Assembly (NCBI RefSeq): GCF_040932485.1
Contig: NZ_JBFRBH010000001.1
Coordinates: forward strand, 2,170,001 to 2,234,000
Reading direction: 5' to 3'
Origin: Gymnodinialimonas sp. 202GB13-11
Lineage (GTDB): Bacteria; Pseudomonadota; Alphaproteobacteria; Rhodobacterales; Rhodobacteraceae
DNA length: 64,000 nt
The notes under the pieces are model-generated. The model ran no database searches. It had not been told where the DNA came from and saw nothing but the letters and a program-made list of their open reading frames with translations. The position numbers were made by a program, and so were the translations under genes. Position 1 is the first letter of the stretch, and each line of letters starts with the position of its first letter. Below, piece after piece: positions 1 to 64,000 of the stretch.

Positions 1-1146
1 AAGCGGGCTCCGGCGTATTCAGACATGACGGCCGCCGGATGCCGATGGGGGCAGAGTTGGGATCTGGAAGTGCCGCTCTACTTTGCGCCGAGCGAGGATT
101 TCGAGGAAAACCTGACGCTCAAGCGGTCGAACGCGCATGACATCGTGGCTGAAGAATGCAGAACGGTGCGCGAAGGCGTGGGCCTTTTGGACATTAGCGG
201 GTTCAGCCGGTTCGAGGTCTCGGGTCCGGACGCTGAGGCGTGGCTGGACGAAATGATGGCCTCAAAACTGCCGAAACCGGGTCGGGCGAAGCTGGCCCCA
301 ATGCTGGCACCAAGCGGGCGATTGATGGGAGACCTGACGGTTTTCAACTGGGGCGACGGCACGTGGTGGATCATGGGGTCCTACTACCTGCGGGCGTGGC
401 ACATGCGGTGGTTCAACGACCACCTAAGCGACGGTGTGCAGGTGCGCGATCTGGGGGAGGAGATGTGCGGCTTCTCTCTCTCCGGCCCGAAATCCACGGC
501 GGTGATCGACAAGCTGGTCGAAGGTGGCGTTGACCTGCCCTTCATGGGCTGTGCGGCGCTGGATGTCGGCCTAATTCAGGCGCGTGTGGCGCGGATGTCT
601 GTGACCGGCGAGAAGGGTTACGAGATCAACTGCCGCTACGGCGACCACATCACGCTGCGGCGGATGTTGCTGGAAGCGGGCGCGGACGAAGGGATCCGCG
701 AGGTCGGGTTCAACGCGCTTTTGTCCACGCGGTTGGAGAAGAGCTTCGGCATCTGGTCGGCGGAATTCACCATGGGCTACACCGCCGCGCAGACCGGCAT
801 GGATCGCTGGATCGACTGGGATAAGTCGTTCATCGGCAAGGATAAAGCGTTGGCCGAACGAGATGGCAATGGCCCGGCGCAGAAAGTCGTGACGCTTGAG
901 ATTGCGGACGGGGATAGCGACCCGATTGGATATGAGCCGGTCTGGCAGAACGGCGAGATGGTCGGCTTCGTAACCTCCGGCGGCTACGGCCACACGCTCG
1001 GCAAATCGCTGGCCATGGCGATGGTGAACGTCGAAGCCGCGCAGGAGGGCACGGACCTTTCGGTGCATATCGTGGGCGTCGAACGGGGCGCGACGGTTGT
1101 CCCGGCCTCGCCCTATGACCCGGCGGGCAAGGCCATGAGGGGATGA
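1..1146 (+). CDS. Dimethylglycine/sarcosine dehydrogenase-like protein, C-terminal GcvT part (5' truncated by window edge)
   Basis: The reading frame is open from base 1, so the ATG at 25 is probably internal and the gene begins outside the window. The visible ~380 residues form an aminomethyltransferase (GcvT) folate-binding fold and its C-terminal barrel. The order of conserved stretches (FAP near the N-terminal side, VGLLDISGFSRFEVSG, then SPYDPAG at the end) matches the C-terminal half of FAD-dependent dimethylglycine or sarcosine dehydrogenases, which move the oxidised methyl group to tetrahydrofolate. The FAD half is not visible. The stop overlaps the start of the next gene by four bases, so the MttB-like methyltransferase is probably translationally coupled. 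A stand-alone GcvT-like protein is possible but less likely, because the frame is open upstream. The exact substrate is unknown. Confidence 0.75.
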   Translation, partial: KRAPAYSDMTAAGCRWGQSWDLEVPLYFAPSEDFEENLTLKRSNAHDIVAEECRTVREGVGLLDISGFSRFEVSGPDAEAWLDEMMASKLPKPGRAKLAPMLAPSGRLMGDLTVFNWGDGTWWIMGSYYLRAWHMRWFNDHLSDGVQVRDLGEEMCGFSLSGPKSTAVIDKLVEGGVDLPFMGCAALDVGLIQARVARMSVTGEKGYEINCRYGDHITLRRMLLEAGADEGIREVGFNALLSTRLEKSFGIWSAEFTMGYTAAQTGMDRWIDWDKSFIGKDKALAERDGNGPAQKVVTLEIADGDSDPIGYEPVWQNGEMVGFVTSGGYGHTLGKSLAMAMVNVEAAQEGTDLSVHIVGVERGATVVPASPYDPAGKAMRG

Positions 1147-2663
1147 GCCGCCGCAACCGCGCCCGAAATGCCTCTGGCCCACGCCCCTCGGCGCGGGTCA
1201 CGAACTATCGGCAGTTGAAGAACCCCTTCCCGCCGATGGATGTCTTCACGGCGGACCGGATCGAGGCGATGCACGAGGCCGCGTTGAGCGTGCTGGAGGA
1301 CCTCGGCGTGAAAGTCCTGCTGCCCGAGGCGATCAAGCTGTTCGGCGCGGCGGGTGCGACCGTCAAAGGCGACATGGTCCATATCGGGCGCGAGATCGTG
1401 GCCGACGCATTGGCCAGCGCGCCCACGCGGATTGAGGGCCGCGCCGGTTCGCGGGAGCGCGACATCGTGCTGGAGCTTGGAAGCCTCGTGTTCCAACCCG
1501 GCGCAGGCGCGCCCCATGCAACCGATGAAATCCGGGGGCGGCGGCCAGGAAGCGCCCGCGATTTCCGCGAGTTGGTGCAACTGACCCACCATTTCGACGT
1601 GTTCCAGATGATGCCGCCGCTGGTGGAACCGCAGGATGTGGCGACGAACATCCGCCACTACTACACGCTTGAGACGCAGCTAACGGAGAGCGACAAGTTC
1701 CCCTTCATCTTCTCACGCGGTTCGCCACAAGTGGCTGAAAGCTTTGAACTTCTCCGAGATTTCCGGGGCCTGTCGGATGATGAGTTCCACAGCCAACCGC
1801 ATTGCTACACGATCATCAACACGAACTCTCCCCGCACGCTCGACATCCCTATGGCGCAAGGGCTGATCGACTTTGCGCGGGCGGGTCAGGTTTCCATCAT
1901 AACGCCGTTCACCCTGATGGGCGCGATGGCCCCGATCACGGTGGCAGGCGCGATTACGTTGAGCCATGCGGAGGCCTTGGCGGCACTGACGCTGACGCAG
2001 CTTGCCAAGTCCGGCGCGCCGGTTTGCTACGGCACGTTCACCTCGAACGTGGACATGAAATCGGGCGCGCCCGCCTTCGGCACGCCCGCGCATTTCCAAG
2101 CCTCGCTGGCGGCCGGGCAACTCGCACGGTTCATCGGCCTGCCGTGGCGGTCGGCGGCGGGGTCGGCGGCGAACCTTAACGACGTGCAGGCGGCGAACGA
2201 GAACCAGTTTGGCCTGTGGGGCTGCCTGATGGCCGGGGCGACCGTTGTGATCCATTCGGCTGGCTGGATCGAGGGCGGACTGTCGGTGTCCTACGAGAAG
2301 CTCGTGACTGACGCCGAAGTGCTGAACATGGTGGCCGAGCTCTGCGCAGGCGCGCAGGCGGGGGAGGCCGAGATCGGCCTTGATGCCATCGCCGAGACGC
2401 AGCCGGGCGGGCATTTCTTTGCCGCCGCCCAGACCATGGCCCGCTACCAGACCGAGTTCTACGAGCCCATCGTGCACGACTACGCCAATTTCGGTACGTG
2501 GAGCGAGCGCGGGGCCAAGGATGCCTCAACCCGCGCGCGGGACATCTGGCAGGGGATCGTGGCCAACCCGAACCGCCCCGCCATAGACCCCGACCGGCAA
2601 GGCGCGTTAAAGGAAACCATTGCCAAGATGACCGCGCGCGGCGGTGCCTACCCGGAAAGCTGA
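1143..2663 (+). CDS. MttB-family trimethylamine methyltransferase-like protein (non-pyrrolysine)
   Basis: This 506-residue protein belongs to the trimethylamine methyltransferase (MttB) superfamily, which takes a methyl group from a quaternary or tertiary amine and passes it to a corrinoid protein. The frame has no internal amber codon, so it is a non-pyrrolysine member such as those acting on glycine betaine and related betaines. The start ATG overlaps the preceding stop (ATGA), and a TetR gene follows three bases after the stop, so the three form one operon. The neighbouring GcvT/dimethylglycine-dehydrogenase-like protein fits stepwise demethylation of a methylated amine with one-carbon transfer to folate. 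No corrinoid-binding partner (MtbC/MttC type) is visible in this window. The family call is secure; the substrate is inferred. Confidence 0.85.
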   Translation: MSRRNRARNASGPRPSARVTNYRQLKNPFPPMDVFTADRIEAMHEAALSVLEDLGVKVLLPEAIKLFGAAGATVKGDMVHIGREIVADALASAPTRIEGRAGSRERDIVLELGSLVFQPGAGAPHATDEIRGRRPGSARDFRELVQLTHHFDVFQMMPPLVEPQDVATNIRHYYTLETQLTESDKFPFIFSRGSPQVAESFELLRDFRGLSDDEFHSQPHCYTIINTNSPRTLDIPMAQGLIDFARAGQVSIITPFTLMGAMAPITVAGAITLSHAEALAALTLTQLAKSGAPVCYGTFTSNVDMKSGAPAFGTPAHFQASLAAGQLARFIGLPWRSAAGSAANLNDVQAANENQFGLWGCLMAGATVVIHSAGWIEGGLSVSYEKLVTDAEVLNMVAELCAGAQAGEAEIGLDAIAETQPGGHFFAAAQTMARYQTEFYEPIVHDYANFGTWSERGAKDASTRARDIWQGIVANPNRPAIDPDRQGALKETIAKMTARGGAYPES

Positions 2664-2666
2664 GCC

Positions 2667-3341
2667 ATGCCCCGCCCTGCCCCCGTTCTGCACCGAGATG
2701 ACCCGGCGAAAGACCCGCTGACGGGCCATGTAAAGGTCACGCGCGAGGATTGGTTGAACGCGGCGCGCGATGTGCTGGTTAGCGAAGGCGCGGGCGAGGT
2801 GAAGATCCTCGCGCTGGCCACGCGGTTGGGTGTCTCACGGTCCAGCTTCTACTGGTATTTCGGCTCCCGCGCGGAGCTTCTGGCGGCGCTGCTGGACGAT
2901 TGGGAGGCGCGCAATACCGCGCCGATCTTGCGCCACTGCGCGATGTCGGCAGAGACGATAACGGGTGCGCTGTGCAACTTCTTCCGTTGCTTTGTGGAGG
3001 ACAGCATCTTTGACGCCCATCTGGATTTCGCCGTGCGGGAATGGTCGCGGCGCGATGCTTCTGTACGCGGGCGGATTGATGCGGCAGATGCGGCGCGGTT
3101 GGACGCCGTGACGGCCATGTATGCGGCTCATGATTACGATGCGGCGGAGGCCGATATCCGCGCGCGGATCCTCTATTTCATGCAGATCGGCTATCACGCG
3201 CTGGAGCTGCAGGAGGATATGGCACAGCGCATGGACCGCTTGCCCGGATTTCTAGAGCATTTCACGGGGCGGGTGCCTACGGCGGACGAAGTGGCGGCAT
3301 TCACCGCTTTTGCGATGGCGCGCCCTGTCCCTACAGCGTGA
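2667..3341 (+). CDS. TetR/AcrR-family transcriptional regulator
   Basis: The 224-residue protein has a TetR helix-turn-helix at about residues 26-72. The recognition region reads LGVSRSSFYWYFGSRAELL, the typical TetR signature. It is followed by an all-helical ligand-binding and dimerisation domain. It sits directly behind the MttB-like gene and is probably co-transcribed, so it may regulate its own operon in response to a methylated amine, which is an inference. Its 3' end overlaps the convergent dehydrogenase gene by 11 bases. No operator was identified because the operon promoter lies outside the window. Confidence 0.85.
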   Translation: MPRPAPVLHRDDPAKDPLTGHVKVTREDWLNAARDVLVSEGAGEVKILALATRLGVSRSSFYWYFGSRAELLAALLDDWEARNTAPILRHCAMSAETITGALCNFFRCFVEDSIFDAHLDFAVREWSRRDASVRGRIDAADAARLDAVTAMYAAHDYDAAEADIRARILYFMQIGYHALELQEDMAQRMDRLPGFLEHFTGRVPTADEVAAFTAFAMARPVPTA

Positions 3342-4350
3342 CGCGCTGACCGGTTCGAACACTTTCATCGGCCGCCAGACAGATAGCGAGGGAGCGCACC
3401 GCATCCTCCATATGGCGGGTGAGGTCGATATCCTCGGCAATCGCACGGCGCATATAGGCCTGCTCCGCATCGCACAATTCCTGATGGCCGGGTTCTTCGG
3501 CTAGGTCGATCATCTGGTCGCCCGCGGGGCGGTGGACAAGCAGACCGCCAACCTTTGTGTGACCGTCAATGTCGGCGCTTTCGCCCTTGTCGGCATCGGT
3601 GATCGAGACAGAGCCGTTCGGGCTGATCACATCCTTCACGAAGAACGCAGTCTCACTCATCATTGGGCCCCAGCCAGCCTCGTACCAGCCGACGGAGCCG
3701 TCGTTGAACATCACTTGGAACTGGCCGTAATTGTACATGTCCGGCGCGATCTCATCGCTGAGCCGCAGACCCATGCCGTGGACGGCCACGGGCTTGGCGT
3801 CGGTGATCTGGCACCAGACATCGACGTAATGCACCCCGCAGTCGACAATCGGCGCAGTGGTGTCCATGAGCGCTTTGTGCGTCTCCCACTCCGCGCCTTT
3901 GGATTGCTGGTTGAGGTTCATGCGGAAGACATACGGACCGCCGAGCGCGCGGGCCTCGGCAATGAGGCGCTGCCAGCTTGGATGATGGCGCAGGATGTAG
4001 CCCACGACCAGTTTGCGGCCCGTGGCATGGGCCTTGTCCACGACCGCCTGCGCGTCGGACACATTGGTGGCGAGGGGCTTTTCGACAAAGACATGCGCGC
4101 CTGCATCTATGGCCTTCAACGCAAGCTCAGCGTGGCTGTCGGAATAGGTGGCGATGACGACGAGATCGGGCTTGGTGGCAAGGGCAGCGTCGACGTTTGA
4201 GAACCATGGATAGGCCTGCAGTTCGGACGGCAAATCTGGCTGGGTCCGACTGACCAGCCCGACAATCTCAGCATCATGGGCGGCGTGGTGGGCGAGCGCG
4301 TGGCTGCGACCCATGTTGCCGAGGCCGATGATGAGGGCACGCAACGTCAC
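3331..4350 (-). CDS. Gfo/Idh/MocA-family NAD(P)-dependent dehydrogenase
   Basis: The protein has an N-terminal Rossmann fold with a GLGNMGRSHA dinucleotide loop, an EKP motif (VFVEKPLATN) for the cofactor and active site, and a C-terminal alpha/beta sheet domain. I place the start at the GTG at 4350, one base after the stop of the upstream gene and preceded by a GGAAAG ribosome-binding sequence. This gives 339 residues. A longer form from an ATG at 4434 would add 28 residues lying inside the upstream gene and spoil the usual N-terminus. It is the last gene of the ten-gene sugar/polyol operon running from about 13.9 kb. It probably oxidises or reduces a sugar or cyclitol carbon; the substrate is unknown. 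Confidence 0.85.
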   Translation of the reverse strand: MTLRALIIGLGNMGRSHALAHHAAHDAEIVGLVSRTQPDLPSELQAYPWFSNVDAALATKPDLVVIATYSDSHAELALKAIDAGAHVFVEKPLATNVSDAQAVVDKAHATGRKLVVGYILRHHPSWQRLIAEARALGGPYVFRMNLNQQSKGAEWETHKALMDTTAPIVDCGVHYVDVWCQITDAKPVAVHGMGLRLSDEIAPDMYNYGQFQVMFNDGSVGWYEAGWGPMMSETAFFVKDVISPNGSVSITDADKGESADIDGHTKVGGLLVHRPAGDQMIDLAEEPGHQELCDAEQAYMRRAIAEDIDLTRHMEDAVRSLAICLAADESVRTGQRVTL

Positions 4351-4351
4351 G

Positions 4352-5464
4352 TTAGCTTTCCAGCCGTCGGGCGGCGCCGACGGCAACCTCTTTGCCAGTG
4401 ATCCGCGACCGGACCGCGGCGAAGGCCATGGCAAGGCTGCGGAGGTTTTCGGCGGCCCCGTTGGATGGCTCGCGGTCGTCTTCTATGGCGCAAAGAAGCT
4501 CTCCCATCGTACCCATGAACCCGTCGTTGAACCAATCGCCTTCCAACTCAGGGCGGGCGATGCCGTCGGGTGTGGTCATCGTCACCCTTTGCTGGCCCAG
4601 ATCCGGTCCGTCTGATTGAATGCTTCCTGCCGTGCCACCCACGAAGGTCGTGTCGCGAGGGCCGTGGGGGATGCCGCCGTCGAAGACCAGGGAGGCCTGT
4701 GCCCCGTCGGCGCGGACCATCGCCTGCGCCAAAAGCGGCACCTTGTTGGCCTGCCCTGCCCCACGCAAGGCGCTGGCAAAAACGGACTCGACCCGGTCGC
4801 CGAGGATTGAGTTCACGAAATCGAACCAATGCACGCCGAAATCATAGAGGATCAGATCTTCGATCTCGTCAAAGGGCGTGCCAGCGGTCCAGCCGTGATT
4901 CCAATGCACATTTAGATGGATCGACAGGACTTGCCCGATATGACCGGCGCGCGCGGCCTCTCGCATGAAGGCAAAATACGGCGCCCACCGCGCGTTCTGG
5001 TTCACGGCGAGCTTAACGCCCTTGTCTTGCGCCAGCTTCACAAGGTCCATGCCGGTGTCGAGGTCGGTTACGAAAGGCTTCTGGCTGAGCACATGTTTGC
5101 CCACGTTCAAAGCGGACTCGATGATCTCGGTCCGGTGTTCGGGGTGCAGCGTGATGTCGACCACGTCGATGTCGGGGTTGGACAGGATGGCCTGCCAATC
5201 CTGCTCGATACGGGCTTGCGGGCAGTATTCAGCGGCCTTTTCCTCCGCCTTTGCGGGTGTCCGGTTCCACATCGCGGCCACCTGCCAGCCCGCCTTGCGA
5301 TAGGCGTCGAGGTGCGAACCGGAAATGCCGCCGGTGCCGATGACCCCAATGCGCGGCTTCAGGTGCTGCGGCATGGGAGGCTTGTAGGCCACGTCGGGCG
5401 CCGCGATTTCAGGCAGTTCGGCCGCCTTCAGGGCATAGGTATCGCTATCGCCGGCGTCGCTCAT
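4352..5464 (-). CDS. Gfo/Idh/MocA-family oxidoreductase with QKP in place of EKP
   Basis: This 370-residue protein has a Rossmann domain preceded by a ~37-residue N-terminal extension, with the loop GVIGTGGISGSH. The family EKP motif reads SQKPFVTD, with glutamine replacing glutamate. The C-terminal domain includes VHWFDFVNSILGD. It overlaps the upstream dehydrogenase gene by four bases and lies one base from the next gene, so it is translationally coupled inside the operon. Gfo/Idh/MocA enzymes oxidise hydroxyls of sugars and cyclitols with NAD(P). The lysine of EKP is retained, so activity is plausible, but the substitution marks a distinct subfamily. Confidence 0.8.
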   Translation of the reverse strand: MSDAGDSDTYALKAAELPEIAAPDVAYKPPMPQHLKPRIGVIGTGGISGSHLDAYRKAGWQVAAMWNRTPAKAEEKAAEYCPQARIEQDWQAILSNPDIDVVDITLHPEHRTEIIESALNVGKHVLSQKPFVTDLDTGMDLVKLAQDKGVKLAVNQNARWAPYFAFMREAARAGHIGQVLSIHLNVHWNHGWTAGTPFDEIEDLILYDFGVHWFDFVNSILGDRVESVFASALRGAGQANKVPLLAQAMVRADGAQASLVFDGGIPHGPRDTTFVGGTAGSIQSDGPDLGQQRVTMTTPDGIARPELEGDWFNDGFMGTMGELLCAIEDDREPSNGAAENLRSLAMAFAAVRSRITGKEVAVGAARRLES

Positions 5465-6537
5465 GGCAGAAGCTCCAGGGTCCGTTTTTGTTGGGCGGAA
5501 GCGGCGGCAGTGTCCACGATCCGTTGCGCCGTCAGGCAGAGGACGGGATCGAATGGCCCCTCGGGCTGCGCGCCACGATCAATCAGGTCAAGGATATAGG
5601 CAATGGCGTCGGCACGGCCTTCGGGCAGCGGATCGACGAGGATGTCGTGTTTCTCGGGGTTCGCGCGGGTCTGCACGGTGACATAAGGCGCGTAGTCAGG
5701 CGAACAGATTGTGCCGTCACCGCCCACGAAGACGAAGCCGCACATGGGTTGTGGATTGACCGACCACGGATCGGTGAAGGTGCCCCAGCGGGTTTCCATC
5801 TTGCTGAGGCCGCGCGCGTAGCGAACAACTGCGATGGCGTGCTGATCCACCTCGATCCCCGGCACGTCGTCGATGGTGCAGGTGACTTCCAGCGGAGCCT
5901 CGCCATCCATGTACCATGTCCCAAGCGTCGCGCCGTAGCCCATGTAATCCAGCAGCGCACCACCACCGGAGGCCTTCTTGTACCACCAGCTGTCGGGCTT
6001 CTGTGCCTCAACTTCTTCTGGACTGACCTCCACCTTGTCGGCCAGATGGAACAGAGGCCCGCGATTGCCGTCGTAGAAATGCACCTCGCGCAGCTCACCG
6101 ATAATCCCTTCATCAATCAAGCGCTTGGCGGTCAGGTGGCTTTCCACCCAAGCCAAAGGCCAGTTGATTGACATGATCTTCCCCGTCCCCTCCATCGCTT
6201 TCATCATCCGCCGCGCGTCATCGGCGCTGGCGGCAAATGGCTTTTCGACATGGATGTGCATGCCATGGGGCGCGAGGCGTTCGGTCATTTCGGCATGGTC
6301 CGCCGTGGCGCAGCACAGAATGGCGAGGTCGTAGGGACCCGCCGCCATGCAGGCGTCGAAGTCGGTGAACACGCGATCCTCCGCGACACCGAACGTGTCG
6401 ATAGCGCCCTGCATCTTCGCGCGATCCGGGTCATAAAGACCTGCGATTTCGGCGTCCGGGTGTTCGTCCACCATCCGCAACAGATCGCCCATATGCATGT
6501 GGTCAAAGCTAATGCCGACAACCTTGAAGCGTGCCAT
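5461..6537 (-). CDS. Gfo/Idh/MocA-family NAD(P)-dependent oxidoreductase
   Basis: The 358-residue protein starts with a short strand (FKVVGISFDHMHMGDLLRM) whose dinucleotide loop lacks the classical GxGxxG glycines. It has a good EKP motif (IHVEKPFAAS) and a complete C-terminal substrate domain. It begins one base before the stop of the ABC permease gene and overlaps the next dehydrogenase by four bases, so it is part of the transporter operon. Three dehydrogenases of one family in direct succession suggest consecutive oxidation, epimerisation or reduction at different carbons of one imported sugar; this is inference. The unusual glycine loop is a visible deviation. Confidence 0.8.
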   Translation of the reverse strand: MARFKVVGISFDHMHMGDLLRMVDEHPDAEIAGLYDPDRAKMQGAIDTFGVAEDRVFTDFDACMAAGPYDLAILCCATADHAEMTERLAPHGMHIHVEKPFAASADDARRMMKAMEGTGKIMSINWPLAWVESHLTAKRLIDEGIIGELREVHFYDGNRGPLFHLADKVEVSPEEVEAQKPDSWWYKKASGGGALLDYMGYGATLGTWYMDGEAPLEVTCTIDDVPGIEVDQHAIAVVRYARGLSKMETRWGTFTDPWSVNPQPMCGFVFVGGDGTICSPDYAPYVTVQTRANPEKHDILVDPLPEGRADAIAYILDLIDRGAQPEGPFDPVLCLTAQRIVDTAAASAQQKRTLELLP

Positions 6538-7551
6538 CTACCTACTCCCCGTAATCCGTACATAAAGCGCCGTGACCAGCAGGATGATCAAGCCGAAGAG
6601 CGCGATCCGCGCCCCTTCCGGCATCTGCAGAAGTGTCAGCATCGTGTCGATCACCCGCAGGATCAGCGCGCCGACGATGGCTCCGGCAAAGGATCCGCGC
6701 CCGCCGAAAATTGACGTCCCGCCAATCACCGCCGCCGCGACCGAGGGCAACAGAAGCGGGTTCGCAAGCTGCAACGACGGTGTGCGGATCATTCCTAGGT
6801 AGAGCAGTCCGGCGAGCGCTGCGATCAGACCGGACAGTGCGTAGAGCGCCAGAAACACCTGCCAGCTTTTCACGCCGCTGAGCTTGGCCGCATTCTCGTT
6901 TGAACCCAGCGCGAAGAGCAGCCGCCCGAAGCCGGTGAAGCGCATCAGCCACAGGATGAACAGCGCGAAGGGGAGGAACAGGAACAGGCCATTGGGCAGG
7001 CCTGCTGTCCGCCCGGTGCCGAGCCAGATGAGGAAGTCCGGCACCAGCGTTCCGGTGGAGATCACGAAGCGCTGGTAGACTTGCAGGCAACCGGTGGCGA
7101 TCAAGCCTGTGCCGAGGGTCATGATAAGCGGATGGACCCGAACGACGCCCACACCAAAGCCGTTCACCAGTCCTACGACCAACCCGCAGGCCATGGCGAT
7201 GGCGACCGCGCCCGGCACCCCGATCAGCGGCGCAAGCGTGGCGCAGACGAAGGCTGCGATGGTGGCGACGATCCCTGCGGAAAGGTCGATACCCGCTGTC
7301 AGCATGGTCAACACCTGACAGGCCGCCAGCATCGCCAGCGGGATGGCAAACTTGATGAGGTTGTTGACCCAGAAGGCGGACAGCGCGCCGGTTCGCCCGG
7401 TGCGCACCGGCATGACGATGTAGAAATGCGCGAAGATCAGCAGGATCAGGAAGAAGATCAGCGGGATCACCGGGTTGTCGCGGAGGAACCGGCCAAGACG
7501 GACGAGGCCACGCTCTTCCGCAGCTTCCGCGTGGATGCGTGTGTCGCTCAT
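6538..7551 (-). CDS. CUT2-type sugar ABC transporter, permease (RbsC-like)
   Basis: This 337-residue integral membrane protein has the pattern of the branched sugar permease family (RbsC/AraH). Many hydrophobic helices alternate with short loops, and the conserved tail reads GGTSIFGGRGSFAGAIVGALIL. It overlaps the other permease gene by four bases. Together with the adjacent permease, the double-domain ATPase and the periplasmic binding protein it completes one importer. Two different permease genes imply a heterodimeric membrane channel rather than the homodimer of the ribose system. The hydrophilic N-terminal ~30 residues are cytoplasmic. Substrate is probably a sugar or polyol, judged from the dehydrogenase neighbours. 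Confidence 0.9.
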   Translation of the reverse strand: MSDTRIHAEAAEERGLVRLGRFLRDNPVIPLIFFLILLIFAHFYIVMPVRTGRTGALSAFWVNNLIKFAIPLAMLAACQVLTMLTAGIDLSAGIVATIAAFVCATLAPLIGVPGAVAIAMACGLVVGLVNGFGVGVVRVHPLIMTLGTGLIATGCLQVYQRFVISTGTLVPDFLIWLGTGRTAGLPNGLFLFLPFALFILWLMRFTGFGRLLFALGSNENAAKLSGVKSWQVFLALYALSGLIAALAGLLYLGMIRTPSLQLANPLLLPSVAAAVIGGTSIFGGRGSFAGAIVGALILRVIDTMLTLLQMPEGARIALFGLIILLVTALYVRITGSR

Positions 7552-8483
7552 GTTCGCCTCCCCCGGTAGGTCAAGACTGCGCCCAGCATGACGACAGCCA
7601 CCATTACGACGCCCTCCACGATGGTGGTCACGTTCGGGTCCACGTTCGCGAGCGTCAAGATGGTGCGGATGATGCGCAGGATGAAGACCGCGATGATCGG
7701 CCCAAGCAGGCCACCACGCCCGCCGCCCAGCATGACGCCGCCCAGAACCACCGCCGCAACGGAGGCGAGCAGATAGGGGCCCGGCACGGGCTCTCCGATA
7801 CCGGTCAGCATGATGAGCGACAGGCCACCCATCGCAGCCAACACCCCGGCCAAGGCATAGGCTGCAACCTTGGTCCAGCCGACGGACACGCCAGAGCGGA
7901 AGGCTGCCAGTTCATCGGAGCCCACGGCATAAATCGACAGCCCCAGTTTGGAGCGGCGTATCGGCACCCAGACAAGCGCGATGGCAATCAGGATGACGAG
8001 CAAGGCGTTGGGAAGAAACGGAATAAGCGAGCCGTTGATAAGGCTCCGCAACCCCGGCGCGACCGTGCCGCCCGGCGTCTCAAGGATCAGCAGCGCCACG
8101 CCTTCCCACACAAAAAGCATGGCCAGTGTGACCACGATATCCGGCACCTTTGTGACCACGATCAACCCGCCATTGATCGCGCCCATCAGCCCGCCAAGGG
8201 CCAGTGTGATCGCCACGGCAGGCACCGCCCCTATGCTTTGCATCAGCACCGCCGCCGTCACCCCGCAGACCGCCATGATCGACGCAATAGACAGGTCGAT
8301 GCCCCCCACGATGACAACAATCGCCATGCCAGCGGTCGCAAACGCGAAGGGCAAAGCCGCGCGGGCGAGGCTTTCAAGCCCGGTTGCGCCAAAGCTCGGC
8401 TGGATCAGCTTGGTGACAATCAGCAGGACCGCCAGCAATGCCAGCAACCCCATCACCCAAGCGTTCTTGCGCACCACGCTCAT
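7548..8483 (-). CDS. CUT2-type sugar ABC transporter, second permease
   Basis: This 311-residue RbsC-family membrane protein shows the conserved VVIVGGIDLSIASIMAVCG segment near residue 60 and a GGVMLGGGRGGLLGPIIAVFIL segment near the C-terminus. Its start overlaps the stop of the ATPase gene by four bases and its stop overlaps the next permease start, so stoichiometric translation is likely. It probably pairs with the other permease to form the translocation pore. The family is well defined; the transported compound cannot be read from the sequence. Confidence 0.9.
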   Translation of the reverse strand: MSVVRKNAWVMGLLALLAVLLIVTKLIQPSFGATGLESLARAALPFAFATAGMAIVVIVGGIDLSIASIMAVCGVTAAVLMQSIGAVPAVAITLALGGLMGAINGGLIVVTKVPDIVVTLAMLFVWEGVALLILETPGGTVAPGLRSLINGSLIPFLPNALLVILIAIALVWVPIRRSKLGLSIYAVGSDELAAFRSGVSVGWTKVAAYALAGVLAAMGGLSLIMLTGIGEPVPGPYLLASVAAVVLGGVMLGGGRGGLLGPIIAVFILRIIRTILTLANVDPNVTTIVEGVVMVAVVMLGAVLTYRGRRT

Positions 8484-9970
8484 GACGCCGCCTTCGCTTC
8501 GGTCAAGCCATAGGCCGCACGCATCAAGGTCTGTTCATCGGCGTCCGCGGCGTCGATCACGTCCACAACGCGCCCGTTGAAGATCACCACGGCCCGGTCG
8601 CAGGCCAGCGGCACCTCCTCCAGTTCGGAGGTATAGAACAGCACCGCCGCGCCCTGCTCCGCCAACTCCCGCACCAGCGGATAGATCTGCCGCTTCGTTC
8701 GCACATCGATGCCGCGTGTGGGGTCGAACAACAGCAGCGTCTCCACCCCATGAGCCAACCAACGCCCGATGGTCACCTTCTGCTGGTTGCCACCGGACAG
8801 CCGCTGCACCTCGCCCTGCGCGCGGGTGTCGATCTGAAGCTTTTCAATGGCATGGCCCACGCGGGCGCGTTCGTGCTTGCCCTTCAACGGGCCCCAATCG
8901 CGCAGGCGGGCGGAGAAGGGCAGCGCGATGTTCTCCCGCACCGACCGCTCGCGCATCAGCGCTTCGGCCCGGTCACCGGGCACGAAGGTCAGCCCGGCGG
9001 CAATGGCCTGCGACGGGTGGTTGAAGCTGACGGCCTGGCCATCCACCTCCAACGTCCCTCCGGTCGCCTTGCGGAAGCCTGAGAGCACTTCGAACACCTC
9101 GTCCTGCCCTTGTCCCTCAAGTGCGACGACCCCCAGCACCTCGCCGGGGTAGAGATCGAAGGACACGTCCGTCACCTTGGGCGCAACGGCCAGCCCACGC
9201 GCGCTCAGACGCGGTGCGCCTTCATTCACATGGCGCGCCCGCGCGGCGGCTTTGCCAAGGTCGATCTTCGCCCCCAGCATCAGCTCAACCACCTGTTCCT
9301 CGGCCCCCGGCGCGATCTTCAAATCGCCCACCGTCCGCCCATCGCGCAGCACTGTGGCACTGTCGCAAAGCTCTTGAATCTCTGTAAAGCGGTGCGAGAT
9401 GTAGATGACCCCGCGCCCCTCATCCGCCTGACCGCGCACGGTTTTTAGCACCTTCTCCACCAGATCGGTTGGCAAGGCTGCCGTCATCTCATCCAGCATC
9501 AACACGTCCGGCTCCGCCGCTATGGCTCGGGCCAGATCGAGGATCCGCAGGGTCGCCAGCGGTAGATCTGCGATCATGTGATCCAGCCGCAGCCCCTCAA
9601 TCCCCAGTTCATTCACCCAATGGCGAAACGGCTCAACCGGCGTGTCGCCGAGGCGCAGATTGTCGGCGACATCGAGGTCTGGGATCAGCGAAGGCTCCTG
9701 ATAGACCGGCACCAAACCGGAACGCCGCGCCTGCGCAGGGGAGCCGACCTGCGCGGGCTTGCCACGGATCAAAACCTTACCCGCATCGGGTTTCAGCGCG
9801 CCGGTGATGATCTTGACGAAGGTCGATTTGCCCGCACCGTTTGCGCCCATCAGCGCAACAACTTCGCCCGACCCGACATGCAGGCTAGCGTCGGTCAGCG
9901 CCCGCACCGCGCCGAAGCTTTTCGCCACGCCGGTCGCGTCCAACAGCGCATTTTGGTTTTGCCCGCTCAT
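8480..9970 (-). CDS. CUT2-type sugar ABC transporter, double-domain ATP-binding protein (RbsA/MglA-like)
   Basis: The 496-residue protein carries two fused ABC domains. The first has a full Walker A (GANGAGKST, residues 42-50) and LMLDEMTAALP as Walker B region. The second has a degenerate P-loop (LEGQGQDEVFEVLSG), a strong ABC signature (LSGGNQQKVTIGRWLA) and LLLFDPTRGIDV. This asymmetry is normal for RbsA/MglA proteins. It powers the two-permease importer encoded just downstream. It is separated from the binding-protein gene by 72 bases containing a hairpin that could lower expression of membrane components relative to the binding protein. Confidence 0.92.
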   Translation of the reverse strand: MSGQNQNALLDATGVAKSFGAVRALTDASLHVGSGEVVALMGANGAGKSTFVKIITGALKPDAGKVLIRGKPAQVGSPAQARRSGLVPVYQEPSLIPDLDVADNLRLGDTPVEPFRHWVNELGIEGLRLDHMIADLPLATLRILDLARAIAAEPDVLMLDEMTAALPTDLVEKVLKTVRGQADEGRGVIYISHRFTEIQELCDSATVLRDGRTVGDLKIAPGAEEQVVELMLGAKIDLGKAAARARHVNEGAPRLSARGLAVAPKVTDVSFDLYPGEVLGVVALEGQGQDEVFEVLSGFRKATGGTLEVDGQAVSFNHPSQAIAAGLTFVPGDRAEALMRERSVRENIALPFSARLRDWGPLKGKHERARVGHAIEKLQIDTRAQGEVQRLSGGNQQKVTIGRWLAHGVETLLLFDPTRGIDVRTKRQIYPLVRELAEQGAAVLFYTSELEEVPLACDRAVVIFNGRVVDVIDAADADEQTLMRAAYGLTEAKAAS

Positions 9971-9998
9971 CTCGCCCCGGATGTTTGTCTATTGACTG

Positions 9999-10025
9999 GG
10001 GTGCCCCACGCTTGGCGGAGCACCC
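9999..10025 (-). terminator. Intercistronic hairpin between binding-protein and ATPase genes
   Basis: On the minus strand a nine-pair stem (GGGTGCTCC with GGGGCACCC, one G-U pair) closes a nine-base loop. It starts 17 bases after the binding-protein stop. There is no U-run behind it, so it is more likely an mRNA-stabilising or partial attenuation hairpin than a full terminator. It would favour high binding-protein levels. Confidence 0.55.
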
Positions 10026-10042
10026 GATATTTTCAATTCAAA

Positions 10043-11062
10043 TCAGCCTTCGCAGGCGATGATCTCTTCCATTGAGTAGTCCGTCCAACCGGGGATGGAG
10101 ACCGAGACGGGCCATTCCGGATCGAGGTTCGGGTTCAGCGCGCCTGCGATGGTCTCCTGCCCTTCGGCAGAGGTGTTTTCCCAAAGAACCGGATCGACCA
10201 GAACAGTGGTCTCTGCCGGAGCCTCGCCGTTCAGGATGTCCACGGCCAGTGCGATGCCCGCGCCACCGACGGAGCCGGGGTTGGTCACAGCTGCACCCTC
10301 AAGACCCTCGGTTTCAGCCAGATACTGGACAAAGCCCGCGTTATCCGCGCCCACAATCGGCACCAGCGGCGCGCCGGATTCCACGAACGCATCCACGATC
10401 ACGTTGTCGATGCCGGAGGTCCAGACACCATCGAACGGGATGCCCGTGGCGAGGAAGTCGAACATCTGCTGCTTGCCTTGGTCCTGCTGCCAGCCAGTGA
10501 AGACCTCATGCACAACCTCGATGTTGGGATATTCGGCCAACGCCCTCTGGAAGCCGTTGTCGCGGTCGGTATCGGCAGAAACACCCGCGATCCCGCGCAT
10601 GTAGACCACTGCGCCTTCGCCGCCGAGCTGTTCGAACAGCCAGCGCGCGCCGAGATAGGCGTATTCTTCCTGGTTGTTGGACAGGATATATGCGCCTTCC
10701 GCCGTCACACCGGCGTCCACGGCAACCACGACGATGCCCGCCTCGATGGCGGCATCAAGTGCCGAGTTCAGCGCGTCGGGGTTGGACGGGTTGAGCACGA
10801 TGGCATCGACACCCGCTTCGATCAGGTTGTTGAGGTCTTCAAGTTGACCCGCCGCATCGGTGTTGCGGTGCGCCACGATCAGCTCGGCCACGTCACCTTC
10901 AACAGCCGCCTGCGCGCGCATGGCGCAGATCATCTGCTCGCGCCAGCCATTGCCTTGCACGGTGTTTGACACACCGATTGTGTAGGCCGCGTGGCCATCG
11001 GCAAAGGCCGCACCCGGCACCAGCATCGCCAGAGCGGCGGCAGTTGTAAGAAGTTTTCTCAT
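10043..11062 (-). CDS. Periplasmic sugar-binding protein of CUT2 ABC transporter
   Basis: The 339-residue protein begins with a Sec signal peptide (MRKLLTTAAALAMLVPGAAFADG; cleavage probably after AFA) and continues as a two-lobe type 1 periplasmic binding protein of the RbsB family (YTIGVSNTVQGNGWREQM). A GGGAGG ribosome-binding site precedes the ATG. It delivers substrate to the two permeases and the ATPase encoded downstream. It is the fourth gene from the LacI-controlled promoter near 13.95 kb. The binding specificity is not evident; a sugar or cyclitol is likely from the operon content. Confidence 0.9.
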   Translation of the reverse strand: MRKLLTTAAALAMLVPGAAFADGHAAYTIGVSNTVQGNGWREQMICAMRAQAAVEGDVAELIVAHRNTDAAGQLEDLNNLIEAGVDAIVLNPSNPDALNSALDAAIEAGIVVVAVDAGVTAEGAYILSNNQEEYAYLGARWLFEQLGGEGAVVYMRGIAGVSADTDRDNGFQRALAEYPNIEVVHEVFTGWQQDQGKQQMFDFLATGIPFDGVWTSGIDNVIVDAFVESGAPLVPIVGADNAGFVQYLAETEGLEGAAVTNPGSVGGAGIALAVDILNGEAPAETTVLVDPVLWENTSAEGQETIAGALNPNLDPEWPVSVSIPGWTDYSMEEIIACEG

Positions 11063-11112
11063 TGGTCTTCCTCCCTTGGGATTACAAAACGAATTCAGGG
11101 GCTTGGCACCCT

Positions 11113-12027
11113 CTACTTGATGAATGGTTGCAGCACGTCACGGGCCAGCAGGAACCCGCGTTTGACCTTTTCGTCCGTGCCTTCAAACAGGCGGTCCTCA
11201 TGCTCGATGATCACAGGGCCATCGTATCCGGCGCGGTAGAGCCCGCTGAAAAAGTCGCTCCAATCGACATCACCGAGCCCGCAAAGGCGCGGGATTTGCC
11301 AGCCCATGCCTGTGGACATCACGCCGTTCTCATAAAGCCCGTCACGGTCAACCATAACGTCCTTGGCGTGGACATGGCCCATGTGGGGGCCGAATTCCTT
11401 GATAAAGCGGGTCTGGTCGATGAATTGCCAGATCAGGTGCGAGGGGTCGAAATTCATACCGACCGCGTCGCCCCATTGCTCGAATATCCGTCGCCAGATC
11501 TTGGGGCTGTAGGCGATGTTATGGCCGCCGGGCCATTCGTCATAGCTGAAGATCATCGGGCAGTTTTCAAAGCAAAGGCGCACACCCTGGGCCTGCGCAT
11601 GGGCGACGATGGGATTGAAGATCTCAACGGCGCGTTCCCAGTTCTCATCGACGTTGAGCGTGCGGTCCCCACCCACAAAGGTGTTTACAATCGGCACGCC
11701 CATCGTCCCTGCTGCCGTAATCACCTTCATAAGGTGGCCAATGACCTCATCGCGATGGTCGGCATCGGCGTGCAGTGGGTTGGGGTAGTACCCAAGGCCG
11801 GAAATCTCGATGCCATGCTCGGCCAGAGCACCCTTGATGTCGTCGCCTTGCGCCGCAGTCAGCCCGTCCACATTGATGTGAGACGTCCCGGCATAGCGCC
11901 GCTTCTCGCCTCCGCTCGCAGGCCAACACGCCACCTCGAAGGCCGAGAACCCATTCGCCCCGGACCATGCCGCGATATCCATCAAGTCGCTGTCTTCAAA
12001 CGGTGCCGTCAGTAGCCCTAGTTTCAT
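11113..12027 (-). CDS. Sugar phosphate isomerase/epimerase family (xylose-isomerase-like TIM barrel)
   Basis: This 304-residue TIM-barrel protein has putative metal ligands in the usual places: Glu in LCFENCPM, Asp and His in GMNFDPSHL, His in MGHVHAKDV and Glu in VIIEHED. The family (IolE, MocC, hydroxypyruvate isomerase, tagatose epimerase types) interconverts ketoses or dehydrates keto-cyclitols. It lies three bases downstream of the MocA-like dehydrogenase stop and 50 bases upstream of the binding-protein gene. A dehydrogenase plus barrel isomerase pair is the usual architecture for oxidation-isomerisation of a cyclitol or sugar, so it probably acts on the keto product. The exact reaction is unknown. 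Confidence 0.8.
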   Translation of the reverse strand: MKLGLLTAPFEDSDLMDIAAWSGANGFSAFEVACWPASGGEKRRYAGTSHINVDGLTAAQGDDIKGALAEHGIEISGLGYYPNPLHADADHRDEVIGHLMKVITAAGTMGVPIVNTFVGGDRTLNVDENWERAVEIFNPIVAHAQAQGVRLCFENCPMIFSYDEWPGGHNIAYSPKIWRRIFEQWGDAVGMNFDPSHLIWQFIDQTRFIKEFGPHMGHVHAKDVMVDRDGLYENGVMSTGMGWQIPRLCGLGDVDWSDFFSGLYRAGYDGPVIIEHEDRLFEGTDEKVKRGFLLARDVLQPFIK

Positions 12028-12030
12028 ACC

Positions 12031-13191
12031 TTACCCCCCGATCTCATCCAGCCGCACCCAGCGGTTTTCTTTCGCCGACAGCACCACCGCATCGCAGAAC
12101 CGCATCTCGTAATGGCCATCCTCGAACGTGGCCCAGGTGCTGTCCGCTTGCCGCCCGCCCGCTTCCACATCGGCGTACACAGCCCTGAAAAAATTGAAAA
12201 ATGAGTCAGCAAAGCCTTCGACGTGACCGGGCGGCAAAGTGGCGGCCGCAACGCCGGAGTCGTTCATCAACGTGAAGTCCCGCATCAGCGTCTGGTTCGG
12301 TCCGTCGCGGTGCCCGATGAACAGATGGTCCGGCGTTTCGCTGTCCCACGCCGCAGACGCCTTCGCGCCCGCCACATCCCATTGCAGCGAGTTCTTGCGG
12401 CCCACGTTGATCTGCGACGTACTCATCACACCGCGCGCGCCGTTCGGATAGCGGATCACGATCATCGCGGCGTCGTCGGTGTTGATCTGGGCGGTTTCAG
12501 TGGCACCGGCGGCGGATGAAAACGTCTCGACCGGCCCAACCGGCTTCTCCCGCTCGGGGATGAACGTGGCCAACTCCGCCATGACTGCCTCAGCCTTCAG
12601 GCCCGTCACAAAGCTGGTCAGATCCACCCAATGCGTCCCGATATCGCCGACCGAACGCAGCGCGCCGCCCTCTTCCGCGACCAGACGCCAATTCCAATCG
12701 GTCGGTTTCGCCAGCCAATCCTGATGGTAGTGGCCGGTCACAAACCGGATGTCGCCCAGATCGCCCGCCTTGACCATGCCGTGCGCCTGTTGGTTCAGCG
12801 GATAGAAGCGGATGTTGTAGCAAACAGCCGCCACCTTGCCGGAGGCCTTCGCGACCTCCACCATCTCGGCGGACTCGGCACTGGTCATCGCCAGCGGCTT
12901 CTCACAAATCACATGTTTGCCCGACTGCAGGATAGCTTTTACCTGCCCGTAATGGGCGTGGTTGGGTGAGGTGACGTGGACCACATCCACCGTGTCATCC
13001 GCCAAAAGATCCTCGAGCGTGGCGTAGGCATGGGGCACGCCAATCTCGGCCGCCCGTGCCGCGCCACGCTCTGGGGAGGACCCGAGAACACCTTTCACCT
13101 GCACGCCCAGCCGACGCAGGGCTTGCGTGTGGACCGTGCCGATAAAGCCCGTGCCGATCACCGCCGCGCCAATCTTCGCAAAATCCGTCAT
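12031..13191 (-). CDS. Gfo/Idh/MocA-family dehydrogenase (fourth of the operon)
   Basis: This 386-residue protein has a clear dinucleotide loop (GTGFIGTVHTQALRRLG), the EKP motif (VICEKPLAMT) and the active-site region DIGTHWVDLTSFVTG. It is second in the operon, nine bases after the SDR gene and three bases before the isomerase gene. It resembles the sugar dehydrogenases usually paired with sugar phosphate isomerase/epimerase family proteins and probably performs the first oxidation of the imported compound. That role is inferred from position only. Confidence 0.85.
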   Translation of the reverse strand: MTDFAKIGAAVIGTGFIGTVHTQALRRLGVQVKGVLGSSPERGAARAAEIGVPHAYATLEDLLADDTVDVVHVTSPNHAHYGQVKAILQSGKHVICEKPLAMTSAESAEMVEVAKASGKVAAVCYNIRFYPLNQQAHGMVKAGDLGDIRFVTGHYHQDWLAKPTDWNWRLVAEEGGALRSVGDIGTHWVDLTSFVTGLKAEAVMAELATFIPEREKPVGPVETFSSAAGATETAQINTDDAAMIVIRYPNGARGVMSTSQINVGRKNSLQWDVAGAKASAAWDSETPDHLFIGHRDGPNQTLMRDFTLMNDSGVAAATLPPGHVEGFADSFFNFFRAVYADVEAGGRQADSTWATFEDGHYEMRFCDAVVLSAKENRWVRLDEIGG

Positions 13192-13200
13192 GAGCCCCCC

Positions 13201-13869
13201 TCAGACAACAGAATATCCCCCATCGACCGGAAGCGTGACGCCGGTGATGAACCCCGCCGAGTCACTCGCCAGAAACAGCGCTGCCCCCGCAATGTCGCCC
13301 GGCTGACCCCAACGACCCATGGGCGTGCGCTCTTCGATCCCTTTGGTGAAACTCTCATCCTGCCGGGCGCGCGCGGATTGCTCCGTTACGATAAAGCCGG
13401 GGGCTATCGCATTCACACGAATGCCATGCTCGGCCCAGGCGATAGCCAGTGACTTCGTCATCTGCTCCACCCCGGCCTTGCTGGCGCCGTAAGCTGGGTT
13501 CCGGGGCGAGCCAAAGCGCGCATACATTGATGCGATGTTGATCACCGCCCCACCCTTCAACGCGCCCTGCAACGCCTCCGCGCACCGCAGGGAGCCCACA
13601 AGGTTCACATTCAAGACGTGCGAGAAGAACTCCGGATCCATCTCTTCGCCGCGGCGCGTGATGGCCGCACAATTCACCAACACGTCCAGCCGCGTTATCC
13701 CGACCGCGAAGGCACGCACCGCATCGGTATCGGTGACATCAAGTTGCGTATAGGCAAAGCCGTCATCCGGATCCGGCGCAGCCTCAACGCCCGTGATTTG
13801 CACATGCGCGCCCGCGTCACGGAACGCACTGGCTATCGCAGTGCCGATTCCACCGCGGCTCGCGCCCAC
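13201..13869 (-). CDS. Short-chain dehydrogenase/reductase (start codon uncertain)
   Basis: This SDR has the TGxxxGxG-type loop (GASRGGIG), the NAG-like motif (VNCAAI), an active-site YGASK with tyrosine and lysine, and PVDGGYSVV at the end. The coordinates use a GTG at 13869, but that codon encodes the last valine of the first Rossmann strand (EVLVVGAS), so the true protein must start earlier. The frame is open back to 13989 yet contains no ATG, GTG or TTG. An ATA at 13921-13923, seven bases after a GGGAGGG sequence, is the best candidate and would give 240 residues. It is the first gene of the ten-gene operon and faces the LacI gene. Confidence 0.8.
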   Translation of the reverse strand: MGASRGGIGTAIASAFRDAGAHVQITGVEAAPDPDDGFAYTQLDVTDTDAVRAFAVGITRLDVLVNCAAITRRGEEMDPEFFSHVLNVNLVGSLRCAEALQGALKGGAVINIASMYARFGSPRNPAYGASKAGVEQMTKSLAIAWAEHGIRVNAIAPGFIVTEQSARARQDESFTKGIEERTPMGRWGQPGDIAGAALFLASDSAGFITGVTLPVDGGYSVV

Positions 13870-13937
13870 GACCAGAACCTCGGCCCCGGAGAAATCCCCC
13901 TGATATGTCGCGGACGCCGCTATCGGCCTACCCTCCC

Positions 13938-13951
13938 TGTAATCGATTTCA
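13938..13951. promoter_or_regulatory. LacI-type operator, proximal to SDR operon
   Basis: The sequence TGTAATCGATTTCA is a CG-centred imperfect palindrome typical of LacI-family operators. It is the exact reverse complement of a second site at 13981-13994. Centre-to-centre spacing is 43 bases, about four helical turns, so one dimer pair could bind the same face of DNA. This copy overlaps the likely ribosome-binding site of the SDR gene. The adjacent LacI gene is the presumed regulator. Confidence 0.75.
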
Positions 13952-13980
13952 ATCTCCCGCGATAAACGCTTTGCGAAATA

Positions 13981-13994
13981 TGAAATCGATTACA
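13981..13994. promoter_or_regulatory. LacI-type operator, proximal to lacI-like gene
   Basis: TGAAATCGATTACA is the reverse complement of the site at 13938-13951 and contains the palindromic core AATCGATT. It lies 57 bases upstream of the regulator start. The pair flanks the space where both divergent promoters must lie, which fits joint repression of the operon and autoregulation. Confidence 0.75.
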
Positions 13995-14051
13995 TACTCG
14001 AAGCGGAATCAGATTCGTGTCAAGCGGCGATTTCAGAACCAAGGAATGAAA

Positions 14052-15074
14052 ATGGCCCCCAAAAGCGCGACGATCCAAGATGTGGCACAGGCGGCGAAGG
14101 TTTCGACCGCGACGGTCAGTCGTGCGCTTTCGAACCCCGGCCTTTTGTCCGAACGGACGCGCGAACAGGTGATGGAGGCCATCAAAACCACCGGCTACCG
14201 CGTGAACCACGCCGCGCGGAACCTGCGGATGCAGCGCGCGGGCGCGGTCCTGATCCTTGTGCCGAACCTCGGTAAACCTTTCTATTCCGCGATCCTGCGC
14301 GGGATCAGCCAAGGGTTTGCGAGCAGCGACTATTCCATCCTGATCACAGACACAGAAAACACCCCGATGGCCGAGGGCGAACTCGTCGGCAATTTCACCC
14401 AAGGCCGCGTCGATGGCGTGGTGTCGCTCGACGGCGGTCTGACCCCGCAGACGCTGGACCAATGCCGCGCGCAAGGCGTCGACAGCCGCATCGTATTTGC
14501 CTGCGAATGGGTCGACGGCTATGCCTTCCCCTCGATCCAGTCCGACAACCGCGACGGGGCGCGGCAGGCGATCCGCCACCTTGCCGATCTGGGTCATCGC
14601 AAGATCGCCCATATCACCGGACCGGAGGGCAACGTGCTGACCGCCGTACGCCGCGAAGGGGCGCTGGCGGAGCGGACCCGCCTTGGTCTGCCCGCGCGCG
14701 ATGATTGGATCATTCGCGGTGATTTCTCGCTGGAATGCGGCCATACCGCGGCCGAACGCATCCTTGCCATGGAGGACCGGCCCACTGCCGTGTTCTGCGC
14801 GGCGGATATGGTGGCCTTCGGCCTGATCGCAGACCTGGCCGCGCACGGGGTGCGGGTGCCTGAGGACATCTCGGTTGTCGGCTTTGACGATATCGATATG
14901 GCAGGCAGCTATGTCCCCGCGCTGACCACGATCCGTCAAGATCGGGAGCGTTTGGGCCGCACCGCGGCTGAGCGCCTTTTGGCGCGCCTCAAGACCCCAG
15001 CAAACGCCCCCGCCATCGAAGAACTTCTGCCGGTCGAACTGGTTGTCCGAGGCTCCACCGCTCCGCCCGCCTAA
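14052..15074 (+). CDS. LacI-family transcriptional regulator of the sugar/polyol operon
   Basis: The protein starts with a LacI helix-turn-helix (ATIQDVAQAAKVSTATVSRAL) followed by the hinge helix (NHAARNLRMQRAG) and a periplasmic-binding-protein-like effector domain ending with DDIDMAGSYVPALTTIRQD. I choose the ATG at 14052 because an AAGGA sequence lies six bases upstream and the HTH then begins at the usual place, giving 340 residues; upstream in-frame ATGs run into the operator region. It is divergent from the SDR-dehydrogenase-transporter operon, and the two matching operators between them make it the likely repressor, with the imported sugar or an intermediate as inducer. The 3' end overlaps the next, convergent gene by four bases. 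Confidence 0.9.
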   Translation: MAPKSATIQDVAQAAKVSTATVSRALSNPGLLSERTREQVMEAIKTTGYRVNHAARNLRMQRAGAVLILVPNLGKPFYSAILRGISQGFASSDYSILITDTENTPMAEGELVGNFTQGRVDGVVSLDGGLTPQTLDQCRAQGVDSRIVFACEWVDGYAFPSIQSDNRDGARQAIRHLADLGHRKIAHITGPEGNVLTAVRREGALAERTRLGLPARDDWIIRGDFSLECGHTAAERILAMEDRPTAVFCAADMVAFGLIADLAAHGVRVPEDISVVGFDDIDMAGSYVPALTTIRQDRERLGRTAAERLLARLKTPANAPAIEELLPVELVVRGSTAPPA

Positions 15075-15796
15075 CATGGCGGCGCGCCCGCGACCCATTG
15101 CTCCAGATCTACGCACGTGCCTGTCATCGGGGCCGAGGCGTCGGACAGCATCCACACAGCTTGCGCCGCACATTCCTCGGCTGTGATGAAGCGTCCCAAC
15201 GGCTGCGCCCTGCCCTGCGCTTCAAGCCAATCTGGCCCCTTCTCGGCCGCATGCAGCGCGGCCTCCGTCTCCGTCGCCACCCAACCAAGGTTGATCCCGT
15301 TCACCCGAATGCGGTCCACCATGTGATGGTGCGCCGCATTCTTCGTCAGCGTCTGCAATCCACCCTTTGTGCCCGCATAAATCGCCAGATCCGGCACCCC
15401 GCAATGGGCGTTCATCGACTGGATATTCACGATGGACCCCGGCGCGCCCCGCCCTTTCAGATGGCGGATCAGCCCCGACATCAGGAAAAACGGCGCACGG
15501 AAATTCACAGCGACCAGTGCGTCAAACCGAGCCATATCGGCATCCACGAAAGAGGCACGCGTTGTGATCCCTGCGGCATTCACCAAACCGTCGACGCGAC
15601 CAGCCTCCGCGATTGCCTTCTCCATCACCCGCCCGGGCGCATCTGGTTCCGCGAGATCGGCGACGATCCCGCCACATGGGTCGCGATCCACCCCAATCAC
15701 CTCAGCCCCCGCCGCTTCGCAGGACGTGGAAATCGCCGCCCCGATGCCCCTCGCCGCGCCAGTCACAAGCACCACTTTTCTGGATAAATCACTCAT
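15071..15796 (-). CDS. Short-chain dehydrogenase/reductase
   Basis: This 241-residue classical SDR has the cofactor loop TGAARGIG at residues 12-19, LVNAAGI, a catalytic serine in IVNIQSMNAH, YAGTKGG as the YxxxK motif, and a C-terminal TGTCVDLEQW. The residue after the second strand is aspartate (GVDRD), favouring NAD(H) over NADP(H). Its start overlaps the stop of the membrane desaturase gene by four bases, so these two form a coupled pair. It may process an alcohol or ketone produced by that oxygenase; this is inferred from coupling. Confidence 0.85.
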   Translation of the reverse strand: MSDLSRKVVLVTGAARGIGAAISTSCEAAGAEVIGVDRDPCGGIVADLAEPDAPGRVMEKAIAEAGRVDGLVNAAGITTRASFVDADMARFDALVAVNFRAPFFLMSGLIRHLKGRGAPGSIVNIQSMNAHCGVPDLAIYAGTKGGLQTLTKNAAHHHMVDRIRVNGINLGWVATETEAALHAAEKGPDWLEAQGRAQPLGRFITAEECAAQAVWMLSDASAPMTGTCVDLEQWVAGAPPC

Positions 15797-16887
15797 TCCG
15801 CCGCAGGCACCGCATCGGCCCCGTGAAACTCCTCCCGGTAGGGTTTCGCAGTCGGTGGCAAATCCCGTCGCAAATAGTACCCCGGCTCCGTCCGCATCCG
15901 CTTCAGCGCGCCAAGCATCTCTCGGTATGCGTGAAACATGGAGGGATCAGGCGCGGGCAGGTCGTGTTTGATCGCCGCATGCAGGCGCGGCAGCGCGTGG
16001 TAGGGCACAACCGGATACATGTGATGCTCCACATGGTAATTCATGTTCCAGTAGATCCAGCGGCTGACCGGGTTCATCAAAACCGTGCGCGAGTTCAGGC
16101 GGTGATCCAGCACATCCTCCGCCAACGCGCCATGCTGCAACAGACCGGTCATCACCATGTGCCATGTCCCGTAGATGCGCGGCCCTCCGATCAGCATCAG
16201 CGGCAAAAGCGACCAAGTCGCCAACGCCAGCACGACAGCCGCCAGATGCACCGCCACGAACAGTCGCGCCCAGAAGATCGCCTTGGGGATCTGGCTTTCC
16301 GGGATATAGCCACGCTCCGCCTCATCGGGGCCAGATACAGCCTGCCGCAGCAGGATGCCGAAATGCTGGAACACATCCGGGATTCCGATGAAATGCAGTG
16401 CTTTCCGGGCAATATCCGGCGGGCGCATGATCGCGATTTCGGGGTCACGGCCCACGATGATCGTATCTGTGTGATGCCGCATATGGCTCCACCGCCAGGC
16501 GACCGGGTTCCGCATCACCATGAAACTGGCGAGGTTATAAACCCAACGGTTCTTCCATTGCGTCTTGAAGGCCGTCCCATGCCCACATTCGTGCCAGCGA
16601 CTGTCGCAGGCCGAGCCGTAAAGCACACCGTAGATGAGGAAAAACGGCACGCACCACCAGCTGCCCCAGGCCAACACCCCGCCCGTGCCCGAGACAATCA
16701 GCAACCCGATCCACAGAATCGTATCCCGCGTCGCCGGCCCGTCGCTGCGCTGCATCAGGTCTTTCATCACCTTACGTGGCACGTCGGAATGATACCAACC
16801 GGCCGAGACCAGCCCCAATTCCTCTGCCCGGGCCGCCTCTGGCCCAGTCAACGAATAGTCGCGCTTTTCGTAAGTATCTCTGGGCAT
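15793..16887 (-). CDS. Membrane fatty-acid-desaturase-family di-iron oxygenase (MocD-like context)
   Basis: This 364-residue integral membrane protein carries the three histidine boxes of the desaturase/hydroxylase superfamily: HECGH at 99-103, HMRHH at 135-139 and HVEHH in the last third. It has hydrophobic helices at about residues 56-95 and 205-235. The ATG at 16887 has a GGAGG site in front; an ATG at 16932 would add 15 implausible residues. The genetic setting, with a coupled SDR and LacI genes on both sides and MocA/IolE-type genes nearby, resembles rhizopine catabolism, where MocD (same superfamily) is a proposed oxygenase. A lipid desaturase is the alternative. No ferredoxin or reductase partner is adjacent. 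Confidence 0.75.
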   Translation of the reverse strand: MPRDTYEKRDYSLTGPEAARAEELGLVSAGWYHSDVPRKVMKDLMQRSDGPATRDTILWIGLLIVSGTGGVLAWGSWWCVPFFLIYGVLYGSACDSRWHECGHGTAFKTQWKNRWVYNLASFMVMRNPVAWRWSHMRHHTDTIIVGRDPEIAIMRPPDIARKALHFIGIPDVFQHFGILLRQAVSGPDEAERGYIPESQIPKAIFWARLFVAVHLAAVVLALATWSLLPLMLIGGPRIYGTWHMVMTGLLQHGALAEDVLDHRLNSRTVLMNPVSRWIYWNMNYHVEHHMYPVVPYHALPRLHAAIKHDLPAPDPSMFHAYREMLGALKRMRTEPGYYLRRDLPPTAKPYREEFHGADAVPAAE

Positions 16888-16985
16888 TTCGCCTCCTCCC
16901 GCTCTGAAATGTGGCGAGGGGCATGGGTTCAAGTCAACGAATTGCCGATTGAATTTGACGATTCTGGCGCTTGCAGGCCCCGATC

Positions 16986-17002
16986 ACATCATTTTACATC
17001 AT
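16986..17002. repeat. Ten-base-spaced direct repeat ACATCAT upstream of lacI-like gene
   Basis: Two copies of ACATCAT at 16986-16992 and 16996-17002 are spaced exactly one helical turn, ending five bases before the regulator start. They could be a regulator-contact site or chance; no activity can be inferred. Confidence 0.3.
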
Positions 17003-17006
17003 ACCT

Positions 17007-18008
17007 ATGCGCGCAACGCTCAAAGACCTCGCCCGAGCCGCCAATGTCTCGACCGCCACGGCGGACCGGGCGCTCAACAATCGCGCTGGCGTATCGGCAC
17101 GGACGCGGGCCATCGTTTTGCAGGCGGCGCACCGGATCGGCTATGTCGCCGAAACCCCGGCAAGCCCACGGCCCGTGCACCTTGCTATCCTGCTGCCCCG
17201 CGGCACCAACGCGTTCATCGAAGAGCTGCGCCATCACCTCCGGCGTATGGCCAGCCATGACGGCACCCTAACTCTCGATTTCCCAGACATCGCCGATCCA
17301 ACGCCCGACGCGATGCGTACAGCCATCGAACAGGTGGCCGGGGCCGACGGCATCGCCGTTCTGGCGCGCCATCATCCGCTGGTCCAGGACGCCGTACAGC
17401 GGGTGACGCGGGCAGGCACGCCGGTTGTGACACTGGCCTCCGATCTGCCGGGCAGCGGGCGGCTGGCCTATATCGGTGTCGATGACATGCGCGCCGGGCG
17501 ACTGGCAGGGCAGGTCATTACCCGGTTCCTCGGTCCCCGGCCCGCCGGCAAAATCGCGCTCTTTGCAGGCTCGCTCAGCTATCGCGCCCATCAGGAGCGG
17601 GAGATGGGCCTTCGGCAACTTCTTTCGGAAGACGCGCCCGGCCTCAGCCTTCTGGAAATCCGCGAAAGCGACGAAAACCGAAATCAGGCACAGGCACAGA
17701 TGGCCGAGCTGTTGAGCAATCACGACGATCTGGTTGCCATCTACAATGCAGGCGGCGGCACCCAAGGCATTGCCCGGGCGCTGAAGGCTGCGGAGCGCGA
17801 CCGGGGACTGGTCTTCGTGGCCCATGATCTGACCGAACCCAACAAGGGCCTGCTGCTCGACGGTACACTCGACACAGTGATCGACCAGTCCGCCCGCGCC
17901 GAGGCAGCCGAGGTTCTTGCAACCCTGACGGCCGCCGCACGGGGGCAGGATCACAGTTTCACGCCGCCGCAATCGAACCTGATCCTGCGCGAGAATCTGC
18001 CTCTTTAA
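17007..18008 (+). CDS. LacI-family transcriptional regulator
   Basis: The protein begins MRATLKDLARAANVSTATAD, a LacI-type HTH with an unusual TADRALN instead of TVSRALN, followed by a sugar-binding effector domain (LVFVAHDLTEPNKGLL near the end). I use the ATG at 17007, giving 333 residues; an in-frame ATG at 16971 would add 12 residues outside the HTH. It is divergent from the desaturase/SDR pair and is their likely regulator. The altered recognition helix and a C-terminal region without the usual extended hinge motif suggest a different operator from the first LacI protein in the window. No convincing palindrome was found in the shared upstream region. Confidence 0.85.
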   Translation: MRATLKDLARAANVSTATADRALNNRAGVSARTRAIVLQAAHRIGYVAETPASPRPVHLAILLPRGTNAFIEELRHHLRRMASHDGTLTLDFPDIADPTPDAMRTAIEQVAGADGIAVLARHHPLVQDAVQRVTRAGTPVVTLASDLPGSGRLAYIGVDDMRAGRLAGQVITRFLGPRPAGKIALFAGSLSYRAHQEREMGLRQLLSEDAPGLSLLEIRESDENRNQAQAQMAELLSNHDDLVAIYNAGGGTQGIARALKAAERDRGLVFVAHDLTEPNKGLLLDGTLDTVIDQSARAEAAEVLATLTAAARGQDHSFTPPQSNLILRENLPL

Positions 18009-18013
18009 CGGGC

Positions 18014-18054
18014 TTGATGCAGATCAAGGTGCCCCGGGGCGCGCGCGCTATTCT
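18014..18054 (+). promoter_or_regulatory. FNR/FnrL box and -10 element of an anaerobically activated promoter
   Basis: TTGAT-GCAG-ATCAA at 18014-18027 is a perfect match to the FNR consensus, extended by one more pair to CTTGAT...ATCAAG. A TATTCT at 18049-18054 would be the -10 element. If transcription starts near 18062, the box is centred at about -41.5, the class II position used by FNR activators. The DUF6455-type gene starts 24 bases further on. Confidence 0.8.
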
Positions 18055-18085
18055 GATCGCGCATGCAGATCCGGGGAGTAACCCA

Positions 18086-18310
18086 ATGTTTTTTGAGAAA
18101 TTCGACCGCAGCGCTGATCTGGTCAAAGGCATGGCCGAGCGCACGGAAACTGACCTGAGCGATCCAATTATCGCCTCGCAATTCAAGCAGATGGTTTTGG
18201 CCTGCTCGGCCTGTTCGGATCAGGAGGCCTGCACGCGCTTGCAAGCCGAGAATTCGCGGCTAGACGCAGCGCCTGACTATTGTCGCAACGCCCTGCGCTT
18301 CAAGGACTAG
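18086..18310 (+). CDS. DUF6455-type small four-cysteine protein under FNR control
   Basis: The 74-residue product starts at an ATG preceded by GGGGAG; a longer form from 18014 is excluded because it would begin inside the FNR box. Four cysteines at 40, 43, 49 and 66 (ACSACSDQEAC and DYCRN) suggest metal or disulfide chemistry. Small proteins of this kind are common in Rhodobacteraceae and are annotated as DUF6455 without known function; the assignment is from recognition of the cysteine pattern. The perfect FNR site implies expression at low oxygen. It does not appear linked to the flanking catabolic genes, and its end overlaps the convergent lyase gene by four bases. Confidence 0.7.
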   Translation: MFFEKFDRSADLVKGMAERTETDLSDPIIASQFKQMVLACSACSDQEACTRLQAENSRLDAAPDYCRNALRFKD

Positions 18311-19260
18311 ACCTTCAGGCCGCACGCCTCAAACGCCTCCCGCGTAGCGGCTTTTTCGGCTTCGGTTAGGTTAAGCATCGGCGCGCGCACCGGGCCACCC
18401 ACCTGCCCCAGCAGCTCTTGCCAATACTTCCCGTGGGCCTGCGGCTTGTCCGCCGGTTTCGTGCGTTTGAACGCATCGCGCACCGGATCAAGGCTGTCAC
18501 GCACTGCCCGCGCTTCCTCAAACCGGCCCTCGAACGCCAGACGGGTATATTCGTTCATCCGCTGATCCCCCTTGGACTGAAGCTGATAGGGCGGGGACGA
18601 ACAGAGGTAGAGCTTCCAGCCCAACTCCTCGATATTATCCAACCAAGCGCCCTCATCCGCGGTTGAGACATGGATCTTGTCACCCGCGAGCCGCGTCAAC
18701 TCGGCGTACATAGGGCGCGGGACGGAGTACTTGATCGCCACGATATTCGGCAGATCCGCGATCCGTGCACACAGCTCGGGGCTCATCATGTAGCCACTGT
18801 CCGGATGGCTCCACATCGCGATGCCGATATCAACGCGCTCGCAAATCGCCTTGTAATACTGGTAGAGCACTTCGTCCTGCGCACTCACGAAATGCAGCAC
18901 TGGCGCATGGACCACTACGTAATCCGCACCGCATGCCTGCGCGTGTTGGGCCAGTTCCACCACCGTCTCGAAATTCTGGTCGCTGGCCGAAAAGATCGTG
19001 CCTGCCGCCCCATCGCATTCCTCGACGGCGACCTCGATATTCCGCTTCCGCTCCTCCAGCGTCATGGAGAAGAACTCGCCCTGCTTGCCCGCGATAAACA
19101 GACCGGCAATGCCCAGATCATCGACCCAGTGGCGGATGTTGGCGCGAAAGCCCTCCTCATTGAACGAATAATCCGCGCGCCACGGGTTCAGGCACGCCGC
19201 CCAAATCCCGCGCATATGCTCGCGCGCATGATCCTTCGCGTCCAAACGGCTGTATTTCAT
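18307..19260 (-). CDS. Dihydrodipicolinate synthase/N-acetylneuraminate lyase family aldolase
   Basis: This 317-residue TIM-barrel protein matches the DapA/NanA class I aldolase family. The Schiff-base lysine lies in NIVAIKYSVPR and a KQGEFFSMTLEER segment corresponds to the substrate loop (GTTGEFxxLT in DapA, altered here). Such enzymes cleave or form 2-keto acids with pyruvate. The G-T-T to G-K-Q change makes lysine biosynthesis unlikely and points to a catabolic lyase or hydratase-aldolase. Its ATG overlaps the stop of the molybdenum hydroxylase gene (ATGA), so the two act together, for example hydroxylation followed by carbon-carbon cleavage. The substrate is unknown. Confidence 0.8.
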   Translation of the reverse strand: MKYSRLDAKDHAREHMRGIWAACLNPWRADYSFNEEGFRANIRHWVDDLGIAGLFIAGKQGEFFSMTLEERKRNIEVAVEECDGAAGTIFSASDQNFETVVELAQHAQACGADYVVVHAPVLHFVSAQDEVLYQYYKAICERVDIGIAMWSHPDSGYMMSPELCARIADLPNIVAIKYSVPRPMYAELTRLAGDKIHVSTADEGAWLDNIEELGWKLYLCSSPPYQLQSKGDQRMNEYTRLAFEGRFEEARAVRDSLDPVRDAFKRTKPADKPQAHGKYWQELLGQVGGPVRAPMLNLTEAEKAATREAFEACGLKV

Positions 19261-21365
19261 GCCTTATTCTCCTTTACGGCGCGCATGGCCGTCCAAATCT
19301 TGCACGGGGTCAGCGGCATATCCAGATGCGCCACGCCCATGGGGGCCAGCGCATCCAGCACCGCATTCAGGATCGCAGCAGGCGCGCCGATTGTGCCCGC
19401 CTCACCCACACCTTTAGCGCCCAAAGCGTTCATCGCCGTGGGCGTCTCGGTCTTGTGAAGCTTCAACTCAGGAATGTCGGTGGCCCTCGGCAGGGCGTAA
19501 TCCATCAGCGAACCACTCAACAACTGACCATCGGCGTAGACAACCTGCTCCATCAGGGCCTCGCCCAAGCCTTGCGCAAAGCCGCCGCGCACCTGCCCCT
19601 CCACAAAGGCCGGGTTCACCATACGCCCGGCATCATCAAGGCAAGTAACGTGCTGCACATCCAGTACGCCGGTCTCTCGGTCCACCTCAACCGCCACAAC
19701 ATAAACGCCATAGCCCCAGGCCTGGCCTTCATTCTCATATCGGACCTCTTCGACGATCGGGGCCGCGTCACCACGAAGCTGCCGGGCGCGCACCCGCTCT
19801 GCCGCTGCGAACACGGCACTGCCCCCAATCGCCGTCCCGCGGGAGGCAACGGCACCGATACCGGCCGGGCATGTTTCGGTATCGCCTTGGATGACATCGA
19901 CCTGATCGGGCGGCATGTCGAACACATCTGCCACGATCTGCGCATAGGCCGTCTCCCGCCCATGGCCTTGGCTAGACGATCCGCTGGCGACCAGAACGCG
20001 GCCGTCCGCGCCCAACGTGACACGGGCGGCTTCAAAGCCTTCGCCTGATGGCTCCAGGTACAAGGCCGCGCCAAGGCCGAACACCCGCCCCTCCTCGCGG
20101 GCGGTGCGGCGTTGCTTCAGCAAGTCGGCGTAGTTCGACGCCTCTGCCGCCTGAAACACGGCCGCCGGGTAATCGCCTGAATCGAGAAGGTTGCCCGTCG
20201 CCGTTCGCACAGGCAACGCGCTGGAGGGGTGCACATTCTGGATCCGCAGATCCATTGCACTGCGGTTCAGCCGGGCGGCGGCCACGTCAACAAGGCGTTC
20301 CATCAGACAGGCGGCTTCAGGCCGCCCGGCCCCACGGTAAATGCCCACCGGCCCAGACCGTTCAACCACAGCCCGCGTGCGAATATCGACCGTCTCAATC
20401 GCGTAGGGCCCGGGCAATATCCGTGCCCCGTTCCACGCCGGGATCAGCCCGGAATTTGGCAGCCAGGACCCGACCGGTGCCTCTACCTCTGCGTCCAACC
20501 CCAGAAATGTCCCGTCCCCGGCAACCGCCAACCGGCCCCGGCTGGTCAGCCCCCGACCCTGGGTTGCAGACAACATGTCTTCGCTGCGCGTGGCAATCCA
20601 CCGGACGGCGCGTTTGTGATGCCATGCCGCCCAAACCGCGAACACCTCTTCAGGATAGACCGAGCCTTTCATGCCAAAGGCCCCGCCCACATCCGGCGCA
20701 ATCACCCGAAGGTGCGCCGGATCAATTCCCAGAATGCTGGCAAATTCGGACCGCGCGCGATGTGGCGTCTGGGTCGACAGCCATATCGTGAGGCCGTCTG
20801 CGCTCCATTCCACCACGATCCCCCGCGTCTCCATGGGCGACGGTAACAGCCGCGGATGCTGGATTTGGGCCTCCACCACAAAGGCCGCCTCTGCGAAGGC
20901 CGCATCAGGGTCGCCCGTGCGCCATTGCTTTTGCGCCAGTGGCGGCAAATTCGGCGCCGGTGCCTCGTCAACGTCAACAAAGACGGCCTCAGCACCATCC
21001 ATCGCAGAGGCCGCGCTTTCGGCCAAAACGGCTACAACCGGCTGCCCCAATCCAGTGACACGATCTTGTGCAAGAACGGGAAAATCCGGGCGCCACTCAA
21101 GCGATAGAACCTCATTCACACTCAGCGCCCGCGCAACCTCCACGTCCCCGCCGATATGCACCGCACACACGCCCTCAACCTCACGCGCCGCATCCAGCTC
21201 GACCGACCTGATCTGGCCGAACGCCACAGGCGCGCGTGCGAATGACAGGTGCAAAGGCGCGGTAAGCTGAACGTCCGCAACAAAACACCCCTCCCCCCGC
21301 AATCGCAGCCCAGCGCGGCGGTCAACGGGGCTGTCGCCAATATGCAATTTGGCCTGATCGAACAT
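19257..21365 (-). CDS. Xanthine-dehydrogenase-family molybdopterin-binding subunit (orphan large subunit)
   Basis: This 702-residue protein is the large, molybdenum-cofactor-binding subunit of the xanthine oxidase/CO dehydrogenase (CoxL) family. An N-terminal a/b hammerhead domain is followed by cofactor-binding segments (PDVGGAFGMKGS, SSSQGHGRETAYAQ) and the catalytic glutamate in KGVGEAGTIGAP near residue 660. At ~700 residues it is somewhat shorter than the usual 750-790. The family normally needs a [2Fe-2S] small subunit and a FAD subunit, but neither is adjacent: the next gene is a DapA-like lyase and the upstream side is divergent. It may borrow partners from elsewhere or be a diverged single-subunit form. 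A hydroxylation of an aromatic or aldehyde substrate is plausible. Confidence 0.88.
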   Translation of the reverse strand: MFDQAKLHIGDSPVDRRAGLRLRGEGCFVADVQLTAPLHLSFARAPVAFGQIRSVELDAAREVEGVCAVHIGGDVEVARALSVNEVLSLEWRPDFPVLAQDRVTGLGQPVVAVLAESAASAMDGAEAVFVDVDEAPAPNLPPLAQKQWRTGDPDAAFAEAAFVVEAQIQHPRLLPSPMETRGIVVEWSADGLTIWLSTQTPHRARSEFASILGIDPAHLRVIAPDVGGAFGMKGSVYPEEVFAVWAAWHHKRAVRWIATRSEDMLSATQGRGLTSRGRLAVAGDGTFLGLDAEVEAPVGSWLPNSGLIPAWNGARILPGPYAIETVDIRTRAVVERSGPVGIYRGAGRPEAACLMERLVDVAAARLNRSAMDLRIQNVHPSSALPVRTATGNLLDSGDYPAAVFQAAEASNYADLLKQRRTAREEGRVFGLGAALYLEPSGEGFEAARVTLGADGRVLVASGSSSQGHGRETAYAQIVADVFDMPPDQVDVIQGDTETCPAGIGAVASRGTAIGGSAVFAAAERVRARQLRGDAAPIVEEVRYENEGQAWGYGVYVVAVEVDRETGVLDVQHVTCLDDAGRMVNPAFVEGQVRGGFAQGLGEALMEQVVYADGQLLSGSLMDYALPRATDIPELKLHKTETPTAMNALGAKGVGEAGTIGAPAAILNAVLDALAPMGVAHLDMPLTPCKIWTAMRAVKENKA

Positions 21366-21486
21366 CCTCCTTCATTCCCATGCCACCGGGTCGAACAGAA
21401 GTCGCACTTCCATCCTCTGATATTCGCTTTCTGGATAGCCATGTACTTTGGTGCTACGCTTTGGACATATCAGGAAAGGAAGCGCC

Positions 21487-22248
21487 ATGCGGCTGGCCAT
21501 CATCGGAAAAGGCGCGATTGCGGGGTATGTAACCGACGCCATCCTCGAACAATCTGACCTGTCCCTGGACGGGCGGGTTTTGCGGCAGGCGCAGGCCCAT
21601 GCCATTGTTGATGTTGCTGACCTGCCGCCCGTCGATTTGCTGATTGATTGCGCGGGCCATGCCGGGCTGGCGCAGCACGGGCCAAAGGCGCTGGCGGCTG
21701 GGATCGACGTTCTGACCCTGTCGCTCGGCGCATTGGCCGACGCTGAGCTTTCGGCTCAACTGGAACACGCCGCCCGGTCTGGCGGGGCGCAACTCCACCT
21801 TGCCTCAGGCGCGATTGGCGCGCTTGACGCCCTGCGCGCGGGCGCGGTGGGTGGCCTCAGCACCGTCACCTATACCGGGCGCAAACCGCCCGCAGGGTGG
21901 CGCGGTTCCCCAGCGGAAGATATGGTCGATCTGGATACGCTGACGGAGGCCGCCACTCATTTCACCGGCACCGCCCGCGAAGCCGCCCTCGCCTATCCCA
22001 AGAACGCCAACGTTGCCGCCGCCGTGGCCCTTGCAGGCGCGGGCTTTGACGACACGCGGGCAGAGCTGATCGCCGACCCCGCCGCCACCGGAAACATCCA
22101 CGACATCCGCGCTGAAGGGGCCTTTGGCACCATGGCCTTCCGCATCACCGGCAAGGGCCTGCCCGATAACCCCCGCTCCTCCGCACTCGCGGCGATGTCC
22201 GCTGTGGCCGCCATCCGCCAGGCAGCCGCCCCCATCCGGTTCGCGTGA
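21487..22248 (+). CDS. L-aspartate dehydrogenase-like protein (NadX family)
   Basis: The 253-residue protein has an N-terminal Rossmann loop (IIGKGAIAGYV) and a C-terminal domain with YPKNANVAAAVALAG, the signature of archaeal/bacterial L-aspartate dehydrogenase, which forms iminoaspartate from aspartate using NAD(P). The ATG at 21487 has a GGAAAGGA site in front. It precedes the LysR gene by one base and is divergent from the molybdenum hydroxylase/lyase pair. In catabolic operons this family can handle other amino acids or act in reductive amination, so nicotinamide synthesis is not the only option. Family is secure; the role is open. Confidence 0.8.
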   Translation: MRLAIIGKGAIAGYVTDAILEQSDLSLDGRVLRQAQAHAIVDVADLPPVDLLIDCAGHAGLAQHGPKALAAGIDVLTLSLGALADAELSAQLEHAARSGGAQLHLASGAIGALDALRAGAVGGLSTVTYTGRKPPAGWRGSPAEDMVDLDTLTEAATHFTGTAREAALAYPKNANVAAAVALAGAGFDDTRAELIADPAATGNIHDIRAEGAFGTMAFRITGKGLPDNPRSSALAAMSAVAAIRQAAAPIRFA

Positions 22249-22249
22249 C

Positions 22250-23206
22250 ATGGCCCGCCTCTACAACCGCGCCCTGAACCGCCTGAAGCTACGCCAACTC
22301 AGCCTCTTGGTCACGGTTGGGCGACTTGGAAACATCCAGGCCGCCGCCCAGGCAGAGAATATCAGCCAGCCTGCCGCCACGCGTATGGTCAAAGACCTTG
22401 AGGCCGATTTCGACACGCAACTTTTCGAGCGCACCAATCGCGGTGTGATCCCGACCGCGCAAGGTGCCGCCCTGATCCGCCACGCGCAGCTGATTTTCAC
22501 CCAACTCTCCAACGCCACGCAGGAGATGGAAGATATCACCGAAGGCAGTGCAGGCCGGATCGTTGTGGGTACGCTTCTGGCCGGGGCCGCACAACTTGTG
22601 CCAATGGCCGTCCAGCGTGTGCTGTCCGAGCGTCCGAACGTCACGATCCGGATCATGGAAGGCACAAACGACGCCCTAATGCCTCGCGTCCAGACGGGGG
22701 AAGTTGATATGGTCGTTGGCCGCCTGCCGCATCACCGGCACCGCAAAGGGCTGATGCAGGTGCCGTTGATCCATGACGATGTGGTACTGGTCGTGGGCCG
22801 AAACCATCCCCTGGCCGGACGCGCCGATCTCACATTCGACGATCTCCGCCCCTACGGCTGGATTCTTCCCCCGCCTGAAACGACCCTGCGCCGCCAGATG
22901 GATGAAGTTTTCGTCGAAGCCGCGCAATACGAGCCGCCAAAAGTGGTCGAAAGCGTCAACTACCTCAGCAACCGTACCCTTCTCGGTGCTGGCGAATTAA
23001 TCGGCCTCGTTCCGCGCACCGTTGCCGCCCTCGACATGGCGCTGAACGTGCTGACCCGTCTGGACTACGCCCTGCCCTTCGGCTCTGGTCCCATCGGGGT
23101 CACGCACAGGGGTGACGACCAACTCTCGCCCGCGGCACTCCTGTTTCTGTTGGCCTTGCAGGAAGAAGCCGAGGTTCTGAACCGGGGCCGCGCGGCCTCT
23201 AGCTGA
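22250..23206 (+). CDS. LysR-family transcriptional regulator
   Basis: This 318-residue LysR protein has a winged HTH at residues ~12-70 (LSLLVTVGRLGNIQAAAQAE, then NISQPAATRMVKDLE) and a two-lobe effector domain. The start at 22250 lies one base after the aspartate-dehydrogenase-like stop, so both genes share a transcript. It could regulate the divergent molybdenum hydroxylase/lyase pair or the convergent TRAP importer. The 3' end overlaps the TRAP permease gene by eight bases. No T-N11-A site could be assigned with confidence in the 121-base divergent region. Confidence 0.88.
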   Translation: MARLYNRALNRLKLRQLSLLVTVGRLGNIQAAAQAENISQPAATRMVKDLEADFDTQLFERTNRGVIPTAQGAALIRHAQLIFTQLSNATQEMEDITEGSAGRIVVGTLLAGAAQLVPMAVQRVLSERPNVTIRIMEGTNDALMPRVQTGEVDMVVGRLPHHRHRKGLMQVPLIHDDVVLVVGRNHPLAGRADLTFDDLRPYGWILPPPETTLRRQMDEVFVEAAQYEPPKVVESVNYLSNRTLLGAGELIGLVPRTVAALDMALNVLTRLDYALPFGSGPIGVTHRGDDQLSPAALLFLLALQEEAEVLNRGRAASS

Positions 23207-24461
23207 TCAGGGCGGTCGAAAGCCAAGGCGCGTAACTGAGCAGGATCAGTACAACCGCCACCGCAATCAGGAACGGCCAAAGCTGACGCAGGATGCGACC
23301 GGTGGGCGTCTCTCCCATCGCGCTGGCAATATAGAGGCCAACGCCCACCGGCGGCGTCAGCAGCCCCAATACAAGGTTCAGTGAAATAACAACGCCAAAC
23401 TGATAGGGGCTGATCCCGTAGCTTTCGATAGCGATGGGCAAGAGGATCGGCGTCACCAGAATGATCGCCGCGATCCCGTCGATCACCATGCCCACGAACA
23501 ACAGGACCACATTCACGATCAACAGAAAGAGGAACGGGTTTTCAGTGACTGTTGTGATGAACTCGGCCAACCGTTGCGGGACGGCCTCGTAGATGATGAC
23601 CCAACCGAACACGTTTGCAGCAGCGATCATGAAGATGATCAACGCCGCATTCAGTGCCGTGCGCTTGAACATCTCGAATAGCTTTTTCGGCTCCAACTCT
23701 CGATAGAGCAGCCATCCCAGTGCAAACGCCACCACCGACGCCACGGCCGCAGATTCCGTAGGGGTCGCCACGCCGCCGATTATGCCACCGATGATGGCCG
23801 CCGGGATCAGCATCGCAGGCAGCGCGTAAAGCAAGGCTTTTCCAGCCTCGGACGCCTTCAACCATTCCCCCTTCGGGAATTGCTGTTTTAGGCCGATCAG
23901 TGCAATCACGATGGCGAAACAGACCGACAGGATCAGGCCCGGAATAATCCCAGCCAGGAACATGTCGCCAATGGGTATCTGCGCCAGCACCCCGTAGATC
24001 ACGAATAGCATCGAGGGCGGGATCACCGGGGCGAGCAGCCCACCCGCCGCCGTGGTTGCTGCCGCAAAGCCACGATCATAGCCCTCTTCCTCCATGGCCG
24101 GGACCATGGCGCGCGACATCACCGCGATCTGCGCGGCGGCAGAGCCGACAATCGCCGCCATGAACATGTTCGCCAGCAAGTTGATGTAAGCGAGGCCCCC
24201 CCGGAACCCTCCCACGAAGACCCGCGCCGCATTGATCAGACGACGCGTCATGCCGCCTTCATTCATCAACTCGCCCGTCAGCATGAAAAGCGGGATGGCC
24301 AGCAAGCCGTACGCCTCCACGCCCGAGAACATCCGCTGCGCGAAGCTGTCGTAAAGGATCGTGTTGTCACTTTCCCAAATGTACCACATCGCCGTCAGCG
24401 CAAGGACAACGGCAACCGGCACGGCCAGCAGCAGCTTGGCAAAGAACAGCGCCGGGGTCAT
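23199..24461 (-). CDS. TRAP transporter large permease (DctM-like)
   Basis: This 420-residue membrane protein has about a dozen hydrophobic segments and the DctM features LLAIPLFMLTGELMNEGGM and GLLAPVIPPSMLFVIYG. The ATG at 24461 overlaps the stop of the small permease gene (ATGA); a longer form from 24698 would add 79 hydrophilic residues inside that gene and is rejected. With the small permease and the binding protein it forms a sodium-driven TRAP importer for an organic acid. The substrate might belong to the neighbouring aromatic or amino-acid catabolic genes, which is inference. Confidence 0.93.
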   Translation of the reverse strand: MTPALFFAKLLLAVPVAVVLALTAMWYIWESDNTILYDSFAQRMFSGVEAYGLLAIPLFMLTGELMNEGGMTRRLINAARVFVGGFRGGLAYINLLANMFMAAIVGSAAAQIAVMSRAMVPAMEEEGYDRGFAAATTAAGGLLAPVIPPSMLFVIYGVLAQIPIGDMFLAGIIPGLILSVCFAIVIALIGLKQQFPKGEWLKASEAGKALLYALPAMLIPAAIIGGIIGGVATPTESAAVASVVAFALGWLLYRELEPKKLFEMFKRTALNAALIIFMIAAANVFGWVIIYEAVPQRLAEFITTVTENPFLFLLIVNVVLLFVGMVIDGIAAIILVTPILLPIAIESYGISPYQFGVVISLNLVLGLLTPPVGVGLYIASAMGETPTGRILRQLWPFLIAVAVVLILLSYAPWLSTALIS

Positions 24462-25006
24462 GTGGCGACCTCCGGGCCATGGCTTTCCGGCGGCGCGAAG
24501 TTCAGTAGATGCGCCGTGGCGTGCAGGAAAACACCTGCCGAGAAGATCGGCATGACCAGCCAGATCACCCATTTCGATACACCCAAGGTGCTCGTCGGCT
24601 CCGCATAGATGAAATTGAAGGTGCTGCCCTGAAACGCCATCACGTCCCACCCGTTTTGTGCCAGCGCGAGCGGGTTGAACCAACGCCAACAGAACCACAG
24701 CATCGCTGCGGCGAAGACGAAGACGGCTAGGTCCACCAACTTCGCAGCTACGCGCTTGGCTCCTTCTGGCAACGCGTCAGTCAGGATCGTGATCGCCACC
24801 TGCTGCCGCATCTGGATCGCTGCCGAAGCACCCAGAAACGTCATCCAGACCATTGTGTAAATCGCCGCCTCATCCACCCAATAGATCGGCGCGCCCGCCG
24901 TGCGGGTGACGACGTTGAGCAGGATCAGAAGCGTCACACCCACCGCTAGAATGGCGGCGGCAGAAAGCTCAATCCTGGCCCAAAAACGTGAGATACGGGT
25001 CAACAT
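24458..25006 (-). CDS. TRAP transporter small permease (DctQ-like)
   Basis: This 182-residue protein has four predicted hydrophobic helices: SAAAILAVGVTLLILLNVV, the segment after YWVDEAAIYT, the VDLAVFVFAAAMLWFCWRW region, and one near the C-terminus. The WVDEAA segment resembles the E-EAA-type contact region of DctQ proteins. It is coupled to the DctM gene by a four-base overlap and is preceded by the binding-protein gene after a 63-base gap containing a hairpin. It anchors and assists the large permease. Confidence 0.9.
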   Translation of the reverse strand: MLTRISRFWARIELSAAAILAVGVTLLILLNVVTRTAGAPIYWVDEAAIYTMVWMTFLGASAAIQMRQQVAITILTDALPEGAKRVAAKLVDLAVFVFAAAMLWFCWRWFNPLALAQNGWDVMAFQGSTFNFIYAEPTSTLGVSKWVIWLVMPIFSAGVFLHATAHLLNFAPPESHGPEVAT

Positions 25007-25022
25007 GACAGGCGTCCAAGCA

Positions 25023-25052
25023 AAACCCGGACGCCCGCAGACGCCCGGGTTT
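25023..25052 (-). terminator. Hairpin between TRAP binding-protein and permease genes
   Basis: An eight-pair perfect stem (AAACCCGG with CCGGGTTT) encloses a 14-base loop, and on the minus strand it is followed by TTTT overlapping the stem end. It lies 17 bases after the binding-protein stop and is suited to partial termination or mRNA protection, raising binding-protein levels over permeases. Confidence 0.6.
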
Positions 25053-25069
25053 GTTCGTTTGAAATCAGA

Positions 25070-26122
<1,053 letters not shown>

Positions 26123-26159
26123 CTAGCCGGATTTCGGACGCCCGCGCAACGGATTGCCG

Positions 26160-26744
<585 letters not shown>

Positions 26745-26797
26745 TCAGGTATAACCGCAAGCGTTCATTTTCGCGCCCACTATCCGGAATCCTGATA

Positions 26798-28090
26798 TCA
26801 AAGATTGGCGAAATACTCCGCCTGCTCCCAATCCGAGATATGGGCGAGGTAGCGCATCCACTCGTGCCGTTTCAGAGTGATGAACCAATCGTGGACCTCT
26901 GGCGTCAGCGCGGCGCGTAACGTGTTGGAAGCCGCGAAGGCCTCAATCGCCTCTCCAAGCGAGACCGGAAGCGCAGGTGCACCACCGCCATAGGGGTCGA
27001 TCATTTCCGGCGGTGGGTCTTGTGCCGCCTTGAGGCCCGCGTGGCCGGAGATGAGTTGCGCCGAGAGCGCCAGATAGGGGTTCGCAGCACTGTCAGGCAG
27101 CCGGTTTTCGACGCGCCCGTCGAGCGCGCGCACCATAGCTCCACGATTATCGTGCGCCCATGCGATGCACGTCGGAGCGAGCTGATAGGGCGTGAAGCGT
27201 TTGTAACTGTTGACCGTTGGATTGGTCAGAAGCGCGCAAGCCGGGGCATGGGCGAGCAGGCCTCCGATCCAATGGGCCATATTGAAATCGGGCGCGAGGC
27301 TCTGGTGGATATGCCATCCATTCGCCACCGCATTCGGCAAGGCAGGCTTCGGCATGAAGCTGGCGAGCATCCCGTGGCGGTGGCTCAACTCCTTGGCCAG
27401 CATACGGAACTTCACCGCCTGCTCGGCCACCTCGGACGGCGTGCCGGGCGCAAACGTGACCTCGTATTGCGATGGTCCCATCTCCACCTCAACCGAACGC
27501 ACATCAATGCCCATCTCCTCCGCTGCGCGGCGCAGGCGGTCGAGCATCGGCTCAACCTCCGAGTAACGGGTCTCGGTCAGATACTGATAGCCCTGCGTTG
27601 TGTTCTCCACCTGCGGCGGGTGCCCGGGCATGGTCGACTGCGCCGGCGCCAGCGACGGATCGACCACGCGAAACACCTGGAATTCGATCTCCACGCCCAT
27701 CGTCGCGCGCAGGCCCTCCTCCGCCAAGGCCTCCTCGCAGCTGCGCAGAATTGCGCGGGAGCAGAACGGGCTCTCCACATCGCAATGGATCAATGCGGAA
27801 TGGGGCGACCAGGGCAGTTTGCGGAAGGTCGCGGGATCGGGCCGCAAGACCACGTCCGACGCCCCTTGCATCGGCGCGCCCTCCCCCGCCCAGACCGGAA
27901 AGGCGGTGCGATGCGACAAGTCTTTCAACAGCAGTGTCGAGGGCACCCTTAGGCCATCCGCCAACACGCTTGGCAACGCGCTGGCCGTCACTGTCTTGCC
28001 GCGCAGCACCCCGTGCGGGTCAGTGAAGACAACGCGGATCGTCTCGATCCCGTCTCGTTCCACCAGCTTCAGAATTTCGTCTGTCGTCAA
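26798..28090 (-). CDS. Glutamine-synthetase-family amide ligase (possible gamma-glutamylamine ligase)
   Basis: The protein has the glutamine synthetase fold with GVEIEFQVF, NGWHIHQSL, HDNRGAMVRAL and the RVENRLPDSAANPYLA signature, so the ATP and glutamate sites look intact. I place the start at the TTG at 28090, overlapping the Rieske oxygenase stop as TTGA, giving 430 residues; an ATG at 28156 would add 22 residues with no family similarity. Tight coupling to a Rieske oxygenase recalls aniline-type pathways, where a GS-like enzyme glutamylates an amine before or during oxygenation. A gamma-glutamyl ligase for an amine is therefore more likely than ammonia assimilation. The substrate remains unknown. 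Confidence 0.8.
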   Translation of the reverse strand: MTTDEILKLVERDGIETIRVVFTDPHGVLRGKTVTASALPSVLADGLRVPSTLLLKDLSHRTAFPVWAGEGAPMQGASDVVLRPDPATFRKLPWSPHSALIHCDVESPFCSRAILRSCEEALAEEGLRATMGVEIEFQVFRVVDPSLAPAQSTMPGHPPQVENTTQGYQYLTETRYSEVEPMLDRLRRAAEEMGIDVRSVEVEMGPSQYEVTFAPGTPSEVAEQAVKFRMLAKELSHRHGMLASFMPKPALPNAVANGWHIHQSLAPDFNMAHWIGGLLAHAPACALLTNPTVNSYKRFTPYQLAPTCIAWAHDNRGAMVRALDGRVENRLPDSAANPYLALSAQLISGHAGLKAAQDPPPEMIDPYGGGAPALPVSLGEAIEAFAASNTLRAALTPEVHDWFITLKRHEWMRYLAHISDWEQAEYFANL

Positions 28091-29400
28091 ACGCTTGCAT
28101 CCCAGGGGCAATGGCCCCGACGTTCCAAGTCTGCCGCAAGGGACGCCGCCTGCCAATCCTCATCCGGGGCAATCGCATCATTCGACAGCGGCCCCTTGAT
28201 GGCCTCCGTCCCGCCATTTTGCATCTTGAGGCCCGACGCATCACCCTCTTCCACGGCCTTGATCGCGGCGCGCAGCATGCGGCGATATTTGATGATGCCG
28301 ACGTCGGTCTTGCCCAGATGCTCGAACCGCCGATCCTGTATCCGGCCCATCGATTCCACCGCCCATTGGTCATGCACGTTGATGTCGAGACCCATGCCCG
28401 TATAGGTCTGGTCGGCCTGTTCGTCGGGGTCGTAGCCATAATTGTTACGCGCATTCTTGAGCGGCGCGTAGTCCGGCAACCGATGCTCGGCCAGCCGCTG
28501 GTCGCGCATCGTAGCCTTGTCGACGGGCGCGTTGAAAGAAGTGAACATCGAATACCAATAGCAGGTCTCGTCATCGACGGGCACATGCCATTGGGTGATC
28601 GTCATCTCGCGGCTCATCGGGATGCAAATGGCCTGCGGGAAGATCTGGTTCGTGACGCGCACATGGGTCCGCCCATCATCGAGATGGCGTAGCGCGGTGA
28701 GTTTCATGCCGTAGTCGGTTTCATCCACCATGATCTCGGGGCGCGGATAGTCGCGCAGGAGTTTTGTCATCGGAATTTCGGTGTTTCCAGCCTTATCGCG
28801 GAATTGCTTGCCGTAGCTGTCCGCCGGGTCCTCATCCTGCAGGAAGCGGTGCAGGAAGGAAGCGTGCGCAGGGTCGATGCCCACTTCCATCGCTTGCAGC
28901 CAGTTGCATTCCCAGAGGCCCTTGAACGCGAAGACATGGGTGTCGGGCGCGCGGAAACAGTCGAAATCGGCAAAAGGCGGCGGGTCGCCTTCGCCCATAT
29001 AGGCCCAGATGATGCCGTTGAGTTCGCGCACCGGATAGCTGACGGCCTTGATCTGCTTATGCATCCGGCTGCCTTCAGGCTCGCCGGGCTGTTCGACGCA
29101 TTGGCCGGTGCAATCGAAGTGCCATCCGTGGAACGGGCATCGCAGGCCATTGTCTTCCAGCCGCCCATAGGCAAGGTCCGCGCCGCGATGGGGGCAATGT
29201 CGCCCGATCAGGCCAAGCGTTCCGCCCTCGTCACGGAACAGCACCAGCGCCTCGCCCAGTAGCGTCACCGGCACCACGGGTCGCGCGCCCATCAACTCAT
29301 CGCTCAACGCCGCCGGTTGCCAATACTGGCGCAGCACCTTCCCCGCGCCGGTTCCCGGTCCGATCCGGGTGATCTGATCATTCAACTCCTGACTCATCAT
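28087..29400 (-). CDS. Rieske [2Fe-2S] aromatic-ring-hydroxylating oxygenase, alpha subunit
   Basis: This 437-residue protein has a Rieske domain (CPHRGADLAYG then CPFHGWHF, around residues 68-94) and a catalytic domain with the mononuclear iron region GIDPAHASFLHRF. It resembles the phthalate 4,5-dioxygenase/vanillate demethylase class, which works with a separate reductase and needs no beta subunit. No reductase gene is adjacent. It is the first gene of an operon with the glutamine-synthetase-like ligase, divergent from an IclR regulator, and a palindrome lies between them. The likely substrate is an aromatic or N-substituted compound. Confidence 0.9.
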   Translation of the reverse strand: MMSQELNDQITRIGPGTGAGKVLRQYWQPAALSDELMGARPVVPVTLLGEALVLFRDEGGTLGLIGRHCPHRGADLAYGRLEDNGLRCPFHGWHFDCTGQCVEQPGEPEGSRMHKQIKAVSYPVRELNGIIWAYMGEGDPPPFADFDCFRAPDTHVFAFKGLWECNWLQAMEVGIDPAHASFLHRFLQDEDPADSYGKQFRDKAGNTEIPMTKLLRDYPRPEIMVDETDYGMKLTALRHLDDGRTHVRVTNQIFPQAICIPMSREMTITQWHVPVDDETCYWYSMFTSFNAPVDKATMRDQRLAEHRLPDYAPLKNARNNYGYDPDEQADQTYTGMGLDINVHDQWAVESMGRIQDRRFEHLGKTDVGIIKYRRMLRAAIKAVEEGDASGLKMQNGGTEAIKGPLSNDAIAPDEDWQAASLAADLERRGHCPWDASV

Positions 29401-29421
29401 GGGCGCGGCACCTCATTCAAT

Positions 29422-29438
29422 TGTGCGATATACGCACA
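29422..29438. promoter_or_regulatory. IclR-type operator between Rieske operon and iclR-like gene
   Basis: TGTGCGATATACGCACA is an inverted repeat with six-base arms TGTGCG/CGCACA and a five-base AT spacer, lying 22 bases upstream of the oxygenase start. It is in the divergent region shared with the IclR gene, and a TTGACT (29443-29448) follows on the plus strand as a possible -35 for the regulator. Binding by the adjacent IclR protein is inferred. Confidence 0.65.
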
Positions 29439-29496
29439 TTTGTTGACTTATTGAGCCTGCCGCGCTTTGCTGCACCTGTCAACGAAAGCAGGGCCG

Positions 29497-30150
29497 ATGT
29501 CGAAAACCCTCTCTTCCACGCTTCTCAAAGGTCTCGACGTGATCGCAGCGTTTGAGGACGCGCCCGCGCTGACCCTGTCGCAAATCGCCGAGCGCGCTGG
29601 CCTTGACCGGTCCACCGCACGCCGCCTGACACTCACATTGGTTGAGGCCGGATGGGCCCGCCAACAAGGCCGCGCCTTCTCACTTGCGCCTCGCGTCCTG
29701 CGCCCGGCTGGCGCATTCCTGCAAGCGGGCAGCTTCGGGCGCGCCGTGCAACCCACGTTGAACGCCCATGCGGAGACCTTAGGCGGAGAGATCAGCCTCG
29801 CCGTGCGTGACGAAAATGTCGCCGTCTACGTCGCCCATTCGGCGCGCCCCGGCGCGCGGGTCTCGCTTGGCCTGACGGTCGGCTCCACCCTGCCTCTCGA
29901 CACCACGGCCATCGGACAGGTGTTGAAAGGCAGCGACCAACCCGCGCAAGTTATCCGCGGCGCGTATGAAGCCGGTGTCTGCGGCCTTGCCGTGCCCATC
30001 GGCCCTCCCGAAACGCCGCAAGCCGCCCTTGGCACAACCCTTCCCCTCGCCCTGCCCGACCTTGAAACCCGTCTCGAAACGGCGCTCGCAGCATTGCAAA
30101 TGGCCGCGGCCGACTTGAAGGATGTGCCGGGACTTGCACCCCATACCTGA
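29497..30150 (+). CDS. IclR-family transcriptional regulator
   Basis: The 217-residue protein has an N-terminal winged HTH (LSQIAERAGLDRSTARRLTLTLVEAGW) and an IclR effector domain (ISLAVRDENVAVYVAHSA, LGLTVGSTLPLDTTAIGQVL). At 217 residues it is shorter than the usual ~250, mainly in the effector domain. The ATG at 29497 places the HTH normally. It is divergent from the Rieske/ligase operon and is likely to control it through the palindrome at 29422-29438. Confidence 0.88.
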   Translation: MSKTLSSTLLKGLDVIAAFEDAPALTLSQIAERAGLDRSTARRLTLTLVEAGWARQQGRAFSLAPRVLRPAGAFLQAGSFGRAVQPTLNAHAETLGGEISLAVRDENVAVYVAHSARPGARVSLGLTVGSTLPLDTTAIGQVLKGSDQPAQVIRGAYEAGVCGLAVPIGPPETPQAALGTTLPLALPDLETRLETALAALQMAAADLKDVPGLAPHT

Positions 30151-30174
30151 TTGCGGCATTCGATCCATTGCAAT

Positions 30175-30193
30175 TTGAGACCAGAGGTCTCAA
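30175..30193. repeat. Perfect 8+3+8 inverted repeat upstream of molybdoenzyme operon
   Basis: TTGAGACCAGAGGTCTCAA has two perfect eight-base arms around AGA. It lies 24 bases after the IclR stop and 108 bases before the molybdoenzyme start. There is no T-run, so it is not a classical terminator; it may be an operator for the molybdoenzyme operon. Confidence 0.5.
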
Positions 30194-30301
30194 TACTGAA
30201 GCGGCGCGTGGACCTAACGCCTGCGCGTTTTGGCCGTATGGCCTTGCACGTCGCTGCGGGATTAAGGCTGTTGCAGGGACCATTTTGGGGGGACGAAAAT
30301 C

Positions 30302-33091
30302 ATGGCGCAACCGGTATTGGACCTGTCCCCGAAAGTCTCGGACGAAATCCGCAAAACCACCTGCTACATGTGTGCCTGCCGCTGCGGGATCAACGTGCAC
30401 ATGAAGGAGGGCAAAGTTGCTTATATCGAGGGCAACCGCGACCATCCGGTGAACCAGGGAGTACTGTGTGCCAAAGGCTCAGCAGGCATCATGCAGGTCA
30501 ACGCGCCCTCGCGTTTGAAAGCGCCCCTGAAACGCGTCGGCCCACGCGGCTCGGGCGAATTCGAGGAAATCAGCTGGGAAGAGGCCTACACGATCGCCGA
30601 GGGCTGGCTGCGCCCGATCCGCGAGGAAGACCCCTCCAAGCTGGCGTTCTTCACCGGCCGCGACCAATCGCAATCCTTCACAAGTTTCTGGGCGCAGAAT
30701 TTCGGCACCCCAAACTACGCGGCCCATGGCGGCTTCTGCTCGGTCAATATGGCCGCCGCCGGCATCTACACGATGGGCGGCGCATTCTGGGAATTCGGGC
30801 AGCCCGATTGGGATCACACCAAGCTGTTTATGCTCTTTGGCGTCGCCGAGGATCACGACAGCAACCCGATCAAGATGGGCCTCGGCAAGATCAAAGCGCG
30901 CGGGGCCAAGGTCATCGGCGTGAACCCGATCCGCTCAGGTTATAACGCGGTCGCTGACGAATGGGTCGGCATCACGCCCGGCACCGACGGGCTGTTTATT
31001 CTCGCCATGGTCCACTGCCTGATGAAGGCGGGTAAGATCGACCTCGACTACCTCGCGCGGTGGACGAACGCGCCGGTGCTGGTCGACAAGGACACCGGCC
31101 TCTTGCTGCGCGACAAAGACGGCAAGGAACTGGTCATCGACCGCAAGACGGGCAAGCCCACCGCCTTTGACAAGAAAGGCGTGCAGCCTGACCTGTCGGC
31201 CACCCACAAGGACGGCCACAAGCCCGTCCTCCACCACATGGCCGAACGCTACATGTCCGATGAATACGCGCCGGAGAATGTGGCCGACCGCTGTGGCATT
31301 CCCGCCGACAAGATCCGCGCCATCGCCGCCGAACTGGCGCGCGTGGCGTTTGAGGAATCCTTTGAGCTGCCCATCGAATGGACCGACTTCCGCGGCGAAA
31401 CCCACACCTCCATGACCGCGCGCCCAGTCTCCATGCACTCCATGCGCGGGATCAGCGCGCACGCCAACGGCTTCCAGACCTGCCGCGCGCTGCATGTCCT
31501 GCAAATCATCCTGGGCAGTGTCGAAGCCCCCGGCGGCTTCCGCTTCAAGCCGCCCTACCCCAAGCCCTCGAAAATCCACCCCAAGCCGCACTGCAAGGTC
31601 ACACCCGGCCAACCGCTCGACGGCCCGCATCTGGGCTTCACCCATGGCCCCGAAGATCTGGCCCTGAAGGAAGACGGTACCCCCGCCCGCATCGACAAGG
31701 CCTATACCTGGGAAAACCCCATGAGCGCCCATGGCCTCATGCACATGGTCATCTCCAACGCCCATGCGGGCGATCCCTACAAGATCGACACGCTCTTCAT
31801 GTACATGGCCAACATGTCGTGGAACTCTTCGATGAATTCAGGCGGCGTCATGCAGATGCTGACCGACAAGGATGAAAATGGCGAGTATGTTATCCCGCAT
31901 ATCATCTATTCCGATGCCTATTCGTCCGAGATGGTCGCCTATGCCGACCTGATCCTGCCCGACACGACCTACCTCGAACGCCACGATTGCATCAGCCTGC
32001 TCGACCGCCCGATCTGCGAGGCCGACGGGGCCGCCGATGCGATCCGCTGGCCCGTGATCGAACCCGACCGCGACGTCAAAGGCTTCCAATCCGCCCTCTG
32101 CGACCTCGGCGCGCGCCTCGGCCTGCCCGGCTTCGTGAATGAGGACGGCTCCCAGAAATACGCCGATTACGGCGATTACATCGTCAACCACATCCGCCGC
32201 CCCGGCATCGGCCCGCTGGCCGGTTGGCGTGGCGAGAATGGCGACCAGCACGGGCGCGGCGACCCGAACCCCGATCAGCTGAACCAGTATATTGAGAATG
32301 GCGGCTTCTTTGTCAGCCACATCCCCGAGGGCGCGAACTACATGAAGCCCTGGAACGCGGCCTACCAGGATTGGGCCGTGGAAATGGGCCTTTACGACAC
32401 GCCGCAGCCCTACCTCTTCACGCTCTTCGTCGAGCCAATGCAGAAGTTCCGCCGCGCGGCCGAGGGCCATGGCGACATCCAGCCACCCGAGCATCTGCGC
32501 GAGCAGGTCCGCGAGAACATGGACCCGCTGCCGTTCTGGTCCGACCCCGCGCCGGCCAACAAGGTCGATGACTACCCCATCACCGCGCTCACCCAGCGCC
32601 CGATGGCAATGTATCACTCCTGGGGCACCCAGAACGCTTGGCTGCGGCAATTGCACGGCCACAATCCGCTCTACGTGCCCACCAAGCTGATGCGCGAGAA
32701 CAACCTGAACGATGGCGACTGGGCCAAAGTCACTTCGCCCCACGGCACAATCACCGTGCCGGTCATGGAGATGGCCGCGCTCAACGAAAACACCGTCTGG
32801 ACGTGGAACGCCATCGGCAAACGCAAAGGCGCTTGGGCGCTGGATGAGGACGCGCCGGAGGCCACCAAAGGGTTCCTGCTGAACCACCTGATCCACGAGC
32901 TTCTGCCCGCCAAAGGCGACGGCCACCGCTGGACGAACTCCGATCCGATCACCGGACAAGCGGCGTGGTTCGATCTGAAAGTCCGCATCGAAAAGGCCGA
33001 AGCACCCACCGAAAGCCAGCCCGCCTATCCACCGATCAAATCGCCCGTGGGCAAGGGTCCCAAGGACCTTGCCTGGAAGGTAGGGCAATGA
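30302..33091 (+). CDS. soeA: Molybdopterin oxidoreductase, SoeA-like catalytic subunit of sulfite dehydrogenase
   Basis: This 929-residue DMSO-reductase-family protein has an N-terminal [4Fe-4S] motif with Cys21, Cys24, Cys28 and Cys56, followed by the molybdopterin domains and a C-terminal dinucleotide-binding domain (LHGHNPLYVPTKL). There is no twin-arginine signal, so it faces the cytoplasm. With a four-cluster ferredoxin subunit and a DmsC-like membrane anchor downstream, the set matches SoeABC, the cytoplasmic-side sulfite-oxidising enzyme found in many roseobacters, which feeds electrons to quinone. Other members of this family (polysulfide or tetrathionate reductases) are normally exported, making them less likely. 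A GGGGGGA site precedes the ATG. The stop overlaps the next gene by four bases. Confidence 0.75.
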   Translation: MAQPVLDLSPKVSDEIRKTTCYMCACRCGINVHMKEGKVAYIEGNRDHPVNQGVLCAKGSAGIMQVNAPSRLKAPLKRVGPRGSGEFEEISWEEAYTIAEGWLRPIREEDPSKLAFFTGRDQSQSFTSFWAQNFGTPNYAAHGGFCSVNMAAAGIYTMGGAFWEFGQPDWDHTKLFMLFGVAEDHDSNPIKMGLGKIKARGAKVIGVNPIRSGYNAVADEWVGITPGTDGLFILAMVHCLMKAGKIDLDYLARWTNAPVLVDKDTGLLLRDKDGKELVIDRKTGKPTAFDKKGVQPDLSATHKDGHKPVLHHMAERYMSDEYAPENVADRCGIPADKIRAIAAELARVAFEESFELPIEWTDFRGETHTSMTARPVSMHSMRGISAHANGFQTCRALHVLQIILGSVEAPGGFRFKPPYPKPSKIHPKPHCKVTPGQPLDGPHLGFTHGPEDLALKEDGTPARIDKAYTWENPMSAHGLMHMVISNAHAGDPYKIDTLFMYMANMSWNSSMNSGGVMQMLTDKDENGEYVIPHIIYSDAYSSEMVAYADLILPDTTYLERHDCISLLDRPICEADGAADAIRWPVIEPDRDVKGFQSALCDLGARLGLPGFVNEDGSQKYADYGDYIVNHIRRPGIGPLAGWRGENGDQHGRGDPNPDQLNQYIENGGFFVSHIPEGANYMKPWNAAYQDWAVEMGLYDTPQPYLFTLFVEPMQKFRRAAEGHGDIQPPEHLREQVRENMDPLPFWSDPAPANKVDDYPITALTQRPMAMYHSWGTQNAWLRQLHGHNPLYVPTKLMRENNLNDGDWAKVTSPHGTITVPVMEMAALNENTVWTWNAIGKRKGAWALDEDAPEATKGFLLNHLIHELLPAKGDGHRWTNSDPITGQAAWFDLKVRIEKAEAPTESQPAYPPIKSPVGKGPKDLAWKVGQ

Positions 33092-33594
33092 AGCTAGTGA
33101 CTGCATTTCTGTTGAGCGGCGCGCTTGCTGGATCTGCTGCTGCGGACTCCGAACTCACGGCTGCCTCCGCTGCAGCGTCGCAAAACGGATGGCGCACATG
33201 GCATGCCGAACACGGTCTGGGATCATTTGATATGACTGGTCTTTCCGAGACCAACGTCATCGTCCACAATCCTGACAATGGCCCAAGAAGCCAATGGTCT
33301 GTCGAATTGGTCGGAGCACGCGACTCTTCCACTAACACCTGTTCGTGGGCGTGGGCGTTGGACGACCTGTCTCACCTCCCCCGCACTTCTGCGCAAGCCG
33401 TCTTCACCCACGCAGAAAACACCGGGGCGGCCGCTCTGTCGCAACCGGCGCATATCCTCGACTATCACGATTGTGCCGACTGGCTTGGGCACGCCATTGT
33501 TCTTGGCGACCCGCAGGTCATCATCCCCCTGAGTTACGGAAGCGAACGGGTCCATTACTTCGGCTTCATCAGTCAGATCGCGGGCTCCTCATGA
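33088..33594 (+). CDS. Exported protein of unknown function inserted between soeA and soeB
   Basis: The 168-residue product has a Sec signal peptide (MKLVTAFLLSGALAGSAAAD) and a mature part with two cysteines, CSWAW and DCADW, that could form a disulfide. I do not recognise the family. The ATG at 33088 overlaps the soeA stop as ATGA, so translation is coupled to soeA. Its position between the catalytic and electron-transfer subunits is unexpected for a complex facing the cytoplasm. It may be a recent insertion or a periplasmic accessory. It is separated from soeB by a structured 158-base spacer. Confidence 0.65.
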   Translation: MKLVTAFLLSGALAGSAAADSELTAASAAASQNGWRTWHAEHGLGSFDMTGLSETNVIVHNPDNGPRSQWSVELVGARDSSTNTCSWAWALDDLSHLPRTSAQAVFTHAENTGAAALSQPAHILDYHDCADWLGHAIVLGDPQVIIPLSYGSERVHYFGFISQIAGSS

Positions 33595-33618
33595 TATCCA
33601 ACCGTCCTCTTCCATGTG

Positions 33619-33720
33619 CCAAAAATATCCCGGGGGTCGTCCTTTGCGGCGCCATTGGTTCAAGCCCAATGGACGACGAGGGGGCTGGCCCCCTCGCACG
33701 GTCGCCGCGCGCAAGCGCGG
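33619..33720 (+). repeat. Structured intergenic element with three consecutive hairpins
   Basis: The 158-base gap before soeB contains CCAAAAATATCCCGGGGG, then hairpins CCATTGG/CCAATGG (33652-33672), GAGGGGGC/GCCCCCTC (33678-33695) and CCGCGC-GCAA-GCGCGG (33705-33720) with a GNRA-type loop. GTCGTCC at 33636-33642 can also pair with GGACGAC at 33671-33677, enclosing the first hairpin. The AAATATCCCGGGGG block followed by G/C-rich stems resembles an intergenic repeat I know from Rhodobacteraceae genomes; there is only one copy here. Confidence 0.6.
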
Positions 33721-33752
33721 GGAAACCCCTTCCACTCAGCCAGGCCTGACCC

Positions 33753-34532
33753 ATGACCCAGCTTCCCACCTCGACCCAGAAAAAACTCGGCCTCGTGATC
33801 GACCTCGACACCTGCGTCGGGTGCCATGCCTGCGTGATCTCCTGCAAAGGCTGGAACACCGAAAACTACGGCGCGCCGCTTTCTGATCAGGACGCCTACG
33901 GGTCCGACCCATCGGGCACCTTCCTCAACCGCGTGCATTCCTATTCCGTTCAGCCGCTGGCGACCTCCGCCAAACCGCACCCGGCGGCACAAACCATCCA
34001 CTTCCCAAAATCCTGCCTGCACTGCGAAGACGCGCCCTGCGTTACCGTCTGCCCCACCGGCGCCAGCTACAAACGCGCGGAAGACGGCATCGTTCTGGTC
34101 AACGAAAAGGACTGCATCGGCTGCGGCCTTTGCGCCTGGGCCTGCCCCTACGGCGCGCGCGAGTTGGACCAGGACGAAGGCGTGATGAAGAAATGCACGC
34201 TCTGCGTCGACCGCATCTATAACGAAAACCTGCCCGAGGAAGACCGCGAACCGGCCTGCGTGCGCACCTGCCCCGCCGGCGCGCGCCATTTCGGTGATTT
34301 CGCCGATCCCGAAAGCAATGTGTCCAAACTCACCGCCGAACGGGGTGGAATGGACCTGATGCCGGAACAGGGCACGAAACCGGTCAACAAATACTTGCCG
34401 CCGCGGCCCAAGGACGATCTGCCGGAATTTGACGTCCTCGCCCCCTATCTGGAGCCTGTCGCCGAAAACCCCGGTGGCTTCATCGGCTGGCTCGACAAAG
34501 CGCTCGACGCCCTTCCCGGAAAGGCGAACTGA
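33753..34532 (+). CDS. soeB: Four-cluster [4Fe-4S] ferredoxin-like subunit, SoeB-like
   Basis: This 259-residue iron-sulfur protein has four cysteine groups: CVGCHACVISC near the N-terminus, CLHCEDAPCVTVC, CIGCGLCAWAC, and CTLC with a later CVRTC. This is the DmsB/PhsB/SoeB pattern that wires the molybdenum subunit to the membrane anchor. The C-terminal extension (PPRPKDDLPEFD onward) is longer than in DmsB. The anchor gene begins one base after its stop. Confidence 0.82.
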   Translation: MTQLPTSTQKKLGLVIDLDTCVGCHACVISCKGWNTENYGAPLSDQDAYGSDPSGTFLNRVHSYSVQPLATSAKPHPAAQTIHFPKSCLHCEDAPCVTVCPTGASYKRAEDGIVLVNEKDCIGCGLCAWACPYGARELDQDEGVMKKCTLCVDRIYNENLPEEDREPACVRTCPAGARHFGDFADPESNVSKLTAERGGMDLMPEQGTKPVNKYLPPRPKDDLPEFDVLAPYLEPVAENPGGFIGWLDKALDALPGKAN

Positions 34533-34533
34533 T

Positions 34534-35409
34534 ATGCATCCGGCTCCTTCCGTCATCATCTTCACCACGCTGTCCGGCCTAGGCTTTGGCCTGTTGACCT
34601 TCCTCGGTCTGGGTTATCCCGAGGTCACCGGCTGGACCGCGTTTTGGTTCTTCGTGATCGGTTACGTGCTGGCTGTGGGCGGGCTGATCTCGTCCACCTT
34701 CCACCTCGGCCACCCCGAACGGGCGTGGAAAGCCTTCAGCCAGTGGAAAACATCGTGGCTCTCGCGCGAAGGCATCTGTGCGGTGGCTGCCCTTCTGGTC
34801 ATGGCGCTCTACGGCGCGGGCCTCGTCTTCTTCAATGCCACATGGCAGCCACTAGGCTATCTTGGGGCGCTGTTGTCGGTCGGTACTGTCTTCACCACCT
34901 CAATGATCTACGCGCAGATGAAAACCGTTCCGCGTTGGCACTCACCGCTCACGCCGGTGAAATTCCTGTCGTTGTCGCTGGCTGGCGGCGCACTTCTGGC
35001 AGGCCAAGTCACCGCAGCGGCGATCCTTCTGATGGTGGCAGCCATCGCTACGCTTCTGGCATGGTTTCAGGGCGATCATGCCTTCAAAGGCTCCGGCACC
35101 GATATGGAAACCGCCACCGGTCTGGGTCGCATTGGCGCCGTCACGGCGTTCGAGCCGCCGCACACCGGCACAAACTACCTGCTGCGCGAATTCGTGCATG
35201 TGGTGGGCCGCAAGCACAGCCTTAAGCTTCGCATCATCGCGGGCGTTCTGGCCTTTGCGCTGCCGGTGTTGATCCTGACTGCTCTGCCATTCAGCCACAC
35301 CCTCGCCGCGCTGGCCATCCTCAGCCATATCGCTGGGGTTGCCACCGCCCGCTGGCTGTTCTTCGCCGAAGCAGAACACGTTGTCGGCCTCTATTACGGT
35401 AAGCGCTGA
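34534..35409 (+). CDS. soeC: DmsC/SoeC-like membrane anchor subunit
   Basis: This 291-residue membrane protein starts MHPAPSVIIFTTLSGLGFGL and has about eight hydrophobic helices, matching the DmsC-type quinone-interacting anchor of SoeABC. The ATG at 34534 follows the soeB stop by one base and is preceded by GGAAAGG; an ATG at 34429 would lie inside soeB and break the family N-terminus. It transfers electrons from the iron-sulfur subunit to the quinone pool. The FHLGHPERAWKAFSQWKTSWLSREG segment is characteristic of the family. Confidence 0.85.
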   Translation: MHPAPSVIIFTTLSGLGFGLLTFLGLGYPEVTGWTAFWFFVIGYVLAVGGLISSTFHLGHPERAWKAFSQWKTSWLSREGICAVAALLVMALYGAGLVFFNATWQPLGYLGALLSVGTVFTTSMIYAQMKTVPRWHSPLTPVKFLSLSLAGGALLAGQVTAAAILLMVAAIATLLAWFQGDHAFKGSGTDMETATGLGRIGAVTAFEPPHTGTNYLLREFVHVVGRKHSLKLRIIAGVLAFALPVLILTALPFSHTLAALAILSHIAGVATARWLFFAEAEHVVGLYYGKR

Positions 35410-35421
35410 GAGTAGCCGTCT

Positions 35422-35862
35422 ATGTCCAAGACCCGTTTCCTCGGCTATTGGATCGTATCCCATGATGAGGACAGCGCGTTGGAAGCCGTGCGCATGGCGG
35501 GCCTGCCGCTTCTGCTGATGGGTTTCAACCTGCTGGGGCTCGCAATTCTCTTTCTATCGCTCGTCCCCACATTTGGACCGGCCATTCTCGGGCTGCTCGG
35601 CACAGCCATCGCGTGCATCATCATCGCGTTCCGTCTGCGCGAGGGACATGCCGCATGGGTTCCTATCGTCGCGTTGCTTTTCGGGGCCTACATCATCGTC
35701 AACGTGGCCTTCACTTGGCTTGGCGCGACAATTGCCGCAGCCCCGAGCGGCGCGTTGATCGCCACTCAATGGATCATCCCGCTCATTTGCCTGATCCTTG
35801 TCAGCGCAGGCATTCGGGGTTGGCTTTGGCTGCGGTCAAACGGCGTCAAACGGTCGTTCTAG
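35422..35862 (+). CDS. Four-helix membrane protein of unknown function
   Basis: This 146-residue protein has four hydrophobic segments (residues ~27-50, 53-70, 80-100 and 115-133). I do not recognise a named family. It begins 12 bases after the soeC stop, so it may be the last gene of the soe operon, possibly as an assembly factor or unrelated passenger. Its 3' end overlaps the convergent gene by four bases. Confidence 0.6.
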   Translation: MSKTRFLGYWIVSHDEDSALEAVRMAGLPLLLMGFNLLGLAILFLSLVPTFGPAILGLLGTAIACIIIAFRLREGHAAWVPIVALLFGAYIIVNVAFTWLGATIAAAPSGALIATQWIIPLICLILVSAGIRGWLWLRSNGVKRSF

Positions 35863-36299
35863 CCCGTACTTTGCCTACGCTCAGGCAATAGGATGGTGTC
35901 CGCATGGCGCCGCAAATGGGCCAACAGCGCTGCGTCCACGTCGGCCTCCAGATCATCGAATGCGCGGTCGGCCCGCGCCAGTTCGGCCGGCGACCACGCC
36001 CCACCTGTCACATCGCGAAGTACCGCAGCATGGCCCCTCAAGCCGACAGCCGTCAAAGCAGAACAGGTTGGGTCAGCAAGTTCAGTGCCTCGGTTCATGT
36101 GATATTGCGCATGTCCCCCATTCCAGACTTCGCCCGTGTAGATCAGGATCAGCTGGACCTGCCATTCCGGCTCCGCCAGCCCCATGCGCATCGCACCATC
36201 ACGGGCCCGATGCGCCCAAAACCCGGACAGCGTCGCCACTGCGTCTGCCGCGTCTGAGGAGGCCAATAGCCTCTCTATGAATGCCTCACCAATGCGCAT
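35859..36299 (-). CDS. DMP19/DUF4375-like protein
   Basis: The ~146-residue protein contains YTGEVWNGGHAQYHMNRG, close to the NGG-x-Q-x-x-x-N core of the DMP19 (DUF4375) family, which is linked to DNA mimicry in a few cases but mostly unstudied. I chose the ATG at 36299; an ATG at 36407 would add 36 residues with no family likeness. It is a single gene, convergent with the membrane-protein gene and divergent from a DUF2059-like gene. Function unknown. Confidence 0.6.
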   Translation of the reverse strand: MRIGEAFIERLLASSDAADAVATLSGFWAHRARDGAMRMGLAEPEWQVQLILIYTGEVWNGGHAQYHMNRGTELADPTCSALTAVGLRGHAAVLRDVTGGAWSPAELARADRAFDDLEADVDAALLAHLRRHADTILLPERRQSTG

Positions 36300-36410
36300 G
36301 GCGTTCCAATGACTCCGACGGTCCGCTTTTGCCCAAGCGATTTGCATTGGCAAACAGCGCCACACGACCCAAGTTACCCATGAATGCAGTTTCGAAAAAG
36401 GACCCAAACC

Positions 36411-36875
36411 ATGCGCGCCCTCACCTTCGCCTTCGCCCTTGCCCTAACACCGCTGACCGCCGCGGCCCAGTCGGTCGAGGAACTCGCCCGCGAATATGCC
36501 GCCCTGCCCGCCGTGCAGGAGATGATGTCGGCCATGTTCTCCCCTGAGGCCTCCGCCGCGCAGATCGCCGCCACGCTGCCGCCCGGGATGGAGTTGACCG
36601 AACAACAGCTCACCGACCTTGGCAACCTGCTTTCCGAAGAGCTGGTCGATTTCCAGCCACGACTTGAGGTTCTGATGATCGAAGGCATGGTCAACACCTT
36701 CAACGAGGAAGAGATGCAGGCGATGATCGACTTCTATTCCTCGGATGTCGGCCGCTCGATCCTGGTGCAGACCCAGCCGATGTTCACCAACATCATGACA
36801 ACGCTTGCCCCCGAAATGCAGGCACGGATGCTGACCCGTCAGGCCGACATCATGGCGATCATCATGGGTCAGTGA
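36411..36875 (+). CDS. DUF2059-like exported protein
   Basis: The 154-residue product has a signal peptide (MRALTFAFALALTPLTAAAQ) and a helical mature part ending FNEEEMQAMIDFYSSDVGRSIL, the characteristic DUF2059 segment. An AAAAAGGA site precedes the ATG. DUF2059 proteins are periplasmic and of unknown function. It stands alone between divergent and convergent neighbours. Confidence 0.75.
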   Translation: MRALTFAFALALTPLTAAAQSVEELAREYAALPAVQEMMSAMFSPEASAAQIAATLPPGMELTEQQLTDLGNLLSEELVDFQPRLEVLMIEGMVNTFNEEEMQAMIDFYSSDVGRSILVQTQPMFTNIMTTLAPEMQARMLTRQADIMAIIMGQ

Positions 36876-36878
36876 GCC

Positions 36879-37226
36879 CTAAAGGTCGTGGAAGAAATGC
36901 AGTTGGTGACCGGCCATGTCGGTCACCGTGAATTGCCGCAAGCCCCACGGCGTATCAGCTAATGGACCGGTGATCGGCGCGCTCCTTTCGGCCAAATCCG
37001 CGTGCACCGCATCCACATCCGGGCAGAAAATCCACAACACGTTCGGTTGGATCTCCTCCTCCGTCTCCCGCAGGAAAATCGCCGCTTCGCCATGGGCCAC
37101 GCCGCCGATGCGCCCGCCCTCATGGTGCCACTTGATCTCGAACCCCAGATGATCGCGATACCAGGCCTGCGCTTCCGGGACGGAGCGGACAGGAAGGGCA
37201 GCGACGGGTTGGGCGATCCTTTGCAT
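36879..37226 (-). CDS. VOC-superfamily (glyoxalase/bleomycin-resistance) protein
   Basis: This 115-residue protein has the paired beta-alpha-beta-beta-beta fold of the VOC superfamily: VAALPVRSVPEAQAWYRDHLGFE at the start and FTVTDMAGHQLHFFH at the end. Single-domain members dimerise to form a metal or ligand site. The substrate cannot be predicted. It ends three bases beyond the convergent DUF2059 gene. Confidence 0.75.
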   Translation of the reverse strand: MQRIAQPVAALPVRSVPEAQAWYRDHLGFEIKWHHEGGRIGGVAHGEAAIFLRETEEEIQPNVLWIFCPDVDAVHADLAERSAPITGPLADTPWGLRQFTVTDMAGHQLHFFHDL

Positions 37227-37270
37227 GAAGGCGTTCTACCACGTCCGCCGAACCCGGCCAATATTGCGGG

Positions 37271-37663
37271 CTAGTCCGCCTTTATGATCGACCCTGCATC
37301 CCAAGGCTGCGCCGCGTCGGAATAGATCGACCGCTCCGGGGCATATTGTGCCGGGTCATCCAGCGATCCCGCATGCACGTAGACCCGGTCCCCCATGCGC
37401 GCGCTTCGGCGGATCAACTGCGCCCCGCAATCCGGGCAGAAGCCGCTATAGGTCGATTGACCGGACCCGCCCTGCATTTCGTAAATTCGGCACGTCTCGC
37501 TGATCGCAAAACCCTCACGCGCCAACGGCATCATCTCGGTATGGCCCGAGCCGGTCAGTTGCTGGCAATCGCGGCAATGACACCGAAAGGGCGCCGCGTC
37601 GAGCGGCGTTCCCGCATACCGGACCTTGCCGCATTTGCACCCGCCGGTGATTTGATCGGCCAT
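37271..37663 (-). CDS. GFA-family zinc-binding protein (glutathione-dependent formaldehyde-activating-like/CENP-V)
   Basis: The 130-residue protein shows the GFA cysteine pattern: GGCKCGKVRY, then FRCHCRDCQQLTGSG and later SGFCPDCGAQLI. These coordinate zinc in the Gfa/CENP-V fold. The ATG at 37663 has an AGGGGGG site; an upstream ATG at 37771 lacks family similarity. The name reflects S-hydroxymethylglutathione chemistry in one member, but most have no proven activity. It is probably a stand-alone gene. Confidence 0.8.
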   Translation of the reverse strand: MADQITGGCKCGKVRYAGTPLDAAPFRCHCRDCQQLTGSGHTEMMPLAREGFAISETCRIYEMQGGSGQSTYSGFCPDCGAQLIRRSARMGDRVYVHAGSLDDPAQYAPERSIYSDAAQPWDAGSIIKAD

Positions 37664-37728
37664 GGCGTGCCCCCCCTTCAGGCCCACGATAAGCGCGCCC
37701 AATCCCCCTGTCACCGGACGGCTTGCCC

Positions 37729-38505
37729 CTACATCAAATGCGCGAAATCCGGGTGCGCCGCGAACCGCCATTTGCGAAGCGGCCCTGCCATGACGTTGAG
37801 GTAATACATCTCCACCCCGTAAGGCGTGCCGCAGGGGTGATGGCCCTTGGGCACGAGCACGACATCTCCATCGCTCACCGCCATGGTCTCGTCCAGCGAT
37901 CCGTCCTCGGTGAACACCCGCTGCACGCCAAATCCCTGCGCGGGGTTCAGGCGGTGGTAGTACGTCTCTTCCAGATAGGTGATGTTCGGGAAATCATCCT
38001 CGTCATGGCGGTGCGGCGCGTAGCTGCTCCAATGGCCCGCTGGCGTGAACACCTCCGTCACCAGCAGGCTGTCGGCCACGTCGCGGTCTTCCATCGCGAT
38101 GTTGTGGATGTGGCGCAGGTTCGTGCCCACGCCGCGATCCACCATCTTGATGCCCTCCGGGCCAAGCGCCTGAGCCGGCCGCTCACCGGACCCGGGTGCG
38201 GAGCACACGGCCAGCACGCAATCCGTGACCGCCTCCACCCGCCAGTCCCCCGGCTGATAAGCGCAGGCAGGCGGCGTCTTTTCCCACACGCTCATCCGCT
38301 CGCCCATCTCACCCAGCCCGTCGACAACCGCCCGGCCTTCAACCAGCACAAGGATCACTTCACGCCCGGCCTCACCACCTGTCGCAACGTCACCCGGCGA
38401 CAGATGCCAGACGTCAAAGCCCACATAGCCCCACCCGGCACTGTCGGGCGTGATATGTTGCACACGCCCTGTTGTTCCGTTTGGCTTGACCAATAGGTCC
38501 ATCAA
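37729..38505 (-). CDS. IolB-family 5-deoxy-glucuronate isomerase paralogue
   Basis: The 258-residue protein has the bicupin fold of IolB/KduI with a metal-binding APHRHDEDD segment and HHPCGTPYGVEMYYLNVMAGP near the C-terminus. It is one of two IolB-like proteins in the window; the other (50052-50891) lies in the iolDCB operon. This copy overlaps the dioxygenase gene stop by four bases and ends the operon of the inositol-type importer. It may isomerise a modified deoxyglucuronate derived from a substituted inositol, or simply duplicate the activity. The fold is clear; the paralogue role is inferred. Confidence 0.8.
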   Translation of the reverse strand: MMDLLVKPNGTTGRVQHITPDSAGWGYVGFDVWHLSPGDVATGGEAGREVILVLVEGRAVVDGLGEMGERMSVWEKTPPACAYQPGDWRVEAVTDCVLAVCSAPGSGERPAQALGPEGIKMVDRGVGTNLRHIHNIAMEDRDVADSLLVTEVFTPAGHWSSYAPHRHDEDDFPNITYLEETYYHRLNPAQGFGVQRVFTEDGSLDETMAVSDGDVVLVPKGHHPCGTPYGVEMYYLNVMAGPLRKWRFAAHPDFAHLM

Positions 38506-39644
38506 ATCCCCCTGCGTGTGATTTGCGCATCCAGTGCCGCGCCAAACGCCTCCGCACTCATGCCCTCCGCCAGCCCGCGCCGCAACAGGGCCGCCATGCT
38601 TTCGGGGGCGAGCCCGCCTACCGGTGGGTCGGTGTCGAGGTTCGTCGGGAACGCATAGCCCTCCGCCGTGCAGGCAATCGCCGCTTCACGCCGTTCTTCC
38701 GGCAAGTCGCCCATCACATCGAAAATCAGCTTGCTCATCCCAACCCGATCCACCGTCTCCATCGCCCGGCCAAAGGCGGACGAGACCTGCAACAGGTTCG
38801 CCATCCGGTGAATATCCTCAGAGACATTGGCCCCCGCGGCATGGAACAGCGCCGGGTTGAAGAACAACCCATCCCCCTTTTCCAACGGCAGCTGAATGCA
38901 ATGCGCCTCAAAATGCTCCGCGAATTCGGGGCGCCGATAGGCCATGTATCCAGCGGCAAACATCTGACTAAACGGCAGCAACTTCGTCGGGCCGCTTGTC
39001 AGCGGCATGTCACAATGGGCCAGCGCGCCCTGCAAGGTCATCACCTGGCTCAGGTCATGCACATGCGCGGGGTATTTCGCTGCCACATCCGCCGTCTGAA
39101 ACCCCAGATGATAGTCGCGGTGCGCGGTCTGTGCCTGTCCGCCGGGGCGCACGACATTGACCTGCGCGGTCATCTGGAAATCTGGACCCAGCCACGCCTC
39201 GGCAACCGCCGCCACCGCAGGCGCACCGTAATAGGCGGCAAAACCCGCAGGATCGCGTTTGCAGTGCTTCTCAAGCGCGTTCCAGATCCGCGAGTTGGCC
39301 CCGGCAGCGGCGAAGTGATCCGCCCCGCCGCCCTGCCCGGCCTCATCCGCAACGATCCGGTTGAAGACGTCTGTCGCCGCATCAATCGCTGCGTGATCGG
39401 GCTGCGCCTGTTTCAGCACAACCGCGCCGGCGGATTTGCCCAGAACCCAAGCCCATTCCGCCAATAGCTCTGACCGCTTCGGACCCGCCAAAACCTGCCC
39501 CAGCGCCGCCATATCATAGATCGGCACGTTCTTTTCCACGCGGTCCGTGAAGGACAGCTCAGACGGGTCCAGCACCCGCGCGGTCAGCTCTGCAAACTCC
39601 GCCAGCGTCCCGCTTTCGGAGGTGAAGTACCCTGTGTGCTTCAT
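38502..39644 (-). CDS. Phytanoyl-CoA-dioxygenase-family Fe(II)/2-oxoglutarate oxygenase in an inositol operon
   Basis: This 380-residue protein matches the PhyH family. The metal triad is visible as His175, Asp177 (AHRDYHLGF) and His268 (ALFHAAG), and Arg280 (SEDIHR) fits the 2-oxoglutarate anchor. The family hydroxylates small metabolites or removes O- or N-alkyl groups through hydroxylation. It starts 15 bases after the importer ATPase gene and overlaps the IolB paralogue by four bases, so it is expressed with inositol import under the shared palindromic operator. A role in trimming a substituted inositol, such as an O-methyl form, before standard Iol chemistry is a reasonable hypothesis. 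It is not ectoine hydroxylase by context. Confidence 0.8.
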   Translation of the reverse strand: MKHTGYFTSESGTLAEFAELTARVLDPSELSFTDRVEKNVPIYDMAALGQVLAGPKRSELLAEWAWVLGKSAGAVVLKQAQPDHAAIDAATDVFNRIVADEAGQGGGADHFAAAGANSRIWNALEKHCKRDPAGFAAYYGAPAVAAVAEAWLGPDFQMTAQVNVVRPGGQAQTAHRDYHLGFQTADVAAKYPAHVHDLSQVMTLQGALAHCDMPLTSGPTKLLPFSQMFAAGYMAYRRPEFAEHFEAHCIQLPLEKGDGLFFNPALFHAAGANVSEDIHRMANLLQVSSAFGRAMETVDRVGMSKLIFDVMGDLPEERREAAIACTAEGYAFPTNLDTDPPVGGLAPESMAALLRRGLAEGMSAEAFGAALDAQITRRGI

Positions 39645-39659
39645 CGGTCTGATCCCTAT

Positions 39660-40427
39660 TCAGACGGTTCCGCCAAGCGAGCCTTCCAGCTGCGCCATTT
39701 CCTGCCCACCGGCCATGAGGTCCTGCAACTCCTCCGGCGTGATATTGCCCCGGTCCGCCGTGCCAAGCGTTTGGCCGCGATTAAGCACCGTAAACCGGTC
39801 GCCCACGGCCATCGCGTGGCGCACGTTGTGGGTGATGAACACGACCCCAATGCCCGCCTTGCGGACCCGGTCCACCGTGGCCAGCACGTTCGAGGTCTGG
39901 CGCACACCCAACGCCGATGTCGGCTCGTCCAAAATCAGAACCTTCGCCCCAAAATAGACCGCCCGCGCGATGGCAACCGTCTGGCGTTCACCGCCGGACA
40001 ATGTGCCAACCGCCTGATCCGGCGAGCGCAGGTTGATGCCCATCTTCTTCATCTCGGACATGGTCGTGGAGTTCGCCTTGTCGAAGTCGATGAACAGACC
40101 TTTCTTAGGTTCCCGCCCCATCCAGAAGTTCCGCGTGACCGACATCAGCGGGATCATGGCGAGGTCTTGGTAAACCGTCGCAATCCCCGCCTCCATCGCG
40201 TCTCGCGGGCTGGCGAAGTTCATCTGCTTGCCTTCGAACATAATCTCGCCCGAGGTCGGCTTGTGCACGCCTGACATGGTCTTGATGAAGGTCGATTTGC
40301 CCGCGCCGTTGTCGCCCAGAAGGCAGTGGCATTCGCCCGCCTTCACGTCGAAAGACACGCCATTCAGGGCAATCACCGGGCCGAAGTGCTTCTTGATCTC
40401 TTTCATTTCAACAATAGGAGCGGTCAT
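39660..40427 (-). CDS. CUT2-type ABC transporter ATP-binding protein, single-domain (FrcA-like)
   Basis: The 255-residue protein has one complete ABC domain: Walker [10 protein letters not shown] at 38-46, signature [14 protein letters not shown] and Walker [14 protein letters not shown] single domain distinguishes it from the 496-residue double ATPase of the other importer and resembles FrcA of rhizobial fructose transport. The start overlaps the permease stop by one base, and an AGGAG site precedes it. With the permease and binding protein it forms the importer of the inositol regulon. Confidence 0.92.
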
Positions 40428-41554
40428 TAGCGTTCTCCTGTGATGATGCGGCGGACGTATGTGTTCAGGATCACCGCAAATAGCAGGATCACACCCAGGA
40501 ACACCCGGAACAGCGAGTTCTCAACGCCGGCAAAGAATAGGCCCTGCTGCACGACGCCAAAGATGATCGCACCAAGCGCCGCACCCACGACTGAACCATA
40601 TCCGCCAGTCAAAAGCGCACCTCCGATGACCACCGCGATGATCGCCTCGAACTCCTTCAGGATGCCCCGGTCAGCAGCAGCCGTGCCGAATTCGAACACC
40701 TGACAGCAGGCGAAAACGGTCGAGCAGAACGCAGTCACCATGAACATGGAGATCTTCACCCGGTCCACCGGAACGCCCACGTAGCGCGCCGCCTGCGCAT
40801 CACCGCCCGCCGCAAAGATCCAGTTGCCGTAGCGTGTGCGCGTCAGGATCGTGTGGCCAACAACCACCAACACAAGCGCCCAGACGATCAGCATCGGAAT
40901 GCCGGTGACCACAGGCTCCCCCTCGCGCGTGCCGCGCGTGAAGGTGTCGATCCAGCCCCAATCGGCCATCAGAACGAACAACCACTGCATAATGTCTGCG
41001 CTGAAGATCGAGGCCAGCCAATCGCCCTCTGCCGCGTCTTCGATGCCGCCGATGATCGTGCGGCTTTCCACCGTCTGCGGTATGAAGATCGTGAAGCCGC
41101 GCAGGATGAACAGGAACGCCAGCGTCACAATGAACGACGGAAGGCCCGTGCGCACCACGATGAGGCCGTTGATCGCGCCGATGGCGATGCAAATCACAAA
41201 CGTGATCAGGATCGCAATCCACATCGGCAGGCCCCAGACCACGCCGAACATGGCAATCGAAATCCCCGCGAACCCGATCATCGAGCCAACCGAAAGGTCA
41301 AACTCCCCGGCCACCATCAACATGCAGGCACCCACTGCGATGATCATGAACTGCGCCGAAACCTGGCTCCAGTTCAGGATGCCCTGCGGATTGAACATGC
41401 CGCTGTCCCCGGCAAGGATTCCGAAGAAGACGAAGACCGTGATGACCCCAACGATCCCGCCCAATTCCGGGCGGATCAGCCAGGTCCGCAATCCTCCGAT
41501 TTCTTTAATTCGTTCGTCGTCTGGTCCGCCTGCTGCAGGCTGCGTCTCCGACAT
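40427..41554 (-). CDS. CUT2-type ABC transporter permease of the inositol regulon
   Basis: This 375-residue RbsC-family permease has a soluble N-terminal ~30 residues ([10 protein letters not shown]...) and many membrane helices, with [18 protein letters not shown] and [18 protein letters not shown] as family segments. A ~50-residue insertion between helices ([17 protein letters not shown] onward) is longer than in RbsC. The ATG at 41554 has a strong GGGAGGGG site; an ATG at 41590 adds 12 residues. A single permease gene implies a homodimeric channel. The gap to the binding-protein gene carries a terminator-like hairpin. Confidence 0.9.
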
Positions 41555-41636
41555 CTGCCCCTCCCGTGTTGTGTCTTCTCTTTCAAGCATCTTGCGAAAG
41601 GCCAGCGTTCCTTGGGCCTTGCGAAATGTGCCGTTG

Positions 41637-41669
41637 AAAAAGGGCAGGCAACGTCTCCGCCACCTGCCC
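41637..41669 (-). terminator. Terminator-like hairpin after the inositol-regulon binding protein gene
   Basis: On the minus strand a seven-pair stem GGGCAGG/CCTGCCC with a 14-base loop is followed directly by TTTTT. It lies 35 bases after the binding-protein stop and upstream of the permease. It probably terminates a fraction of transcripts, giving more binding protein than membrane components. Confidence 0.65.
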
Positions 41670-41703
41670 CGGTATCTGCCGCGATCACATGGACCGCCGC
41701 GCC

Positions 41704-42651
41704 TTAGCGGTACTCACCGGCCAGAGCTTCAACCATCTCAAGCCCGTCTGCGGTGATGAAACCGGGGCCGGAGTTGATGTTGTTGCCCGGCAGCACGCCA
41801 TAGCGGTGGTAGTTCGTCAGCACGACAACCGGCAGGTAGGCCTGCAGGAAGGGCTGCTGGTCGATGCCCCACTGGATCACGCCGTCGCGGATGCCCGCCA
41901 CGATGTTCTCGCCGAGATCGAACGTGCCAAAGTAGATGTCGCCGGCAAGGCCCATCTCTTCCAGCGCCAGGATCGTCGGGTCAGCCGAGGTCGGCCCAAG
42001 CGTCAGGATGCCGTCCGTGTCGGGGTTGGCGTTCAGGTATGCGATAACCCGGTTCTGGATTTCAGCAGGGTCTTGGCCCGCATCGATCATCGAGTCGCCC
42101 AGATCAACACCCAGACCATCAGCAAAGCCCGAGCAGCGCTCAGCCACAACGGGGTTCGAGATCACGTGGTTCACACAAAGGAAGCTGGTCACACCATCGC
42201 CCGCAGCACGCAGACCTGCCGCATAACCGGCGTCATATTCGGGCTGACCCACATACATCAGCGCACCCACTTCGCGTGCCTGATCCGGCGTGCCGGAATT
42301 CATGATGATCACGTCAATGCCCGCATCAACGGCTGCGGTGATCGAGTCGCCCAGAACGTCCGGGTCGGCCAGCGTCGTGATGATGCCATCGGGGCCGGAA
42401 GCTGCTGCCTGCTCGATGATGCGCGCCATGTCAGCGATGTCACCGGTGGGTGGGTTGCGATACTCAACCTCGACGCCCATCTGCTCGCCCGCAAGCGCCA
42501 GCGCGTTGCGGATCGTGTTCCACCAGCTGTCGCTGTCCGGAGCGTGGCTGACAAGAATGTAACGCTCGCCTTCGGCCTGAACGGCGGTGCCGCCCATCAG
42601 GGCTGCTGCGGCAACGGCCGTGACGGCCACCGTCTTGAAGAATGAATTCAT
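41704..42651 (-). CDS. Periplasmic sugar/inositol-binding protein of CUT2 ABC transporter
   Basis: The 315-residue protein has a signal peptide (MNSFFKTVAVTAVAAAALMG; cleavage probably after VQA) and a two-lobe RbsB-like fold (YILVSHAPDSDSWWNTIRNAL). The ATG at 42651 has GGGAGGA six bases upstream; an upstream ATG at 42702 would put 17 charged residues before the signal. It is the first gene of an operon whose start lies 76 bases from the TTGCAACCGGTTGCAA operator shared by sequence with the iol locus, so inositol or a related cyclitol is the likely ligand (IbpA-like role). Confidence 0.85.
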   Translation of the reverse strand: MNSFFKTVAVTAVAAAALMGGTAVQAEGERYILVSHAPDSDSWWNTIRNALALAGEQMGVEVEYRNPPTGDIADMARIIEQAAASGPDGIITTLADPDVLGDSITAAVDAGIDVIIMNSGTPDQAREVGALMYVGQPEYDAGYAAGLRAAGDGVTSFLCVNHVISNPVVAERCSGFADGLGVDLGDSMIDAGQDPAEIQNRVIAYLNANPDTDGILTLGPTSADPTILALEEMGLAGDIYFGTFDLGENIVAGIRDGVIQWGIDQQPFLQAYLPVVVLTNYHRYGVLPGNNINSGPGFITADGLEMVEALAGEYR

Positions 42652-42726
42652 GATGTCCTCCCAATAGGTCATGAGGCAGATCGCATGCGCCCGCCTTGGC
42701 AAAACCGTAGCGGCGATTCTGATTCA

Positions 42727-42742
42727 TTGCAACCGGTTGCAA
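42727..42742. promoter_or_regulatory. Perfect 16-base LacI-type operator of importer/regulator promoters
   Basis: TTGCAACCGGTTGCAA is a perfect palindrome with the CG centre of LacI-family operators. An identical copy is found at 47082-47097 in front of iolD. It lies between the divergent binding-protein and LacI genes, so it probably represses import and the regulator itself. Confidence 0.85.
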
Positions 42743-42812
42743 AATGCGATTTACTCTTTGCTAGAAAATGGCCCATAACGGGCTGAATTTACTTGCAAAG
42801 GAAACGGTTCCC

Positions 42813-43826
42813 GTGGGCGTGACACTGAAGGATGTAGCCGAGAAAGCGGGGGTTTCGACCTCGGCTGTGTCGCGCACCTTCACCGAAGGCGCCTCCGTCT
42901 CGCCGAAAACCCGCGCCAAGGTCGAACGCGCTGCTGACGCGCTTGGCTATTCGCCCAACGCGCTCGCCTCCAGCCTCACGACCGGACGCACCAAGTTGAT
43001 TGGGCTGGTCTCCAACAACTTCCATAACCCGCTGTTTTTGGAAGTCTTCGACCGTTTCACGCGCGGCCTGCAAGACCGGGGCCTGCGCCCTCTGCTCGTC
43101 AATCTGCGCCCCGATGAAATTGATCCGCAAGCCTCGGTGCGCATGCTCAAGCAATACTCGGTAGATGGCGCAATCGTTGCCTCCTCCACCCTGCCGCCGT
43201 CGTTCTCAGAGGCCTACCGCGCCGCGGGTATTCCCGTCGTGAACTCATTCGGGCGCTTCACCACCGCGCCGCAGGTCCATGTCGTCGGCATCGACAACGT
43301 CGCCTGCGGGCGGATGGCGGGCGAAACCCTGATCGCGCGCGGCTACAAGCGCGTTGCCTTCCTTGGTGGCCCTGAAAATGCGACATCCACACAGGACCGC
43401 GCCCTGGGCTTTCTCGCGGCGCTGCGCGAGCATCCAGAGATTGAGGTCACGACCAGCTACGCCGCCGCGTATTCCTTTGATGCAGGCCGAGTGGAGATGA
43501 CGAAACTGCTCATGTCCGATCCGGCCGAGGCCTATTTCTGCGGTGACGACGTTCTGTCCATCGGCGCGCTCAGCGCCGTGGAAGAGGCCGGGCTATCCTG
43601 CCCTGATGATGTCGGCATCATCGGCCTGAACGATATGCAGATGTCCAGCTGGCAAAACATCAACCTCACGACGATCCGCCAACCTGTGGCCGAAATCATC
43701 GGCGCTTCGATCGACCTTGTGATTGGCACAGTGCAAGAGCCAAAGCGCCACCCCGAAACCCGGCTGTTTCCCTGCCGCGTGATCGAACGCGGAACCCTGC
43801 GCCCGCTCACAGACGTGAAGCATTAG
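42813..43826 (+). CDS. LacI-family regulator, probable repressor of the inositol regulon
   Basis: The HTH reads VTLKDVAEKAGVSTSAVSRTF, with the hinge ALASSLTTGRTKLIG and an effector domain with NFHNPLFLEVFDRF and DDVLSIGALSAVEEAG. I prefer the GTG at 42813, eight bases after AAGGAAA, giving 337 residues; an ATG at 42768 would add 15 residues but has no ribosome-binding site. It is divergent from the importer operon, and the identical palindromes here and before iolD make it the likely repressor of both loci. The inducer would be an inositol intermediate. Three 11-base repeats lie just after its stop. Confidence 0.87.
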   Translation: MGVTLKDVAEKAGVSTSAVSRTFTEGASVSPKTRAKVERAADALGYSPNALASSLTTGRTKLIGLVSNNFHNPLFLEVFDRFTRGLQDRGLRPLLVNLRPDEIDPQASVRMLKQYSVDGAIVASSTLPPSFSEAYRAAGIPVVNSFGRFTTAPQVHVVGIDNVACGRMAGETLIARGYKRVAFLGGPENATSTQDRALGFLAALREHPEIEVTTSYAAAYSFDAGRVEMTKLLMSDPAEAYFCGDDVLSIGALSAVEEAGLSCPDDVGIIGLNDMQMSSWQNINLTTIRQPVAEIIGASIDLVIGTVQEPKRHPETRLFPCRVIERGTLRPLTDVKH

Positions 43827-43849
43827 GGGCGGGATTGTGCGAAAATCTG

Positions 43850-43882
43850 TAACTACAGAATAACTACACATTCACTACAGGT
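43850..43882. repeat. Three tandem 11-base repeats (TAACTACA-type)
   Basis: TAACTACAGAA, TAACTACACAT and TCACTACAGGT run in exact 11-base phase between two convergent genes. The conserved core is (T)(A/C)ACTACA. The function is unknown; with only three units and no spacers of array size it is not a CRISPR. Confidence 0.5.
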
Positions 43883-43895
43883 TCTTGCACCCCGA

Positions 43896-45029
43896 TCAAC
43901 GGAACATCGGTGGCCGGGCATCGACCCATGCGCCCCGCTCCTTGGCTGATCCCACAGCCGCATAAACCGCCGCCATCGACCGCAGGCCGTCGGCAGCTGT
44001 CGGATAGCTCCCATGCGCCTCGCCCCGGATCGCAGCGGCAAGATCGACATAGATATTTGCAACCGCCAACGGAAAGCCTTCCGGGTGCGCAATCGCCACG
44101 CGGCTCAGCCGCTGCGCCTCGTCCGATAGCCCGCCTTCACCCTTCTCCATGATCTGCGTCCGACCGCCCACGGGCGTGTAATAAACCTGGTTTGGCTGCT
44201 CGCTAGCCCAGCGGAATCCTCCTGTCTCTCCAAAGACTTGGATGTCAAATCCATGCTGTCGGCCAATGGCGACAGAGCTCGTCCAAAGCCGCCCGACGGT
44301 GCCCCCATCCATGCGGAAATTGACCATCGCATCGTCTTCCAAGGTGCGGCTTTCGATGGTGCTGGCAAAGTCCGCCGACAGCTCCCTCACTTCGTCGCCT
44401 GCGATGAAAGACGCCATATGCAGCGCGTGAATCCCGCAATCGGCAAACTGGCCAGAGACCCCCGCCATCGCCGGATCATACCGCCACCGCACACGCGGGT
44501 TGTCCGCATCCCCCGCATCGCCATGATGCCCGTGCGAGAAGGATGTCACCACAAGCCGGATTTTCCCAATAAATCCAGTGCTTACGAGCTGCTTCATCTC
44601 CCGCACCATGGGATAAGCCGAGTAGCAATAATTCACTGCGCAGATCTTGCCCGAGGCTTCCGCGATCTTCACGATCTCCTCGCCTTCCTCCACGGTCATC
44701 GTCATCGGCTTTTCGCACAAGACGTTGAAACCATTCTCCAAAAACGCCTTGGTGATTTCGAAGTGGGTGGAGTTCGGCGTGGCCACCGTCACCAGATCAA
44801 CGCGGTCATCGCGGTCCTTTTCGCCCGCCAGCATCTCCCGCCAATCCCCATAGGCGCGATCCTCGGCCACGCCCAACCGCTGCGCATAAGCACGGCCCTT
44901 ATCGGCATCATGGTCCAAAGCCCCGGCAGACAACACAAAATTCCCATCCGCCTGCGCCCCCATCCGATGCGCAGGCCCGATTTGAGAGCCTTCGCCACCG
45001 CCGATCATTCCCCAGTTCAACCGCGCCAT
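43896..45029 (-). CDS. Gfo/Idh/MocA-family dehydrogenase of the inositol regulon
   Basis: This 377-residue protein has GMIGGGEGSQIGPAHRMGA as dinucleotide region, VLCEKPMTMT as EKP motif and QFADCGIHALHMASFI as active-site region. It is third in the minus-strand set behind another dehydrogenase and iolE, 20 bases after iolE, and presumably controlled by the operator at 47082-47097. The GGGEGSxIGxxHR loop is typical of a subgroup found with scyllo-inositol or sugar oxidation. It may act on a stereoisomer or on a ketoinositol. The specificity is not evident. Confidence 0.83.
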   Translation of the reverse strand: MARLNWGMIGGGEGSQIGPAHRMGAQADGNFVLSAGALDHDADKGRAYAQRLGVAEDRAYGDWREMLAGEKDRDDRVDLVTVATPNSTHFEITKAFLENGFNVLCEKPMTMTVEEGEEIVKIAEASGKICAVNYCYSAYPMVREMKQLVSTGFIGKIRLVVTSFSHGHHGDAGDADNPRVRWRYDPAMAGVSGQFADCGIHALHMASFIAGDEVRELSADFASTIESRTLEDDAMVNFRMDGGTVGRLWTSSVAIGRQHGFDIQVFGETGGFRWASEQPNQVYYTPVGGRTQIMEKGEGGLSDEAQRLSRVAIAHPEGFPLAVANIYVDLAAAIRGEAHGSYPTAADGLRSMAAVYAAVGSAKERGAWVDARPPMFR

Positions 45030-45049
45030 GTCACGCCTCCCTCATCAGC

Positions 45050-45940
45050 TTAAAAGCCGATTGATTCCAGATATTTACGGTTCGCCATGGCGTCATCCAT
45101 CGGCCTTACATCCAACGTCGGATCGCAATCCTGTTCAACCGTGCAACAACCTTCAAAACCTGCATCGACCAGCACTTGGCGCACCGCAGGAAAGTCCACG
45201 TCGCCTTGCCCCAGATTGCAGAAAATTCCCTGCCCGCAGGCATCATAGAATCCGGTGCCTTTGGCAATCACATCGGCCTTAACAACCGGGTCTATATCCT
45301 TGAAATGCATGTAGGAAATGCGGTTGATATGACGTTTCATGAACGCGACCGGATCGAACCCGGCATACGAATGATGGCCCGTATCGAAGCAGATCTTAAG
45401 AATATCTTCAGACACTTCGTCTAAAAGACGTTCGAGTTCGGGCTCGAAGTCCATGAACCCCGCCGCATGGGCGTGGATGCCAACCGTCAGCCCGTACTCC
45501 TCCGCGCCCATCTTCGCGATGTGCGCAATGCGATCCCGATAGGCTGCCCATTCCGCCTGATCCATCTGCTCAGCCGCGTCTGCCCGGCCAGCGGTGGGCG
45601 CACGGCGTGGTGAGATTGAGTCAATCAAAACAAGATGCTGCGCCCCATGTGCCACCAAGGCTTTGCAGGTGCGCACCGATCCATCCAACACGTCTTCCCA
45701 CGCCTCTGGATCATGGAACGGGCGAAAAACGACCCCGCCGATCAACTCCAGATCATGCTCAGCCAGCGCGTCCCCCAATTCCACAGGATCCTCCGGCATG
45801 AAACCAACCGGACCCAGCTCGATGCCCTTATACCCGGCCTCTGCATTTTCCTTCAGAACCGTGCGCCACGCTGGGTTACGCGGATCGTCCGCAAATTCCA
45901 CGCCCCAGGAACAGGGCGCATTTCCAATACGGATTGTCAT
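45050..45940 (-). CDS. iolE: IolE-like 2-keto-myo-inositol dehydratase
   Basis: The 296-residue TIM-barrel protein starts IRIGNAPCSWGVEFADDP, matching the N-terminus of inosose dehydratases, with FDTGHHSYAGFDP, YMHFKDIDP and CTVEQDCDP as later conserved segments supplying metal and active-site residues. IolE removes water from 2-keto-myo-inositol to give the diketone cleaved by IolD, which is encoded divergently 1.2 kb away. It lies 11 bases after the upstream dehydrogenase gene in the same operon. Length agrees with the family (~297). Confidence 0.88.
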   Translation of the reverse strand: MTIRIGNAPCSWGVEFADDPRNPAWRTVLKENAEAGYKGIELGPVGFMPEDPVELGDALAEHDLELIGGVVFRPFHDPEAWEDVLDGSVRTCKALVAHGAQHLVLIDSISPRRAPTAGRADAAEQMDQAEWAAYRDRIAHIAKMGAEEYGLTVGIHAHAAGFMDFEPELERLLDEVSEDILKICFDTGHHSYAGFDPVAFMKRHINRISYMHFKDIDPVVKADVIAKGTGFYDACGQGIFCNLGQGDVDFPAVRQVLVDAGFEGCCTVEQDCDPTLDVRPMDDAMANRKYLESIGF

Positions 45941-45951
45941 GATTTTCCCTT

Positions 45952-47055
45952 TCAGATCTGAGGGATAGAAACCCAGCTACCGGTCTCGGCAGCGGTGAAA
46001 GCTGTATCGATGATCTGGCTGACCTCCAAACCATCGCGGAAGGTCGGCCAAACGGCTTCACCCGTCTCGATCGCGCGTAAGAAGTCGCGCGCTTCAATAA
46101 TGATCTGGTCCTGATATCCCGTCCCGTGACCCGGCCCCTGGCAAAATGGCAGGTAGTCCGGATGCTCGGGGCCGGTCAGAATTTTGGTGAAACCGAGCGT
46201 CGCCTCAGGGCCATCAGCCCGGTAGAGGTGGACCGCGTTCTGATCCTCCTGATCGAAGCGGATGGAGCCTTTCGTGCCATGAATTTCATAGGCATAGCCC
46301 ATCTTTCGACCTGTCGCGACACGGCTGAAATACAGATGCCCCATGGCCCCTGAGGCGAACCGGACCATCATCTGGCCATGGTCATCATTGTCGACAACAC
46401 CACCCGGGCGCTCGGCATGGACTGTTTCGATGCGTGCTGAAACCTCAGCCATCGGCCCTAACAACGCGAGCGCGCAATTGATCATGTGCGGGGAGAGATC
46501 GCCCATGCACCCGTTCGCGCGACCCGTGGTTCGCCAGTTCGCGGGAAGCGTAGGGTCCGCCAGAAAATCCTCAGTGTGTTCACCGCGAAACCAGGTGACG
46601 TCCCCGATTTCGCCGGATGCGAGGAGGTTTCGCACAAGCTGAGTGGCGGGTGTGCGAACGTAGTTGAACCCGATCATGTTGGCCAAACCGCTCGTTTCAG
46701 CGGCATCCACCATCGCAATCGCGTCGTCCAGCGAAGCGCCAAGTGGCTTTTCGCAGAATACCGGCTTGCCAGCGGCAAAAGCAGCTTCCGCAATGGCGCG
46801 GTGGGTGGTCTGGGGCGACGCGATCACAATCGCATCTACCTTTGGATCAGCCACAAGATTGCGCCAATCACCTGTGCCGCGCGCGAATCCGTAAGCCGCC
46901 CGGTAGCGCTCGGCCGAAGCGTCGGACGATGCGGCAATTATCTCCAACCGGGGACGGAGGGACGTGTCGAACACCGCACCCACGGCAGCCATAGCCACCG
47001 CATGGGCCTTGCCCATATAGCCACCACCGACCAGACCGATGCCGATCTCTGCCAT
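45952..47055 (-). CDS. Gfo/Idh/MocA-family inositol-dehydrogenase-like protein
   Basis: From the ATG at 47055, which has a GGGAGGG site, the protein is 367 residues. It has GLVGGGYMGKAHAVAMAAVG as cofactor loop, VFCEKPLGAS as EKP motif and MGDLSPHMINCALALLG as active-site region. An ATG far upstream at 47181 would run through the operator and is rejected. It is the first gene of the iolE operon, divergent from iolD with the palindrome between them. It probably oxidises an inositol isomer or epimer, alongside IolG at 51.7 kb. Confidence 0.83.
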   Translation of the reverse strand: MAEIGIGLVGGGYMGKAHAVAMAAVGAVFDTSLRPRLEIIAASSDASAERYRAAYGFARGTGDWRNLVADPKVDAIVIASPQTTHRAIAEAAFAAGKPVFCEKPLGASLDDAIAMVDAAETSGLANMIGFNYVRTPATQLVRNLLASGEIGDVTWFRGEHTEDFLADPTLPANWRTTGRANGCMGDLSPHMINCALALLGPMAEVSARIETVHAERPGGVVDNDDHGQMMVRFASGAMGHLYFSRVATGRKMGYAYEIHGTKGSIRFDQEDQNAVHLYRADGPEATLGFTKILTGPEHPDYLPFCQGPGHGTGYQDQIIIEARDFLRAIETGEAVWPTFRDGLEVSQIIDTAFTAAETGSWVSIPQI

Positions 47056-47081
47056 GGCGTGCCCTCCCTTGCTGATGCCTG

Positions 47082-47097
47082 TTGCAACCGGTTGCAA
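47082..47097. promoter_or_regulatory. Perfect 16-base LacI-type operator of the iol divergent promoters
   Basis: This is the second identical copy of TTGCAACCGGTTGCAA, 26 bases upstream of the minus-strand dehydrogenase start and 82 bases upstream of iolD. Its identity with the site at 42727-42742 ties the catabolic and import operons into one regulon. Confidence 0.87.
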
Positions 47098-47179
47098 AAC
47101 TCGTATCCTGCTAAATGAACCTACGCAATAACCAATCGACCGGGCCAAGCCCGGCTGCGCCAAGATACGGGGAGAGACC

Positions 47180-49054
47180 ATGACCGCTCAGGGCGAGACA
47201 ATTCGGCTGACCGTGGCCCAGGCCATTGTGCGCTACCTGATGAACCAGTTCATCGAGCTCGACGATGGGGACGAGGTGCGTATGTGCGGCGGTGGCTTTG
47301 GTATTTTTGGCCATGGCAATGTGCCGTGTTTGGGCGAAGCGCTTTACCCCGTCCAGGATGAATTGCCGCTTTATCGCGGGCAAAATGAACAAAGCATGGG
47401 TTTCGCAGCTGCGGCCTACGCCAAATATCACCTACGCCGCCGCTTCATGTTCTGCACCGCATCTGCAGGGCCCGGCACAGCGAATTTGCTGACGGCCTCT
47501 GCCCTTGCCCACGCGAACCGCCTGCCGATGCTTTTGCTGTGCGGCGATACGTTCCTGACGCGCCTTCCGGACCCGGTGCTGCAACAGTTGGAGCATTTCG
47601 GAAACCCGACCTTCGGCGTCAATGATGCGTTCAAAGCCGTCACGCGCTTCTGGGATCGGATCACCCATCCCGCGCAACTGATGCAATCCCTGCCGAACGC
47701 GATAAACACTATGCTGGACCCAGCCGATTGCGGGCCATGCTTCATTGGATTGCCTCAGGATTTGCAGGGGTATGCATATGATTACCCCGTCGAATTCTTT
47801 GAACGTCGTGTGCATCGTATCCGGCGTGCAATCCCTGACCCGGTAGAGGTTGCCGCGGCCGCGGCGCTTCTGAAATCCGCAAAGCGCCCTGTCATTATTG
47901 CAGGCGGCGGCGTTCAATATTCCGGCGCGGTCGAGGCCCTTGGTGCTTTGGCCGAGCGCCACGCCATCCCCGTGATCGAAACCATCGCCGGGCGGGCGAA
48001 CCTGACGGCGGATGATCCGCTCAACATCGGGCCGGTCGGCGTAACCGGATCTGACAGTGCGAATTGGACGGCTGAACGCGCAGATTTGATCCTGGCCGTC
48101 GGCACGCGGCTGCAGGACTTCACGACTGGGTCGTGGACGGCGTTTGCCAAGGACGCAAAGATCATCGGGCTGAATGCGGGCCGCTACGATGCAACGAAGC
48201 ATTTCAGCTTGCCAGTGGTTGGCGACGCAAGGCAAGGCATCGGAGCGTTGATGGAGGCCCTCGATGGGCACAAGGCACCGGAAAGCTGGCTTTCCGATTG
48301 CCAGGCAGAGCGGCGCAAATGGGATGCCTACGTTGCCGAGAACACAAAGGCTGGCAATGGTCCCAATTCCTACGCACAAGCCATTGGCACGGTAAACGCA
48401 CTTTGTGCGCCCGACGATCGTGTTGTGACGGCCGCTGGCGGGCTTCCCGCCGAAGTCACTGCAAACTGGCGCACGCAGTCGCCCGGAACCGTTGATGTTG
48501 AGTTCGGGTTCAGCTGCATGGGCTATGAAATCGCAGGCGGCTGGGGCGCACGAATTGCACAAAGTGAACGTGAGCCCACAGCAGACACAGTCGTTTTTGT
48601 CGGAGATGGCAGTTATCTTTTGATGAATTCAGACATTTACTCTAGCGTTCTGACGCAGAAGAAATTGATCATCCTCGTACTCGACAATGGTGGGTTTGCG
48701 GTGATCAACAAGCTGCAAAACAACACCGGCAACCAGAGCTTCAACAACCTGATCAAGGATTGCCCGACGGTGCCCGAGGCCTTCGCCGTGGATTTTGAGG
48801 GCCATGCCCAATCCATGGGCGCGGACGCCGTAACGGTCGCCAACCCGACCGAATTGGGTGAAGCATTCAAACGCGCAAAGGCATCAGACAAAACAAGCGT
48901 GATCGTGATGCAGGTGGACCCCTATGACGGCTGGACGAATGAAGGCCATACCTGGTGGGAGGTCGGCACGGCTCAGGTCTCGGACGATGCAAATGTCCGA
49001 GAGAAACACGCGGAATGGGAATCCGAGCGCGTCAAACAACGGCAGGGCGTGTGA
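47180..49054 (+). CDS. iolD: 3D-(3,5/4)-trihydroxycyclohexane-1,2-dione hydrolase
   Basis: This 624-residue thiamine-diphosphate enzyme has the cofactor-activating glutamate in LYRGQNEQSMGFAAAAYA, a central domain, and the metal/diphosphate motif GDGSYLLMNSDI near residue 475 ending with NGGF. Length and composition match IolD, which hydrolytically opens the ring of the diketone made by IolE to give 5-deoxy-glucuronate. A GGGGAGAG site precedes the ATG. It heads the plus-strand operon iolD-iolC-iolB-aldolase-iolG, and its stop overlaps the iolC start by one base. Acetolactate synthase is excluded by the neighbours and the sequence. Confidence 0.93.
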   Translation: MTAQGETIRLTVAQAIVRYLMNQFIELDDGDEVRMCGGGFGIFGHGNVPCLGEALYPVQDELPLYRGQNEQSMGFAAAAYAKYHLRRRFMFCTASAGPGTANLLTASALAHANRLPMLLLCGDTFLTRLPDPVLQQLEHFGNPTFGVNDAFKAVTRFWDRITHPAQLMQSLPNAINTMLDPADCGPCFIGLPQDLQGYAYDYPVEFFERRVHRIRRAIPDPVEVAAAAALLKSAKRPVIIAGGGVQYSGAVEALGALAERHAIPVIETIAGRANLTADDPLNIGPVGVTGSDSANWTAERADLILAVGTRLQDFTTGSWTAFAKDAKIIGLNAGRYDATKHFSLPVVGDARQGIGALMEALDGHKAPESWLSDCQAERRKWDAYVAENTKAGNGPNSYAQAIGTVNALCAPDDRVVTAAGGLPAEVTANWRTQSPGTVDVEFGFSCMGYEIAGGWGARIAQSEREPTADTVVFVGDGSYLLMNSDIYSSVLTQKKLIILVLDNGGFAVINKLQNNTGNQSFNNLIKDCPTVPEAFAVDFEGHAQSMGADAVTVANPTELGEAFKRAKASDKTSVIVMQVDPYDGWTNEGHTWWEVGTAQVSDDANVREKHAEWESERVKQRQGV

Positions 49055-50037
49055 TGGCGGATCACGTCCTCAGCGGCATCCGAGACGGGCGCTTTATTGT
49101 CGTCGGGCGGGTGGGTATGGACCTGTCGCCTGTGGATCGCAGCCGCACCGAAGATGCGACCGAGATGATGGTGGCCATGGGCGGCTCAAGCGCGAATATC
49201 GCTGCGGGGCTTGTGAAGCTGGGGCTCTCGGCTGACTTGGTGACGTGCGTGTCCGATGACGCGGTCGGGCGCTATTGCCTGAACCAGTTGGATGACTACG
49301 GCGTTGGACGAACGCATGTGCGCATCATCCAAGGTGAGGAGCGCACTTCGCTTGCTGTCTACGAGACGCGAGTGGAAGACCATCAATCAGTGATCTACCG
49401 AAACAATGCTGCTGATTTTCAGATGTCCCTGCAGGATGTTGAAGCTGTTGATTACAGCGCCTTTTCCGCCCTGATCACAGCGGGCACCGTATTCGCGGCA
49501 GAACCATCCCGCAGCGCCGCTTTTCGGGCTTTCGAGCTGGCACGTGAGGCTGGATTGCCCATCATCTTCGACGTGGACTACCGCCCTTATTCCTGGCCGT
49601 CGCCTGAGGTTGCAGCCGATGTCCTCTCGCGGGCCGGTGCCTTGTCGGATGTGATCGTGGGCAATGATGAAGAGTTTGGCTTTATGGCAGGCGATTTTTC
49701 CCAAGGCCTTGGCAAAGCGCGGGAATTGGCGGCCAGCACCGCATCCATCGTCGTCTACAAGATGGGACCGGAGGGTGCCGTGACCTTTACGGGCGACACC
49801 GAAACCCGCACCGGCATCTACAAGGTTGAGGCCGTCAAACCCACCGGTGCTGGCGATAGTTTCATGGCGGGCCTGCTTGCCGGATTGGCCGAGGACCGTC
49901 CGCTGAAAGAGGCCGTCCTGCGCGGCTCTGCCTGTGCCTCAATTGTTGTGGCACAACCCGGTTGCGCCCCCGCTATGCCCGATACAGACACGCTCGACCT
50001 CTTTTTGACCGAGCATCCCGGCCCAACAGCCGCCTGA
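49054..50037 (+). CDS. iolC: 5-dehydro-2-deoxygluconokinase
   Basis: The 327-residue PfkB-family kinase shows the N-terminal GRVGMDLSPVD strand, the GGSSANIAAGLVKLG substrate region, and the C-terminal catalytic motif PTGAGDSFMAGLLAGLAE with the aspartate base. It phosphorylates 2-deoxy-5-keto-gluconate. The ATG at 49054 overlaps the iolD stop by one base (TGATG). In some proteobacteria IolC carries a C-terminal DUF2090 aldolase domain; that domain is absent here, and the aldolase is a separate gene downstream. Confidence 0.92.
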   Translation: MADHVLSGIRDGRFIVVGRVGMDLSPVDRSRTEDATEMMVAMGGSSANIAAGLVKLGLSADLVTCVSDDAVGRYCLNQLDDYGVGRTHVRIIQGEERTSLAVYETRVEDHQSVIYRNNAADFQMSLQDVEAVDYSAFSALITAGTVFAAEPSRSAAFRAFELAREAGLPIIFDVDYRPYSWPSPEVAADVLSRAGALSDVIVGNDEEFGFMAGDFSQGLGKARELAASTASIVVYKMGPEGAVTFTGDTETRTGIYKVEAVKPTGAGDSFMAGLLAGLAEDRPLKEAVLRGSACASIVVAQPGCAPAMPDTDTLDLFLTEHPGPTAA

Positions 50038-50051
50038 CCAGGAGCGCGCCC

Positions 50052-50891
50052 ATGCATATCGCCCCCCACGACAATCAGAACAAAGCCATCGTCGATGTGG
50101 ACGATGCCCATGTGCCGCTGACCTATTTCAACATCGTGAAGCTGAAGGCGGGCGAGCATTTCGACTACAAGCTCGACGGGTATGAGACCTGTGTTGTGCC
50201 TGCAACGGGCACAGTGGATGTCGAGGTCGGGGGAGAGACCTTTGCCGAGATCGGCAATCGCGGCGCGGATGTGTGGGACGGCGACCCGGAGGGCGTCTAT
50301 GTGCCAACGGCCACAGGCGCGCGGATCACGGCGCGCACAGACACCGAGACGTTCATCGCCGGTGCCAAGTTTGCGGAGACGCTGACACCGTTCGCCGTGC
50401 GGTCGCATGAACTGGATCTGGTGCAGTACGGGTCGGACGACACCAAAACACATCGCAAAATCAAGCACATCCTTGGCGCAGGGCACCATGACCGCGTGGG
50501 CCGCTTGCTGGTATCGGAGCTATTCACCGTGGGCGCTGGTGGCTGGTCAGGCTTTCCATCGCACAAGCATGACACAGACCGATTGCCCGACGAGACGCGC
50601 CATGACGAGTGCTATAACTTCCGTTTCAAGCCGAACTATGGTTCGGGTCTGCAAATGCTCCAGCGGGAGGATAACAAGCCCGGTGACGCCTATCACATCA
50701 TGGATGGCTCAACCGTTCTGATCGACAAGGGCTACCATCCATGCTGCGCCCTGCCGGGCTACGAGATGTATTACTTCACCATTCTCGGTGGCCTGTCGCA
50801 GCGAAGTTTGAAGCAATACTTCCAGCCGACACATGCCGAACAACTTCACACCATTCCCGGCATCATGGACATGGTGGCTAAGTTCAAATGA
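50052..50891 (+). CDS. iolB: 5-deoxy-glucuronate isomerase
   Basis: This 279-residue IolB-type bicupin has the metal-binding FPSHKHDTDR segment and HPCCALPGYEMYYFTILGG near the C-terminus. It converts 5-deoxy-glucuronate to 2-deoxy-5-keto-gluconate. The ATG at 50052 has an AGGAG site and lies 14 bases after iolC; an ATG inside iolC at 49962 is rejected. It overlaps the aldolase gene by four bases. It differs strongly from the paralogue at 37.7-38.5 kb, so the two are not a recent duplication. Confidence 0.9.
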   Translation: MHIAPHDNQNKAIVDVDDAHVPLTYFNIVKLKAGEHFDYKLDGYETCVVPATGTVDVEVGGETFAEIGNRGADVWDGDPEGVYVPTATGARITARTDTETFIAGAKFAETLTPFAVRSHELDLVQYGSDDTKTHRKIKHILGAGHHDRVGRLLVSELFTVGAGGWSGFPSHKHDTDRLPDETRHDECYNFRFKPNYGSGLQMLQREDNKPGDAYHIMDGSTVLIDKGYHPCCALPGYEMYYFTILGGLSQRSLKQYFQPTHAEQLHTIPGIMDMVAKFK

Positions 50892-51727
50892 CGCTTGCGA
50901 CTCTGTCAGAGGTTCTTCAGCCCGCGCTGAAGGGTGGATATGCCGTGCCCGGTTTGGTCTGCCTCGGCTGGGAGGACATGCGCGCCTACGTGATGGCCGC
51001 GCAGGCCGAACGTGCGCCGGTGATCTTGCAAGCCGGACCATCGTGCCGCGAACACACGCCCCTACCCGTTTTGGGTAAGATGTTTCGGCATCTGGCCGAA
51101 GACGTCGACGTGCCGGTCGTGGCCCATCTCGATCATGGATATACAATGGAAGACTGCGAGGCGGCGCTGGAGGCGGGCTTCACGTCGCTCATGTTCGACG
51201 GATCGCGCAAGCCTTTGGAAGATAACGTGAAAGAGACGCGCGCGGTGGCGGACCTTGCGCATTCTGCGGGCATCTCTGCCGAGGGTGAGATTGGCTTTGT
51301 CGGCTATTCGGGCGGCGAAGACAGCGCGGGCACCGACCCAGCTGAGGCCGCGCTTTTTGCACGGGAGACAGGCGTTGACGCCATGGCGATCAGCGTTGGA
51401 AACGTTCACCTTCAGCAAGACCATGAGGGCGGCTTGGACGAGGCGCGCATTCGCGCGATTGAGGCTGCAACGGACGTGCCGCTGGTGATACACGGCGGGT
51501 CTGGTGTGCCCCACGACCAACGGCTTGCGCTGGCGCAGGGCTCGACCATCTGCAAATTCAACATCGGTACGGAGCTGCGCATGGCGTTTGGTGATGCGTT
51601 GCGGTCTGCAGTGAACAAGGACGCGGAGCGATTTGACCGCGTGCAGATCCTGAAAGAAACACATGACCCGGTGATGGAGGCGGCGCGGCTTGCGATCCGC
51701 TCCACCGGCGCCTCAGGGAGAGTTTGA
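50888..51727 (+). CDS. iolJ: Class II fructose-bisphosphate-aldolase-family protein, IolJ-like
   Basis: This 279-residue zinc aldolase has VVAHLDHGYTMEDCEAALEA with the zinc-binding histidine, SLMFDGSRKP, VIHGGSGVP and ICKFNIGTELRMAF. In the inositol operon it should cleave 2-deoxy-5-keto-gluconate-6-phosphate to dihydroxyacetone phosphate and malonate semialdehyde. Start and stop overlaps with iolB (ATGA) and one base spacing to iolG show tight coupling. A tagatose or fructose aldolase is the alternative; context favours IolJ. No malonate-semialdehyde dehydrogenase (iolA) gene is in the window. Confidence 0.85.
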   Translation: MTLATLSEVLQPALKGGYAVPGLVCLGWEDMRAYVMAAQAERAPVILQAGPSCREHTPLPVLGKMFRHLAEDVDVPVVAHLDHGYTMEDCEAALEAGFTSLMFDGSRKPLEDNVKETRAVADLAHSAGISAEGEIGFVGYSGGEDSAGTDPAEAALFARETGVDAMAISVGNVHLQQDHEGGLDEARIRAIEAATDVPLVIHGGSGVPHDQRLALAQGSTICKFNIGTELRMAFGDALRSAVNKDAERFDRVQILKETHDPVMEAARLAIRSTGASGRV

Positions 51728-51728
51728 A

Positions 51729-52715
51729 ATGATCCGCATTGGTTTGCTGGGGTGTGGCCGCATTGGCCAAGTCCATGCGCGCACGCTGAAAACGATGGAC
51801 GACGCACGCATCGTAGCGGTCGCGGATGCCATGCCCGCCGCGGCGCAATCGCTGGCTGAAGCCACGGGAGCGGAGGTGCGGGATACGGACGCGATCCCGA
51901 GCGCGAGCGACATCGACGCAGTTGTAATCGGCACTCCTACAGACACGCATTTCGCGCAGATCGAGGCGGCGACGAAGGCCGGTAAGGCGATCTTCTGCGA
52001 AAAGCCAGTGGACATGTCCGTTGACAACATCCGCACGCTGATGGCGGGCGTGGAGGCGGCGGACGTGCCCTTCTTCACCGCGTTCAACCGCCGGTTCGAT
52101 CCGAATTTCGCGGCCCTCCAGACACGGCTGCGCGCGGGCGAGATTGGGGCGGTTGAACTGATCCAGATCACATCACGCGACCCATCGCCGCCGCCGATTG
52201 GCTATATCAAAAGCTCGGGCGGGTTGTTTCGGGACATGATGATCCACGATTTCGACATGGCGCGGTTCCTGATGGGTGAGGAATTCACCACCGTTCATGC
52301 AGTCGGCTCCAGCCTTGTGGACCCTGAGATCGGCAAAGCGGGCGATGTGGATACAGCGGCGGTGACATTGACGACAGCGTCCGGGCGCATTTGCCAGATC
52401 TCAAACTCCCGCCGCGCTGCGTATGGCTATGACCAGCGGGTCGAAGTGCATGGGGCGGACGGAATGCTGCGGGCCGAGAACATCCTTGAGACATCCGTGG
52501 AAAGCGCAACGGCGGAGGGGTTCAAACGCTCCCCCACCCTGCACTTCTTCCTTGAACGGTACGAGGCGGCTTATGCGGCTGAGATGAAGGCATTCGTCGC
52601 GGCGGTCTCGGCCGGGGAGCAGCCGACACCCTCCATCCGTGATGGTCTACAAGCGCAAATTCTGGCGGATGCGGCGACACAGTCACGCGAAACCGGGCAG
52701 CCTGTGGTACTTTAA
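51729..52715 (+). CDS. iolG: myo-Inositol 2-dehydrogenase
   Basis: The 328-residue Gfo/Idh/MocA protein starts MIRIGLLGCGRIGQVHARTL, has IFCEKPVDMS as EKP motif, and contains GGLFRDMMIHDFDMARFLMG with the catalytic aspartate-histidine pattern of inositol dehydrogenases. The ATG at 51729 has GGGAGAG upstream. It ends the iolDCBJG operon. It oxidises myo-inositol to 2-keto-myo-inositol with NAD. The last bases overlap a small convergent gene by four bases. Confidence 0.92.
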   Translation: MIRIGLLGCGRIGQVHARTLKTMDDARIVAVADAMPAAAQSLAEATGAEVRDTDAIPSASDIDAVVIGTPTDTHFAQIEAATKAGKAIFCEKPVDMSVDNIRTLMAGVEAADVPFFTAFNRRFDPNFAALQTRLRAGEIGAVELIQITSRDPSPPPIGYIKSSGGLFRDMMIHDFDMARFLMGEEFTTVHAVGSSLVDPEIGKAGDVDTAAVTLTTASGRICQISNSRRAAYGYDQRVEVHGADGMLRAENILETSVESATAEGFKRSPTLHFFLERYEAAYAAEMKAFVAAVSAGEQPTPSIRDGLQAQILADAATQSRETGQPVVL

Positions 52716-52912
52716 CCGTCTTCGGGCGGATCCTTTGGGAAGGCGAAGATCAGGTTATAGGCCAGATAGCCCCCGATCCCTGCGAAGAGGTAAGCCCAAA
52801 TGTTGTTGCCTTGGCTCATCTCGAACGTGGCCCAGAGGAAGCAGACCGCCACAATGGCGTAGCGCCGCCAGGCGGGACGGAAGAAGGGGTGTGTCGGGGC
52901 GAGCAATTTCAT
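52712..52912 (-). CDS. Small two-helix membrane protein
   Basis: This 66-residue protein has two hydrophobic segments, YAIVAVCFLWATFEMS and IWAYLFAGIGGYLAYNLIFA, with a basic N-terminus and an acidic C-terminus. It is convergent with iolG and downstream of the decarboxylase gene with a 32-base gap. I do not recognise a named family. Codon use fits its neighbours, and the length and membrane pattern make a real gene likely. Confidence 0.55.
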   Translation of the reverse strand: MKLLAPTHPFFRPAWRRYAIVAVCFLWATFEMSQGNNIWAYLFAGIGGYLAYNLIFAFPKDPPEDG

Positions 52913-52944
52913 GGCATGTGGCTACCCTGCCGGTGTCGTGCCGT

Positions 52945-54342
52945 CTAGGCGACGGCCGCGTGAACTTCAGCAATGACGTCAGCGGCCATCATGACATGGT
53001 CGCGGGTCGTGTCGAATTGCCCGACCTGAAAGCGGATCACCTTTCGGCCCTCATGCATTCCCTGTGTCAGGTAAATGCGCCCGTCATCGTTGAGTGCATC
53101 GACCAGTCGCTGTTGCCGGGCATCATCGCCCGGGCAGCGGAATGAAAAGATGCTGAGAATGGGATTTGTCACGATCTCGAACCCATCCATCGCGCGGATA
53201 GCCGCGCACACCTCCTCCGCCCACGTGACGTGATTGCGGATGCGCGCGCGCAGCCCGCCAAGGCCATAGGCCCGGATCAGAAACCAGATCTTCAGCGCCC
53301 TGAACCTGCGCCCCAGCGGGATGGTCCATTCCGAATAGTTGGTGACGGGGCTGCCAGAGGTTTTGAGGTATTCCGGTTCGATCTTCAGCGTATCAAGTTG
53401 CGGCTGCGCGTCCCGCAGGAATTGGACTGAGCAATCGAATTGCGCGCCCATCCACTTGTGCGGGTTGAATACGATACTGTCGAACCCGTCCACCCCTTGC
53501 CAGAAAGCGCTGTGGTATTCCGGGCAGATCATCGCACTGCCCGCCCATGCGGCGTCCAGATGCGTGTAGAGGTCATGGCGCTTGGCCACATCGAGGACAT
53601 TGACCAGCATATCACTGGCCCCAACGCCCGTGGCCCCTGTAACGGCGATAATCCCGGCGGGTTGATGGCCCGCAGCGGTATCGGCCTCAATCGCATCCTC
53701 CAACGCTTTCGTGTCCATGGCGAAGTGCCGCCCGGTTGTGGGCAGTTTTGCCAGATTATCCTGGCCAATTCCGGCCACCCAACAGGCGCGGTCGATGGAG
53801 GAATGCACCTGATCCGAGCAATAGATGCGCAAATTGCCTTTGGCATTCAGGCCTTCGCGATTGCCGGTGAACCCGGTGGCGCGTTCGCGCATGGTGAGAA
53901 CGGCCGACAGGGTGGCCGACGAGGCACTGTCCTCGATCACACCGGTGAAGCCGTCGGGCAGCCCCATAGCCTGCCGCAACCAGTCGATCATGACCCCCTC
54001 GATCTCCGTCGCAGCGGGCGATGTCTGCCACAACATGCATTGCGCCGCGATCGTGGTGACGAGGAAATCGGCCAGCATCGACGGCGGGGCGGCGTTGGCG
54101 GGGAAATAGGCGAAGAACCGGGGATGCTGCCAATGAGTGATGCCCGGCATCACAATCCGTTCGAAATCATCAAGGATCTGGGCCATGCCCTCGGGCGCCT
54201 CAGGTGGCGTGCTAGAAAGCTGTGCCGCGATCTCGCCTAGGTTGGTCTGCGCGCGCACGGGCCGCTCAGTGAGCGTTTTGTGATACTCCGCCGCACACTC
54301 GCTGATCTGCGCACCCCATTCGGCGAATTCGTCCCAATCCAT
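52945..54342 (-). CDS. PLP-dependent group II decarboxylase (aromatic-L-amino-acid decarboxylase-like)
   Basis: This 465-residue protein matches DOPA/tyrosine/tryptophan decarboxylases. It has HPRFFAYFPANAAPPSMLAD, the cofactor-stacking region DQVHSSIDRACWVAGI, LDAAWAGSAMI, and the PLP lysine in FNPHKWMGAQFDC. Length agrees with the family (~470-480). It removes CO2 from an aromatic amino acid. It sits between the inositol operon and a divergent DeoR gene, about 1 kb from the catabolic cluster with the reductive dehalogenase, which leaves open a link to (halo)tyrosine breakdown. An alternative is general amine synthesis. Confidence 0.85.
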   Translation of the reverse strand: MDWDEFAEWGAQISECAAEYHKTLTERPVRAQTNLGEIAAQLSSTPPEAPEGMAQILDDFERIVMPGITHWQHPRFFAYFPANAAPPSMLADFLVTTIAAQCMLWQTSPAATEIEGVMIDWLRQAMGLPDGFTGVIEDSASSATLSAVLTMRERATGFTGNREGLNAKGNLRIYCSDQVHSSIDRACWVAGIGQDNLAKLPTTGRHFAMDTKALEDAIEADTAAGHQPAGIIAVTGATGVGASDMLVNVLDVAKRHDLYTHLDAAWAGSAMICPEYHSAFWQGVDGFDSIVFNPHKWMGAQFDCSVQFLRDAQPQLDTLKIEPEYLKTSGSPVTNYSEWTIPLGRRFRALKIWFLIRAYGLGGLRARIRNHVTWAEEVCAAIRAMDGFEIVTNPILSIFSFRCPGDDARQQRLVDALNDDGRIYLTQGMHEGRKVIRFQVGQFDTTRDHVMMAADVIAEVHAAVA

Positions 54343-54460
54343 TGCTGCATCCCCTGCCCTGATCCTTGAACGTTAGGGCTGCAAACGAAAGGTGTCGATG
54401 GGCGAAAAGCCTTGCCTGTTGAACGGCCTATCCGTCAGATGGGGCGGCAGGAGCAGGGAC

Positions 54461-55234
54461 ATGAAAAGCAGTTTTCGTCAGACAGAAATCCTCGACATTG
54501 CGCGGCGCGAGGGCAAGGTGACGGTCGAAGGGCTGGCCGCCCATTTCGACGTGACGGTGCAAACCATCCGACGTGACCTGAGCGATCTGGATGAGGCGCG
54601 GCAGCTGAATCGGGTGCATGGGGGGGCCGTTCTGGCCTCTGGCACATCGAACGTGGCCTATGGTGAGCGGCGCGAATTCCTTGCCGAGGAAAAAGCCGCC
54701 ATGGCACGCCTATGTGCGGCGCAAATCCCGAATGATTGCGCGGTCTTCCTGAACATTGGCACAAGCACCGAGGCTGTCGCGGCTGAGTTACTGACCCACA
54801 CGGGCCTGTTGGTTGTGACCAACAATATGAACGTGGCCCACACACTGGACCGCAACCCGGACTGCGAGGTGATCGTCACCGGCGGCACCTTGCGCAGGGG
54901 CGATGGTGGGTTGATCGGGGCAATGACGGTCGACGCGATCCGGCGGTTCAAGTTCGACTATGCCGTGATGGGCTGTTCGGCTTTGGACGCAGAAGGCGAC
55001 GTGCTCGATTTCGACATCCAAGAGATCGGCGTGAGCCAAGCCATCATCGCGCAGGCACGGGTTCCGGTTCTGGTCGCAGACCATTCCAAATTCCAACGCA
55101 GCGCACCGGGGCGCATTTGTTCACTGGCGGATATGCACACGCTGATAACCGACCGCCCGTTGGCCCCGGCTTTGGCTGCATCATGCCGGAATTGGCAAAC
55201 GGCCGTGTTGGTCGCGGATGGGTTCGCGACTTAA
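54461..55234 (+). CDS. DeoR/GlpR-family transcriptional regulator
   Basis: The 257-residue protein has a DeoR helix-turn-helix (RQTEILDIARREGKVTVEGLAAHFDVTVQTIRRDLSDLD) and a sugar-phosphate-sensing domain with FLNIGTSTEAVA, NNMNVAHTL and GCSALDAEGDVLDFD. The ATG at 54461 has GGAG upstream. It resembles GlpR-like members that sense phosphorylated polyols. It is divergent from the decarboxylase and convergent with the dimethylglycine-dehydrogenase-like gene, so its target is not obvious; the last bases overlap that gene by four bases. Confidence 0.85.
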   Translation: MKSSFRQTEILDIARREGKVTVEGLAAHFDVTVQTIRRDLSDLDEARQLNRVHGGAVLASGTSNVAYGERREFLAEEKAAMARLCAAQIPNDCAVFLNIGTSTEAVAAELLTHTGLLVVTNNMNVAHTLDRNPDCEVIVTGGTLRRGDGGLIGAMTVDAIRRFKFDYAVMGCSALDAEGDVLDFDIQEIGVSQAIIAQARVPVLVADHSKFQRSAPGRICSLADMHTLITDRPLAPALAASCRNWQTAVLVADGFAT

Positions 55235-57666
55235 CCTCTGACCTTCGAAAAATCAGGATCGTAGGGGCTAGGGGCGATGACGCGCGCTTTAACCATTTCG
55301 CCGCATAGATCGAGGTCCATTGTTGTGCCCTCCGTCGCCATCTCTGGGTCCACGAACGCATAAGTCAAGTTCAGGCCGACGCGATGTCCCCAGTCGCCAG
55401 ACGTGATGGTGCCAACAACCTGTGCACCCTGCATCAACGAAGCACCGCCATGGGCAGGCGCGTGGTCTGTGCCGATATGCAAAGTCACAAGTTGCTTCCT
55501 CGGTCCAGCCTCTTTCTGCGCCAGCAAGGCGTCCCGCCCCACGAAGTCGCCCTTATCCAATTTCACGAACCGCGAGAGGCCAGTCTCAAACGGGTCAAAT
55601 TCCGTCAGGATATCTGCCTTCCAATGCAGGAAGCCTTTCTCCATGCGCATCGACTCCACCGAGCGCGCCCCGAACAACGTCATGCCATGGGCTTGACCCG
55701 CTTCTCGCAGAGCCAGATAGGCGGCGTAGAGGGAGGCGTTGGGGACGTGGATTTCATAGGCCAATTCACCCGAAAAGCTGACGGCCATAATCGTCGCGGG
55801 TGCTAAGCCGATAAAGGCCTCGCGGACGCTGAGCCACGGGAAAGTCTCAGCCGACCAATCCCCGCGCGCGCAGGCAGACAGCACATCGCGCGCCGTTGGG
55901 CCTGCCAGCACGAGGATCGTCTGATCGTTGGTGAGCGAGCGGATCTGAACATCCTCATCGTCGCGCAAATGGGCGGTAAGCCAATCCATGTCATGATATT
56001 CCGCCGCCGCCGCAGAGCCGTACCAGAGCCTGTCGGGCCCGCGATCACTGGCCGGTAGATTGGCGAACGTCGCCTCTGACCTCAGCATCCCGTGATGGTT
56101 GAGAAGGTAGCCAAGACCAACCCGTCCCTGCCGCCGTGTGACGGTGCCGCAGCACATGCGATCCAGGAAAACGTGGCGATCAGCGCCCGTGATTTCGAAC
56201 CGATTGAACCCGTTAACCTCACACAACCCAACGCCCGATTGCACCGCGGCAACCTCAGCCGCGACGATGTCGAAGGTTTCGTCAAAGTCGAAGGTCAGGG
56301 AGGGGTGAAAATCAGGGGAATGCTTGAAGTAGTCGACCCGTTCCCACCCATTCACCACGGTGAATTCGGCCCCTTCGGCCGCCAGAACAGGTGTCAGCGG
56401 CGTTGTCTTCGCTGGGCGGCCCGCCGGGCGATGTTCGTGCGGGAAGTGGAAACGGAATTCGTTCTGGTAATCCTCAATCGCCTTGAGTGCCGTCAACTCC
56501 ACGTTTGCGTGGCCTGTGAAGCGGCGCGGATCGAGGCACCAAGTGTCGTAGCAGGCCTCTCCGTGGACGATCTGCTGCGCCAGAAGCCAGCCATGGCCAC
56601 CGCCCTCACCCACACCTGCGCGCAGGCCAATGATACAGAACGCGTTGCGTTTGCCGGGGATTGGCCCGACCAAAGGCGCGCCGTCGATGGTGTAAGTGAT
56701 GGGACCATTCACAATCCGCTTGATGCCAACTTCAGTAAGCGCCGGCATCCGCGCAAACGCGCCCTCCAGCACATCCATCACCCGATCCAGATCATCAGGG
56801 CACAGATCGTTTGAGAAGGCCGGGCTGATCCCGTCCATACCCCAGGTTTTGCAATCCTGTTCGTAGAAGCCGACCAGAAGACCGTCCTTTTCCTGACGAG
56901 AGTAGTAATCGCTGATCGGGCAACGCAGCAACGGCATACGGTGGCCCGCCTCGGCGATGGCGGGGATGTCGTCGGTTACAAAATACTGATGCTCCATCGA
57001 CGCGACAGGGTGGTGCACGCCCATCATGGCTCCCACCTCGTTCACGCGGTAGCCGCAGGCGTTCACGACAATGTCCGCATCGATATCGCCGTTGTCCGTA
57101 TGGACCGTCCAGGTGTCATCGCCATGTTGTGTCAGCCCGGTCACATCCGTCGAACGATAGACCTCTGCCCCCGCCTTTCGGGCGTGAAACGCCAGCGCCT
57201 GACAGAGCTGCGCGGGATCGATATCGCCGTCTTCACCGTCCCAAAGTCCACCAAGCAGATTGTCGGTTGAAATCAGCGGATGGCGGCGCGCGCATTCCTC
57301 AGCATCAATCACCTCGAACTCGACGCCCATGCCACGCGCCATGGAGGCGAAGTGGCGATAGCCCTGCATCTGCGCCTCGGTATTGGCGAGGCGAATGCCA
57401 CCGTCCCCGTGATGATAGCCCACGGGGTAATCCGGATCGTCCCGCAGTTTCTTATAAAGCGCGATGGAATGGCTTTTCAGGCCAACCATCGTCTGGTTCA
57501 TCCCAAAATTCGTGACCTGAGCTGCGGAGTGCCAAGTGGTGCCAGACGTCAGTTCATCGCGCTCGATCAGGACAACATCAGACCAGCCTTCTTGTACAAG
57601 ATGATACAGGGTCGAGCATCCGGCGATGCCGCCACCGATCACTACGACTTTTGTGCGCGATTTCAT
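55231..57666 (-). CDS. Dimethylglycine/sarcosine dehydrogenase-like FAD protein with GcvT domain
   Basis: This 811-residue protein has an N-terminal FAD domain (VVVIGGGIAGCSTLYHL), the TSGTTWHSAAQVT stretch whose histidine carries covalent FAD in dimethylglycine and sarcosine dehydrogenases, and a GcvT folate domain from about residue 430 to the end (SPYDPDF). It oxidatively demethylates an N-methylated amine and hands the carbon to tetrahydrofolate. It is 64 bases downstream of the reductive dehalogenase gene in the same direction, so it may share the transcript or have its own promoter in that gap. It is a second copy of the fold seen at the left edge of the window. Confidence 0.87.
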   Translation of the reverse strand: MKSRTKVVVIGGGIAGCSTLYHLVQEGWSDVVLIERDELTSGTTWHSAAQVTNFGMNQTMVGLKSHSIALYKKLRDDPDYPVGYHHGDGGIRLANTEAQMQGYRHFASMARGMGVEFEVIDAEECARRHPLISTDNLLGGLWDGEDGDIDPAQLCQALAFHARKAGAEVYRSTDVTGLTQHGDDTWTVHTDNGDIDADIVVNACGYRVNEVGAMMGVHHPVASMEHQYFVTDDIPAIAEAGHRMPLLRCPISDYYSRQEKDGLLVGFYEQDCKTWGMDGISPAFSNDLCPDDLDRVMDVLEGAFARMPALTEVGIKRIVNGPITYTIDGAPLVGPIPGKRNAFCIIGLRAGVGEGGGHGWLLAQQIVHGEACYDTWCLDPRRFTGHANVELTALKAIEDYQNEFRFHFPHEHRPAGRPAKTTPLTPVLAAEGAEFTVVNGWERVDYFKHSPDFHPSLTFDFDETFDIVAAEVAAVQSGVGLCEVNGFNRFEITGADRHVFLDRMCCGTVTRRQGRVGLGYLLNHHGMLRSEATFANLPASDRGPDRLWYGSAAAAEYHDMDWLTAHLRDDEDVQIRSLTNDQTILVLAGPTARDVLSACARGDWSAETFPWLSVREAFIGLAPATIMAVSFSGELAYEIHVPNASLYAAYLALREAGQAHGMTLFGARSVESMRMEKGFLHWKADILTEFDPFETGLSRFVKLDKGDFVGRDALLAQKEAGPRKQLVTLHIGTDHAPAHGGASLMQGAQVVGTITSGDWGHRVGLNLTYAFVDPEMATEGTTMDLDLCGEMVKARVIAPSPYDPDFSKVRG

Positions 57667-57730
57667 GTGCGACCCCTCCCGAACGCTTCAACGGCAGGAG
57701 GCTGCAAAAAACGGGTTTCGGCAAGCGAAA

Positions 57731-60700
57731 TCAGAGGTCCAGTTCGATAACTCCGCCCGGGGCTGCCGCGCGCGATTGGCAGGTGATGATCGACGACTCC
57801 CGCTGCGCCTTTGACAGGACGAAATCGCGATGCTCGACCTCGCCAGCCACAACGCCGCATTTGCACACACCGCAGATCCCGTCGGAACACTTCAGGTCCA
57901 CCGGAATGCCGTTTTCGATCAAGACATCCGCCACTGTCTTTTCGACGGGGACGATCAATTCCTTGCCCGATTGGGTCAGTTTGATGGTGAAAGGGTGGTT
58001 TTCATAGTCCGGGGCCTCGGGCACAGAGAAGTATTCAAGATGCCGGTTCTCTTCGGGGAATCCAGCAGCTTCGGCCACCTGCATCACGGCCGTCATGTAG
58101 GGCTCCGCCCCGCAGGTGTAGACATGCGCGCCGTCGCTATGGCGCAGGATCGCGGCGAGGTCGGCACGGGTCCCCTCGGATGAGATATGCAATGCTACAC
58201 GATCCGCCCACGGCGCGTGGCGCAGGTGGTCCAGATACCCCATCGTTGCCCGTGTTCGGCATGAATAGTGCATCTCGAACGGTCGCCCCAAGGCGTGCAG
58301 CCGGTGGGCCATGGCGACCATCGGCGTAATGCCGATACCGCCGCCCATCAGGTACGTCATCGACGCCTCTTCATGCAGCGGGAAGTGGTTGATGGGTTTG
58401 GAGATGAAGACCTTGCGCCCTTCGTTGAAGATCCGATGCAGCAGCGCCGATCCGCCCTGGCCCGCCGCCTCCCGCAACACGCCGATCTGGTATTTCGACC
58501 GATCCGCCGGGTCGCCGGACATGGAATACTGACGCAGGAATTCCGGGGCCACGACGATATCGAGATGCGCACCGGCCTCCCATGCCGGCAGCTCGCTGCC
58601 ATCAAGGCTGGCGAATTCGTAGATCGTTATATCCTCGGCGGTCTGCTCGGCCTTAGTGATCTGCACCCGCAGGACCGGGCTCTCGTCGTAGTCGCGGGTC
58701 TTGTGGGCGGGATCGTCGCCGCGGGCGAGGCGCGCCTTGTATTCTTCGGCGGTGATCATGGCCTGATAGGCTTCAATCCCCGCCTCACGGTCCATAAGGT
58801 ACGGGTAAGGGTATGGGTGCGGCACAAGTGGCGCGGGGTAGACCGCAAGCGTCTGATCCTCGTAGCGCAGGTCCAGGTCTTTCTGGAGACCGCGTGCGTT
58901 CACGGGCTTTTTCGTGGGCCGGTAGCCGCCATCTTCTTCGATCTCGAGATCCCACCACCATTTCTTGGTGGGGTTCAGGTCACCCCTGTTCAGCAGATCA
59001 TCCAGCTTGGCCAGCGCCGGAGCCGAGCCGGGTACCTTCATCGCTGTCCAACGAAACACCGCATCCCCCAGCACACCCTCAAGGTTCCACGGACAGGTCT
59101 TCATACAACGGCCGCACATCGCGCCGCCCTCGGTCGTAATCCGGTAGGTGGCGCATTTCTGGCTATCTGATTTCCAGATCTCGTAGCCGTTGAACATCAG
59201 CTTCGGACCCGCCGTGATGGCACCAGACGGGCACTCACGCGCGCATTTCTTGCAGGCCTCACAAAAGCTTTGCAGGCCGAAGTCGATGGGCTTGTCATGG
59301 GCCAATGGAAGGTCTGTCGTGACCACACCCGATTTCAGGCGCGGGCCTAGATAGGGGTTCAGGATGACCTCGCCGATGCGGCTGACTTCGCCCAACCCGC
59401 TCAGCAGCAGAAGCGGTGGTTGAAGAACCTCTCCATCCATCACCGAATGCGCCTTCGCCTTGTAGCCGAGATTGCGCAATTGGCGCGCGATCACTCCGCC
59501 AAGCAGGGAAAAGCGCAGATAAGCGCGCATGGATTGCGCAACGCTGATCCAGTCATCGCCCGAGGCCCCCTCCATCGTCTCGAACCCCTGATCGATGATC
59601 ATCGAGATCGCATTGTCATGGGGTGGGTCGATGGGCTCCCCTGCCGCGTCGTGGGAATACCATGTCCAATCCGGGCACCGGCTCAGGCCAACCGCATCCA
59701 CGCCCAGAAAGTAACTCGTGGCCTTCACAAGTTCTGCCGCGTGTTGCGGATCGAGCTGAGCCTTTTGTGGCGCGGCAGCACCATCTTGTAGAAGAACGAA
59801 GGCCCCGAGTGCCCGTCGCTGCGCCGAAGATGGCGCGGACTTGCGCACGTAATGTCCGCCTTTCGCCCCATCCTGCAGCGGCTTGCCCATATCGCCGAAT
59901 TGCGCCCGTGCGAACATGTCCGATCGTTTCGGCACGCGCGGCACGCGGGCTTCGTCGATGAACGTGGTGGGGACCTCGACACGCTTAAGCGTTTCAAACG
60001 GATGGGCACCGTCGACAAACCTGCGCTTAGCATAAGCTTTGGGCGAGACCGGCAAGACTGCGTCTGGGTTGAGTGGCCTATCGGACGCAATTGCGAAGCT
60101 CGTTGTAATCGCCGCAATCCCAAACCCATGCCCGATAAACGGCGCTTGCAACCCGTCCCCATCCGGCACAGCAAGCCCCGCTGCAACGGCAAGGCGGTTT
60201 AGGTCGACGTCCGAAGTTGAGGCGGTATGCGCCCGCGCGTCATGCCCCAAAACCCGCAGGTAGTTCGCGATGACCACAGCCGTTTCTGCAGCTAACAGGC
60301 TTGAGCGATGGTCGATTGCATCACTGATCCAATCGCTGCCGGGTTCATCTGCCTCTGGCGCGCGGGGATGCTCATAAAGAAACACAATCGCGTGGGTGTG
60401 GTCGTCGATCGTCGTTGGCGGGGCCTCCATCGACTCCTTGAGGTCGGCCATGATCAGGTCGATACCGGAAGCCAGTGTCTTGGTCTGCCGGGTACGAAGG
60501 TCGTCGGCCAGCCGCGCGATATCGGGGTTCAGGTGCGGTTGAATAAGCAACGCATCGGGCGGCAGAGCGCATGTCCCGACCAGTGACGCATCTGCAAAAT
60601 ACCCAAACGCTTTCAGATGATTGGCGCGTTCTTGTGGATCTGCCGGAGCCTCCGCGACTGCCTTATTGATCAGCCCATCTCGGATTGCATCCAACATGGC

Positions 60701-60877
60701 GGCATGGTCGCGCATCGCGTTGACGACCGATTGCGGGCGATGATCGTAGGCGTAGGACAATGGTTGGAAGGGCGCCACAAAGGAAAGGCTCACCGCATCG
60801 GATCGTTCCAGTTTCTCAACCCGGTAGCGCCCAAGATGCACGGGCCGGCCTTTGTCAGAGAAGATGCGAAATCCCAT
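57731..60877 (-). CDS. Self-sufficient reductive dehalogenase fused to NAD(P)H flavin/[2Fe-2S] reductase
   Basis: The 1048-residue protein joins a corrinoid reductive-dehalogenase (RdhA) domain to a phthalate-dioxygenase-reductase-like module. The RdhA part ends with two [4Fe-4S] motifs: Cys539, 542, 545, 549 and Cys575, 588, 591, 595. The reductase part has the flavin motif RQYS at 782-785, the pyridine-nucleotide motif GGGIGITP at 845-852, and plant-type [2Fe-2S] cysteines at 997, 1002, 1005 and 1033. There is no twin-arginine signal and no rdhB anchor gene, so it is cytoplasmic and catabolic, like BhbA, NpRdhA and the fused enzyme of Jhaorihella. Ortho-halogenated phenols are the known substrates of that group. 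Upstream genes encode aromatic-ring enzymes. It needs cobalamin. Confidence 0.92.
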   Translation of the reverse strand: MGFRIFSDKGRPVHLGRYRVEKLERSDAVSLSFVAPFQPLSYAYDHRPQSVVNAMRDHAAMLDAIRDGLINKAVAEAPADPQERANHLKAFGYFADASLVGTCALPPDALLIQPHLNPDIARLADDLRTRQTKTLASGIDLIMADLKESMEAPPTTIDDHTHAIVFLYEHPRAPEADEPGSDWISDAIDHRSSLLAAETAVVIANYLRVLGHDARAHTASTSDVDLNRLAVAAGLAVPDGDGLQAPFIGHGFGIAAITTSFAIASDRPLNPDAVLPVSPKAYAKRRFVDGAHPFETLKRVEVPTTFIDEARVPRVPKRSDMFARAQFGDMGKPLQDGAKGGHYVRKSAPSSAQRRALGAFVLLQDGAAAPQKAQLDPQHAAELVKATSYFLGVDAVGLSRCPDWTWYSHDAAGEPIDPPHDNAISMIIDQGFETMEGASGDDWISVAQSMRAYLRFSLLGGVIARQLRNLGYKAKAHSVMDGEVLQPPLLLLSGLGEVSRIGEVILNPYLGPRLKSGVVTTDLPLAHDKPIDFGLQSFCEACKKCARECPSGAITAGPKLMFNGYEIWKSDSQKCATYRITTEGGAMCGRCMKTCPWNLEGVLGDAVFRWTAMKVPGSAPALAKLDDLLNRGDLNPTKKWWWDLEIEEDGGYRPTKKPVNARGLQKDLDLRYEDQTLAVYPAPLVPHPYPYPYLMDREAGIEAYQAMITAEEYKARLARGDDPAHKTRDYDESPVLRVQITKAEQTAEDITIYEFASLDGSELPAWEAGAHLDIVVAPEFLRQYSMSGDPADRSKYQIGVLREAAGQGGSALLHRIFNEGRKVFISKPINHFPLHEEASMTYLMGGGIGITPMVAMAHRLHALGRPFEMHYSCRTRATMGYLDHLRHAPWADRVALHISSEGTRADLAAILRHSDGAHVYTCGAEPYMTAVMQVAEAAGFPEENRHLEYFSVPEAPDYENHPFTIKLTQSGKELIVPVEKTVADVLIENGIPVDLKCSDGICGVCKCGVVAGEVEHRDFVLSKAQRESSIITCQSRAAAPGGVIELDL

Positions 60878-60955
60878 TTGGTGTCAGTCCATTCCACAGC
60901 AGAGGGTGTCTACATGCACCTTCCACCTGAACCGGCAGTAATGGCAATGGGTGCG

Positions 60956-61141
60956 CTACGGCGCCGCTGCTTTCAACGCGTCGCGCAAGACGTCTCGGTC
61001 ACCAATATGATTTGCCAGGATCAGGATCAGCCGGGCGTTCAAAGCGTCGGATTGATCTTTGGTCAACCCCTGATGAGCGGCCAAAAGCTCATCATAGAAG
61101 CCATCGGGATCGGGGATGTTGGGCTGGGTGTTTAGTGTCAT
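60956..61141 (-). CDS. DUF2783 small protein
   Basis: This 61-residue protein (MTLNTQPNIPDPDGFYDELL, then DQSDALNARLILILANHIGD) matches the DUF2783 family, a short helical protein usually encoded next to a class A flavin hydroxylase. Its ATG overlaps the hydroxylase stop by four bases, so it is likely a partner or stability factor of that enzyme. A 78-base gap separates it from the dehalogenase gene. Its function is unknown. Confidence 0.8.
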   Translation of the reverse strand: MTLNTQPNIPDPDGFYDELLAAHQGLTKDQSDALNARLILILANHIGDRDVLRDALKAAAP

Positions 61142-62739
61142 ATCTGGCCTGTCGCGATTTTGAGGGCGGCTTGAACCGCAGCTTCATCGGCCACTGCCCA
61201 TCGGGCAACGACGTGCTGGTCTGGGCGGATCAGGTAAAGCGCCTGCGCGGCCTCCCCCATGTAGCGGGACCGCAGTTCGTCTGTCAGGTCGTCGTCCATC
61301 AAGGTGAGTGTGCCGATGGGCAAGTCGGTGGCGACCTCAGGGGCCTTTATGCCCAAGCCAAGCAGTGTAAAGCGGCCCGGAAGGCGATCCAACAGGAACC
61401 CGTCGGCCATCGGCGCATCGGGACACGGGCTGCCTGGACGTGTTCTTGCGGGAGCGTCCAATCCGTCTGGACCGTTCAGGTAAAGGCCGTCGTAAGTACA
61501 CGGCACTGACAGCCGCCCTGAATTGACCATGGGCCGCGCGAAGGCGTGATCCTTGGCCAGCGTCAGAACCGCATTGCGGAAGATCTTAGACATCTCGGAT
61601 TTTGGCGTCAGGAAATCCGTCGCGCGGGTGGAGTTGAGGATGTTCTCATCCGCAGCGTAGGCGCGCTCTTCATGATAGCTGTCGAGCAGAGCTTCCGGCG
61701 CAAGCCCCTTCAGGACAAGGTCCAATTTCCACGCCAGATTATCGGCATCCTGCATCCCGGAATTTGCGCCGCGCGCGCCGAACGGGCTGACCTGATGGGC
61801 GCTGTCGCCTGCAAACAGGACGCGTCCATGGCGGAACCGTTCCATCCGGCGACACTGGAAGGTGTAGATTGAGGTCCAGACCAGCTCGTATTCCGTGCCC
61901 TTGGGGAGGAATTCGTCGATCCGCTGCCGGATGCGCCCCTCCTCCAATTCCGCCTTGCGGTCAATGTCCCAGCCAAGTTGGAAATCAATCCGCCAAACGT
62001 CATCTGGCTGCTTATGCAGGAGGGCAGATTGCGGCGCCTCGGCCAAGGGCGGCTCGAACCAGAACCAGCGTTCAGTCGGGAAATCGGCGGTCATGCGAAC
62101 GTCGGCGATCAGGAAATTGTCTTCGAACACACGGCCATCGAAGCTGAGGCCCAACATCTCGCGCGTCGGAGACCGCGCGCCATCGCAGGCAATGACGTAG
62201 TCGGCGTTCAGTTGGTACGGCCCGTCAGGCGTGTCTATGTCGAGGGTGACCTTGTCACCGTCTTGCGTGAGTCCCGTCACGACATTGCGGCCGCGGATTT
62301 CGATGGGCTTACCATCGTTTTCCGCGCGGCGAAGCGCGTCGATTAGGAATTTCTCGAAATAGGGTTGCTGGAGGTTGATGAAAGCTGGGTTCTTATGGCC
62401 GTCCTCGGGCAGAAGATTGAAGTTGAATACCTCGCCATCGCCATGGAAGACGCGGCCCAAATTCCACACGACGCCCTTGTCGACCATGCCGGCCCCTGCC
62501 CCAAGCCGATCTGCAATCTCCAGCGTGCGCTTGGCAAAACAGATCGCGCGGGAGCCCTGGCCGACGCCTTCGTGGTCATCAAGGATCAACGCGGGCGTGC
62601 CCTTCTGTGCCAGATCAAGGCCAGTCGCTACGCCAACCGGGCCGCCGCCGATGATGACGACGGGGTGATGCCCGGCCCGCGCGGTGACCGGGTTGAAAGG
62701 ATAGAGTTCGTGAGCAAGGGCGTAGGTGGCACCGACCAT
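61138..62739 (-). CDS. Class A FAD-dependent aromatic hydroxylase (MhpA/PcpB-like)
   Basis: The protein has an N-terminal FAD loop (VVIIGGGPVGVATGLDLAQ), RAICFAKRTLEI, a middle DG-type region (YVIACDGARSPTREMLG), the second FAD motif GDSAHQVSPFGARGANSGMQD and a C-terminal thioredoxin-like region. This is the phenol/3-hydroxyphenylpropionate/pentachlorophenol hydroxylase family, which adds a hydroxyl to a phenolic ring using NAD(P)H and oxygen. The ATG at 62739, with GGAG seven bases upstream, gives 533 residues; longer starts at 62751 or 62835 are less supported. With the dehalogenase and fumarylacetoacetase genes it suggests conversion of a phenol to a dihydroxylated ring-cleavage substrate. 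Confidence 0.87.
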   Translation of the reverse strand: MVGATYALAHELYPFNPVTARAGHHPVVIIGGGPVGVATGLDLAQKGTPALILDDHEGVGQGSRAICFAKRTLEIADRLGAGAGMVDKGVVWNLGRVFHGDGEVFNFNLLPEDGHKNPAFINLQQPYFEKFLIDALRRAENDGKPIEIRGRNVVTGLTQDGDKVTLDIDTPDGPYQLNADYVIACDGARSPTREMLGLSFDGRVFEDNFLIADVRMTADFPTERWFWFEPPLAEAPQSALLHKQPDDVWRIDFQLGWDIDRKAELEEGRIRQRIDEFLPKGTEYELVWTSIYTFQCRRMERFRHGRVLFAGDSAHQVSPFGARGANSGMQDADNLAWKLDLVLKGLAPEALLDSYHEERAYAADENILNSTRATDFLTPKSEMSKIFRNAVLTLAKDHAFARPMVNSGRLSVPCTYDGLYLNGPDGLDAPARTRPGSPCPDAPMADGFLLDRLPGRFTLLGLGIKAPEVATDLPIGTLTLMDDDLTDELRSRYMGEAAQALYLIRPDQHVVARWAVADEAAVQAALKIATGQI

Positions 62740-62813
62740 TTTCTTCTCCATCTTTTGGGCGTCAGCCCCTCCTCGGCTCAGCATCCTGACGGGGCGCAAA
62801 AACGCCTCGCAGC

Positions 62814-63764
62814 TTAGCCCTGCAACGCCTCCCACATCTCAATATCGCGCTTGTCGGTCCAGATACGCGGGTGGTCCAGACCGCGGGCCTCGTCATAAGC
62901 GCGAGCGACGTTGAAGGGGAGACAGTGTTCGTAGATCGCGTAATCCGCAAATTTTGGATCGCAGGCCTCGCGCACCGCATCCCACGCATCTTTGAGCGAG
63001 CCGTTTTTTGCGGCCACGCGGGCGGCAGGGCGGTAAGTGCTATCGACGAAATCGCGCGTGGATTCGATGGCTTTGTTCACCATGTCCTGTCCTATTAGTG
63101 CATCGCCGCGGCCCGGCGCGATGGCATCCACGTCAAAGGCCTTGATGGCGTCGAGGGTGGTACCCCAATCGGCGAAGTGACCGTCTCCGCAATAACAGGC
63201 CGAGTGATATTCGACGATGTCACCGGTGAACATCACGTTGGCGTCCGGTACATGGATCACGGCATCGCCCGCCGTGTGGGCGCGGCCCAGATGCTTGATG
63301 TCGATGCGCCGGTTGCCGAGATAGACCGTCATAGCGTCGGAGAAGGTCGTGGTCGGGTAGGTCAAGCCGGGAATGCTCTCATGGCCTTCGAACAGGCGCG
63401 GGAACCGTTGGAATTCGCTGTCCCAATCCTCCTGCCCACGCTCCACAACCATGGAACGGGCCGTGTCAGACATGATGATCTGATCCGCTCCATAGGCAGA
63501 TGCGCCGAGGACACGGACGGCATGGTAGTGGGTGAGCACGAGGTGGGAGATCGGCTTGTCGGTTACCGTGCGGACGCAGTCGATGACCTTTTGCGCCAGT
63601 CGCGGGGTGGCCTGCGCCTCAACGATCATAACGCTGTCGTCGCCGATGATGACACCGGAATTGGGATCGCCCTCGGCTGTGAAAGCATAAAGCCCATCCC
63701 CGATCTCATCGAAGGTAATCTTCTTCTCGGTCATATCCCCTTGGGAGGCGAAGGCTTTTGCCAT
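62814..63764 (-). CDS. Metallo-beta-lactamase-fold protein with only one complete metal site
   Basis: The 316-residue MBL-fold protein has lost part of the standard ligands. The HxHxDH motif reads HYHAVR (His79 and His81 kept, Asp and His replaced by Val83 and Arg84). His163 (RAHTAGD) and Asp182 (FTGD) are present, but the final histidine is Arg219 (PGRGD). So the first metal site is complete and the second is largely missing. It is 78 bases downstream of the fumarylacetoacetase stop and 74 bases upstream of the hydroxylase start. A hydrolase or lactonase acting on an aromatic intermediate is possible; the reaction is unknown. Confidence 0.8.
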   Translation of the reverse strand: MAKAFASQGDMTEKKITFDEIGDGLYAFTAEGDPNSGVIIGDDSVMIVEAQATPRLAQKVIDCVRTVTDKPISHLVLTHYHAVRVLGASAYGADQIIMSDTARSMVVERGQEDWDSEFQRFPRLFEGHESIPGLTYPTTTFSDAMTVYLGNRRIDIKHLGRAHTAGDAVIHVPDANVMFTGDIVEYHSACYCGDGHFADWGTTLDAIKAFDVDAIAPGRGDALIGQDMVNKAIESTRDFVDSTYRPAARVAAKNGSLKDAWDAVREACDPKFADYAIYEHCLPFNVARAYDEARGLDHPRIWTDKRDIEMWEALQG

Positions 63765-63842
63765 GGCATGTTGTCCTGTTTCGGTTTTTCTGGGGCCAGT
63801 GGCAGACGCCTCTGGCAGGTATAGTGTGGGAAAAAAGCTTGC

Positions 63843-64000
63843 TCAGTGTGCGAATGGGTCTTCGGCGGCTGCAAGGACTGTACCGACGCAGTGGCCGAAG
63901 CCGATGCGGTAGCCGTTGCCGTGGGCACTGCCATGCAGGGCGAGGGTGTCGCCATCCTCAATGAAGGAGCGGGGGCCGGAATCAGTTTCAATCGGTTCTT
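63843..64000 (-). CDS. Fumarylacetoacetase-like protein, C-terminal fragment (5' truncated by window edge)
   Basis: The last 51 codons of a minus-strand gene are visible, reading RSFIEDGDTLALHG and then GYRIGFGHCVGTVLAAAED before a stop at 63843-63845. The DGD-x-L-x-x-x-G and G-x-R-I-G-F-G-x-C-x-G-T-V-L pattern matches the C-terminus of fumarylacetoacetase, which hydrolyses the last intermediate of the homogentisate pathway. The start lies beyond the window. It is followed by the MBL-fold gene after 78 bases. Other FAH-superfamily hydrolases cannot be excluded from this fragment. Confidence 0.7.
   Translation of the reverse strand, partial: EPIETDSGPRSFIEDGDTLALHGSAHGNGYRIGFGHCVGTVLAAAEDPFAH

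Follow-up and report, generated by a model that had tools for sequence, protein, structure and literature searches.

The self-sufficient reductive dehalogenase that has been studied in detail, JtRdhA of Jhaorihella thermophila, was assayed on commercially available compounds only, with 3-bromo-4-hydroxyphenylacetate among its best two substrates, according to the sections of the report available to us (PMC10463259). Homologues of bhbA are described as widespread within the Roseobacter clade (PMC13101508), and the available sections of these two papers name no natural substrate for a self-sufficient RdhA. BhbA itself, from plasmid pBHB of Comamonas sp. 7D-2 (WP_015585978), is encoded inside a ring-cleavage cluster, adjoining protocatechuate 4,5-dioxygenase genes and with IS elements nearby, and NpRdhA of Nitratireductor pacificus (structures 4ras, 6zxu and 6zy1) is, by the same account of JtRdhA, without a fused reductase.

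A separate literature concerns MhaAB, the 3-hydroxyphenylacetate 6-hydroxylase of Pseudomonas putida U and Paraburkholderia xenovorans LB400, which consists of a flavoprotein of 560–566 aa (MhaA of P. putida U has accession AAY16572) and a 60-aa partner, and whose genes in LB400 adjoin those for homogentisate degradation; the available sections of that report mention neither an rdhA nor an MBL gene (PMC3053370). Our searches returned no publication whose title links a reductive dehalogenase to homogentisate, or to a hydroxyphenylacetate operon. The locus described here joins the two subjects: in a 64,000-nucleotide stretch of Gymnodinialimonas sp. 202GB13-11 (the window), an enzyme of this already known type is encoded by the final gene of a genuine homogentisate operon. 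What is new is the recurrence of this placement in a separate lineage whose RdhA falls outside the genus clade, and the presence beside rdhA, at four other loci, of a MarR subfamily usually located near mhaA.

The RdhA protein

The initial annotation had described a 1048-residue RdhA with two [4Fe-4S] motifs fused to a flavin/NAD(P)H/[2Fe-2S] reductase, and profile and structure searches bear this out. The protein matches the NCBIfam reductive dehalogenase model TIGR02486 (184.9 bits; cut-off 160.35), with a Fer4 double-cluster domain at residues 539–598 and a Fer2 domain at 969–1037. It is divided approximately into a vestigial N-terminal half (~1–300), a corrinoid and double-[4Fe-4S] half (~300–720), and a reductase module (~735–1043), the last of which matches, over ~732–1043, phthalate-dioxygenase-reductase-like chains such as 2pia. 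The closest solved structures are those of NpRdhA (6zxu and 4ras, E ~3e-153; 3.5e-153 for 4ras), which align with residues 159–719 and with a further stretch at 3–108; because both 3–108 and 159 onward align with the N-terminal half of NpRdhA, the cobalamin domain appears as a vestigial duplication. NpRdhA is also the nearest structure by fold: a structure model aligned with 4ras by Foldseek over ~750 columns (TMt 0.77); with a mean pLDDT of 70, too weak for a comparison of pockets, it was used for the fold match only.

The cysteines of both [4Fe-4S] motifs (C539, C542, C545 and C549; C575, C588, C591 and C595) are conserved without exception in all 33 proteins aligned, and those of the [2Fe-2S] cluster (C997, C1002, C1005 and C1033) are likewise invariant. 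Six NpRdhA residues, F291, S422, M423, Y426, K488 and R552, have identical equivalents in the window RdhA and in all 120 aligned relatives, the catalytic set of the window protein being Y453, K515 and R579 together with S449. The two enzymes differ at the pocket positions F290, K307, F310, P311, A419 and N452 of NpRdhA, which are M, A, Y, V, V and V here, and in the fused reductase. JtRdhA, compared by its published description, shares the domain order, the fused reductase, the named catalytic residues and a likely NADPH dependence, and the available text gives no operon context for it (PMC10463259). BhbA is 49.8% identical over residues 3–1048, and its gene likewise lies among ring-cleavage genes, although these serve protocatechuate meta-cleavage rather than homogentisate degradation and are plasmid-borne. 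Inspection by eye of the N-terminus, MGFRIFSDKGRPVHLG, found no twin-arginine motif. The protein is probably a self-sufficient catabolic reductive dehalogenase that draws on NAD(P)H, depends on cobalamin and tolerates oxygen.

Contents of the operon

The genes of the unit are as follows, in window coordinates.

57731..60877, minus strand: rdhA, probable self-sufficient catabolic reductive dehalogenase, 1048 aa (ORF with profile and structure matches)
60956..61141, minus strand: DUF2783 protein of 61 aa, a putative MhaB-like coupling partner for the hydroxylase (PF10932, E 1.7e-31, 108 bits)
61138..62751, minus strand: mhaA-like FAD-dependent aromatic hydroxylase, ~537 aa (PRK08132, 741 bits, cut-off 416; PF01494), its start set by hand from the sequence at the ATG at 62751
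62814..63764, minus strand: MBL-fold metallohydrolase, 316 aa (PF00753)
63843..64000, continuing outside the window to 65093, minus strand: 3' end of fah, fumarylacetoacetase, 416 aa (TIGR01266, 490 bits, cut-off 375)
65093–65731 (window-extended coordinates): maiA (TIGR01262, above cut-off)
65862–67217 (window-extended coordinates): hmgA (TIGR01015, 624 bits, cut-off 511)

Thus rdhA does lie in line with genes for a fumarylacetoacetase, an MBL-fold protein, a hydroxylase and a DUF2783 protein, as first annotated. The window holds only the last 52 codons of fah, and genome sequence to its right supplies the rest and completes the order hmgA-maiA-fah-MBL-mhaA-DUF2783-rdhA, with intergenic gaps of 130, −1, 78, 62, −4 and 78 bp, the DUF2783 gene and mhaA overlapping by 4 bases. 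Since HmgA, MaiA and Fah all score above their equivalog cut-offs, the full homogentisate central pathway is present. Of the two things that the initial annotation proposed to look for beyond position 64,000, homogentisate 1,2-dioxygenase was found, along with maiA and a complete fah, and no regulator was seen directly at the operon.

The hydroxylase and its small DUF2783 partner, adjoining hmg genes, resemble MhaAB as published, to which we provisionally assign them; the DUF2783 protein matches the 60-aa MhaB in size (PMC3053370, in the sections available). The paper that our literature search returned for DUF2783 concerns, by its title, denitrification. The MBL-fold gene is a recurrent member of the module and a conserved neighbour. 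We infer that the seven genes are co-transcribed. The gap between the DUF2783 gene and rdhA has no promoter- or terminator-like site, but such a terminator-like site does lie at the mbl-mhaA junction, in a scan whose yield of 12 against an expected 8.3 is close to chance. A DMGDH-like gene downstream (55231–57666) was excluded from the unit, because one of the four genomes with rdhA inside the operon has no match to it beside that gene.

Distribution and linkage of rdhA

Fused RdhA proteins had been thought rare, a view that the counts contradict: they occur in all 13 genomes of the genus and in 112 of 295 sampled genomes of the family, as counted from search rows after setting aside one 44% match without a reductase (G033) and reductase-only or fragment matches (G160, G096, G212 and others). 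A class-wide sample at E 1e-150 gave 9 positives among 385 genomes, five of them from the window's family, and named genomes, which overlap the family sample in part, held at least 524 relatives among at least 595 pattern matches. Full-length relatives occur on 8 plasmid records. A second genomic match, first read as QueG, is a short RDase, and the second locus of G139 was left out of the comparison.

The seven-gene order is found in 4 of the 13 genus genomes, where the in-operon rdhA is kept in four species at 85–90% identity; in the other 9, rdhA lies at least 13.6 kb from the operon or on another contig. HKCCE4037 is a named relative that has the operon. Among 111 other family genomes, mhaA is within ~8 kb of rdhA in 3, with no strong mhaA match in the remaining 108, and at 23 of these loci a contig end cuts one or both flanks to less than 8 kb. 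Neither clustering nor Pfam counts revealed a conserved rdhA neighbourhood across the family, the largest shared neighbour cluster comprising 12 of 113 compared loci. Nor were the immediate upstream neighbours of 97 relatives (97 of 110, with 12 frames set aside as very short and one as very long) enriched for any aromatic-catabolism family (MarR 15, LysR 5, the rest mixed). Because rdhA stands outside the operon in 9 of the 13 genus genomes and has no strong mhaA match within ~8 kb at 108 of the 111 family loci, the enzyme is kept without the linkage, and no single substrate follows from it.

The linkage nevertheless recurs. A genome from a separate lineage of the family (L191) has the identical seven-gene order, and an AU test rejected placing its RdhA in the genus clade (p 0.000248, lnL 342 worse), whereas the four in-operon genus copies are compatible with one clade (p 0.564). 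Those four may therefore reflect one event, in which case two in-operon events remain; in L191 the operon may have been transferred and its rdhA exchanged later. In two further genomes (L038 and L200) rdhA and hmg-mha are divergent neighbours, and in another (L094) rdhA is 1.7 kb from mhaA. Of 90 other genomes of the family that carry rdhA as well as mhaA, 2 have them within 5 kb of each other and 3 within 10 kb, against 0.23 and 0.45 expected by chance (p 0.022 and 0.011, by a rough Poisson statistic with cut-offs picked after the data were seen). Co-occurrence across the 295 genomes (91 with both, 21 with rdhA only, 92 with mhaA only, 91 with neither; odds ratio 4.3, p 8e-8, ancestry and genome size ignored) is weak support for a link.

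In 62 of 77 compared genomes (of 110 MarR-positive genomes, those with MhaA matches listed as far as G224), a MarR subfamily is encoded no more than 8 kb from mhaA; the source genome's copy of this usual hmg-mha MarR is at C1:3790685, far from the operon. The same subfamily adjoins rdhA at four other loci (L038, L200, L183 and L259), and in L183 and L259, drawn from the best 80 relatives, a non-random set, no further copy was found in the genome. In the family sample, this MarR was near rdhA in only 1 of the 58 genomes compared from a partial rdhA list.

Substrates and alternative explanations

The best explanation, to which we give somewhat better than even weight, is that RdhA is an ortho-halophenol dehalogenase recruited as the last gene of the homogentisate operon, its product entering ring cleavage. 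Electrons would pass from NADPH through the flavin and [2Fe-2S] cluster of the fused reductase to the two [4Fe-4S] clusters and cobalamin, which would strip the phenol of a halogen in the ortho position, probably bromine or iodine, while, by analogy with NpRdhA and JtRdhA, Tyr453, Lys515 and Arg579 give a proton and hold the phenolate. Halogenated 3-hydroxyphenylacetate might be dehalogenated and then 6-hydroxylated by MhaAB, halogenated homogentisate might be dehalogenated directly, or halogenated tyrosine or 4-hydroxyphenylpyruvate might be dehalogenated and passed to HPPD; all three routes would lead through HmgA, MaiA and Fah to fumarate and acetoacetate.

These substrates are inferred candidates: with the linkage confined to 4 of the 13 genus genomes, the operon points to a substrate without proving one. 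The genome has a single hmgA copy, HPPD, and PobA, which gives 4-hydroxybenzoate-type products another outlet; a genome search gave no family match to HpaB, which makes 4-hydroxyphenylacetate a poorer candidate than the halogenated forms of 3-hydroxyphenylacetate, homogentisate or tyrosine. The halogenated 4-hydroxyphenylacetate first favoured thus agrees with the JtRdhA data (PMC10463259, available sections) but not with the routes of this genome, so that the original observation is confirmed and its interpretation partly supported.

That a mobile, broad-range debrominase merely landed behind hmg-mha, where read-through accounts for its expression and its product has no need to enter the homogentisate route, we consider rather improbable. 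Such hitch-hiking would suit the variable position of rdhA, the small neighbour clusters, the plasmid-borne relatives and the broad substrate range of JtRdhA (PMC10463259, available sections), but it sits poorly with a separate RdhA lineage filling the same slot, the divergent gene pairs, proximity above rough chance, the hmg-type MarR beside rdhA, and retention in four species. A protective role, in which RdhA dehalogenates analogues (bromo-homogentisate, bromo-hydroquinones) that stall HmgA or give toxic quinones rather than supporting growth, seems unlikely to us; it draws on the position of rdhA inside a central pathway and on the specificity of the class for ortho-halophenols, yet homogentisate halides are absent from the substrate table of that report as available (PMC10463259), and the present data do not separate protection from nutrition. 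Least probable by far is another corrinoid reductase, e.g., a QueG-like protein: a weak match to the QueG family does fall within the domain (24.5 bits against a cut-off of 200), but the RDH model scores far above it, the NpRdhA catalytic set is intact, and nearly half of all residues are shared with BhbA.

Recruitment to the homogentisate operon could extend further, and we suggest tentatively, as a possibility falling well short of even, that the seven genes form a dedicated aerobic pathway for naturally brominated phenylacetate or homogentisate, with RdhA acting on bromo-3-hydroxyphenylacetate or bromo-homogentisate and MhaAB, HmgA, MaiA and Fah finishing the degradation; in relatives, rdhA would then answer to the MarR signal that acts on the homogentisate genes, even if it lies elsewhere. 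The repeated association of rdhA with the operon and the regulator of homogentisate degradation narrows the substrates to a few and opens the question to direct testing. The dedicated pathway would give the widespread RdhA clade of the Rhodobacteraceae a natural substrate, and the link, if real, would tie natural organobromine turnover to tyrosine and hydroxyphenylacetate catabolism in common bacteria.

The operon and its fused dehalogenase

The fused reductive dehalogenase gene rdhA closes a minus-strand series of genes, the following of which are contained in the window:

57731-60877 (-), rdhA, fused reductive dehalogenase of 1048 residues
60956-61141 (-), DUF2783 protein
61138-62751 (-), mhaA-like FAD hydroxylase
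62814-63764 (-), MBL-fold protein

The initial annotation proposed looking right of position 64000 for homogentisate 1,2-dioxygenase, and the gene is there: the genome sequence continues with the rest of the fumarylacetoacetase gene, then genes for maleylacetoacetate isomerase and homogentisate 1,2-dioxygenase. All three products exceed their equivalog cut-offs. The order is hmgA, maiA, fah, MBL-fold, FAD hydroxylase, DUF2783 and rdhA, with successive gaps of 130, -1, 78, 62, -4 and 78 bases when the hydroxylase start is set by hand at the ATG at 62751. A site scan with hit numbers near chance (12 terminator-like sites vs. 8.3 expected, sd 2.8) found neither promoter-like nor terminator-like sites in the DUF2783-rdhA gap, and a terminator-like site at the mbl-mhaA junction. 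Our preferred explanation is that an NAD(P)H-driven dehalogenase would deliver its phenol product to the homogentisate route; the junction site, and the contig ends that cut some rdhA loci, weigh slightly against it, and we regard it as somewhat probable.

RdhA exceeds the curated TIGR02486 cut-off in a profile search, and a domain search identifies a double-cluster [4Fe-4S] domain, followed by a reductase portion at the C-terminus that contains a [2Fe-2S] domain. By sequence, the nearest solved relatives of the first 720 residues are structures of NpRdhA from Nitratireductor pacificus (6zxu, 4ras), and those of the remainder are phthalate-dioxygenase-reductase-like chains; a modest AlphaFold model (mean pLDDT 70) retrieves both groups. 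Residues to which excerpts of two reports (PMC7565698, PMC10463259) ascribe substrate binding, proton donation or site lining in NpRdhA (S422, M423, Y426, K488, R552 and F291) are unchanged in window RdhA and throughout the aligned set of relatives (120 of 120), whereas six further pocket positions differ from NpRdhA, the window state being mostly common to the fused set. Judged by its sequence, window RdhA is best filed with the self-sufficient catabolic RdhAs, the same kind as JtRdhA (Jhaorihella thermophila) and BhbA (Comamonas sp. 7D-2), with cobalamin binding and activity predicted.

The genome also encodes another RDase homologue outside the window, a short one of about 419 aa (C1:1652702-1653961; 7703-8962 (-) in locus L005), part of which scores 171.6 bits against TIGR02486, above cut-off. 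It carries the motifs CEECDVCAVACP and CAICMRVCP, the latter printed for Ros_A3X954 in an excerpt of PMC13101508, and reads as lying near a glucose-6-phosphate dehydrogenase-like gene. Neighbouring the operon, a myo-inositol catabolism cluster at 47180-52715 (+) includes IolD (TIGR04377), an IolC domain (TIGR04382) and IolG (TIGR04380) above cut-off, and an IolB-like gene (TIGR04378) under it.

Partner proteins and candidate substrates

As a pair beside hmg genes, the hydroxylase and the 61-aa DUF2783 protein fit, by description, the 3-hydroxyphenylacetate 6-hydroxylase that an excerpt of PMC3053370 presents as producing homogentisate and as consisting of MhaA (566 aa) and a coupling protein of 60 aa, MhaB; the DUF2783 protein is a candidate MhaB. 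The MBL-hydroxylase-DUF2783 trio recurs in all three plasmid records examined, with hmgA in Sulfitobacter pontiacus (L263), with hmgA, fahA and paa genes in Dinoroseobacter shibae (L265) and with fahA in Sphaerotilus. The first two are Rhodobacterales in which hmgA and the trio are clustered on plasmids.

The MBL-fold protein is 89-96% conserved across hmg loci of the genus Gymnodinialimonas, and 86% in L191, a separate lineage of the family. The usual motif of MBL enzymes is HxHxDH; at its position we read HYHAVR.

According to an excerpt of PMC10463259, JtRdhA is about equally fast on 3,5-dibromo-4-hydroxybenzoate and on 3-bromo-4-hydroxyphenylacetate; no chlorinated compound assayed was a substrate. 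The window genome holds one hmgA, HPPD and PobA; a family search gave no match to HpaB, so 4-hydroxyphenylacetate would be without that hydroxylase. A route to HmgA exists for homogentisate and tyrosine/4-hydroxyphenylpyruvate, and also for 3-hydroxyphenylacetate provided that the MhaAB assignment is correct. The halogenated forms of these are probably better candidates than halogenated 4-hydroxyphenylacetate, and the initial annotation's proposal of a halogenated hydroxyphenylacetate or tyrosine derivative is weakened for 4-hydroxyphenylacetate.

Distribution and neighbourhoods of rdhA

Window RdhA is an added member of a known family, and bhbA homologues are described as widespread in the Roseobacter clade in the portion of PMC13101508 consulted. 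Fused RdhA proteins, initially annotated as rare, occur in 112 of 295 Rhodobacteraceae genomes sampled one per genus (counted from search rows; of the 130 genomes within the E-value limit, the remainder had reductase-only, unfused or fragment matches) and in 13/13 Gymnodinialimonas genomes, where the other 12 are 72-90% identical to window RdhA. The hydroxylase is likewise found in all 13, and rdhA lies behind DUF2783 in only four; in the other nine it is 13.6 kb off (G295), about 24-26 kb off (G301 and G302), or farther away or on a separate contig.

Surroundings of rdhA were fetched for 111 other family genomes (112 loci, one unfused); in 23 of the 111 loci, the contig stops less than 8 kb away on one or both sides. 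A strong mhaA match lay within about 8 kb in three: G294 and G027, where rdhA is divergent (with hmgA also present in G294), and G007. Upstream neighbours, scanned for 97 of 110, were MarR in 15, LysR in five and mixed in the rest. Since its neighbourhoods vary, rdhA is a travelling gene, and a single neighbourhood does not fix its substrate. The Comamonas BhbA gene adjoins protocatechuate dioxygenase genes, a precedent for an RdhA in a ring-cleavage cluster; in the published literature searched, we found no homogentisate-linked rdhA, nor its recurrence or regulator link. At locus L094, the gene immediately preceding rdhA, in the same orientation, encodes an arylsulfotransferase-family protein (PF14269; 6898-8247 (+)); it lies opposite the mhaA-DUF2783 pair.

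Recurrence of the homogentisate linkage and a MarR neighbour

Among the best 80 of at least 524 relatives, a non-random choice, three loci are hmg-linked: L182 (Rhodobacterales bacterium HKCCE4037), L200 (sister of G294, with rdhA divergent from the hmg genes) and L191, a Rhodobacteraceae MAG which has the seven genes in the order given above. The RdhA tree separates L191 from the genus clade; a topology constrained to group it with the four genus copies that lie in the operon is rejected (AU p 0.000248, worse by 342 log units), and a single clade for those four is compatible (p 0.564). The simplest reading is that rdhA filled the slot behind DUF2783 twice; it is also conceivable that the L191 operon was transferred and its rdhA exchanged later. 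In a rough test excluding the window's own genome, assuming random placement in 4 Mb and using distance cut-offs chosen afterwards, rdhA and mhaA lay within 5 kb in 2 of 90 genomes holding both (0.23 expected, p 0.022) and within 10 kb in 3 of 90 (0.45 expected, p 0.011).

At L200 and L038, a MarR regulator stands between hmgA and rdhA. The regulator has matches at E up to 1e-25 in 110/295 family genomes; 62 of the 77 comparable genomes carry such a match within 8 kb of mhaA, making it the usual neighbour of the hmg-mha genes. In two genomes from the same non-random 80 of at least 524, Epibacterium ulvae U95 (L183, 13317-13751 (-)) and Jannaschia marina (L259, 13204-13602 (+)), the only copy found (E up to 1e-20) is beside rdhA, and no hmg-module gene was matched within 10 kb. 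Counting against this association, MarR is near rdhA in 1 of 58 compared genomes of the family sample. Likewise, the window genome's own copy, at C1:3790685, is apart from the operon and is followed by a set of genes that is ABC-transporter-like by appearance. The recurrence in L191, the proximity of rdhA to mhaA and the MarR neighbour together suggest that the hmg linkage of rdhA may be meaningful.
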